DNA of 64,000 nt from Bryum argenteum (taxonomy: Eukaryota; Streptophyta; Bryopsida; Bryales; Bryaceae), in NCBI GenBank assembly GCA_037043015.1, contig CM073324.1, forward strand, positions 6,841,013-6,905,012, given 5' to 3'. Shown here one piece after another: positions 1-64,000 of the stretch; position 1 is the first letter of the stretch; each line of letters opens with the position of its first letter. The notes under the pieces are model-generated. The model did not search any database. It worked only from the letters and a program-made list of their open reading frames with translations, and was not told where the DNA came from. The translations under genes were made by a program, and so were the position numbers.

Positions 1-1174
1 AATGTTTCTTCTTCTTTATGAGCTCTTCCTCATAATCGACCTGATCTGATGCAACCAGAGCTGGGAGAACATTCGTCGCCTCCTCTTGGATCTTCTTTTT
101 TGCATCCTTGATTACCTCTATGTCATGTTGGAGTTCAACACACTTTGCCCGTTCGTATGACAAAGCATGAAACAAATATTCATAATCCTCAAAAGCCTTG
201 TTCAACAACTTCATCCACGAATCATCGTTTTCATTCGGGCGTTTCGCTTTGAAGACTACTTGAACTTCCTTCTCCAGCTCTACTTCTTCATTTCCTTCTC
301 TTTCTGGCTGTTCAATCGTTTCCATTGGATATTCTAGAGTCCCATCCTCTACGCTAACATTTGTTTGAGGAGAGGCGCTCATAATGGGCCGAACTATAAC
401 TTCGGGTGTTCGCAAAGTACAAGCACCAAACATTGCTTCAACCTCCATGTATTCAATGCCATCTGCTTCTCCTTCTGTTCGTAGGTCCTCGATGTGCTTC
501 ACAGGTGCATCAATCACATCCAAATCTTGCACGCTTGTTTCACCCACATGAAAGTGTTCAACGCCACCAATAGAACCTTCTACAAGAGGAGTATGATGCT
601 CCCTCTCCTTAACCTCTTCTTCATCAGAATTAGGATTTACCCAAACATACACATCATCAGCATCCCCATCTTTCCGATGCCTTGCTGCCGTAAGTCCTTC
701 TCGTGGGTTTTTTCATCAATGGGGCTCTTGGAATATCTTGCTTGGTTGGAAGGAAGAATTGAGGCGATTTTTTCATTGAGCTCCAATCCACCACTTTCTC
801 CAATATTACCTCTGCATACACCATTTGAGCAATATGATACGAAACCTCGTTCTTGGTGACATTCTTGCCTTTATAAAGGAACCTCCACACTTCAATACAT
901 CGTTGCACGAATTTGTCATGCTTACAATAGTGCGGTTGCGGCATTTAATTTCAAGTGCGTCTCATGTCGAAAGTGTGGAAACAACTTGGCGATGTGGCAC
1001 CAAAGCGATGTAATTCTTCATCATGTTGTCCGACTCCACACACCCTCTTCGGTCTCCCACCCCGGAAAAGCGCGTTGAGTGGCATCTTGGAGAATACGGT
1101 GATTCCTCTTCTGTTTTTCCTCTCTTCTTGCGTCGCTCCCCAAGTACTATTTTACGTTCCGCAATTGTAGTCAT
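1..1174 (-). pseudogene. GWE-domain coiled-coil protein, decayed and cut by the window edge
   Basis: I do not recognise this family by name; it recurs five times in the window. I call its N-terminal block the GWE domain after a conserved Gly-Trp-Glu. The start is the ATG at 1174, followed by a basic stretch as in the copy at 7324. On the minus strand the core pieces GWETEEGVW, WCHIAKLFP and QRCIEVW...NEVSYHIAQMVYAE are all present, but in different frames, with breaks near 1030, near 935 and at a six-base A run (708-713). From about 705 to the window edge one frame is open. It encodes an acidic linker followed by a Lys/Glu-rich coiled coil ending in LIKKKKH at the edge. Function is unknown. 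The 3' end lies outside the window, so a RING finger as in the 7324 copy cannot be checked. I infer a decayed copy, but homopolymer assembly errors could explain part of the damage. Confidence 0.6.
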
Positions 1175-1355
1175 TGTTACCTCCGATCACGGAAATGCCG
1201 CTATGATGTGATGTTAGATACAAAACACCAAAAATGGTGCGATCCACGTTGGCCTCCAATCGAGCAAGCAAGTGGCAACTTTGAGTCGACACCGGACAAT
1301 GCGCAATTCCACGGCACGTGGGATCGAAAAGTGACGACTACGGCCAATTACGATT

Positions 1356-1363
1356 GTATTTAA
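1356..1363 (-). promoter_or_regulatory. TATA-like box for the gene starting at 1174
   Basis: TTAAATAC on the minus strand sits at the gene-proximal edge of GC array A1, about 180 bp upstream of the ATG at 1174. The position matches clear TATA boxes at 7452, 7787, 17471, 29481 and 33195. As a motif alone it is weak. Confidence 0.4.
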
Positions 1364-1373
1364 CCTCCTGTGG

Positions 1374-1558
1374 CGGGCGACCGGCGGTGTCCCGCGACAT
1401 CGTTAGGGCGACCGCCCGGTCCAGTGTTTCTTGCAAGACTCGCTCGGGGCGACCGCCGGTCAGTGCAGCAGACCTCTCGGCGACCGCCGCGTGCGGCTTG
1501 AAGAGTTTCGATCCGGCCTCGGCGGAGCGCCAGGCGACCGGCACTCTGCAGGCGACTT
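1374..1558. repeat. GC-rich array A1 (GCGACCGCCGGTC type)
   Basis: About five degenerate copies of GCGACCGCCGGTC spaced 35-45 bp apart in otherwise AT-rich DNA. The core GACCG-C-CGGTC is an 11-bp palindrome around a central base. The array lies directly upstream of the TATA-like box of the minus-strand gene at 1174. Nine such arrays occur in the window; seven lie immediately upstream of a gene start. Confidence 0.7.
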
Positions 1559-2865
1559 CGCGAGAGCTCCCGCTCTTTTTCTTGGATCCTCTTTATGCAA
1601 TATTCAAATTTTGAATTAACCGATTCAAGCATCTCCCCATTCCCCCTTCAATCCCCCTCATCCCCCTCATCCCCCTCATTCCCTCTCATTCCCACTCACT
1701 TCTTCCTATATCTCATTCCCAATTGAAAATGATTCTTATGGTCATGGGCATTTTGCCAAGAGCGGTGACCATGATACATGAAAAATGATTTTATTCTCAT
1801 TGGATACTCTTGTGGTGTAATATGGATTTAGATCGATACAAGTTTAATCACAATTTACAAAATTATAATTTTCAACATTCTCAGAATTCTCAACATAAAA
1901 TACTCATCAAATATTGGTTCCAAAAGTACGCTCAGTAATGGGTTGATAAGAATGTCCGCAAATCATTAGTCTTCTTCTCTTCAAATATTTACCTTTATAT
2001 ACTGGTCACTCATTTTTTCTCCAAACATATAATATGTCATGATATATCACCTTTTAATTTGGTAAGCAACTATTTCTCTTAGTGCTTTCTAGGGTATATG
2101 CACTAATTCCATTCACTTAATTGTATTTCAAGACCTTATTATTTGAGTTGCCAAAATTTTCAAATTCCTCCCCCCACTCAATTTAACCAATTTCATAATG
2201 TTATGAGCCCATAAACTCATTGCAAGGATAATCTATCAGTCGGATATTATATACGGAGATCTTATAATATATTAAAGGCTCCACTGATATAAAAAGAAAC
2301 TAGAAATTGTTCTAGAATGTGATGTTAAAATATGAGGTGCAGTTTTGGTACAGAAATGGTATCTTATTTAGATGCTAGGAATTGACTACCTAGGATTACA
2401 TGCTAAGATTGTAGGTATTGAATCGTTAGATTCATTAAAGTGTTTTCATGCATTGAAGAGGCTGATGCTCTATAAATGATTTCACATTTTATCAATTATT
2501 ATAACTGATTAGGCACGATATGACTTCTTAAAATATACACCATACAAAATAATATATACCATTCATGCCTACAAAGAGGACGAAAAACTCTCACCCCATC
2601 CTTCCTCCCATTCATTATTATCCATTTACACATCTCTTGTCCATTTCTTAGGAATTGAATGATCATAAAATGGGAATTATGGGACCCACGATCCGAAATT
2701 CCTACCCTATGCATACATTCCTAATTTTTAAATTAATACATTATAAACTAAAGGGCTCTTTTATTCCTCCCCCATCCAATATTCATCCTCATCTCATGAT
2801 TCTCATCCTCGTAGGAGCTGCTATGAAACCTGATGCCCTCGCATTCAACATAAAGAGGTGAAATA
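1559..2865. other. AT-rich intergenic stretch
   Basis: No coding signal on either strand. It holds a short tandem of about four copies of TCCCCCTCA (about 1648-1690) followed by AT-rich sequence without recognisable features. Confidence 0.5.
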
Positions 2866-3092
2866 GGGCGACCGCTGATTCAGCTCATGGGCGAACGTCA
2901 GTTGCTAGGGCGATCGGCGGTCCAGCTTTGGGCGAACGTCGGTCGCTAGGGCGACCGCCGGTCCAGTTCATGGGCGACCGCCGGTCCAGTTCATGGGCGA
3001 ACGTCGGTCGCTGGGGCGATCGGCGGTCCAGATAGGGCGATAGCTGGACCAGCGGGCGACCGGCGGTGGACATTTTGTAGACCGCCGGTCGC
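2866..3092. repeat. GC-rich array A2
   Basis: Eight or so copies of GGGCGACCGCCGGTCCAG and its variant GGGCGAACGTCGGTCG at 25-30 bp spacing. It ends about 145 bp before the ATG at 3238, the same geometry as the other gene-linked arrays. No clear TATA box follows it. The right edge carries the reverse-complement form, so the block is partly inverted. Confidence 0.7.
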
Positions 3093-3237
3093 CTTATCAC
3101 TGTGCTTAGGAACGCGACGGGTAGTCCATTTTCACACTTTGCGAGTTCCTCCTTTTCGGGCATTGACTAGTATCGACTTCAGAGTTGCTGCTTGCTTGCT
3201 CGTAGAGGGACTTTGCGTATTTCTACGAATTTTTCTT

Positions 3238-4563
3238 ATGGAGGCACTACCCGTTGTAGCGGGCACATCCATGGTGCGCCATGAGCGAGGTCGGATTGCG
3301 AAGAAGCGCAGAGCTATCTTGAAGAATCCAAAGTTAGTAGCGTTTAGAGGATGGGAGGAAGAGAGGGGGCCGTGGTCTTTTGCCATATGTGAGAAATATG
3401 TGGAGAGGTGCCACATCAACAAGCTCTTTCCTCTACATTGGCACAATATTCATCGGCACAAGAATGAAGCTAACCTCCGAGAGTGCCATCATTACGATTT
3501 CAAAGCGAGATGCATCTATGCTTGGCATATGATATACGGTAACAACCATATTTTTAAATATGAGGTTCCCTACTTTTTGGCACAAATGGCATATGCGGAA
3601 ATGATTCTCGGGAAGAACGTGCATTGGTGGACGCATCCACGTTTGCCTGTACAAGAGAAGACCGAACCAATAGAGGTTGGAGAGACATCAAAGACTATTG
3701 AAGGAGATGGAATTGGAACGGTACCTATGAGTCCTAAGGCCGACGCGGAATTTTACACAGCAGGGTCTTCTTCTGAATCCTCGGAGGATGAACACACACA
3801 CGAATACGAGCTCGATGAACCAACTGGTCCTCCAATGCATTGGATTGAAGGAATATCCTTTGAGGTAAATCTATTCCGAAAAGTGGGTGGAAGATTATCC
3901 AAAGCCATGGATACTTTGATCATTTTGCACAATTTAAGTATAGGAAAAGGCATGGAATTGGATTTAGTACTGCAGAATAGAAAGGAATTGGAAGCCCTCA
4001 AAGAAAGAGCCCTTTCTACACCATACGATGTACAAGAAGAATGTCGGGAGGTTTTCGAAAAAGCTCTAGACTGCATAGCTGACATGGAGACCATGCTTGT
4101 GCAACGAAAAGAGGCTAAGAAGAAGTTTTTCGAGAAGAAAAATTCAAACAGCCTTTCCATAGAAGACTACGTAGAGTTCTGGACAGCTAAACATAATTAC
4201 CTGGAAGGGGTCCTAGCTGAGAGGAGGGATAAGTTGACGGATATTGAAGAATCTATTGCTCTAGAGGTAGATAAAGAGATGCTACGCATTCGGGATTTGG
4301 CATTAGCGGGTAAGTATGGCAAGACTCCAGAGGAAGTTGACAAATTAAAGAGGCTGGTGAAATGGTGTGAAGACCAGAATGTAAAACTCGCAAAGCAACT
4401 ACGTGTAGCGGAGGAGAATGCTCGATTTGAGGACGCATGGGCAGAGTGGGCTCATCGTAAAAGTAACGCAAAAGATGACATCAACATAAACGCAATCGAC
4501 GTTGATTTGGAACCGCAACGATCACTTTTTTCAAAGGGCAAGGAAAAAGTTGAAGATTCTTGA
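3238..4563 (+). CDS. GWE-domain coiled-coil protein
   Basis: Intact 441-residue ORF. I chose the ATG at 3238 as the first ATG in the frame; the frame extends upstream to 3139 without one. After a basic segment (KKRRAILKN, about residues 22-30) comes the GWE domain: AFRGWEEE, then CHINKLFPLHWHNIHR, then a Cys/His-containing stretch, then EVPYFLAQMAYAEMILGK (ending near residue 140). A Ser/Glu-rich acidic linker (about 175-200) leads into a long charged alpha-helical region (about 230-420) with heptad-like Leu spacing. No RING finger follows, unlike the 7324 copy, so this may be a shorter paralogue. It is the only uninterrupted member of the family here. Array A2 lies upstream. Biochemical role unknown; a scaffold or DNA- or RNA-associated role would be guesswork. 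Confidence 0.7.
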   Translation: MEALPVVAGTSMVRHERGRIAKKRRAILKNPKLVAFRGWEEERGPWSFAICEKYVERCHINKLFPLHWHNIHRHKNEANLRECHHYDFKARCIYAWHMIYGNNHIFKYEVPYFLAQMAYAEMILGKNVHWWTHPRLPVQEKTEPIEVGETSKTIEGDGIGTVPMSPKADAEFYTAGSSSESSEDEHTHEYELDEPTGPPMHWIEGISFEVNLFRKVGGRLSKAMDTLIILHNLSIGKGMELDLVLQNRKELEALKERALSTPYDVQEECREVFEKALDCIADMETMLVQRKEAKKKFFEKKNSNSLSIEDYVEFWTAKHNYLEGVLAERRDKLTDIEESIALEVDKEMLRIRDLALAGKYGKTPEEVDKLKRLVKWCEDQNVKLAKQLRVAEENARFEDAWAEWAHRKSNAKDDININAIDVDLEPQRSLFSKGKEKVEDS

Positions 4564-4997
4564 CGTAGAGGCGATGGACTTACAACCCCAACATTCACCA
4601 AACGATATTTGATTTACGTTATTTAGGTGTAGGGAAAGTGTACGTAATTTCTTCTATGTACTCTTTCGCATACTCTTTATATATGGAAGTTTGTTTTTAC
4701 CTTTCATCATGCGTAAGTACATGTTTGTGCATTGGTACAAGGGGTTGGGCGGGTTATATGGACTATGAAGATGTAAGATACAATAAAAGCTGACAAAGTA
4801 CAATCGATAGACCACAAGCAAAGGAGCGAACCAAATACATACCATTGATTTAATCGATGCAAAAAGTAGTACAATAGGAAATGAGATACATTGTTGCGCA
4901 AAAAGCTACCACTCGATAATACTATAATGAAATATAGTCCTATATAGCTAAAACCATACGCTATGCTCGAGTGTATGGATTCACAATATCGTAATTA
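4564..4997. other. Convergent intergenic stretch
   Basis: Lies between the 3' ends of two convergent GWE genes. AT-rich; no convincing ORF, repeat or terminator structure seen. Confidence 0.5.
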
Positions 4998-7324
4998 TCA
5001 TTCACTAGGCTGAGGGTTGGAGCATTCTCCAACAAGAAGTTTGCGCTTTGCACGAGTTCGATTGAATGGACCATCTGCATTTAAGATCAGATCTAAAACT
5101 CTAGAGTCTTTCAAGTATTGCAAAGTCCTTCTTGTGAGGGGACTATGTACATCCAGTAAATAGTCTAGAGCTTGAAACTGGTATCGTGGCCCCCAAGTAG
5201 ACTCAGCATATTGACACTCTTCCAAATCTTCCATGGAGGCACGACCTTCACCGTCGGTTACTCTCTTCCCATATTGATTCCATCGATGTCACATTGGATG
5301 GGGCCCCCACTTGAATGTATTAGAGCTCACATCAAAATAGCCTCCAAGGCATTGGAAGAAGAACATCCGATTACCGTCATGCTGTGGACCGTGTCTGGCA
5401 AGTATTGGAGCAACTCTTAGAATCTCGTTTGGGTCAGTCTCCCAATTCAATTGGGAGCTAGGAGTACTCTTCTCGAGATCATGTTCACCTCTACGCCAAC
5501 TCCAAATAAGGTCTTTACCCCAGAATCGAACCTCGTCAGTAGTCTCAGCATTGTGTTCCCAAGAAGGCGGCATATAAGTTCTTAGATTGAACATCTCGTA
5601 GAACCGCTCGTGAAAAGGCGCTTTGCATATAGCACAACGACTTTGAGTCAAACAATGAACTAAAAGACACTGCGGATGATACATATGGACACAAGAGCCT
5701 AAAGCCCATCCACCCTCAGGTCCAAATGGATTTAGGCATATGGGACACGTAGAGTGATCCAATACAAACTGCGGAGGGTTGGGCCACAATAATGTCCTGG
5801 ATTCTACATCAACATGTGCCGACATGTGGTGTTTGAAATTCCACCCGGCCTTGCTCCAATCTACAACCTCTGTAGAAGTGTCATCTTGCATCTTGATGTC
5901 CATCATAGGAAGATTATCAAACAATGTATCCACACTCGGCCACGAGGTCATACCGAACTTTCGCCGACCAGCTCCACTAGTAAAATTCTTATCGATCTTC
6001 TCCAGCTCCGCTGCAACTTGTCTCCCTCTATCCACCGGAAGTATACATGCCACCTTCCAATGGTAGTAAGTGGCAGACAACTGCTCCAAACGGGCTTGCA
6101 GTTGTAGCTTTTCCTTTAATAAGGAGTTGTATCCATCAGACGACATAAAAGGGGGATTACGAATAGGGGAAACAGGTAAAAGATAAAGAATCTTGAGAAT
6201 CACATCGTACATCTTCTTCTCGTTCGAGGCCCGACATATTAACAACACATGGCCGAGCTTTCACAGACGGGCGCAATGTAGGGCGTTGCGGTGACATTTC
6301 TCCAAATGCCAAGTCCTCTCAGAAGGTTGAAGACAACTCTATCAACATCCGCCATGTCAGATTTCTCTACATCTCCACAAATGTTACGTGCGTGAGATAG
6401 TTCTTGCATCTTCTCGCGCATGCGTGCATATTCCACGGAAAGCTGCTCCCCTTCTTTCACCTTCTCCTCATACATTGCTCGTGTTTTTTCGAGATCCGCT
6501 TCCAATCTTGCTATGACGTCGTCTTTACTCTTCAGAAGAGCTTTGAGATCAGAAGATGAGTCAAGTTCTTCCAATGGTAAGATGCAAGTACCATGGGGCT
6601 CTACTACAGGTGGATGATTACTTGCTATTGGAGGGCGAGAGCCACCTATTTTAGGAACGCGGCCAGGTAAATTACGACGATGATCCGCATCAATCACAAC
6701 GCTGGCGGGAGGAAGAGGTTGTCGAACTTGACGCACCGCCTTACGAGGCCGCGAACCATCCGAGTCATCGTCCTCTTCCGATGTAGCACTATGATAGGCA
6801 TCCTCTTCCATAGCCTTGGTAATAGACCTCATCACCGCCATGCCACCATTAGGAGCGTCAGGGAATCTTAGAATGCCTGTCGGAGTGTCACTCGTTGAAG
6901 GTCGTGTTACATGCTTCCCCTCTTTGACAGTTGTCCAATCCACTCGTTTACCAAGCTCGGCGTATACTCCACGAGCAAGAAACAATGGAACCTCGTTGCG
7001 CTCCACACATGGCATGCCATACAGGACTTGGTAAACCTCAATGCATCGTTGCTTGAAGTTTGGACATTCGCAAAACTTAAGATTTGCCTTGTTGGTGCGC
7101 CGGTGAAAATGGTGACGAGACAGAGGGAATTTCTTGTCAATGTGACACCATTCAATGAACGATTCGCAAGTGGCCATCGTCCACATATCTGGTTCATCTT
7201 CCCAACCTCTGAAGGCAAGCTTATTTGGATTTAGAAGCACGTGTAATCTTTTCCGTTGTGGAGCGCCCTTCCTCTTCCTCTTCTTGTCGTTCTCTTCCTT
7301 CCGAAGTTGCCCGAGAGTAGCCAT
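4998..7324 (-). CDS. GWE-domain, coiled-coil, RING-H2 protein (probable ubiquitin ligase)
   Basis: Start chosen at the ATG at 7324 (MATLGQLRKEE), followed by a KKRKRKG basic patch. Block 1 (7324-6239) holds the GWE domain (AFRGWEDEPDMW, CHIDKKFPL, NEVPLFLARGVYAEL), an acidic Ser/Asp stretch and a coiled coil. Block 2 (6248-5289) holds more helix and a RING-H2 finger: CPIC, 16 residues, CVHMYHPQC, then CAIC, the Cys3-His2-Cys3 zinc ligand order of E3 ubiquitin ligases. Block 3 (5234-4998) is a helical tail. The blocks are in different frames. A one-base shift near 6250 fits the first break and one near 5260 the second; introns are possible, but I see no convincing splice pair. The RING strongly suggests E2 binding; substrates are unknown. 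It is divergent with the kinase-like gene at 7973 across array A3. Confidence 0.65.
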
Positions 7325-7451
7325 GGATGAAATAGCCAAAAATGGCAAATAGTTATTACCTACCCCGCACGAGCATGTAGCCAATTCAATGGATGTAAGA
7401 CAACGCGCTAGGCCAATAAACCCAAATAACAAGTTTAGGTACGATGGGGGA

Positions 7452-7458
7452 ATATATA
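7452..7458 (-). promoter_or_regulatory. TATA box of the GWE/RING gene
   Basis: ATATATT/AATATAT at the left edge of array A3, about 128 bp upstream of the ATG at 7324 on the minus strand. Paired with the TATA box at 7787 for the opposite gene. Confidence 0.55.
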
Positions 7459-7462
7459 CGCG

Positions 7463-7780
7463 GGGGCGACCAGAAATCCAAGGCGACCGGCGGTCCAGAT
7501 AGAGGTATCGCGTTGCGTGGCGACCGCCGGTCCAGTGAGAGCGCGACCGCCGGTGCAGCTAATCGCGACAGCGGGAGGCAGGGCGACCGCCGATGCAGCT
7601 GTTCGCGACAGCGGGACGTAGGGCGACCGCCGGTGCAGCTGTTCGCGACAGCGGGACGCAGGGCGACCGCCGGTCCAGCTGTCGCGACTGCGGGACGTAG
7701 GGCGACCGCCGGTGCAGCTGTCGCGACAGCGGGACCTGGGGCGACCGCCGGTGGGCGACTGTAGGGCGACCGCCGGTCTC
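7463..7780. repeat. GC-rich array A3 between divergent genes
   Basis: Tandem units of about 40 bp, each with GGGCGACCGCCGGT followed by GCAGCTG and TCGCGACAGCGGGA; unit starts at 7581, 7621, 7661 and about 7700 show the period. It fills most of the 649 bp between the divergent starts at 7324 and 7973, with a TATA box on each flank. Long ORFs across it are translations of the repeat and not genes. Confidence 0.8.
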
Positions 7781-7786
7781 CAAGGA

Positions 7787-7794
7787 TATATAAA
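7787..7794 (+). promoter_or_regulatory. TATA box of the kinase-like gene
   Basis: A perfect TATATAAA within 10 bp of the right edge of array A3 and 186 bp upstream of the ATG at 7973. Confidence 0.7.
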
Positions 7795-7972
7795 CCCCAA
7801 CGCGCGGGTTTGATATTACTTTTCCCCAAACCGCTACCGAATTCTCCTCCGCCCTGTGTCCTTGCTCGTCTTAATGATGCGCACTGCCGGGTCGTCTGAG
7901 GAATTTTTGGGGTTTGGTGCACATTGATAGCAGGGGGGATATTTTTTGCCGGTTTTTTCAAGAAATTCAACG

Positions 7973-8938
7973 ATGACTAAATCCAAAAAGCACGGGAAGG
8001 GACAACGAGCATGGGATCTGGATGCCCCCGAAACATTTGCACCGGACCTTGGAGGGGAACAACCTAGTGGAAGTGGAGGCCATAAGAGGAAGAGGAGACA
8101 CCCAAAAGAAGAAAGACCCGGATTCCCAACAACAGATTATACTAAGTTTGCGGAAAAAGCATGCATGGATTGGTATGAGGAAACGGAGGCTCAATTCCTA
8201 GAGCACAACTACCTCAGGAATGTTAGCACGGGCAAAGAGAGACTGAAGAAGAAATTGGCGGCCGTAATTTTGAAGGCCATGGAGGAAACGGATAAATACC
8301 AAGATGTGGATTATCATTCGCAGTACGCGTTGTGGATGGATAATACAGTTGAACAATGCATCTTCAATGTAAAGGAGTTGTGGAAGAAGCGATTTGGAAC
8401 GAGGCGTCTAACACAAGAGGAGGACCAGTTTAAACGCAAGATGGATTGGTGGCAACACACAATCCAAAAGCTTAGCAAGAATAAAACCCGAGGGAAGTCA
8501 TGGGAAAAAACCGCTTTGCTCGCCACATTTGAACGAGACACAGGGTCGGGGGTGGTGTGGATTCCTCAAGACGCTACGATAGAAGCTCTATCGAGGCCGC
8601 AATATGGAGGAGGCCATGGGTGTGCGGAAGGTGAAGATACTTGGAGTAGACCACGTTCCGAAAAATGTCGAGTTTGCGACAAAAGCTTCCAAGAATATGA
8701 ATCTTGAGAAGAGGAGGATAGAGACTGCTGCAGAAGCTCTTGTATGTCCTTTGAATCATCCAGGAATTATCAAGTTTTGGGCGTTGCATACAAGGACCTT
8801 CGAAGCTTACTCATATTGGTGGAATGGGGGATCACTACACGAGATGTTGAAGTTGGATGAGAAGGTCGGGGACAAACATCTTCACTGGTCGAAAGTGAAG
8901 GAAGTTCCGAGTCTCACTCTAGAGGAGGCTTTCAGATT
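7973..8938 (+). pseudogene. Kinase-like protein, truncated by a retrotransposon
   Basis: ATG at 7973 (MTKSKKHGKGQ). The first frame (7973-8707) gives a basic N-terminus and a helical region of about 180 residues matching that of the kinase at 33030-31470. Near 8620 the frame shifts. Across the shift there is a glycine-rich loop (QYGGGHG), then in the second frame FATKASK with the candidate ATP-binding Lys, then HPGIIKFWALH and YSYWWNGGSL, which align with HPGVIRFIAIH and YTYWWNGGTI of the second copy. The coding sequence stops at 8938, where an LTR begins, before the catalytic loop. I infer a broken protein kinase gene. It shares array A3 as a divergent promoter region with the GWE/RING gene. 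Confidence 0.65.
8934..8938. repeat. Candidate target duplication AGATT, left copy
   Basis: AGATT immediately precedes the 5' LTR; AGATT also follows the 3' LTR at 35861-35865, one base after the LTR end. Ty3/gypsy elements usually make 5-bp duplications. The kinase frame does not resume on the right, so this is tentative. Confidence 0.4.
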
Positions 8939-9222
8939 TATCATGGGCCAAGGCCTCGTTGATAAGCTCGGATGTTCACTCGCTATTAATTTTATAAATA
9001 GAACTTCGGCAGTAGAGCTAAAGTATAGCCTCCGCAGTAGAGCTAAAGTATAGCCTCGGCAGTAGAGCTAAAGTATAGCCTCGGCAGTAGAGCTAAAGTA
9101 TAGCCTCGGCAGTTGAGCCAAGAAGTTAGTATATAAGGGAATCTTATTCATTGTAAACCTAAGTCTTGGATCAATATATTTCTTTTGTAGTTTTTGCTTG
9201 TTTTGACAGCTAGACTCTTACA
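8939..9222 (+). mobile_element. 5' LTR of chromovirus-type Ty3/gypsy element
   Basis: Nearly identical to 35626-35859 apart from tandem-repeat number. It starts TATCATGGGCC (TGTCATGGGCC in the other copy) and ends in CTTACA, fitting TG..CA LTR ends with one mutated base. It contains a TATATAAG box near 9131 and poly(A)-signal-like AT-rich sequence, and carries a 25-bp tandem repeat (9006-9118). Confidence 0.75.
9006..9118 (+). repeat. 25-bp tandem repeat inside the LTR
   Basis: Four full copies of CGGCAGTAGAGCTAAAGTAT plus AGCCT, and a partial fifth, upstream of the LTR TATA box. The partner LTR has two copies, so the 50-bp length difference between the LTRs is explained by this array. It sits where a U3 enhancer would be. 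Confidence 0.8.
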
Positions 9223-9670
9223 TAATCCAAGACTTCTCTTGATTTTCTGAAGGGCTTCATCCTCCCTTGTTTTTTCAAACGACAAAAGTAGGACATTGAT
9301 TAGATTGAGGAACTTATCCACCCTCGTGGTAGTGATTGAAGATAGCCACGAACCGGGACGCATTTGAAGGCTTTGCGAAGCTGAAGAGTTGATTGAGAGG
9401 TGTTGCTTTTTGAGATGGAGAACGCCCGGATGATCGATGATGAGATCTTGCAGCGATGAGAGGCGAGCGCAAGGAGAAATTACGGCGGAAGACTATCAAC
9501 GGAGATCGTGAGGTTGCGCACACAACTTCAAGCTTCTCGTGGGTGAAGTTGGCTATCGAGCGATTGGTTGCACAACAATGATCGCGGTGGTTCCAAAGCA
9601 ATGGACAATTCACGAGTTTAGGAGGTCCGTCTTCATCGCGAGATGATGCCGCAATCGATGCGAAAATAAT

Positions 9671-10553
9671 ATGGAGGAACCGCCGTCGCATTGCGCAAGC
9701 GATTGCGATATTTCAAAGTTTGACGGAGTCGCAAGGGCTACCCGATATGGAAGGTCGAAAGCGGATAACAAGCTTGAATTGATGGAGTCATGCTTGGTAC
9801 ACCTCAAGATCAAGCCGCATACTTGTTTTCGAGGATGGACGCGAAGGCGCGATGATGGTAGTATCTTTCTACCAAAATCAACGTGGTTGCAATGCGGCGA
9901 CTTTTTATTCAACATCTTGACGTTTACATCGACCGAATCGGCCGCAAGGCATTGAATCGGCTTCAAGCAATGAAGCGGGGTAGGGAGTCATTCGCAACAT
10001 TCTTGCCCAAGTTTGAGAAGGAGCTTGGTGAGAGTCAACTTACCATGGTTCCGGATATGGTGAAGATAGGATATCTTCGCGGTGCTCTCAACTCGAGAGA
10101 TGCAACGTGCGATGATTGGACCCGTGACGTACATCGATTATGGTATGTTTGTCCAAGCTTTGTTGGCGGTCGGCTCTCAACTTGATTGCTTGCAATATCA
10201 GAAGGGTTGTGCAGCTCCGATCGCGACATCAAATCGCGTATGGCGAGATGGAGATGAGATGGATTGGATGCCTACAATCCAAATAAGCAAGCTTCGAGAC
10301 GTCGACTTTGGAGGAACAACAACGGTGTCGCCAAGAGGGACGCTGTTTTTTATGTTTGAAGCGAGGCCACCGTGCAAATGAATGTTCATCCAAGCAAGGT
10401 GAAGGCAATGAGAAGAAGAAGAAAGAGAGCGCGGACAAAACTTCGATAGTGCGCGCAGTGAGAAAGAAGAGCAATGTCAAGACAGAGGAGGTCAAAGAGA
10501 TGGAGAGTTGTGACTCTGATGTAGAGTCGGAAAACGAGCAGCTTCCGGCATAA
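9671..10553 (+). pseudogene. Gag remnant with CCHC zinc knuckle
   Basis: Three overlapping frames cover a gag-like helical region, then at 10308-10553 a basic nucleocapsid segment with the CX2CX4HX4C zinc knuckle CFLCLKRGHRANEC followed by Lys-rich and Glu-rich tails. Frameshifts separate the parts. Confidence 0.6.
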
Positions 10554-11564
10554 GCCTCAGTCGGAGGCGTGGAGGCAGGTTGTCAAAGTTGAAGAATCTA
10601 GGAGACAGCTTAGACACGGGTGGTATGTATGTTGATGTTTTAATAAACTCAACTATATCTACTCGTGCTTTGTGTGATTCTGGATGCCAATGCTTTGCAA
10701 ATCGTATGCGAGCAATTTGTTCGACGGAGAGGGTTGGATGCGTCATCTATTCAACCTAGATCTTTGGAGCAAGTTACGACAATGAAGAAGCGGCCTATGA
10801 TTTGCCAAATTGCAAATTTTATGGCCAATATTGATGGTATGGAGGAGAAGATTGTTGCCTATGTTATTCCAGGACAGATAGATGATATAATCTTGGGAAA
10901 AGGTTGGATGGAGCGACATGATGCAAGTGTTCGACCTGCTAAAGAAGAGGTTTGCATTCGAAAACCTTTCAAGATGATTGTGAAGACTCGACCGATTACG
11001 TTGGAGCCAATGCAAGAGATCGTGCATCGATAATTCAAACTTTGCGGAGAAGCGGTGAACCAAGAGAGGTTTTAGTGCCACTTGGTTGACATCCGGAAGG
11101 CACTACAAATGAGAAGGTGTATAGGGACCCGGCACAACATGCTCCCCGACCGCTCATGCCGATTATTGACGCTTTTAATCGACAAGATGCAAAGTCGTTG
11201 CCCCCAAGCATAGGAAAGGGGTTGATCATGAGATCAATTTTATTGAAGGAAGACTAATGATGACATCCCCGCCATGCCATTTATCGATGTCCAAGGATCA
11301 ATTATTAGTTTTGCGCAAGACCCTTACGGAGTTGTTGGATAATGGATTTATTCGCGTAAGTAATTCACTGCAGCACTCGGGTCATATTTGTGAAGAAACC
11401 TGGCGGAGGATTGCGATTACGTGTTGACTACTATCGGCGATTGAACGAGATGAGTCGGAAGGACAGCTATCCGATTCCGCGCATTGATGAGACGTTAAGA
11501 TCCATTCTTTGCGACCAAATATATCTCCAAGGTTGATGTAATCTCTGCGTTTCATCGGATACGT

Positions 11565-12557
11565 GTGAAAGAAGGTGACGAGTGGAAGACGGCGTTCAAA
11601 ACACGCTTTGGCTTATATGAGTGGTTGGTCACACCGTTTGGACTGACGGGCGCACCTGCAACTTTTCAGCGATATATCAATTGGATACTTCGCGAAGAAT
11701 TGGATATATCTTTGCTCGCATATATTGATGACGTGGTGATCTATAGTGATACTCAAAAAGAACATCGTGATGCAGTTCTCAGGATCATCCGTAAGCTTGC
11801 TAACGCAGAGCTTCAACTTGGTTTTGATAAGAGCGAGTTTGAAGCAGGCACTATTAAGTATCTTGGATATTTGGTGAAGACCGGTTGGGGTTTGCAGGCT
11901 GATCCAGCAAAACTTGAGGCAATTCGTCAATGGGAGCCGCCAAGAAAAGTGAAAGGAGTTCGTGGATTTTTAGGTTTCTGCAATTATTATCGACAATTCA
12001 TAGATGGATATTCTAACATTGCAGAACCTCTTACTCGACTAACGCGGAAAGATCAACCTTTCCATTGGACATCGAAATATCAACATGCCTTTGATCGATT
12101 GAAGGAGGCATTAATTCATGCGACGGTGCTCGTTAAATGGACTCCAGGTTTGGAAACAACCATTGAATGTGATTCCTCTGGTTATGCTGTTGGTGGCACC
12201 TTAATGCAAAAGGTGGACGGACTTTGGCATGCGGTTGCTTATTTCTCGAAGAAACACACCCGATCGGAGTCCAATTATCCGATTCATGACAAGGAAATGC
12301 TAGCAGTTGTACATTGCATCCGCGAGTGGCGTACATTACTTGTTGGCCAACATTTTGAAGTGAGTTCAGATCATCGCAATTTGGCTTATTTTCAGAAGAA
12401 GCAACATTTGAGCGAGAGGCAAATGCGTTGGGCCTACGAGTTGAATGATTTTGACTTTGAGATCGTGCACAAGCCTGGCAAGGATCAAGTTCAATCGGAT
12501 GCACTTTCTCGTCGGGAACAGGATCTTCCCAACACGCAGATGATGATCGAATCATGA
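11565..12557 (+). pseudogene. Reverse transcriptase and RNase H block of the chromovirus
   Basis: A 330-residue open frame covering the back half of the reverse transcriptase and the RNase H domain. Motifs in order: PFGLTGAPATFQ, the catalytic YIDDVVIYS, FLGFCNYYRQFI, the RNase H start TIECDSSGYAVG, and DHRNL. It starts inside the domain; the front part, with the first catalytic Asp, lies upstream in other frames (about 11280-11560). It is a fragment of a once continuous polyprotein and not a separate gene. Confidence 0.8.
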
Positions 12558-13199
12558 ATCGATATCATCGCCTTTTGAGCGGAGATGATGGCGCTTTGAA
12601 GGTTGTCGCTAAATCCGCATGGATCACGAGATGGTGATGCGATTCGAGAGAAAGAGGCTCACGCTCTGAGTCGATAATGACCCCGCGTCCCATATGTCCA
12701 TTTATTGACGCAGAGATGATTGCATTATGGGATGTTGCCCTGCAAACAAATCATCGTTATTGGAAGATGCGAAAGGGTTATGGATGGTGAGCACCGACTA
12801 CCTAAAGAATGGGGCTTACCTATCACGATTAGTGAGTGTTACAGTAGATTCGGTCATCGATTGCGTTGGCGTGGACGAATATGGATTCCGCGCACGAACC
12901 TCTTCGTACACGTTTGATCCAATCTACTCATGATTCACCACTAGCGGGACATCCAGTCGTGAGGAGTGCAGCGTGACTTGATTGCACGTGAATATACGTG
13001 GCTTGGGTTGACACAAGAGAGATTCGGAGATTTATGCGGAATTGCAACGTGTGTGGAAAATCGAAGATTTGGCGGGAAGCGAAGCAAGGGTTGCTAAAAC
13101 CTTTGCCAATTCCGCACGGATTTGACCGAGCTCTCCATTGATTTTATTACGGATTGGCACTAAGCAACATCGACTGTAAAAATATCATGGTTGTGACGG

Positions 13200-14160
13200 A
13201 TCGTTTGTCCAAATCTATCATTCTTTGTGCCTATGAAGACAATTCGTGCACTTGATGTGGCTCACAAACTTTTAGAGCAAGTTTTTCAAGATCACGGATT
13301 GCCTGCAGCAATTGTGTCGGATCGTGGTAGTCAATTTGTTAGTCCGCTTTTGTGAAGTATGCAGATTGATGAAGATTACGCGTCGGTTGTCGGCGACTTT
13401 CCATCCGGAGACAGATGGTGCAACAGAGAGGGGCGAATCAAGAGCTTGAAACATATCTTCGTATTTTCACGACATTTGAGCAAGAAGATTGGGCTTTTCG
13501 ATTTGCCGATCGCGATGATGGCGTTGAATAATCGTGTGTCGCGATCTATAGGTATGTACGCATTTTTATGACTCACGGTTATCATCATTCGGTCATGAAT
13601 ATTACTATACCCGAGGAGGCGGGTTCTTCGTTGTCACCGGGCGGAAAAAGGACGCAAGCTTGTTGAGCACTTCGGCGTAATTCAAGTGAATCGCAACAAC
13701 GGCAATGGCCATTGCGCAAGAGACTCAAGAACGCTATCAAATACACGACGCCTTCGGTGGCGAGGATTTTCGTCCCGGTGATCGTGTGTGGTTGAAGTTG
13801 AAGAACATCAACACGTCCCGACCAATCAAGAAGCTTCATTGGATTACTCTTCCTTATCGTGTATTGAAGTGCGTAGGTACACATGCGGTTCGTTTGAATA
13901 CACCGTCGGTATTCATCCTGCTTTTTCATGAGTTTAGTGAAGAAGGCAAAATGAGGATCCGTTGCCTTCCCAACTACCTCATGATAATGAGCTCGGTGTT
14001 GTTTTGAGCAATCCCTTCGAGGCATCCACTAGCGAGGACGAGTATCTTTGTTGAAAGAGTGTTGCAACATCGACGTCGTGGGCGCGGTTGGCAACTACTT
14101 GTAAAGTGGACGGATGGCGGAGCCTACTTGGGAACCCGGTTTGCCAATTACAAAATGTCA
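13200..14160 (+). pseudogene. Integrase and chromodomain remnant
   Basis: The stretch after 13246 reads LDVAHKLLEQVFQDHGLP and IVSDRGSQFVS, the second catalytic Asp region of a retroviral-type integrase. The frame 13705-14007 gives the post-integrase segment (DFRPGDRVWLKL). Near 14050-14140 a broken chromodomain follows (VLQHRRRGRGWQLLVKW, then WEP). Stops and frameshifts throughout. Confidence 0.65.
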
Positions 14161-14370
14161 TGGCCTTAGACGATTACGAGCGCTTGTTGCGCGCGTCTGG
14201 TACTGATATTCCTTGGGCACTGTCGTAACGTGCTTTCCCGATTCGTGCCCGGATAACCCTTTTTTGTGGTAAAAGAGGTTTCCCAAACAAGAACCCGAGT
14301 ATTCGTCCACGGAGATCTGTGAAGTGCAAGGGACGAGCGATTTTGCACAAGTTAGCAAACCCGGTTTGTG

Positions 14371-16996
14371 CTATCCGGTATCGGCCCTATCACCCCCGTC
14401 TGCCTGTATCTTGTCCCCGAAAAAGGCGGCGGACGGAGAGAAGGGGGTGGGGGTTTCGTCTTAGTGGTTTAGTTTAGCCTCTGTATTCACCTCAGAGGGG
14501 TTTTCCCGGATTTAGATAAGTGGGGGATTAGACCACTGTTCCCGTTGATTAACGTGACCGGAAAGGTCACCGAGACTCTCTCTCTCCTTACCCTGTTAGG
14601 AACTTCCCTTATACCTCCCTCTACGCCCGGACTCTGGGTCCACACGTATGTCACAAAGATTGGTATCCGGTTCTCCTATGGTCCAGTTATCGCAACTCGC
14701 TACCCGGGTTAGTAGATCCCGGGTTACTGGACTGGGGGATGGTGCGACTGGCCCGGAGTTCACCGCTATCACCTCTGCATGCACATGCCTACCCGGACTT
14801 CAGCGATCTAGGGGGACTCAACCGATGGTGTTCTCGGGAGTCGGTTGAGCGGCCGGAATCCCTTCCTGGCCGCTGTAATCCCAGACGCTACACGGACAGA
14901 CTGGACCGAACCCTAAGTGGCAAGTGCCGTTCGCTAGCCGCACTCTTCCCCTGCCAGCTTCTCTACCTCCCGTACTATCCTCCGTTCAAGGACGGAACCG
15001 TTCTCTCTCTTGCCCGGATAGCAAGGGTCCTCTGAACTTCCGCAAACACCCCCAACCCAGCAAACAAGACAGGAAACGAGAAAGAGACACAATCACACAC
15101 ACACGGGAATTGAGAAAGAGGCGTACTTGCGCTGAAATTAGGGTATTGCAAAGGCACAAAAAGACCCCGAGGGGTATCCTCCCCCTCGGCTAAGTAGCGA
15201 TCCTCCCCGGCATCCCGAGAAGAGGACAAAAGTCCTCGCTAGGGAATCTTTCTAAATCCTACCCCTAGTCGGCCCTAGCGCCGTCATTCTCCTATCTCGC
15301 AATAAAGGCACAACTAAATCTCGATCCGAGATATCTCGCCTGACTACTTGCGTCCGGATCGTCCTCCTCCTTCCCGATTCTACGGTGCCTCGGTAGTCGT
15401 GGAGGTACCGTCCCCCCGCATCTTCGGCCCGGGTTGAGAGGTGATCTCCTCCTCCTCTCCTCCTCGCCATGTGCCGATGCGCTCCCCCGCCGTCCACCAC
15501 TCGGTGCTCACTGGAGGGGCGGGGGTGAGGTATCCGGAAATACCTCCCCGGTCTCCGGGACCTCCACCAACTCCTCGGGTATGAGGGGGGTGGTCTCCGA
15601 GGTGTGGGCTGAGCCAGGGGGACCCTCGGGGACAGGAGATCCCGCGATGGAAATTGCCGGTGCCGATAGAGCCTGGGGTGCCTCGATCCCCTGTTCGGGT
15701 GGATGGGGGTTGGTCCTCTCATCTTCTCCTGGTTGGATCGTGGCCTCCGGGGCGGGAGCAGGGCTCTCATCCCTGGGGTCCACTATCCGGTCAGGTGGAA
15801 TCGGGGAGGAAGTCCTGCTATCTGTCTCTATCCGGGAAGCTCTCTCCTCGGGGGGGACTTCTTCCTTGGCCGCCTCTGTCTCTTCGTGGGTATCCTCGGG
15901 GAGGAGTGGCAGTACGCTTGCCCCGGCCGGAACCTTTTCCGGGCTGCGGACGGGTGGAGGAATGGGCTCCTCCATGGCTACGGGGTCGGCAGACTCCTCT
16001 TCCTCTGCCCGGGCAGCCTCAACAGACTCGGATGCTACCCGGGTAGGAGGGTTTTCAACTACCTCCGGTGGGGGTGCTTCTCCGGGAAAGGCCTTAGCCA
16101 TTTCCCCGATGAGGGTCCTCATCTCCTGGAGGGCTCCTTCCATCCTCTCCGCGGCCTTCTTCATGTATGCCGCCATCCGGGTTGGGAGGTCCGATCCCGA
16201 TGCCTGGAATTGGGCGTCGGCGGTGAGCCTTCACCGTGCCTCTCCGTGCATACGAGGATCTCCCGAGCCCGAAAAGGTCTTTGCCAGCGTACCCTGCTTT
16301 GCTTAGACAGTTCCTCCTCCAACTGCTGGATTTCCCGGGCTTGCCGAAGGATGATGAGGGACCCCTCGTTGATGCTTGCCCGGACTGTCGCATTCTCCTG
16401 GACTAGATCCCGCACCATGTCGGGTCTTGCTCCACCGGCCGATCCGGAGAGCTACCGATATCCCGCGCAGGGCCTTATGCATTTGCGAGATGCTCCTGCG
16501 TGCATACGTGCAAAGCGTGGGCGATCGGTTGCGAGGGTGTTCCTCCGTTATCCGGAATGGGGTACCGGAAGGCGTAGGTCGATCTCCCGCCTCCGCGGGG
16601 TGAAATCCTCCCACCCGGGTAACCGGTCGGTGTTGGCCGGTGCCGTCTCTCCTTGTACCCGGGTAGCGGGGACAGGAGAGTACTGTCCAGTGACCCCCTC
16701 CTCCTCCGAGTCCGAGGACTCCTCCATCACCCTTTTCCCTTTTCTCCGGGCGTCTCCTTCCCCGGGCGAGGTGGGTCGCTGTATGGCCGGAATAGCCCTG
16801 ACGACTGGCTCGAGGAGCTCGGCCCGGACAGCAGGGGAAGTAGCAGGGGTCGCGGCAGTGTCCTCCCTGGGCCTGGTAAGCTTCCTCCGAACCCGGGGGC
16901 GAGGACTCTCGGAGGGGAGGTCCGCCCTCCTCTTCCTAGCATACGTTGGGTCTCCCCACTCGATTTCTCCTGCAGCTGGCGGGGGCACGGGGTCAC
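14371..16996 (-). mobile_element. CCCGG-rich element, part on the left of the hAT insertion
   Basis: GC-rich block with frequent CCCGG and CCGGGT words, unlike its surroundings. Minus-strand frames are open at 16996-16548, 16418-16161 and 16176-15508. Together they encode a Pro/Glu/Ser-rich disordered protein with a short coiled coil (VQENATVRASINEG, MKKAAERMEGALQEMR). It belongs with 33920-35540: the minus-strand frame ending at 33920 continues in frame at 16996 once the 17005-33911 insert and one copy of its 8-bp target duplication are ignored. I cannot assign it to a known superfamily. The 900 bp nearest 14371 carry no ORF I trust. Confidence 0.5.
15508..16176 (-). CDS. Pro/Glu-rich disordered ORF of the CCCGG-rich element
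   Basis: Open frame of 222 codons on the minus strand starting MAAYMKKAAERMEGALQ: a short amphipathic helix, then about 180 residues dominated by Pro, Glu, Ala and Ser. No family recognised. Probably a C-terminal part of the protein whose upstream parts lie at 16418-16161, 16996-16548 and 34769-33920, given the common strand and composition. Confidence 0.4.
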   Translation of the reverse strand: MAAYMKKAAERMEGALQEMRTLIGEMAKAFPGEAPPPEVVENPPTRVASESVEAARAEEEESADPVAMEEPIPPPVRSPEKVPAGASVLPLLPEDTHEETEAAKEEVPPEERASRIETDSRTSSPIPPDRIVDPRDESPAPAPEATIQPGEDERTNPHPPEQGIEAPQALSAPAISIAGSPVPEGPPGSAHTSETTPLIPEELVEVPETGEVFPDTSPPPLQ

Positions 16997-17004
16997 CTAC
17001 CGGA
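16997..17004. repeat. 8-bp target duplication CTACCGGA, left copy
   Basis: CTACCGGA directly abuts the left end of the hAT element; the identical octamer abuts its right end at 33912-33919. Eight-base duplications are the rule for the hAT superfamily. Confidence 0.9.
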
Positions 17005-17015
17005 CAGGGATGTCA
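17005..17015 (+). repeat. Left terminal inverted repeat of the giant hAT
   Basis: CAGGGATGTCA, exact reverse complement of the right end at 33901-33911. Confidence 0.9.
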
Positions 17016-17017
17016 CA

Positions 17018-17062
17018 GCGTCCGGACGTCCGGACGTCCGGCAGAAGTCCGGGGACCGTCCG
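17018..17062. repeat. Left subterminal GGACGTCC repeats
   Basis: Three overlapping CCGGACGTCCGG-type words, each containing the perfect palindrome GGACGTCC, followed by AGTCCGGGGACCGTCCG. The right end has the same words (33836-33898). In hAT elements such clusters are where transposase binds; that role is inferred here. Confidence 0.7.
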
Positions 17063-17134
17063 TGACTTAGAAAATCTGGTCGTTTTACCAAGGGTAAATG
17101 ACCAACGGGGTGCGTTCATTGGTCGAACCACCCC

Positions 17135-17395
17135 GTCGACCGTCCCGACCTCTCCGTCGCCCCGACCGACGGCCGGTCGGCCGCCGAGCGACCGGCCGTC
17201 GGCCGCGGGTGACCGGCCTTGGGTCCGGCCGTCGGCCTGGGCGACCGGCCGTCGGTCCGGCCGTCAGCCCCGGCGACCGGCCGTCGGTCCGGCCGTCGGC
17301 CTCGGCGACCGGCCGTCGGTCCGGCCGTCGGCCTCGGCGACCGGCCGTCGGCCACTGCGACCGGCCCTCGCATCCTGCGACCGCCAACGGCCAGA
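17135..17395. repeat. GC-rich array A4, 32-bp period
   Basis: Units beginning GGCGACCGGCCGTCGG start at 17272, 17304 and 17336, giving an exact 32-bp period, with degenerate units to the left. It stands between the left hAT end and the TATA box of the transposase gene. The core GACCGGCCGTC differs from the left-block arrays (GACCGCCGGTC) but has the same CGACCG/CGGTC make-up. Confidence 0.75.
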
Positions 17396-17470
17396 TGGCC
17401 CTTTTGAGCATCCAACGGTTTAGGAGCATTTCAATTTCAAATTGCAACGGTCATATTCGGAGTTGGATGG

Positions 17471-17478
17471 TATATAAG
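17471..17478 (+). promoter_or_regulatory. TATA box of the hAT transposase gene
   Basis: TATATAAG, about 75 bp after array A4 and 208 bp before the ATG at 17679. Confidence 0.65.
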
Positions 17479-17678
17479 AGAAGACACATTGAGTCTCATT
17501 TCACTTCCGAATTTTGAACACTTTCCAAGAGCTATGAGCCACATAATTCATTTTATGTGTACATTGCTTGGTAGGTATTGAGTTCGGAAGTGAGGATTTC
17601 CGTAAGGAACTCTTGCCAATTTTTTCCCCGTCACGGTCCCACCATTACTTAAGACTTTGAGGCGTCCTATTTATCAAA

Positions 17679-19891
17679 ATGGGCCCTGCTCCACATGAGC
17701 CTTGGTTTAGAGACTTCGAGAAGGAAGGCAAAGCGTCTGGGTCCTTCCTACAATGCTCACTATGTCGTGTAATTGTTTCAAGAAGAAGAGTCGAATTTGA
17801 GTCATTATGGGTACGAGAAGATTCCCGGACATAGGGATTCGAGTTACATCCTTTGCTTGAAGCGCCTAGGGAAATTAGGCGCTTATTTTTAAGATGTGGT
17901 GGGGAGTTTCCCTCCATATAACGGAGAATTGGAACTATTTCTCGGTGAATGTTCTCTCACTCCATCCACGGACGTTCCAGGTGCTTCAAAACATGACATT
18001 CCTGAAACCCCTAGGAGTGACTCTTGTGTAGGGTCCTCGCTAGGCACCCCCATGAATTCAACAAAATTTTTGGTAGGGTCAACCTCTGCTTCTTCCATGC
18101 ATATGAGGGGAATAAGGGATACTCGCCCGATGTTTGGATCTATGAAGCAAACGAAGCAATCTTCAATTGAAGCTACTTTTGCGACGGATAGGCGGGAGTT
18201 GGATAAACTCAGGCGAAATTTTTTACGAAGCAAATATACTATTCTCGGTGAGCCCGCAATGATGCGTTCAAAGTCACGTGATGAAGATCAAAGGGATTTC
18301 GAAAATCCTATGCTCCACCATCCTACCATGACATTCGGACAAGGTTGTTAGGAGAAGTAAAGACGGAGTTACAAAAGAAACTAGATAGTAGACTCTCTGA
18401 GAGCCTTCGGAAGTTTGGAGGAACTTTGACTATGGATGGATGGTCATCTGTGACTAGTCGCCCTTTGGTAAATGCGATGCTCGTGACTCAAGCCGGAGAG
18501 CTTTTTCTTGGTGCTTTGTCGATACTCGCCAAAAAAAACAATGTGTACATGTCAACTCTCATGTTGAAGTACATAGAAGAAGTTGGACCGCATAAATGCT
18601 TCAGAATGCTCAATGCCTCAAGAATAGTCCTTGAGAAATATCCGCACATTTTCATGCAAGGGTGTGCGACACATGCAATGGACTTGTTGTTGGAGGATTG
18701 GGGAAAGGCCGGATGGATGGCGAATACTTTGGTCATGGCGAAGAAAATGGTCAAGTTTATCAAGAGGCGACAAATGCCCCTAGCTGTGTTTCGTAAACAC
18801 GAGGCGAAATTCAGCCTCCTGATGCCCAGGAAAACAAGATTTGCTAGTCAATTCATAATGATAGATCGCTTGTTGGAGGTCAAGGAATCATTGGAGCAAG
18901 TTGTTGTCGACCCTATGTTCACAGCCTATGCCTCGAAGAAGACGGTATCTGCTAGAGATAAGCTTATATTCTCACGTAAGGTCAAGAAGGTGGTGTTGAG
19001 CAATGAGTTTTGGAAGCAATGCAAAAGACTACGGGATATGGTTGCCCCGTGGTGTACGCTCTGAGAGAATTCGACGGCAAGGCTCCTAGTACGGGCAAGG
19101 CATGGCATATTATGCGTGATCTTGAGAGACATGTCCATACTTTGCACGCACCGCCCATCTCATTGGAACCACTTGAGGTGGCCACCGCAAAAGAGGAGTT
19201 TTACCATCGGAAACGGCTCATGACAACGGATTTACATGGTGCGGCTGCACTTTTAAATCCTTATTTACTACACGACCAAGAGTTAGCTGACGATCCCGAT
19301 CTTACAATCGCTTGCAAGCGTGTTTTACAAAAATTATGTCCCGCGGAGGATTACGCAGACGTGGTGAGTGAATTTCTTGCGTTTCGAGTAAGGGGTCCAC
19401 CATTCCATGACATCTTGGAGCCTAATACTCAAAAACTAGCTCCACATGCATGGTGGGAGTTTGAAGGTGCTTGTGCTAAGCTCCTCTCTCCAATTGCAAA
19501 GCGAATACTAGCACAGACCGTGTCCTCGTCAGCTTGCGAACGCAACTGGAGTAGCTACTCTTATGTTCACGACAAGAAACGGAATCGGTTACTACCGGGC
19601 AGAGCTGATGACTTGGTCTACATATATTCCAACTCGAAATTGCTCGCGAATGATAAGTTGAGTGATGATGGGCGGTGGTATAGAGAGAACTTGGATTTAG
19701 AGGAAGACCAAGTACATGAGAATGATGAGGAAGCTGTCGAGGACGAATCAGAGTCTGATGACAATGATGTTTTTGAATTTGGCGATGAAGATGATGATAT
19801 GACTTTCTTCCCCGCTTCAAATGATGAAGATGCTCCAAATGTTCATGATGGTAATGGTGATTTTATCGCTCATGGTCTTTCAAATGGATGA
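17679..19891 (+). pseudogene. hAT transposase with BED-like finger, DUF659 and dimerisation domain
   Basis: It would bind the ends of its transposon and cut and join them in the nucleus. ATG at 17679 opens MGPAPHEPWFRDFEKEG with a CSLC pair, a BED-type zinc finger start. A frame change lies before 17896. The frame 18345-19064 contains LTMDGWSS (first catalytic Asp region), the DUF659-type segment and CATHAMDLLLED. A one-base shift in a C run near 19048 leads to 19010-19891, with LREFDGKAPSTGKAW, HAWWEFEG and the dimerisation block SSSACERNWSSYSYVHDKKR ending in DDLVYIYSNSKLL. An acidic tail follows. With at least two frame breaks this copy looks inactive unless introns or sequence errors explain them. 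It is the outermost gene of the giant element. Confidence 0.8.
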
Positions 19892-19988
19892 TCTAGATGA
19901 TGAGCGCACCGTTAGCCCGGTTAATGACACAAGGCGGCATGGACAAATCAAATAACGTCCTACCACATATCGCTCTTCAAGTTTACGG

Positions 19989-20501
19989 TTGGAAAAGGGG
20001 GCGATAGATGCGAAGACCATTGCGTGCAACACAATTGCGGGCACTATGAGCTCTGATCCGGTCGCGGAGAATATTGCATCCGGTAGTAAGGATCAAGTAT
20101 CGATCAATGTGCTACTCCCGGCTTTATTTCAACCCTCTACTACAAGGGTTACGACAACCTTGGAGAAATCGTCTAAGGGTTTAGTATCCCTTTCAAGAGC
20201 CAAATATGGGAGCATCTCTAGTGACTCTGATGTACCGTTGGGCAGGTATTTAAAGAATGCCAATGTTCTTCGTACTGCCACGGGATTACAGCACATGCTT
20301 GGCTCTTCCAAGTCGCATAAACGGAAATCTGCAATGATTCCAATTGTTCCGCCTAAAAAACGAAGATCCTCATTAATCTCCCCCGAATTTGATACTTGGC
20401 ATAAGTATGGGAATATACAATGTCCAGAGAATAAACCCAAGATCAAAGAGGAGGTTCCAAGCGATTATGAATATGATCCTACGGGATCCAAATGGAGATG
20501 A
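19989..20501 (+). CDS. Possible C-terminal extension of the hAT transposase
   Basis: A 170-codon open frame about 100 bp after the transposase stop, same strand. It is Ser/Thr-rich with two basic clusters (KSHKRKSAMIP, PPKKRRSSL) that look like nuclear localisation signals. No domain recognised. It may be a downstream exon or frame-shifted tail of the transposase, or an independent gene; no splice pair was established. Confidence 0.4.
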   Translation: MEKGAIDAKTIACNTIAGTMSSDPVAENIASGSKDQVSINVLLPALFQPSTTRVTTTLEKSSKGLVSLSRAKYGSISSDSDVPLGRYLKNANVLRTATGLQHMLGSSKSHKRKSAMIPIVPPKKRRSSLISPEFDTWHKYGNIQCPENKPKIKEEVPSDYEYDPTGSKWR

Positions 20502-20941
20502 AGTGAAGGAGATAGCGATTATGAGCAATCCTCCGGTCCCCGATGAGTAGTTGAATTTGGCATCTTTATGTAGTATAGGTTCATAGGACTTATACTTATT
20601 ATAGAAATTGTAGTTATAGTTTACTGTAGTACTTTATTGTTATACTCCAAATGCATTTGGAGATTCTATTGTCTACATGACTGCATTTAATGTTTTGAAA
20701 AATATTACATACATTTTTACATACTTGTCGTACGATAGTCTTCACTCTCAATTGTCTCAAGCATACAAAAGAAATGCACATTAAATCAAAAAAGATTGTA
20801 ACCCTTTACTTCAAAAATAAGGCCCCATGGATCAATGGTGGCATTTGCATCATTTTTAAAACAACAACCATACAATCTAAAAAAAGCATATATATGTATA
20901 GTTATATATGTGGAACTTAAGGTCCAACATCCGTTCTAACT
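20502..20941. other. Convergent intergenic stretch inside the hAT element
   Basis: AT-rich, between the plus-strand transposase region and the minus-strand GWE/RING gene. Nothing else recognised. Confidence 0.5.
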
Positions 20942-23900
20942 TCAAACTGAAGATCCATCCGATTGGCCAATCTGAGCTACACAGCCTACACTGCGAGTAC
21001 GCGATCTTTGACTTGGACGGGCAATTCGACCGCCCTCTTCATACTCTCGATCCACCGCTGCGATTTCGCCTCTCATACCTGCTTGCCAACTATCCTCCCC
21101 ATCGTCGCCCGATTGCCTCTTCCGCTTTTTGCTTGGATCCACTTGTTTGTTACGTAAGATTTCCATGGCCTTCTCAATCTTTGCAATGACATCCTGTACA
21201 ACACCTTCAAACTCATCCAATAATAGAAGTTGTGTGTCTTTTGGGTTTAAAAGACATTCTCTCCAAAATGTAATGGCGTCATCGATACGCGTATCAAACT
21301 TCTTCACCGCATCCCAATAAGAGACCTCCACATCTTCAAAAGAATTTTCCGGTATCGAAATCCGGAATATTGCGGCCTCCTCCAATTTCGCGAGTACCAG
21401 AGCTCTTCCAATTGGAGTATGATCGTACTTTTCTTGTACTCTTCACCAAAGCCTTGTTGAATCGGTTATTTCGTGCCACGAACCATCTTCTCCCTTTTCC
21501 ACTTTCTTTGGAGGAAATCGAAAGAAACGGTTGTGTTCGATGCTCCAATGCCCCCCGAAATTACGACAAAACAACTCTCGTTGCTCATCACCTTCAATAT
21601 TCCTCGCCCTGATCTCTATTTCGTAATCTCGTGTCATCCAAAATAACTGATCATGATCCCCACCAAATTGAATGGCTAGTTGGTGTTTTGATTCGGATGT
21701 ACTCCATGTAAGAGCATTTCCCCAATCATAGTAGTTTAGAAATTTCTTCGGGTATTGATCCAATGGAAGATTCCATCGGTTGAACTCGTGCCCTGGTGGC
21801 ATAAGATCTCGAATGCCCATCATCTCGTAGAATCTCGTGCTAAATGAGGAGCGACATACTGGACATAACGATTTAGTCATCGCATATCGGCATATGCAAG
21901 TAACATGAAAGTTATGGCCACATTGGCCTAACGTGTATGCGCCCTCCGGACCAAAATTATGTAGGCACACCGCACATTTGTCTTTAAGTATTGCGGGAGG
22001 AGGGTCGCATGTGTTGATTACAATGCGAGCTGACTCTTGTAGGTGCGATGAGAATCTACTATACGGCGCCCATCCTTCCTCTATCTCCATAGTCCAATCA
22101 ACATCATTGTTTCGTCCCATCTTAGAGTAGTTTGTACGCTCCATCATCTCTTCAATATCCCCCCAAAAAGTGACCTCTATGGGGTTATATCGTTTTTTCG
22201 ATCCGTTCTTAACGAACTTCTCCAATGAAGCATCTACAACTTCACGTGATTCCTTTTATGTAGATGCAATCGATTTCAGATCTTCTTTTGCTCTCGAAAC
22301 CAAGCTCCTCTTATCTTGAAGTCGATGAACCCATCCCAACCATGGTAGTATGCGTAGGTGAAGGTGGATTCTTTGCCTCCTCAGAATCTACCGTTTTGAA
22401 GGTTTTCCGTAATGCCTCCGATTCGGCCACCCGATCGCCTCATCTCTCTCTTTACTTGTAGCCTCCAACTTCATTGAGCATGCTTTTGCTTCCTCCTCCA
22501 ATTTCGCAAATCGTAACATCTCTCTCCTTCTTGATCTTTGCGAACTCCATCGCCCATGCTCGTTGTCGCTCAATCATGCATCATCTATCTCCTTTTGTGA
22601 TATTAACTTCAATTCCCCCGAATTTCATCATCGTCATCATCGTCTATTTCGATAATGGTTTTTCCCTTATCTTCTTTACCATCCTCTTCACTAACCTCTT
22701 TGAGAGGAGATAAATCTACGATATACGTCTTTCTCGTCTCTTCTTCACCATCCTCTTTACCACCCCCATCAATTTGTGAAAGAAAAAGACTATCAAGTCC
22801 CGATAATGGTCTTCCCCTTATCTTTATTACCATCCTTTTCACCATCCTCTTTACCATCGTCTTTACCACCCGCATCACATTCTGGAACAACATGACTACA
22901 TGAAGCCCCCTGAGTGTCATTCTCTGATGGAACATAGGCGAATTGGTCATCCGCCCATGCTTCTACCGCATCCTTTTGGCGGATTGCTTCTTGGTACTTC
23001 GCCTCATACTTGCTAGCAGACCTTGGCCAAACAACCGCAATTCCTGTAGAACTCGTCTAGGAGACGTTGCGTAATTTGTTTGTTGTTTCTCCCTGTTTCA
23101 CAATGATTAGCTCAGTCTTCACTCGGTCCTTCAGTAGAGGTTGAAACCGATCTACGAGTACCTCAAAATTGTTGGCAGCTAGTAGAATGTTGGGCATGAC
23201 ACCTGCAAAAGTATGAGCCAGCCCCACAAATCTTCGAGCCATATCCGCAAGTATTTTTGACCCCATCTTCAAGTTGTACCCTAGATTAGTTATCTGCTCA
23301 CCCGTAGTCTCGTGCCAATGATTCCCTTCCAAACCTTCCTCTTTATCTACCTCATTGCACCAATCTGCCAAACTTTTTGCTTTTTTCATCCACTCATCCA
23401 ATGTGTTATCCGGTACTTCATAAGTCATATACCTCTCGAACATTGGCGCCGCACCCGAATCGAGATCCATGTCATCCATGGGAGAAGTTGGTGCTTTGGT
23501 TTCCGTGGTTCACTTGGCCCCGCCTCCTCCTCGGTGTTGGTACCGGGTTTCACGAGGTTCTTCAACTACGTTTGCACCTTCGAGCCTATCGATTTATAGT
23601 TGGTTCTACGATTGGGGCATCCGTAGCAACCATATTCCTTCCATCCTCTTGATGTGTCGTGGTTGTTGGAGGAGATTCCTTCTCCGCCGTATCATGAGTT
23701 TTCCTCCTCAAATCTTGCAATAAGGCCTTTGTAGAATTTGATTACTGGATCAAACCTATCGGGATATCCTTTTGATTTCTCCCGATTCAAGAGGATATGC
23801 ACTACTCGCCGTGAATGTGCTCCATTCACCTTGCGCTTCAATATGAGCTCAAGATACACCATGCTCAAGAGCGTATATGAAAAATAACCCTTGCTCTTGG

Positions 23901-24313
23901 GACGAGTTCCAAACAATGCCACCCAAACTTCTTGTGACGATGAAGGAAGTGATAATCCTTGCATGTTTGAGGGTTGCAAGTAAAATTATTGGTATTAACT
24001 TTGTGACATTCTCGAGGCCAAAGTTTCCCAATGTGATACATCTTCACATATTTCTTGCACGTCGCCATTCTCCAAAAGATTCCTCCGGTTCATTGGCCCA
24101 ACCGCTCTCTCGGCTTTGATGGCCTCATTATCCAAGATATCGTAGTGCAACTCATGTCTCGCTCCTTTTGGTTTCACTCTCTTTGACGGTGTCTCATGTA
24201 AAACCAACTCGGTCCCCACCAATCCTGCGTTTGTGGTTTTACGTCCATGAGTGACCTCAAGGTTTGTTCGATTACACGGCCTCCATGTTCGTGTTATCAA
24301 TATCCGTCGCCAT
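20942..24313 (-). pseudogene. GWE/coiled-coil/RING-H2 gene carried by the giant hAT
   Basis: Second full-length copy of the architecture at 7324-4998, same domain order. ATG at 24313 (MATDIDNTNM). GWE-domain pieces ATCKKYVKMYHIGKLWPRE (24066 down) and WVALFG...MVYLELILKRKV (23930-23830) lie in different frames. Next come helical and acidic blocks (23479-23057, 22950-22609 with an Asp run, 22573-22388). The RING block 22225-21443 has CAVC, CGHNFHVTC and CPVC as ligands. The tail 21385-20942 is helical and basic (SKKRKRQ). Breaks between blocks are numerous; some may be introns, but the GWE domain break is within a conserved segment. Array A5 lies upstream. If expressed it would be an E3-type ligase. 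Confidence 0.6.
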
Positions 24314-24534
24314 GAAGAGTAGGGAGTATTTAAAATACCCCAAAATATCCCAAGTATGCAAAAATTCGATCAAAGACCGCAAGTATCACGCTAACTTCCC
24401 CCCGCCACCACAAATGCAGCACACGAGAAGCTAATGCCCACGGTTGCAGCTCAGTTGAGATGGATGAATACAAGGAGAAGTGAGGGGAAATGAGGCCCCA
24501 AAGGCCTCTTATCCCCCTCCCTCCCAACCCTAGA

Positions 24535-24728
24535 GACCGCCGCCGGGACGGTCGCTCGGCCAATCACGGCCGCGACCGTCTTGGCCGGCCGGTCGGCCGG
24601 CCGATCGATGGCGGGCGTTCGTTCGGCCGGCCGGTCGCCGCCGACCGATGTGGCCGGCCGATCGTGGCGCTGATGCCGGCCGACCGATCTTGGCCGACCA
24701 ACGCGGCCGACCGATGTGGGCGGCACGC
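24535..24728. repeat. GC-rich array A5
   Basis: Dense GGCCGGCCGATCG, GGCCGACCGAT and CGGTCGGCCGG words, ending about 220 bp upstream of the ATG at 24313. A weak TATA-like GATAAGAG lies at about 24507-24514 on the minus strand between the two. Confidence 0.7.
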
Positions 24729-24777
24729 GCGGTTTTTTTAATTTTTTTCAATTTTTAAAAAAATAAAAATTAGAAAT

Positions 24778-24783
<6 letters not shown>

Positions 24784-24827
<44 letters not shown>
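24784..24827. repeat. (AT)n microsatellite
   Basis: About 22 uninterrupted AT dinucleotides directly beyond array A5. Confidence 0.95.
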
Positions 24828-24829
<2 letters not shown>

Positions 24830-24851
24830 AAAATTCAGAGATCTTACATAG

Positions 24852-24933
24852 CATAGGATCCTTTTTTATTTCGCAAAGTTTTTTGTTATTTGATTCTTAG
24901 TGATTATTACACACTGAAATAAGGAATCCTATG
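24852..24933. repeat. Hairpin-forming inverted repeat, copy 1
   Basis: CATAGGATCCTTTTTTATTTC faces GAAATAAGGAATCCTATG across about 43 bp. A second copy of the same hairpin lies at 26772-26852. Possibly a small MITE-like insertion duplicated with its surroundings. Confidence 0.65.
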
Positions 24934-26541
24934 TTGATTTCTGAAATGCAATATATTATTTCTCTCGGATACATCTTAACCCTTAAAAATCCACAATGTT
25001 TCGGGAGCTTGAAATCCCAACACTCGACCACTATGTACTATTTGGGGTACGTCCAATATTTTTGGAAATTATTGATAATTTCATCCGTAGGATCTTGAAG
25101 TAGACTACCATTGATAGTACCGTGATTATTTTTAACCGTTGGATCATCACTAGATGTGAGATCATAACGTTTAAAGTTGACTGGAAATTTTTTTCCTTCA
25201 CCGTAAACGCCGAATCGGTGGCCGTGGTCGTTTAGGGGTTAACTCTAAATTTTAAGTTCATAACCATTTTCAATGGACTCTTTAAATCGTAAATCTTCAC
25301 AAATTAATAGATGTTTCAAACATAAGGCATTCATTTGGTTTCAATCAATATCTTTCTTCTTTATTTTCCTTTTGTAATTTAATTGACCATTGGCTTCATG
25401 AATCAAACTTTTAACCACATGACCTACAACAAGAACTCTATTCCAATATTGCATGGTTGAGAATGTCAATTGGAGTATCCTAATCTTAATGTAGGACACT
25501 TATTTTGGAACTCATCCTAAAGAGTTATTCATACATCCTAAACCATAAACCACAAATCCTATCCACGAGTGATTTTATCCACTAGATACTCTAAATGAAG
25601 AAGAGATGCCTATTTAAAATTTTATATTTTCAAAACAATCAATCGAAGAAAGAGTTATATGACTTATATCGGGAATTACTAGAAATTGTGAAGATTATTT
25701 TTGTAATCTTTCAACAAGACTTTGTGAAATAGACAAACATTTTGACTTGGGTCACTTTGGAATCAAGTAGTAAATTGTTCATGAACATATTTCCAAAAAA
25801 ATTTCAAACAAAGACTAAATTTAACTCCCTTTAATGGACTTCAAACGTAAAAATTATAGATGTACGTTGTAAATTTGGAATTTGGATATGCAAATTTTAC
25901 CACATGCACTTTGCGGTGTAAGGACCACCTAGTCAAAATTTAATAAAAAATTATTACTTTTGACCTCTTCATATAAGCTGCCCGAAATAGGAAACCTCCA
26001 CTTTGGTGTCCATGGATCTTTAGGGGTTAAGAAGGAATATTTTAACAAAAATAAATTAAGGTGTACAATCAAAAGCATGGTCTTTAACTAATAATAAGAA
26101 TTGACCCCTTTGCCTTTGCTTTCCTTAAAAACAAGGGCATGAACTCTCAATGCCTTCACAAATGAGAAAATAGACCACACTATATTGATTGTTAAATGTT
26201 TACTTGATTCGAGCCAATTGGGCACAACAACTCAAAAAGTGAGTGTATTGGCGTGAAGATTTGCTCGCCTTAACTCCCCTTCAAGAAAGTCCATTACTAT
26301 GGATATATTTAAAGCCAAGAGTATCTTTGTCATAAAACATTCTCGCGTGGGACAAAAAGATATTCCCGACATTCTCTTGTCAGAAAATTCCCTGTCCATA
26401 TTTAGACGCCACGTGGAGCATAAAGACTAAATATAGTAGTTTTGAAAATGCGGGTATGCAAGGCGAGGAAGTGATCGAAGTTGTGCAAACGGGAGTTTGG
26501 GGAGAGGCAAGAGGAGGAGGGGAAGGGGGACGCGGAAGGAC

Positions 26542-26692
26542 CCACCGACCCGGTCGCCGGGGACGTGGTCGGTCCCCTTGCGCCGGCGGCGGTCGTCGGG
26601 CCGGATCGCCGGACGCTGGGCCGGTCGCCGGTCGCCGGGCCGGTCGCTGACGCCGCCGGGCGTCGCACGCCGCCCGATGGCGGCCAATCGAA
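26542..26692. repeat. GC-rich array A6
   Basis: GGTCGCCGGGC, CGGGCCGG and CGGACGC words, preceded by the same GCAAGGCGAGGAAGTG leader as array A7. No gene start is recognised beside it; it looks like a duplicate of the A7 region. Confidence 0.65.
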
Positions 26693-26771
26693 ATGGGGCC
26701 AAAGTACGCTTTTTTTTTTCATTTTTTTTTTTTTAAATTCCTTAAATACATAACTAAAAAATATAAAATTG

Positions 26772-26852
26772 CATAGGATCCTTTTTTATTTCTCAAAGAT
26801 TTCTTTACTCGATTTTCAGATAATTACTACACAATGAAAAAGGAATCCTATG
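26772..26852. repeat. Hairpin-forming inverted repeat, copy 2
   Basis: CATAGGATCCTTTTTTATTTC facing AAAAAGGAATCCTATG; diverged copy of 24852-24933. Confidence 0.65.
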
Positions 26853-27412
26853 TTGATTTCCGAAATGCTAAGTATTCTTTTTTCACGGATACATTTGAAC
26901 TTTAAATTTTAAGTTCATAACCATTTCGAGTGAGCTCCATAAAAGTATAGATCTTCACGAATTCAAAAATGTTTCGTACAAACACTACTTGATCACTCAT
27001 ACGTTATGATCTATGAGGTCAGTATGAATTAAACTCTAAGCCACATGACCTACAATAGTAACTCTATTCCAATTTTGGTTTAAAATAGGCTATGAGATTG
27101 AAGACTCTGGAATCATAATTCGTATGTTGATGTTTAATATAGTACCTATATATTCTTTGCAATAAATTTGTGATTTATTCCATGTCAATAACATCTTCAA
27201 TCAAAAATGATAAATACAAAATAGATTATTTTGCACACATTAACTATGCGATGTAGAGAAGTGCAACTTGTATCCATGTAAAATATAATTGAGAACTACA
27301 CCATACATACAATAATCCATTATTTTACATCCACACACAATTGTGTTTGCAAAGCTTTGCAACACAAAAACTAGGATTAAAATGAAATGTACCCCAAATC
27401 CTCAAGACCAGA

Positions 27413-27471
27413 AACCCTAAACCCTAAACCCTAAACCCTATACCCTAAACCCTATACCCTAGAGGCCTACA
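27413..27471. repeat. Interstitial telomere-type repeat (CCCTAAA)n
   Basis: About eight heptamers: five CCCTAAA and several CCCTATA variants. This is the Arabidopsis-type plant telomere repeat (TTTAGGG on the other strand). It lies inside the giant hAT element, far from any chromosome end that could be inferred here. Confidence 0.9.
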
Positions 27472-28440
27472 TAGTAATTCATACATCTTTAACCAAGAAC
27501 TTAAAGTTTATCCTCAAGAGAATGTATCCATTACATACAGTAAATGAAGAAGTGATGGCTCTTTAAAATATTCTATTCAAAAATCAATCAATCATAGTAT
27601 ACGAATAATCAATTTGATATAACATCTAATCCTAGTACTAATGTACTATACTTGTACAATATCAAATATGCTTAAAAATTTAGGAGTTGATGCCATTATT
27701 GCCATATGTTAAACACTTAGAGGGTGGGATATTTTTTTAAATTTATCGGTCTCCCTATTTATTTCTCTTATTTTATGATTGCAAAAATAGTAACAATGAA
27801 AACTTATTTCAATTACCTTGGTAAGAGGGAAATAAGTAACTATTCAAATCCATACAATAAGAATAATGCTACAATTAATCATATGTACTAGATTATATAT
27901 ATTCTCCTAGGTTAGTTGAAGGTTGTCAAACAAAAAATAGCGAATAATAGAATTAATTGTTTATGCACCATATTTTTTATAATAAGTATTACTAATTAGA
28001 ATACACAACGACGGAATAATTTCCAAATACCCATCAATTAATATAGACCATACATTGTGGAAATGTTAAGGCCCAAATAGAAAGTCTAAATATTGACAAA
28101 CTCAAGAAGACCAAAGTTATGAAAAGTAAATGCTCACACATGATCACCTACATTTCATATATACTTGGATCTCTCCAATGTGAGACATCAATATATTCTC
28201 ACCAAGGACTAGGTAAATTTTTGGAATGTAATTAGAGGGGATTTAGGGCCACCTCGAGGGTACACAAGACGGGGCAAGTCATGAATGGGGGCCAAGAAAT
28301 GACAAAATCTCCTAGTGAGAATGGATAAATTTTTCTATTTCCTATCCGTGAAAAATAGTAACCCACTCCTTTCTCACACCAAGTATATAGATTCCCTCAA
28401 TTTTCCTTAAGTGTACGAGAATAGGTGGTTTCACTACAAA
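27472..28440. other. AT-rich spacer within the giant hAT
   Basis: No ORF, repeat family or RNA gene recognised. Confidence 0.5.
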
Positions 28441-29164
28441 GGGGCTATGTCCAATATTTTTGGATATACTTTATAATTTCAACCATAGGATCTTGAGTAA
28501 ACTACCATATGTAGTAGTGTGAAATCTTCAACCGTTGGATCATCACTACATGCGAGATCATTACATTTGAAATTGAATATGAAACATTTTTTGGCCGTGA
28601 CGATAAAAGACGAAATGTTGGCCATGATTGTGAAGGTGTTAGGGAAGAATAATTCCGAAAACAAAAAATAAAAATAAATGTGTACCAAAAACAAACATGG
28701 ACTTTAGTTAATAATAAGAATTGGCCCCATGGCCTTGGCTACCCTTCTAGACATGGGCTTCAACTCCAAAGGACTTCATGACTCGGAAAATTGGCCACAC
28801 TAAATTGGTTGTTCAATTAAAGCTAATTGTTCAATTAAAGCTAATTGGACAACATAACTCAAAAAGTGCGTGAATTGGCTTGGAGATTTGTTGGCCTTCC
28901 CTCCTCTTGCAAAGAGTCCCTTATTATAGGTTTATTTAAAGCCGATAGTATCTTTGTCATAAAACATTCCCGTTTATGACTAAAAGACATTCCCGACATT
29001 CCCTTGTCAGAACATTCCCTGTCCTTATTTAGACGCCACGTGGACCAAAGAGGCTAAATATGGAACTTTTGAAAATGCGGGCATGCAAGGCGAGGAAGTG
29101 TTCGAAGTTGTGCAAACAAGGAGTTTTTGGGTGAGGAAGAGAGAGGAGGGGAAGGGGAGACGCG

Positions 29165-29478
29165 GAAGGATCGACCGACCGACCGCGCCGGGTCGGGGTC
29201 GGTCGCCCGGCCCGGTCTTGATCGCCCGGTCTCCGCCCGGCCGGCCGCCGCCGCCCGGCCGGTCGGGTGGCGGATGCGGTCGGCCGGATCGGTCGGCCGG
29301 GATCGGCGCGCCCCCGATCGATCGATCGGCCGCGCCATCGACGGCCCCGATCGACCGATCGGAAGTGCGACCCGATCGGTCGTCGCCGTGATCGCCGGCC
29401 GCGGATCGCGGCCGATTGACGGTGCCGACCGGGGATCGGACGGCCAAGGCTACCGGCCAATGGCGTCCGATCCCGGTC
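29165..29478. repeat. GC-rich array A7
   Basis: Dense CGACCGACCG, CCCGGCCGGTCG and GATCGATCGATCGG words. It ends within 5 bp of the TATA box at 29481. Long frames crossing it are repeat translations. Confidence 0.75.
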
Positions 29479-29480
29479 GG

Positions 29481-29489
29481 CATAAATAG
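29481..29489 (+). promoter_or_regulatory. TATA box of the GWE/Tyr-Gly gene
   Basis: CATAAATAG immediately after array A7 and about 145 bp before the ATG at 29626. Confidence 0.6.
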
Positions 29490-29625
29490 AAGGGGAGGGG
29501 CTCATTGTCCTCATTCTCGTGAACGAGCCGTGCGTTGCGGCTTTTTTAAAGTCGCATCGATCACGTTACTCGAGTCCGCGTGGGTCACCCACGCCCTCAT
29601 CTTGTGCATACTTGTCGCCGCTGAA

Positions 29626-30720
29626 ATGGCGCCGAAGTTTTCACGTTCGAGGGGCGAGGCCAAGTCTCCACGACCAAAGGGCGACCCTCCAAAAATGGAT
29701 TGGGAAGCATGGAGTGACCCAAATCGTGTTGCGAGCCGGGTTGGCGTGAGAGAGGGGCGGACATTTGGAATTGCACCATGTGCAAGAAGTACGTGAAGAT
29801 GTACCACATCATGAAGTTATGGCCGCGGCACGAAGCAGAAATATGGTCCTCGTCGTGAAGGCCCCGGTGAAGAGTTGCAAGAGCGACCATTTTGCGCACG
29901 ATATCACGAAGTCACAATTGCGATTGGAATCAAGAACACAAGGCCGAATTGATGTTGTATTCTACCATGGCCATGGTGTGGTGAAAAGTCCCCGCACAAG
30001 GACATTGATCGACCACTGTGATAGGTTTGAACGTGCATTTATTGGATCGCAGCAACCGATTCATTCCCACAAATTGGATGGGACCAAGCGATTGTTATAC
30101 TACGTATTCAGAACGTTCAGCTGATATGGATGCCCAACTTCAACAACATGGAACTCCAAGGGCATATGGGGGCACTCAGCAAGACTCAAACCATGACGAT
30201 CGTCAAGCACCAGTATCCTTTGGCACAGGAAGTGAGGGGTATTACCATGGAAACCACCAATTCGGTACTCCGGTGAGTTATATGCCACCTCATCAGCAAA
30301 ACACGTACGGAGCCGAACGCGAGTACGGTAGAGGTGGATCTAGTTCAAACTACCCATCTCCAATGTATACAGGAGGTACACATGGTTTAGGAGGTGAGCA
30401 GGGTAGCGGATCCAATGCTCAATGCAACTCAAGCCCAACTCATCCTATAAACCCATACAATCGTGGGAACCAATACGGTACAACATTCGGAAGTCCCGAG
30501 TACCGTAGGCCATCACACCCGAAGGAAACATACGAGTATGGAGGTCAATATGATAGAAGATCAGACATTGTTGGCTACACAAATTATGGATATGGTCAAA
30601 ATGCATACGGAAGTAACGACATGCCTTGAAAGACCTTATCTATCTCCGGAGGACGAAGAGGCGAGGTACCAACAAGATCTCGCAACAAGCCACACTTCTA
30701 AGTCGGCAGGAATACATTGA
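29626..30720 (+). pseudogene. GWE-related gene with Tyr/Gly-rich low-complexity region
   Basis: ATG at 29626 opens MAPKFSRSRGEAKSPRPKG, basic. The GWE-domain relic appears as CKKYVKMYHIMKLWPRHEAE (about 29780), nearly the same as KKYVKMYHIGKLWPRE in the hAT-borne RING gene, but one frame away from the start. Downstream, the open frame with ATG at 30126 (MDAQLQQHGTPRAYGG) runs to 30629. It is strongly enriched in Tyr, Gly, Gln, Asn and Ser (for example YGYGQNAYGSNDMP at its end). Such composition is typical of prion-like, phase-separating regions. A further frame to 30720 adds an acidic tail (SPEDEEARYQQDL). At least two frame changes separate the parts; introns are possible. Function unknown. 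Confidence 0.5.
30126..30629 (+). CDS. Tyr/Gly/Gln-rich prion-like ORF
   Basis: Uninterrupted 167-codon frame with about one Tyr every nine residues embedded in Gly, Ser, Gln, Asn and Pro (motifs EYGRGGSSSNYPSP, YGGQYDRR, YGYGQNAYG). No folded domain. It resembles assembly-promoting low-complexity regions of RNA-binding proteins, but no RNA-binding domain is attached. Probably part of the gene starting at 29626. Confidence 0.5.
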   Translation: MDAQLQQHGTPRAYGGTQQDSNHDDRQAPVSFGTGSEGYYHGNHQFGTPVSYMPPHQQNTYGAEREYGRGGSSSNYPSPMYTGGTHGLGGEQGSGSNAQCNSSPTHPINPYNRGNQYGTTFGSPEYRRPSHPKETYEYGGQYDRRSDIVGYTNYGYGQNAYGSNDMP

Positions 30721-31469
30721 ATGTACTCGAGGCCGAAAGAAACTTTAGGCAAACGTACTTGTTTGGAGAATCTTCTCGAGGACCACCTTCTTACGGTACC
30801 AGGGCCAAGTCGTAAAGACGATGATGAAGAATCGGATTAAGAATGACAAATCATTATACATAGTGTCATTGTAGTGAAGGTTATGTAGTTTTTGGCGGGG
30901 ATAATGTCTACACCATTCTCGCCTTGCTAGGGGCCAATTTTGAGGATACAAAATCCATATTTTGTTTATGAATGGATTATCCAATATCGGACTATATCGT
31001 TCTATATTAATATACTATGTAATTTGTTATTTCAAGGATTTTATGGCAATTTCTTTGTATTTTATACTATAAGTTCACTTGGTGGTAATAATTTCTTCTG
31101 TTTGGCTTTAAGCCTTTTTTCACAGTCTCACACTCTCACCTAACATATAATATGTTCATCAATTCATTCAAAAAAGCATATGTAAGAAAAGTCATATTAT
31201 GCTTGAGCTGACTTCGGACAAACCATTAATATCGCAACTACGCAAGGTTGATGTAATGAAGAAGTTCCACAATTCATTATACATTCTCAAATATTGTTCA
31301 TGAAGATTTGGAGATATTTCTATTGAAGGTAAGAAGTAATAAATTAAAATAACAAACAATGGAGAAGAAGTCATTGGTGCAAGGTATATATAAACAAGAA
31401 TGTACTTGAAGCCGATACATATAGAAGGCATGTAATACACTTTACTACAAAAATTTGCCTACATCTACA
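30721..31469. other. Convergent intergenic stretch inside the hAT element
   Basis: A short plus-strand frame after 30720 (MYSRPKETLGKR, ending in an Asp/Glu run near 30840) may be the last part of the upstream gene. The remainder is AT-rich without recognised features. Confidence 0.4.
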
Positions 31470-33030
31470 TCAGAACTTCAATGAAGAATCTAAAAATCTA
31501 ATAAAGCCGGAAGAACTAAAAGAAATGCGCATAACTAATTTGCTAATCATACTTGGTGCGATAATGATCATTTGGCACCGCCAATGGAATGATTCCATGA
31601 AGCGGTTGACAACGTGGGTCAACGTATACTTTGCATCAGCCACCATCTCCAAGTATTGGTCAAAAGCATTTGCCAAGTCTTGATTGCACCACCGGTCAGG
31701 CCCCGTTGTACTTTGGCAATTCTCGTAGGCCTTCGACATGCTCTTCTTGAGGATGCGTTGTGCTATTCGTGCCGTAGCAAACTCCTCCGAAGCGCAATCA
31801 AGAACGGGAATAATGTGAATGTCATCACTCCGTTTGTACAAGTACGCCACCCGAGATCTACCCAATATCGTGCTTGTAGAGTATCAATTCGCTCTTGGGG
31901 TTTTGTAAACGTATACAAGGACCTCATTTTATCATCCATGCTCGTTTAGCCCCCAATCACATACTCCAATATACACCCGTGATTCATCTTGAGGAAAGTG
32001 AAGAAGTATGTTCTCTGGAGACACATCGTTGTGGAGGTAGTTCAACCGGTGGACTTCACACATGATATGCACTAAAGCCCCAAGCAAGCTCTGTTTGTTT
32101 TTTGCGGAACCGACCAACCGCCAAGCTCGAATAAGCTCATCATCGAAATGAGGTGAGAGTCCGATCTCTCCATGAACATCATCTCCATATCTTGCATCAA
32201 GAGCCAACATCGATCGAATCGTGCCGCCATTCCACCAATACGTATAGCCTTGGAATTTATTTGCATGAATGGCTATAAAACGAATAACACCGGGATGTTG
32301 TATCCTCACAAAGAAGCGCCTCATTCGATGCTCCATCTTGGCCAAGTCCGGGTCGTGTCACAAAGATGGATGGGAGTCTTTGCAGCAAATTCCCAAAACT
32401 CTTCAATACCCGCAACCCCTCTTATGTGAACTTTGGAAATTGCGCCGTATCCTCCCCTTAGAGTCCTCTTCTCAAGCTCGATGATACGGGCCGTCATAGG
32501 AATTACCACCAAATTATTCGTACGAACCAGCTCCATTAACCTTCCTTGTTCCGTGCGCCACCATCCTATGGAACCAACCCGGTTTGCATTATTGGAATAC
32601 GGCCTCATCGCTTCTTGAAAAGCCTCCGCCCTCAATACCACATCCCTAAACTCCTCATCACCCGCTCGAGTGGTTCTCTCATACCTCTTCAATATGTCGA
32701 CAACATTCCAGAGAGCATCAATTAATCTATCCTCCATCCAGTCCGTAAAACCACGCTTATCAGTCTCCGTTCTCCACACCGGATCTTGGAGCGCTTCCAT
32801 CATGAGGTCCATCATGTCGTCCTTGAATTTGGCCACAACTTCCTCTTTGTATCTCACGTATTTGCTAAACAAACGTGGAAGACTCTTAGCCTCATAAAAT
32901 CGCACGATTACATTCTCCCAAGAAAGTTCTTGCACTTATTGGATGGGTGCTCCCACTTCTCCAAATGTCTAACAACCCTTGGTCTCCGCCCTCGATTCCC
33001 CCTACCCTACCCCACCCCATGTTTGGGCAT
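31470..33030 (-). pseudogene. Atypical protein kinase carried by the giant hAT
   Basis: Start taken at the ATG at 33030 (MPKHGVG), matching MTKSKKHGKG at 7973, though a stop follows after seven codons. Block 32935-32321 is the helical N-terminal domain and then the glycine loop LRGGYGAISKV with FAAK as the ATP Lys. Block 32345-31932 has HPGVIRFIAIH, YTYWWNGGTI, the catalytic loop HNDVSPENILL and the metal-binding CDWGL. Two further shifts lead to YWVDP (degenerate APE) and block 31865-31470, the C-lobe. Catalytic Asp, Asn and metal Asp are present, but HRD is HND and DFG is DWG. A kinase fold is clear. Activity is doubtful because of the frame breaks. Array A8 and a TATA box lie upstream. Confidence 0.7.
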
Positions 33031-33184
33031 CTTTGTGAAAAAAAAAAGCAAAATCTCCCCCCTTACAAATGAAAAGACTTCTTTCCTCCGCAGGATAATG
33101 AGCCAGTGGATGAAAATTAAAAAATTTCCAACCTACTGACTACTCCGCACTCGATAACGAAGGAAAGAAGTGAGGAGAGTGGAG

Positions 33185-33725
33185 GCCGGTCGGCCTTATA
33201 TAGGCCGCGGTCGCATGGCCGGCCGGGCGACCTAAATCGGACGGCCGATGGCCGACCGCCCGACCGACCGACGGCGGCGGCGCCCGACCAATGGCATGAT
33301 CGATCGGCCCGCGGCCGACCGACCGTCGGACGGCCAGCGCCCGACCGGGCGCGACCGCCAAACACCATGATCGACCGACCCGACGGCCGACCGATCGGAC
33401 GGCCGGCGCCGACCGCCCGACCGATGGCCTGCCGACCCGACCGATCGCCCGCCGACCCGACCGATCACGGCCCCGACCCGACCGACGGACGGACGGCCAT
33501 CGCCAACCGGCGGTCGCGGCCGATCGACCGCCGACGGAGAGCGCGACCGTCGGTCGGCCCCGCGCCGACCGCGACCGACGGACGGCCCGACGCCGACCGG
33601 GCCCATCCGACGGCCGACCAACCCGCGACCGATCGGACGGCGGCGGCCGATCAGCGACCGATCCGACGGCGTCGACGGTCGGTCGGCAAGAAGCCAATCG
33701 GACGGTCGAGGGCGCCCGATTCAAT
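33185..33725. repeat. GC-rich array A8
   Basis: The longest array (about 540 bp), built of CGACCGACCG, GATCGACCG, CGGACGGCCG and GACGGTCGG words without a strict period. It ends beside the TATA box of the kinase gene. The nested minus-strand frames here are repeat translations. Confidence 0.75.
33195..33202 (-). promoter_or_regulatory. TATA box of the hAT-borne kinase gene
   Basis: TATATAAG on the minus strand at the gene-proximal edge of array A8, about 165 bp upstream of the ATG at 33030. Confidence 0.65.
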
Positions 33726-33835
33726 CCAACGGTAATCACCTACCCTCACAACACTATTTGAACGGCTACGATACGATTTTCAATACGATCTGACGGTTAA
33801 AAAATTTACTACATGCATAGTAATTCCGATTTACC

Positions 33836-33898
33836 CCCCGGACGGACGTCCGGACGGACAGACGTCCGTCCGTCCAAAAAAACCCAAAAGACGTCCGG
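33836..33898. repeat. Right subterminal GGACGTCC repeats
   Basis: Repeats of GGACGGACGTCCGGACGG and GACGTCCGG near the right terminus, mirroring the left subterminal cluster at 17018-17062. Confidence 0.7.
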
Positions 33899-33900
33899 AT

Positions 33901-33911
33901 TGACATCCCTG
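33901..33911 (-). repeat. Right terminal inverted repeat of the giant hAT
   Basis: TGACATCCCTG, exact reverse complement of 17005-17015. Confidence 0.9.
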
Positions 33912-33919
33912 CTACCGGA
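33912..33919. repeat. 8-bp target duplication CTACCGGA, right copy
   Basis: Identical to 16997-17004, directly abutting the right terminus. Confidence 0.9.
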
Positions 33920-35540
33920 CTGTCTGCTAGGAGAAGGAGTCCGGCAGGTATGCTCTCAGCCTGTACTTCCCGGGTCGGAGTAGGTGCTTCCGGGGTAGGA
34001 TCCCCTCGCGGGGGTGCTCCTTCCGCCTCAGCCTCTCCTGGTTGCGCTACAATTGCTACCTCCTGCCTTCCCGGGGGAGAGGAAGCCTCAGCCTCCACGA
34101 ACCTTAGCACCCGTCCGGATTTTCTCCGGTGTAGGACGGGGAGTTCCTCTCCGTCACTGTCGTTCTCCTGCACCAGTCTGAGAGGTGGTGGAGAGGCGAT
34201 CGCAGAGGTCGGAGGCGTTGCCATGGCTACTGGGGAGCTCTCCTCCAGTCCGGGTAGGATCGGGCTCTGGTGGCTCGATCCGGTTGCAGCTCCACTCCGG
34301 GTTGCCATCCGGTGGCTGGTGGCTGGCCGGGGTGTGGTGGCTTCTCCGGGTTGAGGATCGGTGCCAGGAACCTCAGCGGACGCCGCTCCCGAGCATTTGC
34401 GCAATCCTCCACTCGGTAGTCGTCGTGCTCATGCGCAGGGTTGTGGAACATCCCACCGAGGGAGGGATCGTTCCTCACCTGAATGTATCCGGTGGAGGAG
34501 TCCGGAAAGCCGTATGTCGCCCTCCAGCACGCCTCCTGCCAAAAGTGCGGCTTGGCCCGGACAGGGTTGTCGGCGAAAGTCGGTGGATCCTGTACGGACA
34601 CGGCCTCCTCGATAATCCCTGCATCCTCCACATTCCAGGGCACCCAGTACAATCCTACGCACCCCATCCGCGTCAAGTCCTGCACCAACTGCGCCCGGGC
34701 ATCCACCGCCATTGGAATGCCAGCCTGGATAATCTTGCTCCTAATCCGCGAAGCTCTCTCCCCGGCCATGTCTCTGTACTCCTCCTCTCCGGGCTATGGT
34801 GTGCAGGACGGCCGCGTGTACAAGCTCGTGCGAGAAGGGGGGGCAACACAGCCGGCAATGGCGCACGAAAAACGAGGGAGAGAGAAAAAAAGGGGGGGGG
34901 GAAATCAAAAAGGGAGGACAACGGCCTTCCCCGTGCCATTAACGACAAAAGAGAGTGGGGGAGGTGGCGGTACCTTTTGGCGGCGCGGCCTTAATCACGG
35001 GCTTGTCAGCCCGGGACTGTCGGCGCCGCCGGTGGTTATACCGCCCGGCCCGTCCTTCCACCCGGCGGCCTCTCCGGCCATTGATAACCGGCCGGGTTAT
35101 AACCGGTCGGTCCATGTTCGGTCGGGCCATAGCCGGGGCTGGCCAGGCAATGACTGTCCGGGTCATGCCCGGACAGATCGTACCCGGGCTTCTCATGCCC
35201 GGTCGGCACATGCCCGGTCGGTGCATCCCGGGTCAGTATATGCCTTCCCGGTTTGAGGCAGACCCGAGATTGGTCAGCTAAGCCCTACCTGGGCACTCAG
35301 TGGTCGGACTAGGTACGGTGAGTCTGTGCCCGAGTTTTAATAGCAAAGATTAAGAAGCAAAAGGCGGGTTAGAAATTTTGCTATCCTATCCTGCCCACTA
35401 AGCTTTAGGATGTCCCCGGGCAGGCAGGTCCCTGGCTAAGCTAACCCTACCCGGTTATTACCCGGATAGCCGGTTACCAGGGCGTTATTTATCCTATTTA
35501 ACTACTACTAAGTACTATCCGGACCATATTGGGGCAAAAA
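33920..35540 (-). mobile_element. CCCGG-rich element, part on the right of the hAT insertion
   Basis: Same composition and coding strand as 14371-16996. Minus-strand frames are open at 34769-34227 (MAGERASRIRSKII, then VGLYWVPWN, FWQEACWRATYGF, DPSLGGMFHNP) and 34404-33920 (Pro/Ser/Glu-rich with GRVLRFVEAEASS), one frame apart. The second frame runs into the hAT end and is in frame with 16996. Upstream of 34769 lie about 750 bp of CCGGTCGG-rich non-coding sequence that could be a terminal or promoter region. The right boundary with the retrotransposon tail near 35540 is approximate. Superfamily not assigned; a retrotransposon gag-like protein is one possibility. Confidence 0.5.
34227..34769 (-). 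CDS. N-terminal ORF of the CCCGG-rich element
   Basis: 180-codon open frame from an ATG at 34769. The first 130 residues look folded (Trp, Tyr, Phe and Cys frequent: LYWVPWNVED, FWQEACWRATYGF, CANARERRPLRF); the rest is Pro-rich. I do not recognise the family. It is followed one frame away by the Pro/Ser-rich frame that the hAT element interrupts. Confidence 0.45.
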   Translation of the reverse strand: MAGERASRIRSKIIQAGIPMAVDARAQLVQDLTRMGCVGLYWVPWNVEDAGIIEEAVSVQDPPTFADNPVRAKPHFWQEACWRATYGFPDSSTGYIQVRNDPSLGGMFHNPAHEHDDYRVEDCANARERRPLRFLAPILNPEKPPHPGQPPATGWQPGVELQPDRATRARSYPDWRRAPQ

Positions 35541-35602
35541 CGAAAAAATGAGGTTTGACAGGCACATTCTCTTGTATGACACTTGTTAATTCATCAGCAC
35601 AT

Positions 35603-35621
35603 GAGGAGGAGGAGGAGGAGG
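35603..35621 (+). promoter_or_regulatory. Polypurine tract before the 3' LTR
   Basis: GAGGAGGAGGAGGAGGAGG a few bases upstream of the LTR start, the position of the plus-strand primer in LTR retrotransposons. Confidence 0.6.
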
Positions 35622-35625
35622 CATT

Positions 35626-35859
35626 TGTCATGGGCCAAGGCCTCGTTGATAAGCTCGGATGTTCACTTGCTATTAATTTTATAAATAGAACTTCGGCAGT
35701 AGAGCTAAAGTATAGCCTCGGCAGTAGAGCTAAAGTATAGCCTCGGCAGTTGAGCCAAGAGATTAGTATATAAGGGACTCTTATTCATTGTAAACCTAAG
35801 TCTTGGATCAATATATTTCTTTTGTAGTTTTTGCTTGTTTTGACAGCTAGACTCTTACA
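35626..35859 (+). mobile_element. 3' LTR of the chromovirus-type element
   Basis: Starts TGTCATGGGCC, ends CTTACA. Compared with the LTR at 8939 it has two instead of four 25-bp repeats and about four to five substitutions. The preceding polypurine tract marks it as a 3' LTR and not a solo LTR. AGATT follows one base later (35861-35865). Confidence 0.7.
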
Positions 35860-35999
35860 GAGATTTAGTAAACAACAATGACAAATCATATAGAAATAAG
35901 CTAGTGCAAAAAGTGAAAATAAAAACCACATGAACCGTGTCATGAACCCATCGTATTGTATCAAGTCAGAACATCGACATGAAGATAAACAATATAAAT

Positions 36000-36309
36000 C
36001 TAGTTTGACTTCGCAACAATTCTATTAGAACGCCGCGGGCCAAGTCTAGCTCGTGCTAGAGCTTCCAAGCGCAATTGCTTCTTACGTGCCCTCAAACCCT
36101 GCATATAAGTAGGTTGATCTTCATTAACCATGGTCCCTAGCTCCGTCAATGGTGATTGAATACATTCAGTGTTAGTATCTGAGATAGCAGCTGGAAGTGC
36201 CGGAACCAAATTGCGATTATCGCCTACGTCTAGGACTATAGCTTGCATGGTAGAACAACTACTAACGCTCTCGGACTCCAAGTCCTCCGGCTCGAAATCA
36301 ATGGATTCC
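36000..36309 (-). CDS. Possible 3'-terminal exon of an unknown gene
   Basis: Minus-strand frame ending at 36000, open from 36309, where ATGTAG/GAATCC would give a 3' splice site. It encodes an acidic Ser-rich start (FEPEDLESESVSS) and a basic end (LRARKKQLRLEALARARLG, then RRSNRIVAKSN). The RRSNRI ending is common at the C-termini of plant transposon proteins. Upstream exons were not identified. Confidence 0.35.
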
Positions 36310-36824
36310 TACATCATAAAACACAACCAAAATTGTGGGTGTAAGCGAGAATATTCTCAATAAGAGAGGAGAAGAAATATTGGTGTTATAATTATAATGA
36401 TGAAACGTATAGATCTAGAACAACTCATGATTTCCTACATACCGTGCTTGATATTAATACCCCACCTAATCTATGAGATCCCCATAAAAGCAATCAAGAA
36501 ATTAACATATGAGTTCAAAATTCAAATTCAAAAGTCAAGGACATCAAGAAAATTTAACTCTTTCACAAAAAAACACCAAAAAATATTTATAGTCATCACA
36601 TTAGTGGTTAAGTTGCAAACTAAAATACCAAATCTAGACCTTCTGTAAAACTTCATTAAAAAAGCAACATGGACCTCTTAACGTCCTACTCTGAGCAAAT
36701 AGAGCATAGCATTGGAAATGACAACAAGTGAACTCCAAGTCAAGGTTAGAAAATAGCAGATTCGTCTACGAAACTGACAACTTAGCGATGCATGTCCTAG
36801 TCTCATTACTTTTATTCAAAAAAA
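36310..36824. other. AT-rich intergenic stretch
   Basis: No gene or repeat recognised apart from an isolated TTCGTCTACGAAA near 36774 that resembles the motif of the following array. Confidence 0.4.
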
Positions 36825-38550
36825 TTTGCACTCTCGTTGACGAAACTGGGTGAAAGGCACTCAATATTCAGAGCTAGTTCAACTTCCGAGAACCTCGCAG
36901 CCTAGACCGGAGGCTTCGTCAACGAGACTGCAAATTAACGGCACAACATCGACGGCTCAAAATCTCAAAACATGGAGCAGTTCGGAGGCCAAACCAGTTG
37001 CTTCGTCAACGAACTCGCACAGATGGCTCTGCATAAACGGCCCAATATCGGAGCGGGTGGTTCTCATCAGTTCAGCTATCAAAGATTTCGGAGGCTAGAC
37101 CGGAGGCTTCGTCAACGAGAGTGCAAATTGACGGCACAACATCACGGCTCAAATTCCTTAAATCAAGTTCGGCATGGAGCAGTCGGAGGCCAACCAGTTG
37201 CTTCGTCAACGAACTGGCACTGATGGTCAGCATGAACGGCACAATATCGGAGCGGGTGGTTCTCATCAGTTCAGCTTCGGAGGCAAGACCGGTGTCTGGG
37301 TTCGTCAACGAAGCTAAGGATTTGGTAGAGAGGTAACCACACTTCTGGACCTGATCTCATCTTGTTCTAAAAAATATTGCACTCTCGTTGACGAAACTGG
37401 GTGAAAGGCACTCAATATTCAGAGCTAGTTCAACTTCCGAGAACCTCGCAGCCTAGACCGGAGGCTTCGTCAACGAGACTGCAAATTAACGGCACAACAT
37501 CGACGGCTCAAAATCTCAAAACATGGAGCAGTTCGGAAGCCAAACCAGTTGCTTCGTCAACGAACTCGCACAGATGGCTCTGCATAAACGGCCCAATATC
37601 GGAGCGGGTGGTTCTCATCAGTTCAGCTATCAAAGATTTCGGAGGCTAGACCGGAGGCTTCGTCAACGAGAGTGCAAATTGACGGCACAACATCACGGCT
37701 CAAATTCCTTAAATCAAGTTCGGCATGGAGCAGTCGGAGGCCAAACCAGTTGTTTCGTCAACGAACTGGCACTGATGGCTCAGCCTAAACGGCACAATAT
37801 CGGAGCGGGGGTATTGATCTGTTTAGCTATCAAATATTTCGGAGGCAAGACCGGTGTCTAGGTTCGTCAACGAAGCTCCCGATTAGGAAGAGAGGTTACC
37901 ACACTTCTGGGTCTGATCTCTTCTTGTTCTAAAAAATATTGCACTCTCGTTGACGAAACTGGGAAGGACAAATTAACGGCACAACATCGACGGATCAAAA
38001 TCTCAAAACATGTACAGCATGGAGCAGTTCGGAGGCCAAACCAGGTGCTTCGTCAACGAGATGGCACTGAAGGCTCTGTATAAACGGCACAATATCGGAG
38101 CGGGTGGTTCTCATCAGTTCAGCTATCAAAGATTTCGGAGGCTAGACCGAGGCTTCACAACGAGTGCAAATTGACGGCACAACATCACGGCTCAAATTCC
38201 TTAAATCAAGTTCGGCATGGAGCAGTCGGAGGCCAACCAGTTGCTTCGTCAACGAACTGGCACAGATGGCTCTGCATAAATGGCCCAATATCGGAGCGGG
38301 TGGTTCTCATCAGTTCAGCTATCAAAGATTTCGGAGGCTAGACCGGAGGCTTCCTTATCGACAGTGGAAATTGACGGCACAACATCACGGCTCAAATACT
38401 CAAGACAAGTTCGGCATGGGGCAGTTCGGAGGCCAAACCAGTTGCTTCGTCAACGAACTGGCACCGATGGTGGTGCATAAACGGCACAATATCGGAGAGG
38501 TGGTTCTCATCAGTTCAGCTATTAAAGATTTCGGAGGCTAGACCGATGTC
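36825..38550. repeat. Higher-order tandem repeat with TTCGTCAACGA motif
   Basis: Three head-to-tail units starting at the landmark GTTGACGAAACTGGG (36836, 37387, 37949): 551 and 562 bp, the third shortened. Each unit holds about four subunits of roughly 130-150 bp sharing GGAGGC(C/T)A, CTTCGTCAACGA and CGGCACAA(C/T)AT words. TTCGT-CA-ACGAA is an inverted repeat. Frames crossing the array are chance translations in which motif words recur. Confidence 0.85.
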
Positions 38551-39418
38551 TGGGTTTGTCACAAAACTTGTTCTTTTGTACTGGAAAGGTAGCACTCGCT
38601 GTGGCCACTACTAGGACTCTGCAACGGAGAAGCCATGGGCCAGCACAGCATTCGAGAAGTTTAAAACCCAGAACGACGGCGTTGTCGACAAAGCTGACTA
38701 GGTCGTTATTTGTGAACTATATTTCTAGCACCACAGTCCAGCAACGGGGCAGCCAACGATGATCACAAATGCAGACATCGTAATCACGAAATGGAGCAGC
38801 CAGCGAAAAGCCAAGCACAAAAATGTCAAGAAATGTCATGAAGGAGAGCCTTCTACGAAATCGAGAGTTCCTGTTCAGTATTTCGAACGTGGAATGTGAA
38901 TGAGGGAACGTCTAGTTTGCGAGAGTGAGCGTACCTGCTGAGGACTTCTTGGGTTCATATCTTTCTTCGTCACCACCCTTTTCCCTTTCAATCTGCACTA
39001 CAACTGTCTCCACCCTGAGATGAGGAAGATGGTCGGGGGAGAATAGATGCTTACATCGTCGCTTGATTCCCGCGGCGTCGTAACCTCCCCTCCAGGATTC
39101 GCCATTGCTGGAACTATCTGCATCTAACAGATTCAAAATATGCTCTCAGTTCTCTCGATTCACTGCAAGCTCTCTAGCCCTTCACAACAGGATTCACTCA
39201 AGCACCGCTCATCGCAGTCCCGCATGGAATCTTCAGAAACGGCGAAGATCGTAAACTGAGAAGCAAGTTGATGCCGAAAGCCAAAGATCCGGCGCCCCTG
39301 CCGAGTCAACGAGCTTTGCGGCTCGCCGAGTCCGCGAAAAGTGCGGCTGGTGGATGAGCGCTCTGATGCGCCGACCACCTCAGCGCTGCCTACCCACAGT
39401 CCATGTGGATCTTCCGGG
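38551..39418. other. Intergenic stretch with short minus-strand frames
   Basis: Frames at 39441-39160 and 39136-38912 on the minus strand are short and unlike any family I know. No splice evidence links them, so I do not call a gene. Confidence 0.35.
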
Positions 39419-39650
39419 GACGGCCAGTCATACTCAGCCACTAAGACAGTGTGGTGGGGGGGCGCGGTGACGCCAATGCATGATTTTCGTTCTTCTCTAT
39501 CACTGCCATGACGGCCAATTCTATCCAGACGCTAAGAGAGTGTGGTGGGGGGCTGTGTGACGCCAATGCATGATTTTCGTTCTTCTCTATCGCTGCCATG
39601 ACGGCCACTTCTATCCAGACGCTAAGAGAGTGTGGTGGGGGGGCTGTGTG
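39419..39650. repeat. 90-bp tandem repeat, three copies
   Basis: Units start at GACGGCCA (39419, 39510, 39600) and include GTGTGGTGGGGGG and CCAATGCATGATTTTCG. The third unit is diverged at its end. Confidence 0.85.
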
Positions 39651-39735
39651 ACGCTCTCAGTGCATGCTGCCGATCATCCTGAGGTTGCAGCAGATTGCAA
39701 GCCTCGATGCGGCCAGTGAGAGTTTGACTGGGGCG

Positions 39736-40022
39736 GCACACCAGAGATCCCTGTATTTCAATCTTACGAGCGTTTTTTGAAGAGCCCATCAGGCAATGAC
39801 ATTTTAAATCAAATTTTGTGAAATTCACCATTTCGACCCCCTGGTTACTTATTTTGATGATTTCCAATTTAAATTTGAGGTCAGCGACCCCAAATTACCC
39901 ATGGAATGCTACTCCTTGGCATTTACAGCCTATACATAAAAAAAACTGGGGGGCTCATTACGCAGCCCCTCTCAGGGCACTGAAAAACGCTCGTACGACT
40001 AAAATACAGTGACCGCACACCA
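39736..40022. repeat. Target duplication GCACACCA flanking a MITE
   Basis: GCACACCA at 39736-39743 and again at 40015-40022, exactly bordering the element at 39744-40014. Confidence 0.85.
39744..40014. mobile_element. 271-bp MITE, hAT-like
   Basis: Imperfect terminal inverted repeat of about 32 bp: the left arm contains CTGTATTTCAATCTTACGAG and then CGTTTTT, the right arm (reverse complement) CTGTATTTTAGTCGTACGAG and then CGTTTTT. It is non-coding and flanked by the perfect 8-bp duplication GCACACCA. The 8-bp duplication favours the hAT superfamily. Ends are unlike the giant hAT, so a different transposase would have moved it. Confidence 0.85.
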
Positions 40023-40828
40023 ATCGGAAACCAATACTGAGCATTGGTTTTCTTACATCGTTTTCATTCTCCTAAACTCCATTAACCTTCCATTGTAAAA
40101 AACCATGCACGGTCTAATATAATATAACGAGAATGATTAGTGAGCAATTTGGAATACACTAATCGATAACGGTTTAAATTATTCAATGACATTATTTCCA
40201 AAATTTTGAACCCAAATAAATCCTGCATTGGTTTTGTAACAACGATTTTAGCATTACATACACCAATTAATAAAGAAGTCATTACATATCCCAATTCAGT
40301 GAACATTTCGCTTTCTCTATAGACTACCTTAAAATTCAAGATAATTATGATGATCCTATGTGTCATGAGTGTTTGAAGTGAAGTCCCATAAATTATAGAT
40401 AAGATACCTTTAATTTTATTTATATTATTTACTGGAATTAATTATAATGTCCAAAGCTTACCGATGGCGTTCCATTCTCAGGTGTGCAATAGTATAGAGG
40501 TCTTTCGGATACGTGGAATTTTATGTGCATTAAATTCTTATAATCATCTGTACTACCAATGTTTTTTGCAAGGCGTGGTTTTTTCGAGTGTGTTCAAAGA
40601 ACATGAGTACAAATTATTACGCAATTCATAGGATCATAAAAGTTCAGAGAAAGGAATTTTTGTTTGTTACAATCAAGAACACAAAATACATGCTAGTCAT
40701 AGTTTAGTGATAATTTTGTGAACATGATCTTTATGTATTGAATTTTCACGTTTCTAATAGTACATCCGCTTTCTGTTTTAGTTCACGTTAAATCAAAGGC
40801 TTCATTGTGTCTACATACTAGTGACACA
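40023..40828. other. AT-rich intergenic stretch
   Basis: No coding or repeat signal recognised. Confidence 0.5.
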
Positions 40829-41520
40829 TTAACTATCAGGAACCGCTTCGCTCACGTCCTCTTCGTCAGCCCATGGGAACTCATTATTATCTATCAACCA
40901 GCATTGAATGAAGCCATTAGGGTGTTCATAAATCATAAACTCAGGACGACACCCTAGATCAACCTCCTCTCCAAGGTTGGGGATTTGTACCGGTGATCGT
41001 TCCAGATCTAATTCCACTTCGTCTGTTTCATTATCGCCATCCATCGCTTTCTGTTCTTCCACTTCACAATCTTGGGTTGTTCCATGTGCTTCTGCTTCAA
41101 TTTGCTGAGGATGAACACCAAAGATGTCATCAACGAATGTCTCCGTATCATCCCACTGAACAAATCCATCAAAACATTTGAGACTAAATGTCACATCAAT
41201 TTTTACACTTACTGCAAACCCAGACAACCATTTAAACTTACTACTTTTTCGAACTCTTTATCCACGCTCTCACGTCCAAATTCTTGAGATCCACTCCTGC
41301 TCAGCGATTGCTTGCTAGACTCATGCTCCTCCACTCCTTCGTTCCAATCAATCCGTTCTCCTTTGTCTTCACAGCCAGTATTCTCAGTAATGGCGTCCAA
41401 GTTCAACATTCGCATCTGCACATTCTTTCTAAACCTCCCGGGGAGGAACTCATCAATCGCTTCTTCCGTATCTTGCATTAGGTCGTCATCAGACACATCC
41501 GGCGCATCTTTCTTTCGCAT
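40829..41520 (-). CDS. Two-exon acidic protein of unknown function
   Basis: Exon 1 is 41520-41242 and exon 2 is 41155-40829, joined in phase 0 by an 86-bp intron with GTAAGT donor and TTCAG acceptor (41241-41156). The splice links two frames that otherwise end separately, which is good support. The ATG at 41520 (MRKKDAPDVSDDD) is the first in the frame; the frame stays open upstream to about 41610 (basic, GRGKKRRGG), so an upstream exon may exist. The protein is about 200 residues, acidic (DEVELDLERS, WADEEDVSEAVPDS), with an aromatic C-terminal part (EFMIYEHPNGFIQCWLIDN). No domain recognised. It lies divergent to, and about 600 bp from, the MULE pseudogene, so a second ORF of that element is possible. 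Confidence 0.5.
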
Positions 41521-42129
41521 CGCACTCCTTCGCAAAGCTTTCGATCCAGAAAACTTTATGCCACCTCTTCTCTTCTTTCCGCGTCCGCCATCCTTCCCTC
41601 TCTCTACTTGACTACATCACACCCTCCATTGCGAACAACTACAAAAACTTGCCACTTAAGACACGATATTCTCAATCACGTGACTCTGTGTGAATACGAG
41701 TATATCGTACAATCAAAACAAAGAGGATTATCTCCTCTAACCCAATGACTATATACTCTTTGAATGCGCCTGTTCTTCTAACCCTAACTACTCTAAACGC
41801 GTATCCCAATAACACTCATCGCCACTTCAAAGACACCGATCTTGTACAAAATCTTTTACTCGATTCCGTGTCGACACTCTATAATAATCTATTTTCAATT
41901 ATATTTTTGGCGCTCTTATTCTCCTCGAGATGGGCGGCGCCACACAAATTCAATTCTTAGTTCCTTAATTAGTTTTCCCATCTTTATAAATAAACTAGAT
42001 AAAGTTGCAACTCTTTTTTACATTCACTATTTACAATAGTACATTATTTCAGTACATAAACTTCGCCGCAGGACCTCATTATCTCCTTTGTACCACTCGT
42101 TCGTCCATTCTCTTGTACTAGCTTCTATC

Positions 42130-42345
42130 ATGGCTTCCTCCTCTCAGCAACCTTGACCGGATTTGATCGAGATTAAGTCAGTTGCCTCCGATGTCCCGGC
42201 TTGTCTTCCTTCTCGCCCTGATAGTGTGGCTGAAGTCATGGCTTCCACCACTGAGCCTCCTTCTCCGGATTTGATCGAGATTAAGTCAGTCGCCTCTGAT
42301 GTCCCTATCTGTCTTCCCATTGCCCCTCATGGTGTGGCTGAAGTC
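42130..42345 (+). repeat. 108-bp in-frame tandem duplication in the MULE gene
   Basis: The coding start and following 35 codons occur twice (ATG at 42130 and 42238), sharing PDLIEIKSVASDVP. One copy has TCA changed to TGA. Confidence 0.85.
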
Positions 42346-44372
42346 ACCTCTTCTTGGCTTGCAATCCGCTTTGGCTATGATGTATCTACATTGTGGTTAG
42401 AAACCGACGTTCTTGATCCACATTCTTATCATGTCTTGTACTCCACGGTTGTAGAACCTGTCGTCTTAGATAATAACGCTACCATGTGGAAGCTGAAGTC
42501 AGGAAAGTATCGCCTATACGGTTTGACAGAGTCAGTTATGAACGCCTCGACTCAACTTCTAACACCTCGTAGCTCCTCCACGATCTCTAACGTTGGTCCC
42601 CTCTTTGCAAGTGTCAACATCGAACCAAGCAAGCGTATTAGTATCGATATATCAGATTCATCCGATGACGAACGAAAGCCATCCGTTCCACCCCGTCGTC
42701 CTTCTGCCAAGCTTCCATCCATCTCCTCTATTTCGCAGAACTCTTCTCTATCAACGCCCTTTTCGTTAGCCTCTCCCTCACCATCTTCCCAAACAGGAAA
42801 ACCCAAAAAAATTCTCCCATGTCTACGGAAACTTGGTAGCATGCCCGGTAGCAAGAATATACTCAAGAAACTAGATTTCAATTCCATCCCTACTCACATT
42901 GTATCCTTTCTGCCTCCATCTTTCAATGGAGATGCCCTATATGTTCTCCCCCCGGCACTTCCTTCCGCTGTACTCAAGAATGCAAAATCAATGGAAGGGA
43001 TGGACAAACGGTATGACGGTCATGTCTGGACTAGGACGATGACAACTAATATCAGCAACACCTTGGGCTTGTCTTTTCGATTTTCAAATTGCGTAGGTCA
43101 TCTCCAATGCCACAATGACAAGTGCCCTTTCTTGGAACGCCCGGATCGTGCGACGGGAGTCAATGAGGTGGAGTTTGAAGGTATCACCAAAGAACCTTTC
43201 TCAGTGAGTAATCCGCCCCCCCCATCGTCCACCATAGTGTGTAAGATTTGCAGAGAACCTCCAGTCTGCGTTGCTCTGTGTCCTGCCAGAATCTTCTACG
43301 TTTTTGGAGATGATATTCAAGAGCGTGCTTGTGTGCATATCGGTACCCACGAGCACCTCACAAAGTCGGAGACTATAGATGCGCACGTCAAATGATAGAT
43401 GAGTTAATCGAACAAAGATGTTGATCGCAACCCCCAAGCAACAATTTCCAAAATTGTCTTGGAGACTAGCAAGGACGTAGTAGGTAACATTCTTCTACGT
43501 GATGAAGATGACCCCAAATCCGCCCACCTAACTCTTAAAGAACTTGAGCCGCCTTTGATAGATGTCAACTCTTGAACTCTCCGAGCTTGCGGAATCGGAT
43601 CTACTCTTTCAAATACATGCGCAGATTCGGCATCCTTGATGGCATCACGAAGCTTAGAGGACTCAGCAACTGGGCGTATGTGCAACGCAACATGTTCCCG
43701 GGCCAAGGAGACGATTCTGACAAAGTCTTCATTTTTAAGATGTCAGAAGTTGGACCCGGTAGTGGTGTCGACCTCGTTCGCCGGATGCAGCCTGAGGCGA
43801 CCTCTCCAATGCATGGATGATGTTTGACCATGTTAAACGGGTAAAGCCATGGACTACCATGGCGTGCCATGTGTACGACCCTAATTACCAGCGCATTCTA
43901 ACCATTGCATGTTCTGATTTTCAATCTGAAGATACTCAAGCTCAGCTCGTCTTCTGGAGGAATCTCAACCACGTCATAGCTAGGCACGGAGTACCCAAAC
44001 CTAAGTTTCAAGGATTTATGGTCCGATGATTACTCAAGCCAACCGAACGCAGCGATGCGCATTGTTTACGGCTCTGGAGATCCTTCAATTCCGATGGAAG
44101 ACCAAGAACGTACTTGTTACTTTCATTGGACGCAATCATTAGAAACTCATACCAAGAAGTACATCGTCCACGAATTGCAAGATCAACATAGGGTTCTCTG
44201 TAAGCAATATAAGGATGCTTGTTCATCCGATGAAGCTGAGACCCGGTATTTGGCAATCAGAGCGTGGTGGTCATCCTCAAATGCCACCTCCGAGAATGGC
44301 CTCTACCACCTAGGCCTATGGCTTTCGTATTGGCATCACCGCTATAGACAGTGGGGTGGATTCATGGAACTG

Positions 44373-44572
44373 GTAAGTAAATGTTTACTTCGGTAATTTT
44401 CAAGTTATAGTAATTTCGATTTTACAATTAAGTCGAGATAAAAGTAAATTATTATCTCTTTCCCAAAAAAAAAAAAAAAAAAAAAAAAATCTATTTTTAG
44501 TAGGCAGTTTCGTCAACGAAATTACATCTTCCCTCACTTTGAGCTTGACATCAACACTTACGTACCTGGCAG
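44373..44572 (+). other. Intron of the MULE gene with long A run
   Basis: Donor GTAAGT, acceptor GGCAG. It contains an A run of about 26 bases (44466-44491) and the perfect palindrome-like TTTCGTCAACGAAA near 44508, the same motif that fills the array at 36825-38550. Confidence 0.65.
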
Positions 44573-46020
44573 GAGCAAAAATTATCTGCAGAAGAGCTAG
44601 CTGAGATGCCATCCTGCAACCTTGCAGAATCCATTCATAACAAATGGTTGCAAGCTTCGGGAAATAAGGGTGGAGATCTCTATATGGCAGCCGTTGATGA
44701 TTACGTTCGTGCTTTCCTTCAAGTTGTGGGTTACTATCAATACACCAAAGGTGGAGCGGGTGGACATGGTCCGTCGAGGGAGGAACTCCGACTTCGCAGT
44801 GCACAACGTAAGGCTCATAGAACCGGCGATCCATCAGCTCTCAATAAGGCAGTAATAGAGTTCCCGGATGCTGAGATATTTTGTACTCGCGATGCTCACT
44901 TGGAGGGTGCCGAGATTTTTGGTTCGAAGAAACGTAAGCATGATGTTCCAATCGGAGCTGAAGAGGAAATCCATAGGCCTCGACATCACATTTCTCGCGT
45001 CCCCGAATCGGCAGAAGGGTTACCCGGGGTTGCGGTGAGAGTCTGACAACTATTCACGAGGACGACGAAGAGGAAGCACGCCCAATCGAATCTTCCACAT
45101 CCGCTGGTGCCTCTATTAATCGAGTGACAGCTGTACAAGAGACAAAAGTGAACGAAAACTTATGGCATATTGCCCGATTGAAGGAGCCCTCAGCCAAGTC
45201 CTGTTGGGCACAACATGCAGTGACCAAGAAGAAATGCGAGTCTCGTATAGTGCAAAACGGGAAGTCCACACCTGCACCAACTTATACCGGAATATGGATG
45301 CCTCCTAAAAATGGTCACCGCAAGAAGGTGGAGAAGTTTTACTTCTGCCCCGACGATATTGAGAGGTGTGTGAAGGGCACTCGTCGGAAGTGGGTGGAGC
45401 CGTTCTCTCGAACAGAAGATCAACCCCCAATCCCAGCAATCTGGCCCGTGAAGATAGGGACAAATCTGACACGTTCGGAGATGGAGGCGTTAGAGAATGC
45501 TGGTTTCCGACTCCCTCAGAAGAAGAGACTTCCACGCAACCGCACATTCAACACTGCATCTGCGCCACGGGACCTTTCACATATTCCAGTGCCGGAGAAT
45601 GCAGATGTCTTCCCAAAATCAAGGAAGTCAAGGAACCTCCGGCGCATCTGCAGCGTAACTTCTAAGCACACACGGAATATTGATTCCGCGCGTGCGATGC
45701 AGGCGAAGATACTAAAGGTCACTATGGTCCCATCGCCAGGAATTGGATGCATTATTTCCATGGAGTCAGATTCGCAAGCGATTTATCAACTATCAATAGG
45801 TGCATTACCAGATTGCACTTGTCCGGTGTTTAAAAGCACAATTGCAAAACTAGGGCGCAGAGGAGAACCGTATAGACCTTGCAAGCACCTATACTATGTC
45901 TTTGTGTTGGTGTGCAAGTTTGAAGCAGATGTAGACCTCTTCATTCATGCGCCTACCCTAAGTTTCAACGAGGTGAAGATGATCATGGAGAGAGGCATCC
46001 TTGAGCTCGCCATAGTTTAG

Positions 46021-46383
46021 ATGTCATAGTTTTCCACACTTTATTCCCTATTCGCCCTTATCCCTAGACTGTGTAGTTTACACGTTGTGTGACTATATTT
46101 TGCAATATAGCATTATAAAAAATATATTAGTATCTATGTCCACAAAATTGTTTAAGTAATGTCACACCATAAGTGTCTCCATGTCTTCTGAATGTTATTG
46201 AAGTTTGCCAAATTTCAGAATTTTTTCCCTCATTTCCACGGGTTCGGGTCCCAAACCCACGGTAATAAGTCATGAATATTCGAATATTCTCTAGAATATT
46301 CTGTATAAATTTAGAATTTTTATATTTTTAGTAAAATTTTCCAAAAAAATGTTCTCACAACCGCTCTCCAATCTGAAATTCTC
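46021..46383. other. AT-rich stretch between MULE gene and gypsy element
   Basis: No LTR, ORF or RNA gene recognised. Confidence 0.5.
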
Positions 46384-46452
46384 CGCTCTACGCTCTACGC
46401 TCTACGCTCTACGCTCTACGCTCTACGCTCTACGCTCTACGCTCTACGCTCA
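46384..46452. repeat. Heptamer microsatellite (CGCTCTA)n
   Basis: About nine and a half perfect CGCTCTA units. It marks the broken end of the gypsy element and supplies the stop codon of its long frame. Confidence 0.95.
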
Positions 46453-46793
46453 CGCCCAAGTAACGTCCACCCGCAATCTTCTGTCCATCTCGTGAGCCCC
46501 GTTCCGTCCCACCCATACTGTTGAAACAGGTAGTATGGTGAGAATTGCACTTCCACGCCGTCTACGATGCCTGTGGGGAATGCGTTGCCGTCCGTGTGCT
46601 TCCCCATTGTCTCGATAAACTGACGGCAGCGTCCAATGTCGAGGTGCCAGTGATGCATATCATCTCGGTACCGCTGGATGCCTGTTTCTGCTGCCCACAC
46701 ACTGTCGATGCGTGATATCCAATCTGTGAGATTTTTCGGCATGTGCAACGGAGGCAACTGTGGCCGCTGTGTGTTACCCTGGCGCTGTGCCAT
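46437..46793 (-). other. Possible separate ORF fused to the polyprotein end
   Basis: From an ATG at 46793 (MAQRQGNTQRPQLPP) 118 codons continue to the stop in the heptamer repeat, in the same frame as the polyprotein. Upstream on the minus strand is a CT-rich segment like a plant 5' leader, with a TATA-like CTACTTAAGG near 47043-47052. I suspect the start of a captured or unrelated gene joined in frame to pol; the peptide (WISRIDSVWAAETG, FSPYYLFQQYGWDG) is not recognised. Confidence 0.4.
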
Positions 46794-49700
46794 TGTCACC
46801 GTAAGTCGACTGAGATGACTGTGATGCAGCGTAGGAAGACAGCTAAGAGGTGCCGAGAGAGTGCTAAGGCAGAAGAGGGAGAGAGATGAGCAAACACAAG
46901 AGCTATGGCCGAGAGGGAGAAAAGGTGAAGGCTCCAAGTGAGCACGGAGGTGGAGTGAGAGAGTGGGCGAGGGAAGAGAGCAGTGAGGATGAGTGTAAGT
47001 CGGCTTGGCGCAAAAAGTGAGGCACTGACTGCCAGTTCCCCCCCTTAAGTAGCCACCGGTGCCTAAAATGATGGCTGTCGTTGGCGGCGGTGAGGTGCCC
47101 AATGAGAATGATTTTTTGAGGGTGTCGTTGGCGGCTTGAATAGGCCTTTGAAAGCCTAGCACCGTTGGCGGCCGGTTGTCCATCATGGGGTCATCATAGT
47201 TGTTAACGATGGCCCAATCTACGGTGCCTCGATGTCGGCTTTGATGGTTGTACCGGTCACTATGAGGGGCATCATGGGTATCATGGATGTGGATGTGGTT
47301 GATGTATGCCACCATGGGGGCATCCCCCCCGTCTCCGTTGCCTTCAATTGGTGTCTTACTGTATGCTACCATGGGGGCATCCCCCCCTTCTCTGTTGCCT
47401 TCACTTGTTATTGGGGGCTGTCTGTCTTCGGTGGCCAACTGCTGTGCCTCGGCGACCAAATTCTTCTGAAGTTGCCCCAGACTCCATGCTGGCTGTGTCC
47501 GCTTGTTGGCACCGTGGTAGTGTTTTAATTTGGCAGCGTTGACAATGGTGGCCTGTGTATCAAAGTTGTCTTCGTTGACTAGTAACACTGTGTTGTTTGG
47601 CAGGGCTAATTGGACTCTGTATGGCCCGTGCCATACAGATTCAAACTTGGATTTCCGCAATTTTGGGTCTCGTGGGCACCACAGCACCTGGTCACCTTTG
47701 TGAAACATTCGGGGAGGTTGTGATCCTTGGAAGTGTTTTGCGCTTAGTGTGTGTTTGTGCAGGATGTTTCGATGGGCGTCGTCCCTGAGTTCTTCTAGTT
47801 TATGCAAATCCTCCATCCTGGCTGCCAGCACACGATGCGGTGCAAAGTCCCTTGGTTGGAGTGATCTGAAAGTTGGCACCAGATACTCCGTTGGCAACAA
47901 TGGTTGAGTGCCATATACCAGCTCAAATGGGCTTGCCTGTGTGGCCGACTTTGTGGCGACACGATATGCCCATAGCGCTGCAGGTAAGCAGTCGTCCCAG
48001 TCGCCAAAGTTGGCCTGTGTGAACTTGCGCAACATGTTGATGATTGTTTTGTTTGTGGATTCCGCCTGACCGTTGCCTTGTGGGTAGTAAACCGTACTGG
48101 TCCTTTGTTTAATGAGGTGTTTGTCCATGAGTTCTTCGATGACAGCGTTGACGAAATGTGTTCCTTGGTCGGAAACGATTTCCAAAGGGCATCCAAATCT
48201 TGTGATGATGCAATCGTAGATAAAGTTTGCGGTGACGACAGCAGTGTTGTTCCTCAATGGTTTTGCTTCTACCCACTTCGTTGTGTAGTCAGTGGCCACG
48301 AGAATGTACCTGTAGCCTTGTTTAGTTGCCGGTCGAATGGGGCCAACGAAGTCCAGTCCCCATCTCTGAAAAGGTCCTAACGGAAGAATCGACTTCAATG
48401 GCACCTTTCCTTGATACTGAAAGTTAGTAGCCGCCGTTTGACAAGCGTGACAGCTCTTGATGTAGGCAAAGGTGTCTTTGTGCAACGTTGGCCACCAATA
48501 CTTTGCTGCCAGTATTTTTTTTATTGTTGTTTCCGGACCTTGGTGTCCCCCTGCTGGTCCATCATGCAAATGTGAGATGATAGTGCGTTGGTGATGAGAT
48601 GGCACGCACAGGCGAACTTCAGAATCTGGTCCTTTGCGGTATAGTTGCCCTTGAACCACCGTATATGGCAACGTTGTTCGTACGAATTTGATTCTTTGGG
48701 TGCCTACGGCGTCAGCACGTAGGGTGCCGTGGATCAGGTATTCCATGATTGGATACCTCCAGTCGTGAGCTACCGATGTCTCCGTTGACTGTGTGAGTGC
48801 CGGTTGTGTGCCTTCAGAAGACGCCGTTGGTTGTAGTGTAGCCGTCTGTATGTATGGTTCATTGAAGGAGTCATCGATGCCTTCCTCCGTCGTATTGGTG
48901 TCTCTTGACAAGTAGTCCGCGATAATATGCCTTTTGCCTGGAATATAAACTACTTCGAAATCATACTCCATTAGTATCATAATCCACCTTGCCACCCTTC
49001 CAGTAATCAATGGTTGATTTACAAGATAGGAAAGACTATGATGATCTACCATGAATCTAAATTTGTTTCCAAGTAGATAGTGTCTAAACTTTTTCACAGC
49101 ATATATCATGGCTAGCGCTTCTCTCTCGGTGGTGGAATAATTTCTTTCTGCCTGGTTGAGTAGTCTGCTAGCGTAGGCAACAGGTTGATCATGTTTGCCA
49201 TCTACATTTTGGGCTAACATGACTCCTACGGCAATCTGTGAGGCGTCGGTGTGCACATGGAATTGTTTTGTCCAGTCTGGTGCCAACAGTATGGGTGCCC
49301 TCGAGTAAGCTTGCTTGATTTTTTCTAAGGCAGCTTGGGCTTCGGTGGTCCAATCACGTGGGTAAGTATAGCCGGCGTGGTTCAACTTTGTTATTGGAGC
49401 TGTAATGTATGCCAGCTTTTCAATATACATTCTATTGAACTGTGACAAGCCCAGTAACCTTTGGATGCCCTTTTGATACACGGTCGGTGGCGTCATATCC
49501 ATGATGTCTTGAATCTTTGCTGGATCAAGGAGTTTGCCGTATTTGCATACGATCTACCCCAAGATGACTATAGCGAAGAATAAGAACATACATTTGTCAG
49601 CGTTGAGACTTACTCCATTTGTTCTACATGCCTGGAATATTTGCCGTAGATGGTCAACATGGTCTTTTATCCGTCCATATACTGTTCCATCATCTAAGTA

Positions 49701-52556
49701 GATACGAAAAAACTTTTTAAAGTAGGGACGGAATATCAACTCCATGACTCTCTGAAATGTCATTGGTGCATTTTTGGCTCCGAATGGCATCCTTTCGAAT
49801 TGATAGGGTCCCCACTCTGTAGAAAAAGCCGTTTTGTTTTTGTCTTGCTCGGCCATGGCAACTTGGTAATATCCTGAGAAGCAATCCAGGAATGAGTACA
49901 TCTCGTGTCCGGCGACCTCATCGATAATCTCTTCCATGTGCGGTAATGGGTAGTGATCTTTTCTCGTGGCAGCGTTTAGTTTTCGAAAGTCTACACAGAT
50001 ACGCAAGGCGCCATTTTTCTTTGGTATAATAACCATCGGTGACAACCAGGGGGCGCTGTCGACTGGAGATATGAATTTGGCACTGAGTAACTTTTCTAGT
50101 TCCGTTTTGACTTTGGCAGCGTAGTTTGGATTCATACGGTACCGTCGCTGTTGTACTGGCTGGGCGTTAGGCTTCAAGTCGATGGTGTGTTCCGCTATAT
50201 TCCGGGGTATGCCTTTGAGGTCTTCGTGTGTCCAGGCAAATATGTCCTGGAATTCTCGGAATAATGCCACCGTTGCCTGTTTGATGGTATCAGGGGCATC
50301 AGCGTTGATTTTTACATACTTTGGCTCTTCCTCGGTGCCCAAGTTGACTAATTCTATATTTTCTTTGGCACCGTTGGTCCAACCTGTGACGACTTGCTCC
50401 TCGAGTGCCTTCGTTGCTGGGGTAGCATTCACTGTGATGTCTTCTTGAAGCTCTTCTTTGAAGCGTGATGGTATATCTAATGTTTCTTCCTGCGGCACGA
50501 TGCTGGCCAAGTGTATTTCGGCAACAGGAATCAACGATGGGTCTGCATGGAAGACTAGAGCTTCTTGGTCCTGGGTGAGACCTTTTACCCAATCGGTTCC
50601 TGCGGAATTGCGAATTTGGTCGACTTTAGCTTTGGTAATGCATCTGTCGATAGGAATCACTATCATTTTTCCATGGTGCCGTAGTTTAATCTGATTCCGA
50701 GCCCAATCGTGCACCGCATTCATATCTCGTAGCCAGGGTCTACCGAGTATGATTGGAAAGTTAGTGGTATCTGGCATGTCAATGATGACAAAAGTTGCCG
50801 GTGTTGACACACCATGCGTGGTAATGGCAACAGTAGCAAGAATCCCCAACGGCGTCACTGGAGCATCGTTGGCCATCCTTAGGATAAACTGTGCCATCTT
50901 CGGTGAGGGTAATCCAAGCTGCCGACGGAGACCATCACTCATTACGTTGACACCGGAGCCTCCGTCGACCAGAACATTGGACAGTTTGTGTGAGCCTAAC
51001 CTCAGATGTATTACGGCGGCGTCGGGATCAATGGTGGTAACGTTGGTGTCTATGGTCATCAATGCTGTCGATGTGTCCGGCAAGGCTGTCTGTTGCAAGT
51101 ATTTTTGCAATTCGGGGCTAATTTTTAACAGGCTGGTTAGTGTGATACTTACAGTTGTATTGTCCAGTACTTGTTGTAAATTTGCACCCAATGGCGACTC
51201 CAGATCTTGTTGTATTTGTTGTCGAATATTGTGTAGGCGCTCCCAGTGCTGTTCCGGGAAAGGTCTGCGGTGCTCTACCACATGTTCTGGCGCGTCGGCT
51301 TTGGACCTTGTGGTGACAGCGGCAGCGGAAATCGTTGAAATGTTAGTTTCGGTTCCATGCACTTCTGTCAACGTTACTCCCCCCCGCCGATTCGGGCTGG
51401 GTCTTTGGTTATCCAACGGCGCCGTAGTGTTGTTATTTGGCTCTGCCATTGGACGACTTTGGGACCATCTTTGTTTCAGGACAGGACACTGGCTTCGTCC
51501 GTGATGTAGAGACCCACACTCCCAACAGCCGTCGCTCCTGCCCGGCTGAAATGCGTCGACGTGGACTTCCTCCGGGTACATGGCGGCAGTAGTAGGTCGA
51601 GGTCGCCTTACGTCGTCATTCCGATTGCTGCCTGAGGCGAACCAACAGCGGCCATTGTGGGCTTTCCCACAGGTGGTACACAACGTCAGTGTAATACGAG
51701 CATCATTTCGTTGGTTTTGGCCTGGCAGTGGCAACAGCGGGGCTTGTGTCTTATTTAGTAGCCCAAGTTCTCTACTGATGTCATTGGCGGCGGTTAGAAT
51801 ATCTGGTAGAGTTTTTACCCCTCTAATCACGATACCTTGCTGAATCCATGGCAACAGTCCCTTTTTGAACCATTCGCATAAGTAGTCATCAGTTGGCTTC
51901 TGGTTTAACTTGTCAGCCAACTGTTTGAATCTGTCGTAGAACGTATCCACAGTTTCTCCCTTTTCTTGGGTAATGTTGCCCAAGGCCCGGAGGATTTCGG
52001 AAGACGTCTTTAGTTTACGAAATTTCTGAAGGAAGCTCTTTTCCATATCGTCCCATGTAGGGTGAGCATGTTCAGCTTCAAAATCGATATACCAGTTTAT
52101 GTGGTTTCCCTGCAATGTGGTGCCAAAGATGTTCTGCAGATCAGCAGGGGTAGAGACACCATTTGTTCGGGCTATCACTTTGAAGCGTCGAATATGCCAA
52201 TCGGGGTCGGCATTGTCGTCAAACACCGGATAGGGTATTTTGGGCAGCTTGATGAGTCTATCTCTTTCCCCTGTATCCATCGATGTAGCCGCCGTTGGAT
52301 TTATGGGAGGCACCGATGTGGACGAGGAAGGCATTGCTGCTATTCCAGGATTGAGCATGGCAGCGGAAGTGGCCGTGCCTTGCAAATGATGGTATTGGTT
52401 GCTAAGCATTTCCAGTTTAGCATTGGTGGCGTCATTTTTGGCAACAAGGTCTGTCATCTGTTGCTTCATCCATTGTAAAAACTCCCTTGTAGCATCAGGG
52501 TCATCAGTAGGTGATGCTACTTCTGGTTCTTTCTCTTTCTGCTGTCGGGGCGGCAT
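46437..52556 (-). CDS. Ty3/gypsy gag-pol polyprotein, one in-frame TAG
   Basis: One reading frame of 2,039 sense codons, from ATG 52556 to 46437, broken only by TAG at 49554-49556. Order: Gag (LQGNHINWYIDFEAEH), zinc knuckle CWECGSLHHGRSQC, protease with LVDGGSGVNVMS and IILGRPWL, reverse transcriptase (VDFRKLNAATRKDHYPLPH, YLDDGTVYG), RNase H (FHVTDASQIAVGV-type start as FHVHTDASQIA), integrase zinc region (GGHQG, CHACQ) and catalytic core (LDFVGP, VSDQGTHF, STNK). Integrase after RNase H defines Ty3/gypsy. The TAG lies in the conserved LG-IV motif after the YLDD domain. No chromodomain is seen. The C-terminal 350 residues are unusual: a Gly/Asp repeat, then a low-complexity Ser/Leu/Pro segment, then a 118-residue segment starting MAQRQGN. 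The 3' LTR is missing. Confidence 0.85.
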
Positions 52557-52605
52557 TTTTCTTTACGTAGGGTTTCTACTCGACTTCTGAGTATCTCAGC
52601 ACTCC

Positions 52606-52627
52606 ATCCCCAGCATGGTCGCCAAAA
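52606..52627 (-). promoter_or_regulatory. Primer binding site-like sequence
   Basis: On the minus strand the LTR end TAACA is followed by TTTTGGCGACCATGCTGGGG. TGG directly after an LTR is the usual start of a tRNA primer site. The matching tRNA is not identified. Confidence 0.55.
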
Positions 52628-53430
52628 TGTTAGCCGGGTATGTATGGAGGTGCTTTAAGAGACTACCTTAAGTCGACCTTAGTGAACAGTCGTCCGGGAG
52701 GCAACTGTGTGTTTTAGAAGGAGGGCATCAGAGAAGTGTAGGAAGAAGGTGAACAGCCAACTACTGTAGTCTAGCTGACCCACCCCAAGACCGCGTTGAC
52801 CGTATGGTTGCCTGCTGTAGCCGTCAGTGGTAACTTAGTCTAGGACCGTGGTAGTCATCGAGGGGGTTTGCACAAAACAGAGTGGCAGTGCACTACGATG
52901 ACACCGAGCGCGACGGGGGTGTAAGCTTGTCAGAACAAACTCCTTGATCAACCGGGGTGCTCGGGGAGCAAGACTCCAAGGCAGAGACACCCCGAGACTG
53001 TGCTGTCAACGTCGCCTTACGAAGGCTGTGTCGCGTAGGCACCGGAGGAGAGAAGCGCAGGAGGGAAGAACTCCCTGGTGACGGTTACGATGCGCGCGGG
53101 GAGCGGAACCAGCAAGAAGGCAAGGCAAGCAAGACGAAAACAGACTAAGACCGTTACGAAGACGGTTAGCCCTCTGGAGCATGCAAACAGAATACGTAGA
53201 AGTAGAGGTAGAGAATAGATCGGCTATGGCCTTTTGTATTGATATTGAAATCAGAGTACATGTGCATTCCTCTAAGTTCTGTCTCAATGCCTAAAATCAC
53301 AACCGATGCTATCTACTGTTGACGACGCCCTTATGTAGCCCATGCTCCCGAAGTCCATGCTGCCGTTCGGTACCTTCTATCCTCCCGAAATGGCCGCGAT
53401 TCCCTGTTGTCAACGCTGGCTACGGTAACA
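52628..53430 (-). mobile_element. 5' LTR of the gypsy element
   Basis: 803 bp with TGTTA...TAACA inverted ends, directly upstream of the primer-site-like sequence and the gag start. No second copy exists at the left end of the element, so the target duplication cannot be tested. Confidence 0.7.
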
Positions 53431-53711
53431 GACATATTGTTCCAAATCTAATAGATTTTTGCAACTCTTATAATTATGTTCCCTTTTTACACTAGTCACG
53501 TATGTATGTCACCACATTTTGTGTTACATGAGTTTCAAACCTCATGGTAGATGTTAGCCTTTTCTTCAGGGGTTTGTGGATTGTTGTAATTTGTTTCATT
53601 TTGAATTCTTAATGCTTCATCTACGTTTAAAAACGTGAACGGAAGAATTTTGGATAATGTGGGATAAAAAAATTTACTTATTCTACTCGGGGGAAGCCTC
53701 CAATGCAAGGC

Positions 53712-53925
53712 CAGCCTAGGCGACCACCGGTCCAGGGGCCATAATAGGCGACCGCCAGTCCAGCGAGACCGCCGGTCGCCATGGGCGATCGTCGGTCGCT
53801 CATGGGCGATCTTCGGTCGACCATGGGCGATCGTCGGTCGACATGGGCGATCGTCGGTCGCTAAGGCGACCGCCGGTCCAGCCAAGGCGACCGCCGGTCT
53901 AGATGACGCGACCGCCGGTCCAGTC
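53712..53925. repeat. GC-rich array A9
   Basis: Units GGGCGATCGTCGGTCG and GGCGACCGCCGGTCCAG at 22-30 bp spacing, the same type as A2. It lies upstream of the plus-strand ORF at about 54099 and the SUVR exons. The minus-strand frame across it is a repeat translation. Confidence 0.75.
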
Positions 53926-53988
53926 CTACGTGGCGCGGTCGCGAACCGTATTGCTGAACTGTACATGCCACATGGCAGCCACGTAGGA
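53924..53988. repeat. 11-bp inverted repeat at the edge of array A9
   Basis: TCCTACGTGGC (53924-53934) faces GCCACGTAGGA (53978-53988) across 43 bp. Both arms contain the ACGTGG core of plant G-box type sites. Confidence 0.6.
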
Positions 53989-54098
53989 TGCAACGTGGAC
54001 AGGGTAAATCCATGGTAAAAAAAAGATTCTGTAGATTCTATTAGACAATCTGAGGCTCAATGTCTGTCTGACATGTCGTGTCTGTCTGACGTCCGTCT

Positions 54099-54683
54099 GT
54101 GTCTAGCAAGACAACCCTGAATACGACCACTGTAGAGGACACTTCCGATTGTCATTTGCCAGACTTAGGAACAGAGATCGAGGATGTGGAGATGGGACCC
54201 ATCCCGGCGGAAGAAAATGTGGCTGATGACGAGGGTGATGTTGCACCAAGTGGCGGTCTTGAGTGCAGGCAAGCTGAAATCCAAGGAGATGGGAGCGGTT
54301 TGAAGGTTGCTGAAAATCTTGGAGAGTCCGACCGAGATAGAGTTTTGGAAGAATTGAGGGCAGAGATTGCTGCCTTGAAGGGACAGACTCCGGATTCATC
54401 AGCACCCATCGAGGAAGTTCAGTCTCCATCACCTCCCGAGCCGAGCCAGAAAGGAGTTGTGAGGAATGTACCACCTTTCGAGGTGTGGCAACCTAATACT
54501 GCAAGGCCCGTGAAAACAAGGAGCGTGGCCGAACTTGCAGTCCCACCAGCTGCTAGTACCCGTGCAAACTCGAAGACAGAGAAAGTGCGGACGCGAGGTG
54601 ATGGACCTGCCACATCTTTACCCCCACAAAAAAATCGTAAGCCGCCACAGAAGAGGCCCAAGGTAGATCTGCTTAAACCTTGA
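54099..54683 (+). CDS. Disordered ORF upstream of the SUVR exons
   Basis: Open frame of 194 codons without an ATG before 54190. It is acidic at first (EIEDVEMGPIPAEENVADDE), with a short coiled coil (RVLEELRAEIAALKG), then Pro-rich and basic (KNRKPPQKRPKVDLLKP). Plausibly an N-terminal exon of the SUVR-like gene, which in plants has a long variable N-terminus, but I could not define an in-frame splice to the exon at 55124. Confidence 0.4.
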   Translation: MSSKTTLNTTTVEDTSDCHLPDLGTEIEDVEMGPIPAEENVADDEGDVAPSGGLECRQAEIQGDGSGLKVAENLGESDRDRVLEELRAEIAALKGQTPDSSAPIEEVQSPSPPEPSQKGVVRNVPPFEVWQPNTARPVKTRSVAELAVPPAASTRANSKTEKVRTRGDGPATSLPPQKNRKPPQKRPKVDLLKP

Positions 54684-55123
54684 CCTCACCTAGAAGATGA
54701 AGAAATTGTGTCTTATCTTGACAGGTGATGCGCATGCTTTACCAGCAAATTTGAAGCGACGTACAAGGTGAAGATACACTGAAGTAATAGGGAAGTACAG
54801 AAGGTTTAGTTTTTAGTTTTAGTACTTTTTATTTATTCGGGACTAACAGGAGCCGCATGTAACAGGAGTTGGGACCCTGTGTAGCATTTCGGCCAGGGCT
54901 AGCTGGTTTTTTCGTAGAACAGGTCTTTGCCTTGTGTCCGGTTCCCTTTTTTGGCATTGCCCTACCATCACACGTTTATGGTGGCACTTCCAACATGTAT
55001 GGATCATTGAGGGTTTACCGCAATTAGGTGGCTCTCTTGGATAAATTATTGTTAATTATATTGTACTTTGTAGCCTTGCGCATTCAGTATGTTATTTGAA
55101 TATCTTATAATCAGTTGATGCAG

Positions 55124-56245
55124 GATCAGACTCGAAAGAAAGATTTGTGTGATCTTTCTGTCGGGCTTGAGAAATGCCCTATTGACATACAATTCAGAGA
55201 AGGCACTGAGCAGGGACCACCTCAATTTAAATATATGAAGTGTAGTGTGCGTCATGGAAGTGCAGCTCTAAAATTGCCAGGGATTTTCAAGGACGGTGAG
55301 TACTGCAAGAAGTTGTGTGGCAGTGGCTGCGGAACGAAGAGGAGGCGGTGTTCGTGTGCAAGTCAAGATGGAATGCTTCCTCCATACGACGCAGACGGTT
55401 TGCTTCACCAGCACTACATAGAGACGGTAATTGTACTCACAAATGCTCTTAATTCTACAATTGGCAAATTTTATGTGTATGTGTGTGTCTTATAATGTGT
55501 TATCTGGATGACCAGGCAAGAAGAGAAAAACTTGGAGAAGAGGAGGATGTATACGAGTATTGCGAGGGGCCGAAGTGTATGTATTTTGGTAAGAAACAAA
55601 CGTGTGATGGCCACATTTCTCGTACTTTCTTGAAGGAATGCTCAACCCAATGTGGATGTCGCCCAAACTGCTCAAACCGGGTTGTGCAGCGAGGTCTGAC
55701 ACGAAGACTACAGGTTCGTGTAAATCTGAAATCATGTCGGCAATCATGTACTTTTTGCTGTTAATGTGTTTGTCTTGAAACTGAATTATAAATTTATAAT
55801 GCCTTGTGTGTTTCAGATTTTTTGGACAAACCCAAAGAAACAGTGGGGTATTCGGACTTTGGAAGAACTTCCAAGAGGAGCGTTTGTCTTCGAATATGTG
55901 GGCCAAATTGTCAGTAACCAGGAGATGTTAACTCGGCCATTTCAAACAAAGTATGCGCTGGATTTGGATGCCGATTGGAGGTCCAAAATGTTGCTGACAG
56001 ATGAAGAGGCCTTGTGTCTTGATGCAACGAAGTGTGGGAATGTCTCACGCTTCTTGAACCATCGGTAAGACTAGGAGTTCATTTTCTTCATAATACGGGT
56101 TTTGTGCACTACTGCAATTAGAAGGGATTGAGTTACTTGTGTGCTTGCTTGCATGATGAATCGTTTTTTGCTGCACAGGTGTTATGACGCCAACCTTATT
56201 GACGTTCCTGTGAAGATTGACACTATGGAATCACGATCCTGTCAT
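55124..56245 (+). CDS. SUVR-type histone H3K9 methyltransferase, 3'-truncated
   Basis: Four exons with clean GT-AG borders and open phase: 55124-55426, 55516-55713, 55817-56064, 56179-56245. They encode a pre-SET Cys-rich region (CKKLCGSGCGTKRRRCSCAS, then CEGPKC, ECSTQCGCRPNCSNR) and the front of a SET domain (VVQRGLTRRLQ, WGIRTLEELPRGAFVFEYVG, CLDATKCGNVSRFLNHRC, DANLIDVPVKI). This matches plant SUVR1/2/4-type SU(VAR)3-9-related proteins, which methylate H3K9 on chromatin and transposons. A donor GTGAGT follows at 56246, but no exon for the rest of SET (the F-x-x-DY segment and post-SET Cys) is found downstream. So the gene is cut or its last exon is lost. The S-adenosylmethionine-binding NH motif region is present as FLNHR. 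Confidence 0.75.
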
Positions 56246-57518
56246 GTGAGTATGTAGCTCCAAGTTTCCATTGATGCCTTGTTATTTCTTTAACATTCAT
56301 TTGATGCATTCTCAATTCTCACAAGACCACCGGCCCACTAGGAACGCTGATGACAAATCCTTTGTTAGAGCCGCGATGTTTGCTTGTGTGTGAGCACTGC
56401 TTGAGCCGCCCTAAACCGATGTTTGCTTGTGTGTGAGCACTTGTTTGAGCCGTGTTTGACCGCCGATGTTTGCTTGTGTGTGAGCGGGTAGCATTTTTGT
56501 AAAAGAAGAAGTGAAGGGCGGGCGAGCTAACCTGGACTACGGCATGGATTTCTCCAAGAATCCTAAAACCGTATGTGGGTTTAGGTGTTCTTTGCAATAG
56601 CATCTACCGCAGGGATACGGGTGGTGCTAGTCTTCCATCCCGGCCGGCCATTCATGTGCCTGAAGAAATACCTCAAGACCATATGTTTAAATGTTGTGCA
56701 TAGTAGTCGCAGAATAATGTGTACATGTAGCAATGTAGTATAAAAGACCCTTGCAAACTATGTGTATATGTACTTTTGATATGTACATTGGAAGAGTTTT
56801 ATTAAACTCTGAGCTCCATCAAATAATACAAATTATTGGGTTTAATTTTACTCTGTAGTGGGTGATCGCATGTTCATGTATATGAAAGTACTTAGAAAGT
56901 GGGTAGGAATGTGTGCGGTATGTAACTACACTTGTCGATGTACATTACTGTATTGCCATGGCCCGTTTGAATGACTGCCTCGTCATTTTTGGCGTAAAAT
57001 GCAGTCACAGTAAAAAATTCAGTCACAGTAAAAATTTCAGTAAAAAATATTTATCCCATATTGTTCGGGAAGTTACCTCACGGGGTAAATAAGTACAGAA
57101 GTTAACCGGGGTCCTTTCGTCAGCAAGACACCGAGTTGTCCTTCAGATCGGGGACGAGAGAAATCATAAGGGGAAAGTACCTTGCCCTTGATGTGGGGGG
57201 GGACCGGTTCTTGCATGACACAATTCAACACCCAAACTGGAGGCAGTCCATGTTTGGGACCTTTTTTTTTATTTTTTTTTCACCAACTGATTTTCTACAG
57301 TGCCCCCATGTATGCAAGTATCATCATATCATGCACCAAGTATATACAGGACTTTTTAAGTATACATCACCCATCGATATAGTATATAAAGTATACTGAT
57401 ACACTAAAAGTATTTTGCAGAATGTATTCATACCCAAGAATGTAACCACATAGTATTACATACACTATCATGACGACAAAAAATCCTTAAAATTTGTTGT
57501 TACTAATTTAATCACACA
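56246..57518. other. Region after the truncated SUVR gene
   Basis: No SET exon recognised. It holds the tandem repeat at 56373-56490, three short CAGTCACAGTAAAAA-like copies (57001-57045) and T-rich sequence. Confidence 0.5.
56373..56490. repeat. Imperfect tandem repeat GATGTTTGCTTGTGTGTGAG, three copies
   Basis: GATGTTTGCTTGTGTGTGAG occurs three times (about 56380, 56419, 56465), separated by GAGCCG-containing spacers. Confidence 0.8.
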
Positions 57519-60500
57519 TCAGAACCCCTCAAGGCTCGTTCTAATGACTTCGATAGTTTCAATACTTAGCTGATAAACAGGATCATCCCCTTTCACTCTA
57601 TGAAGAGCGGGTGCCATTGTGAACTTGCAGGCAAGAACTAAATCCGCATCAATGTAAGCAAGTTGGGAATTAGTCAAATACACATATGATTGCTCACTAT
57701 TCCCCCACTTTTGATAGTAGGTACCTGCAATAACGTGTTGTCCACGCTCGAACTCTCCACCCCACACGCACGTGAAGCTGTCTCGCACAAGTTGTTTTTC
57801 TTTTTGGCATTGGAGAACATAGAACTCAACACCTTCCCGATTGCCTTGGAGCGCTGGAACAGCGAAATTGTCACCAATTTTCACCAAACCTCCAAGTGAT
57901 TCATCATCACATACGTAATCCCACGGCTCTTCTTCAGCAGAGTTGCTTCCTTCTCCTTGACCATGTACCATTTGGTCCCTCACAAAAGTCACATTAGTAG
58001 GGGCTAGTTTCACAACCCTCCAAGACTTAACATGTGATGAATTCTCACAAGATTGCCAGTCACTATCTATACATGGCGCACAATAGCAAGCAAGCTCTCT
58101 CACCATCAGCAATGTCGGGTCCGCTGGCGAGACTGCGTGTATAGAATGAAAATTCCTTGAACCTGGGATTGTGTCACATCCATGTACATGTGTCCTATCC
58201 ACATCATCTGGCTTGATGTTGTAAAAGTGTCTATACGACACAGTTCTTTTGGATTGAAGAGAACTCGACACCACGCCAGACATGGATTCGGTAAGGAATT
58301 CCACCACATCTTTGGCGTCTTGCAACCTCCTTGACGGGTTGTGAAGTTGCTCTGTCCGAAGAGCCCGCTTCACCACAGCTCCGGCTCCATCCCATTCCCC
58401 CTTTCCATGACCTGTCCCAAAGAAATTCCAAGTAATCTCACAACCCCCTGTTAGTCCAGGATAACGACTAACAAAGTACATAGATCTAGCCCCTTTAAAC
58501 TGCCCTGCACACCCATCACTCCACACCCAATGGCGAGAGGGGCTGACACCTTCAGATTTCATCCATGCCCAATGGAGAAGCAAACAATGCTGGACAAATA
58601 AAGTATCATGAGTGCGATCATCCGAAATATAGAAATGAGTGTCTTTCCTTACTTTACCTGTAGTCACATCCATGCGGTATGTCATGTGAACTAAGATGGT
58701 TACCTGTGAAGATTGCCAATGCATTGATTGAATTTCGTTTTGCATCTCAAAAGTATAATTTTCAGCAAAGTCTATATGAGACAAAACGACATCATGAGGC
58801 AAAGTTTCCATACTTTTCCTGCATTGCAAATCTTGCCACCTAGCAACAAATTTCTGCAATCTTGGCAACAAACATTGTATGAAGACATAGCAAGAAGTTT
58901 CTTTGAACACTTCCTTAATTTTCTTCCTGGGCTCCCCATTGTCAGTGTACCCAACCAATTCATTCTCAAAACACCTCCATCTCAAGGTCCAGGTCGTATT
59001 TGACCATTCGAGAGGACAAATTGGGAGCTTGTCTGCACCACAATTACCGCACAACCCCATCAGACATTCCAGTTTGTGGAATTCATGAGTCTCTGCCTTC
59101 GGACAGACGATTTGCTCCCACAGTGAAGTCACCCCTTTAAAACTCTGTTCAGCTGCACAACAACCCAATTCAAAAGTATTTATGCAAAGTGGACAATCAC
59201 AATTGCAAGATAGGGAAGAATGTACTCCCTTATTGGAATTACGCATGTTGTTCATCCCTTCCCGTAACAAGTCAATCTCTACGTGGTATTTGCAGCAGCA
59301 AACATTACGATCTTTGCACCTCTTCACAAAAAACGGCTTCAATCTCTCAAATGCGCTGAATCCTATTGTCTGATCTTCGTGCGCCATACGGAATCGAGAA
59401 TGGAAAGAAGACTGCAAGAATCAAATTCAAGTGCATTCCCACCCAAGGTAAGTAAATCTACCCAACAAAAGTAGTATATACTTCAAATGTATCTGCACAG
59501 ATAGCATCGTAAGTACATAAATATACCTGACAAGCTATATGGGACAGTAAGCATACTTGAATACTATATCGACATACTTGATCAATAAATCATGTACTGT
59601 GAGAAGTATATAATAGTTTTGTTTGTACCATACAAAAGTACATATATAGTAGTCTTTATACAGAGTACAGACACTACATATACATTGAAATGTATATGTG
59701 ATATACATACATTAGAATTCAAAATCGAACACACACTAGCCAATGTATATTAGAGTCTACAAAGACTGTGGGATCTACTTTATACACAAGCCGGTGCACC
59801 TCAAAGTACATTGTATCCTATAGAAGGTACTATGTTTTGTAATCCTACATCAAATGTGTACATTAAGTTAAACTACACACACTATCAAAAGTCTACAAAG
59901 TCAAGGCATGGTATGGGGAGTACATAAACCACAGTACTTTGTAAACCAATAGACATGCATGTAGTCAACTTTGTGCCTTGACTTCACACATATTCATGTG
60001 GTGTAGTTTTAAGATAGAGGTACAGACTACAGATACTTCAATCATGCATTTCATGTATTCCGCAGGGATACATATTACCGGTCGAGGTACTATCATATAT
60101 TGAAACTTGAGGAATGACAAAAATTTAGGACAGTGTGGAGTTCATAACATACCAGGCTTTCTAGAAGAAAATGCGTAGGGTGATGTTCGTATGTTTTCAG
60201 CCCCAACCTTTTCCGCGTCACGTCCTTCTTGTTCGGACTTACTCGGGTTTCAGAAGTCCACCATAGGTTGACTAAGGCTTTCGTATTGTTGGAAATGCCT
60301 TCTCGCTTTCTCCGTTCAGCCAAGGTGAAGACTGAGGATCCAATCGATTCCAGAGTTTGATGCCGCTGAATTGCGTTCGAAATGTTACTTTTCTTTGTGC
60401 CTAGGACCCTCGATAATGCTCTGACTCCGGTAACATTTCTGGAAATCGCAGCTTCAAGAAGAGTTGTCTTTCTCACCAACTTCTCCTTCGAAGTTGGTAT

Positions 60501-60947
60501 CTTCAATGACTCCAATTCGGTCCTGTAGCTTTGGATAAAGGAATGCTGAGCTCTGGCTTCAGACGGGCACGAGTAGTACTCCGGCAGATGGGGCATTAGT
60601 GCAGTATTCCGAAGCATTGATTCCATTACGGCCTTCCGAAACTCAGGACCCCGACGCACACCTTGGAACTCCTCGATTATGAATTGAACGATTTTGTTTG
60701 AGACTCTAGAGGCATCTCTTCGCCCAAAATCGCGCGACTGTGCTCCATCGTCAGCTGTAGGGAGCAATCTCGAAGCTTCCTGTACTGCGCGTTTCCTCAT
60801 CCGACATTGCCGCTGACGCCACCGCCGCTCTCTTGTCAAAAACTACGTCAGTCGAAGAAGCTCTTCTTGATGTGCTTGTGCTCTCTCGAAAGGTGTCCGG
60901 GACGTCTTACTCCAGTAGCGCCGTTGTTGAGTCCGCGCATTTCCCAT
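57519..60947 (-). CDS. Two-exon gene of a conserved transposase-like family, one in-frame TAG
   Basis: Exon 1 (ATG 60947 to 60153) and exon 2 (59411-57519) join in phase 0 across a 741-bp intron with GTATGT donor and TTGCAG acceptor, linking LLESL to SSFHSRF. Exon 1 has a TAG at 60843-60845 within an otherwise coherent basic helix (AHQEELLRLT, then RERRWRQRQCRMRKR). Then comes a helix-turn-helix-like ISRNVTGVRALSRVLGTKK. Exon 2 has KDRNVCCCKYH, Cys pairs, SHIDFAENYTFEMQNEIQS, WSDGCAGQFKGARSMYF, FFGTGHGKGEWDGAGAVVKR and CDTIPGSRNFHSIHAV. The spaced DFAEN, SDG and GHGKxxxDG motifs are a hallmark of an unnamed family known from many invertebrates and some plants. I infer an RNase-H-fold transposase with three acidic residues; the superfamily name is uncertain. 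The TAG may be a nonsense mutation. Confidence 0.65.
59412..60152 (-). other. Intron of the transposase-like gene
   Basis: AT-rich, 741 bp, with many TACATA and GTATAT words. No gene or repeat family identified inside. Confidence 0.65.
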
Positions 60948-62879
60948 TTCGTTTCCTACAAACTTCCCACCAAAAAAGGCATATGAGCAAGAAAACCAAT
61001 AGTGCAAAGATGGGGTTGAACTAAACCCTAAACACTTTGTTATAAGAAATAGCAATGAAGTTTGTCTCATGCGAAGCGGGGAAGAATGCGATCACGGAGA
61101 CACGGACACAAGGAATGCGAGCTTTTGTTCGTGCATCGTTTTTCTCCCAATCCGAGAAATTGCTCGTAAGGCATTGGAGTGAAAGACGGCGCAAATAGTG
61201 AGCGGCATGTTGTCTCTAAATATGCAGCTATGGACACGAAATTAGAAAAAGTGTGCTTTTCTTACTAGAACAGGAGCCCTCTCAGGACTCGAGCCCCCTC
61301 AAGACCGGAACCATTCGTAAGGCATTGAATGAAATAGACTCTCGGAACTAAAGCAGGAGCATATCTCTACGAAACAGGAAAGAATTCAGCTACAAACGCG
61401 AACTTCAAGAAAGTGAAATCCTCTTCCAAGCATCGGAACTCTCTCAGGCCAGACACCATTCCTCACGCAACGAGATAAACGACTAGCAAATACTAATCAG
61501 GGGCATTTCTCTACAAAGCGGAAAGCATGCAGACAGTTAAAGAGTGCTAGATTAAGATGGATAAGTGATACCTAGATCGAAATCCCACGGTGAGATTGGG
61601 GTTTTGTGTCGACGCCCTTCACTTCTGAGTGCGCTAGACAACTCCTCAAACCGCTATTAGCATTCAGGAATTCTCTCTTCGTCCTCCGTATTCTCACTTG
61701 TGCGTCCGAACCTTCTCTAGCGCTTCTTCATAAACTAGACTCAAAGCGTCAAAAGCGCACAACATATTCTCGACTTTTCACTTTCTAAGCCAGACTTTCT
61801 CGAGTTTTTGGTGAAACGACTCCAAAAAACACAACAACGAAAGAAACTAACCAGAAAGGGCGATTCCGCACAGCACCAAACCCTAAACCTCCCAAATTCA
61901 TTGGGATTCCATTCATCTGACAAACATTCACAGAAAATCCACCCATTTTTAGAACGAAATGGACGTTGAATTGAAGTCCGAGCTTTGAAGATAGCCTTCT
62001 AGCGCCGCCCTACAGCAGTAGCAATTAGAAGAGTCCAAGGAAGGGTGATAAAGCAAGCACTTCAGATCCGTTTCGAGGGAGAAGAAGGCGGCAGTTACCC
62101 ACTCCTGTCCAATGAAATTAACGAGCTTCATGCAACAACGGAGCGTCATCAATGCGAAGGCCACTTTTGCAAGTCGTGCGCTGTCAGAGGGCCGCCGATC
62201 TCAGCAGAAATGCAAGACACGTGGCGCTGTGTCAGGCCCCACTAGTGTCACTGAGTACATTCAGGTACTTCAGAGTATATAACATACCATAAAGTTCTCC
62301 CCAGCTGCATTTTTAGATCCGAGGCAATATCTGCTAACGGAATGGAATTTATTCTCTGCTATAGCTGGCCCACCTACATTCTGGTCACATTAAACAGTAA
62401 CTACGAGAAAAACCAAAAAAAAAACAATTCCACTTAGTTTTTCTTCGTGTTGAAGTAAACAAGCTAAGTCTTTCTATAGATGACAATTTAGACTATGGCT
62501 TGCATATTTCCATGTGGAATATGCAAGAGCAATGTGTGTACATTATACAACCCATAAGTTACGCCTAGATTGTACAAATCCTCTTGCCAAACAAAGTATA
62601 TTTGTGCGAAATACGAAACTGTGACAGGTATATGTCGATATATAAATATACTCTTTATGTTCATTTGAAGCACAATCTATTAATAAACTCTTCAAACATT
62701 AGTAGTAGGTTGAGTATATATCCATATTATGGTACCAAATAGCTCAACAATTTCCTATAATTCAATTGACATACGATTGAATACCACACACCCCTGAAAC
62801 TGTCACTGTGACTATATTTTTGTACCGGTTTAGTGTACATTCACCCTATTGGATTTTGTTCACATATATTGTAGCTTAA
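60948..62879. other. Intergenic stretch
   Basis: Short frames only, none convincing. Two single AAACCCTAAAC words (about 61023 and 61881) resemble the telobox promoter motif of plants; the first lies about 75 bp upstream of the ATG at 60947. From 62290 on the sequence is AT-rich. Confidence 0.4.
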
Positions 62880-63323
62880 TCAATTATTGCTTAGTACATC
62901 ATAAGCACGACATATTGGCAAGGAAGAAAGTTTTATGTCCCACTTGACTTGGCCAACTTCTAGTATCCGTTGGCGCACTTCAATGTTTGTGCTCTCGTTC
63001 CAACTTCTACAAATAGCTTCAGCAAGACGGTGCAACCTCCAACGATGTTCATAATTTGGCACAATTTGAGATCCATGTACCTTACGATGTTGTAGCTTTG
63101 ACATGATATTTCTAGAAACCAACTTCTTATACTCCTTCTGGAGTTCATTTATAAGTATTTCAAAGGATTTGACTTGCGTAAAAGGTGCTCTGTCTTCCCA
63201 ACTAGACCATAATTCTGGGTTATGATTTCCTTCCCACACGGAGAGTTTAAATCGAGGATCATAGTTTGAAATATTGGTGGCATCTCCGTTGGTGGCAACT
63301 TCTGCATTATTATTGCCTTCCAT
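62880..63323 (-). CDS. Hypothetical protein
   Basis: Open frame of 147 codons from the ATG at 63323 (MEGNNNAEVATNGD). The middle part is Trp/Lys-rich and helical (ELWSSWEDRAPFTQ, ELQKEYKKLVSRNIMSKLQ, RWRLHRLAEAICRSW, VGQVKWDIKLSSLP). No family recognised and no homologue elsewhere in the window. Its length and even composition in an AT-rich region make it plausible. Confidence 0.4.
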   Translation of the reverse strand: MEGNNNAEVATNGDATNISNYDPRFKLSVWEGNHNPELWSSWEDRAPFTQVKSFEILINELQKEYKKLVSRNIMSKLQHRKVHGSQIVPNYEHRWRLHRLAEAICRSWNESTNIEVRQRILEVGQVKWDIKLSSLPICRAYDVLSNN

Positions 63324-64000
63324 GACTTTTGACAACTTCAAGTAATTTATGTGTCAACTGGTAGAGTGCTTGTATAGGTAAATACAACAGATGTAGGTGC
63401 TATTATATAACACTTCAACACATGACAAGAACCTTAAATAGAAGAAGGTTCTTCTTAAAAGCTAAAAATCATATAGGCTGCCATGCAAATGAATTTATAA
63501 GGGGTACCACAAATTCTTAGCTTAAGCTCAAATGAACTACCAATTGAAGGTGATTTCTCTCCAGAAAAGGTTAATGTATACATGTATATATCTATGTATG
63601 TATATATTGTTCATATTATAATGTAAAAGTTCTAGTCTTAAAATTACGAAGTAAAAGACTTTCAAATATCTATGTATGTACATATCATTTATTTTATAGT
63701 GAAAAAGTTGGAGTCTTAAAATTACAAAGTAAAAGTCTTTCAACTAGGGGTGTGAGTTTTGTGATCAATTTATGTGATTGTTTTTGTACCAGGGGTCATG
63801 GAGGCGGCGGAAGGTGAAGCAGAAGACGAAGCCATTGACCAAGAAGTTACAGTAACCTGTATGACTTTGCAGCCGAGATGTAGAGAACTGGTTACAATGA
63901 ACATATTGATAAGTATTATGTGCAGTCAACGGCAAGATGGGATCATTACATAGAAATGTCAACATGACATCGGTACCAGTGGGCAGCCTGAGCACTTTAA
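63324..64000. other. AT-rich right end with a 78-bp tandem duplication
   Basis: Two diverged copies of a unit containing TATCTATGTATGTA, AGTCTTAAAATTAC and AAGTAAAAG lie at about 63585-63745. No gene recognised. Confidence 0.55.

Follow-up and report, generated by a model that had tools for sequence, protein, structure and literature searches.

Introduction

The 64,000-nucleotide stretch of Bryum argenteum DNA analyzed here (the window) raised the question of whether two short inverted repeats 16.9 kb apart delimit a single mobile element and, if so, whether the genes between them belong to that element or were picked up by it. hAT elements are normally short and built around one transposase gene. 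A preliminary description had proposed a giant hAT unit bounded by its own ends, enclosing RING-finger, Tyr/Gly-rich, and kinase genes as cargo, comparable in logic to giant elements of fungi and fish.

Element Boundaries and Genome-Wide Copies

The window contained one complete giant hAT element of 16,907 bp from left to right end, referred to as family 1 (Table 1), with perfect 11-bp terminal inverted repeats (TIRs) and an 8-bp target-site duplication (TSD) identical on both sides. Exact matches to CAGGGATGTCA within the window were confined to the two element ends, with one internal match carrying a single mismatch at 17994-18004, and CTACCGGA was found once more elsewhere in the window, approximately as expected by chance. 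Apart from the 11 bp and GC-rich GACCG/CGGTC arrays of one type, which both ends carried, the ends differed, such that left and right could be told apart. The TIR fits the plant hAT consensus [T/C]AGNGNNG given in a plant hAT survey (PMC6027215).

Table 1. Features of the giant hAT element and its flanks (window coordinates).
Feature	Position	Strand	Remarks
Family 1 giant hAT element, complete	17005..33911	+	TIR and TSD; 10 collinear copies elsewhere
Left TSD copy	16997..17004	+	CTACCGGA
Left TIR	17005..17015	+	CAGGGATGTCA, then left-end-specific CAGCGTCCGGAC
GACCG/CGGTC-rich block, left end	17005..17504		Upstream of transposase; TATATAAG at 17471
hAT transposase gene	17661..20484	+	DUF659 and Dimer_Tnp_hAT; frame-broken
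RING-finger protein gene	20945..24089	-	Shared N-terminal domain; frame-broken
GACCG/CGGTC-rich block	24505..24704		Upstream of RING gene
GACCG/CGGTC-rich block	26505..26704		No downstream gene recognized; adjoins one direct-repeat copy
GACCG/CGGTC-rich block	29105..29404		Upstream of Tyr/Gly-rich gene
Tyr/Gly-rich protein gene	29490..30812	+	Same N-terminal domain as RING protein; frame-broken
Protein-kinase gene	31546..33127	-	Frame-broken
GACCG/CGGTC-rich block, right end	33105..33804		Upstream of kinase gene; minus-strand TATATAAG near 33195
Right TIR	33901..33911	-	CAGGGATGTCA, then inward right-end-specific ATCCGGACGTC
Right TSD copy	33912..33919	+	CTACCGGA

Genome-wide, the 11-mer occurred 616 times compared to 102 for its reversed control, and allowing up to three mismatches the extended left end was found at 252 places (0 in the control) and the extended right end at 227 (1 in the control). 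Among the ends listed (100 left ends and 93 of 100 right ends, the seven right ends on C10 being excluded since the left-end list reaches C9 only), 46 left-right pairs faced each other within 40 kb versus one back-to-back pair, and 29 of the 46 were spaced 16.0-18.9 kb. Ten further full family 1 copies of 16.6-17.0 kb were collinear with the window copy through the internal part, pairwise identity among the full copies was 88-95%, and all four genes were detected in each of the 11. An identical 8-bp TSD flanked 20 of 21 family 1 copies chosen by end spacing (10/11 in the full-copy set and 10/10 in a second set). The feature is a single giant hAT unit, as the preliminary description had claimed; the search it had proposed for other copies recovered the same two ends and the same genes with mostly different TSDs. 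The empty sites it had likewise suggested seeking were found, in that the site rebuilt with a single TSD copy was uninterrupted at 40 other places in the genome (87-99% identical); because the insertion target is a repeat, these sites are paralogous rather than allelic. With the flanks joined, the target frame stayed open across the junction on either strand.

Gene Content and Repeat Blocks

In a Pfam analysis of window open reading frames (ORFs), the region adjoining the left end matched DUF659 (E 2.5e-22) and Dimer_Tnp_hAT (E 1e-12). Farther inside the element lay zf-RING_2 (E 1.8e-09) and a protein-kinase match too weak for the Pfam cut-off (E 0.0012), and the RING, Tyr/Gly-rich, and kinase genes expected from the preliminary description were all located between the ends. 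PF05699 scored above the cut-off both in the window (E 1e-12) and in a 958-amino-acid frame of copy E2 (E 5e-11). All four genes were broken in the window copy, the longest open piece representing 29-46% of the reference proteins, and in none of the 11 family 1 copies were the four full-length together. Longer open frames were present in other copies, including the transposase in E2 (C1:16.08 Mb; 958 amino acids) and the family 2 copy L030 (972), the RING protein in family 2 copy L029 (1122), the Tyr/Gly-rich protein in copy E1 (444), and the kinase in E2 (528) and family 2 (509). The transposase stretches DGW, CTDNAS, and CERNW, putative sites of the catalytic DDE residues, were noted by eye in E2 and L030.

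The kinase residues K226, D343, N348, and D366 were invariant in 19 aligned proteins, comprising 17 of the 52 relatives found and two element copies. A sequence search of the PDB with the kinase returned weak matches only (best E 0.0066), and a predicted model of middling quality (pTM 0.54) gave 1074 PDB matches at E<=0.001, of which the best 50 were all protein kinases. A fold search of the PDB with the N-terminal domain common to the RING and Tyr/Gly-rich proteins gave no meaningful match. A viral origin of the RING protein was rejected as no relative was confirmed among viral contigs, and two non-coding RNA matches in the element lay far below Rfam gathering scores and were read as chance.

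Of the 82 GACCG/CGGTC occurrences in the window copy, 68 fell within blocks totaling 1.9 of its 16.9 kb, with a block upstream of each gene, and families 2 and 3 carried similar blocks. A separate promoter for each gene of the element is plausible from this arrangement. Direct repeats with 84% identity were also identified at 26207-26490 and 28834-29117.

Related Families and Selection

A second family was represented by an 18,693-bp (18.7 kb) copy with the TIR CAGGGTTGTCA that encoded the transposase, RING, Tyr/Gly-rich, and kinase proteins in the same order and orientation as family 1, at approximately 70% DNA identity. In this single family 2 copy covered end to end, the transposase frame was broken and a stop interrupted the Tyr/Gly-rich gene. 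An identical TSD was found in 7 of 11 family 2 copies chosen by end spacing (1/1, then 6/10 in a second set), with one of the other four off by a single base. A longer end pattern for this family, CAGGGTTGTCAAT, was dropped in favor of the 11-mer, having been found at 10 places versus 7 in the control. A putative cargo-free compact hAT relative from the 67-68% transposase subfamily was also rejected, as copy L030 carries a RING gene as well.

Between families 1 and 2, dN/dS was 0.28 for the transposase, 0.23 for the Tyr/Gly-rich gene, 0.26 for the kinase (also 0.26 with a second copy), and 0.32 and 0.37 for the RING gene, compared to 0.85-1.46 in shifted-frame controls; the ratios are rough as dS was 1.2-1.7 and near saturation. 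These values point to purifying selection on all four genes, similar to that on the transposase itself. Among the matches listed genome-wide, the gene order was seen in 59/93 for transposase-RING, 45/142 for RING-Tyr/Gly, and 42/104 for Tyr/Gly-kinase compared to 0-1 in strand-flipped and mirrored controls.

A third family with the TIR CAGGGTTGTCT, often 18-20 kb long, combined a RING gene with a hAT transposase and related genes arranged in a different order, and a remnant of it occupied 1-8.9 kb of the window. The RING gene recurred there, as did the shared N-terminal domain and a kinase start; the kinase start was detected in the window copy but not in C5, and no Tyr/Gly-rich gene was recognized in this family. 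The right end of the C5 copy was not found within the 27.8 kb examined. Nine of ten family 3 copies, selected by spacing and presence of the RING gene, had an identical TSD.

Accessory Genes as Candidate Helpers

The window feature is very probably a decayed member of a family of giant hAT transposons that move by cut-and-paste and carry several genes of their own. The accessory genes are considered integral to the element because the same four-gene order is present in family 2, dN/dS is 0.23-0.37, and the set partially recurs in family 3. The element transposase would act on the CAGGG ends and adjoining arrays, moving the whole 17-19 kb unit, with each gene transcribed from its own putative GACCG-array and TATA promoter. 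The RING protein, potentially by ubiquitination, the Tyr/Gly-rich protein, and the kinase, potentially by phosphorylation, would be helpers acting on the transposition complex or the host silencing machinery. Domains and selection, both read from sequence, suggest that the three accessory genes probably help the element to transpose or escape silencing; an anti-silencing role in particular is a serious possibility but falls short of being probable. The accessory genes could instead serve transposition itself, including excision and repair of a large unit by kinase and RING action on DNA-repair proteins, which is a tentative reading consistent with the large size common to the three families and with the potential of a kinase and an E3-like protein to act on repair, while no DNA-repair-specific domain was found in Pfam scans of the ORFs. 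The present results fit this role and anti-silencing equally.

Comparison With Known Transposons and the Alternative of a Captured Origin

Accessory genes in DNA transposons are known from plant MULEs with a ULP1-type protease and VANDAL elements with VANC, one of these genes being a known anti-silencing factor, although their transposase superfamily is different and their proteins are unrelated to those described here. Fungal Starships are also giant and gene-carrying but have a tyrosine-recombinase captain gene at one end and variable cargo. Neither was seen in the moss element, as no recombinase families were found among Pfam matches of the scanned ORFs, the gene at the left end was DUF659/hAT, and no variable cargo was observed across the 11 full family 1 copies.

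The CAGGG-type TIRs, 8-bp TSD, and C-terminal hAT dimerization domain agree with plant hAT elements (Ac, Tam3, and the Repbase plant set). The longest plant consensus in the survey is 7144 bp, compared to 16.9-18.7 kb with three further conserved genes in the present elements, and the same survey reports no hAT from the moss Physcomitrella (PMC6027215). Another hAT transposon has 7-bp TSDs and a single accessory gene, encoding a modifying enzyme, that moved among several transposon lineages (PMC12730594), whereas three accessory genes were inherited within one hAT lineage in the moss. ToxhAT of wheat-pathogenic fungi similarly combines a hAT-like transposase with other genes in a 14.3-kb unit, but it has 74-bp TIRs, no TSD was found for it, and it is described as a composite (PMC6737239), whereas the moss elements have 11-bp TIRs and TSDs, exist in many collinear copies, and share genes between families.

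Alternatively, a hAT element could have taken up a cluster of host genes in the recent past, as Pack-type or Starship-like cargo, and carry it by chance or for host benefit. ToxhAT is a precedent for other genes within a hAT-like unit, and the length far beyond the longest plant consensus of the survey along with the commonness of RING and kinase domains in host genomes fit such an origin. It is nevertheless unlikely: Pack-type copies would hold different host gene fragments, whereas the same four genes recurred in 11 full copies and in a family approximately 70% identical in DNA, all under transposase-like purifying selection, and the third hAT family repeats part of the set in rearranged form. 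The preliminary description was retained for a giant hAT with enclosed genes, whereas a captured, Starship-like cargo was not supported. Chance flanking of independent nested elements by small hAT ends, despite internal GACCG blocks resembling the end arrays and the 84% direct repeats, is highly improbable given 11 copies collinear across the internal part, the absence of an internal exact CAGGGATGTCA in the window, the facing-pair counts and spacing among the ends listed, and the TSDs across families; neither separate short elements at each end nor an empty site breaking elsewhere, which the preliminary description had named as refutations, was borne out.

Implications for Moss Genomes

No earlier report of these giant hAT elements was found in the literature searched, which covered few subscription papers. 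A study of the Ceratodon sex chromosomes reportedly notes that they carry an undescribed cut-and-paste superfamily, and the present lineage would be less novel if the two are the same. A Ceratodon purpureus relative of the element kinase (78% identical; its cluster has 126 member sequences) agrees with a moss host. It is annotated as a protein, and its locus tag KC19_VG055000 suggests a location on the V sex chromosome; it exemplifies how element genes can pass for host genes in moss annotations. A transposase and a kinase recovered in the searches are recorded on ENA contigs of identical length (27,639 bases) and may be linked. Speculatively, the moss giant-hAT lineage (three families of approximately 17-20 kb in this genome) might consist of semi-autonomous clusters in which a transposase, RING and low-complexity proteins with a new DNA- or chromatin-targeting domain reading GACCG arrays, and a private kinase jointly counter silencing and coordinate their own promoters, and might make up part of the annotated moss sex-chromosome genes. 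A 17-19 kb hAT lineage maintaining RING, kinase, and low-complexity proteins under what appears to be purifying selection would indicate that this superfamily of cut-and-paste elements can sustain a fixed program of several genes, and its accessory genes can be tested directly as candidate anti-silencing factors or helpers of plant transposons.

Ends, Copies, and Insertion Target of the Window Element

By its ends, target-site duplication (TSD), and transposase, the window element is a hAT. The preliminary description had proposed a hAT unit with 11-bp terminal inverted repeats (TIRs), an 8-bp TSD, and a transposase gene inside one end, all of which were present: the TSD CTACCGGA immediately flanked both termini, a transposase gene with DUF659 and hAT dimerization domains adjoined the left end, and a RING gene and a kinase-like gene lay deeper inside (see table of features). 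In the genome (258.8 Mb in 25 contigs, including the window), the extended left and right ends had 252 and 227 occurrences at up to three mismatches, compared to zero and one in the control, respectively. Pairing the 100 left ends listed with 93 of the 100 right ends listed (seven on contig C10 were excluded) gave 46 facing left-right pairs at most 40 kb apart versus a single back-to-back pair. The facing pairs included 29 spanning 16.0-18.9 kb, with one element entered twice owing to two right ends, and 40 of the 46 enclosed a hit to one or more of the four genes (transposase, RING, Tyr/Gly-rich, and kinase) among the matches listed.

Twenty copies of the same family (family 1) were picked by end spacing, of which 10 were fetched whole and a further 10 had the ends alone read. 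The former were 16,630-17,033 bp long and collinear with the window element, and pairwise identity among full copies was 88-95%. Identical 8-bp TSDs were identified in 20 of the 21 copies including that of the window (10 of 11 full and 10 of 10 ends-only), the exception being E2, one of two less damaged copies on contig C1. The TSD sequence varied from copy to copy, with ATTCGAAT alone seen twice, such that the other copies with the same ends, the same genes, and different TSDs that had been looked for do exist. A family 1 copy with TSD GCAGGGTT at C9:4962437-4979699 (L095/L096) looks as if it had inserted at the terminus of a separate CAGGGTT element.

When the two flanks in the window were joined through a single CTACCGGA, open frames of 589 and 321 aa, on opposite strands, ran through the junction, and the joined 300 bases matched 40 other genomic places at 87-99% identity, spanning the junction and nearly the full length. 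Empty CTACCGGA sites were found as these 40 uninterrupted places, which are paralogous sites rather than the same allele because the target is itself a repeat.

Features in the window and a second-family copy
Feature	Position	Strand	Details
Left TIR	17005-17015		CAGGGATGTCA; exact 11-bp inverted repeat with right end
Right TIR	33901-33911		CAGGGATGTCA inverted; exact 11-bp match to left end
Target repeat flanks	15670-17004 and 33912-34351		Insertion target
Shared-N-terminal-domain gene, third family	729-1013	-	
Shared-N-terminal-domain gene, third family	3238-4563	+	
RING gene, third family	about 5292-7324	-	31% identity
Kinase start, third family	7973-8939	+	23% and 40% identity by segment
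Ty3-type LTR retrotransposon frames	46437-52556	-	gag, reverse transcriptase, RNase H, integrase
Family 2 copy	C9:4245729-4264421		18,693 bp; both ends have TIR CAGGGTTGTCA and are flanked by TSD CTCAAACT

Gene Order, Linkage, and Selection

From the left end inward, the gene order was transposase (+), RING (-), Tyr/Gly (+), and kinase (-). Single open frames were present for the transposase (958 aa) and kinase (528 aa) in E2 and for the Tyr/Gly-rich protein (444 aa) in E1, the other less damaged C1 copy, while a family 2 copy had a 1122-aa open frame for the RING protein. In genome-wide searches, the best-scoring matches listed numbered at least 97 (transposase), 143 (RING), 108 (Tyr/Gly), and 87 (kinase), and after merging of fragments represented 93, 142, 104, and 82 places, respectively. 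As these lists hold best-scoring candidates, known copies were missed such as the element at C4:26173711, which shares 94-95% identity with the window copy and had no match in the four lists. Among the matches listed, the expected order and strand were found for transposase-RING at 59 of 93 places, RING-Tyr/Gly at 45 of 142, Tyr/Gly-kinase at 42 of 104, and transposase-kinase at 22 of 93, with zero or one in the strand-flipped and mirrored controls. None of the 11 full-length family 1 copies read had all four genes intact together, and present copies may therefore rely on one another for proteins. E1 and E2, both read whole, had longer open frames than most of nine copies on other contigs in a small sample where part of the reference proteins derive from E1 and E2.

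Comparison of families 1 and 2 (Nei-Gojobori) gave dN/dS values of 0.28 (transposase), 0.32 and 0.37 (RING, two different copies), 0.23 (Tyr/Gly), and 0.26 (kinase, the value being the same with either of two copies), these being approximate since dS was 1.2-1.7; shifted-frame controls on the same alignments gave 0.85-1.46. Constraint on the accessory genes is about as strong as on the transposase.

The RING and Tyr/Gly proteins had a common N-terminal domain, 35% identical across 112 columns (E 1e-16), that was also aligned across nine proteins. Its structural model had a confident core (mean pLDDT 77; several blocks of ten residues exceeded 90), a PDB search with this model returned no meaningful match, and a Pfam scan of two proteins, with E values as high as 1 allowed, showed no family covering the domain. 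The kinase retained K226, D343, N348, and D366 in all 19 aligned sequences, which we take to be the residues expected for catalysis. Its model was middling (pLDDT 76, pTM 0.54), and the best 50 of its 1074 PDB matches at E<=0.001 were all protein kinases.

Of the 82 GACCG/CGGTC occurrences in the window copy, 68 fell within five GC-rich blocks (1.9 kb in total), one upstream of each of the four genes and one without a recognized gene. Five blocks were also identified in E2, family 2, and the third-family stretch and four in E1. Together with TATA-like sequences between some blocks and their respective genes, they are putative promoters. Direct repeats at window 26207-26490 and 28834-29117 (84% identical, 2.6 kb apart) each adjoined a GACCG block, possibly reflecting a duplicated promoter whose gene was lost.

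Related Families in the Same Genome

The family 2 copy on C9 contained all four genes, arranged and oriented as in family 1, encoding proteins with 36-73% amino acid identity to family 1 by aligned segment. A partly fetched copy at C1:35.40 Mb, which shared 95.6% identity with the C9 copy across 6.6 kb, had an open transposase frame of 972 aa. The family 2 11-mer occurred 313 times in the genome compared to 49 in the control, with 23 adjacent facing pairs up to 40 kb apart on C1 (12 spanning 18.1-19.7 kb) versus two back-to-back. Ten C1 pairs picked by spacing comprised six with identical TSDs, of which two had CTTTTGAC in common, one with a single-base difference, and three mismatched. Within window 24852-28333, several non-coding stretches matched family 2 at 77-84% and others at 71-74% in shuffled order, some being closer to family 2 than the coding regions (67-73%).

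Window 1-8939, which extends to the left of the window (L033), is what remains of a copy from a third family of giant hATs, with a diverged gene set and GACCG blocks in a gene order unlike that of families 1 and 2. Neither window 1-16999 nor the 10 kb leftward of it gave a hAT transposase match. Translated frames to the left of the point at which the homology of the window copy runs out were retrotransposon-like as judged by eye. A sister copy on contig C5 matched the remnant at 94-98% identity in three long segments, with approximately 3.4 kb extra on the window side only, and had a hAT transposase 44% identical to that of family 1 over the best 325 residues. Homology between the two stopped at window 8577, within the kinase gene, and a kinase was not detected in the C5 copy. 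The Tyr/Gly-rich gene was recognized in neither the window nor the C5 copy of this family. Its RING gene had at least 144 genomic matches, with identity to others reaching 98%, and its ends CAGGGTTGTCT occurred 819 times versus 49 in the control. Among the ends listed for C1 0-19.5 Mb, 28 adjacent facing pairs up to 40 kb apart were identified versus seven back-to-back, with the RING gene inside 13 of the 28. A correctly facing end lay 3-6.5 kb from the RING gene at 17 of 42 places versus two in the control (the RING count on C1 excludes the second fragments of five split hits). Identical TSDs were found in nine of 10 pairs picked for containing the RING gene. Closely spaced pairs, ranging from 228 bp to a few kb, point to non-autonomous derivatives.

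Distribution and Relatives in Other Genomes

Among the matches listed, C1 (17% of the genome) was over-represented with 64 of 93 transposase, 86 of 142 RING, 82 of 104 Tyr/Gly, and 55 of 82 kinase places and had 16 of the 46 facing pairs among the ends listed, an excess of uncertain size because the matches favor well-preserved copies and the ends listed start at C1. Our guess is that C1 is a sex chromosome. Along its entire length, the family 2 kinase had 78% identity with a protein of the moss Ceratodon purpureus, and it had 45% with a second, KC19_VG055000, which belongs to a cluster with 126 member sequences and whose locus tag suggests a V chromosome location. A moss is therefore the most probable host. 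RING relatives in other public contigs had 41-56% identity. The transposase relative P0076 and kinase relative P0037 were both reported on 27,639-base ENA contigs, suggesting that they may lie on one contig in another genome.

Comparison With Known hAT Elements

The element is a discrete mobile unit with precise insertion, a gene set constant in two families, and all four genes under selection. Accessory genes also occur in hAT or hAT-like units of fungi, including ToxhAT (PMC6737239) and hAT7 with a TET/JBP gene (PMC12730594). In a plant hAT survey, the longest consensus was 7144 bp compared to 17-19 kb here, and no moss hAT was found (PMC6027215). Within the literature searched, a 17-19 kb hAT lineage with a four-gene program conserved in more than one family is new. 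Movement of such an element would depend on the transposase it encodes, and the RING, Tyr/Gly, and kinase proteins would probably be helpers either in transposition or in escaping silencing.
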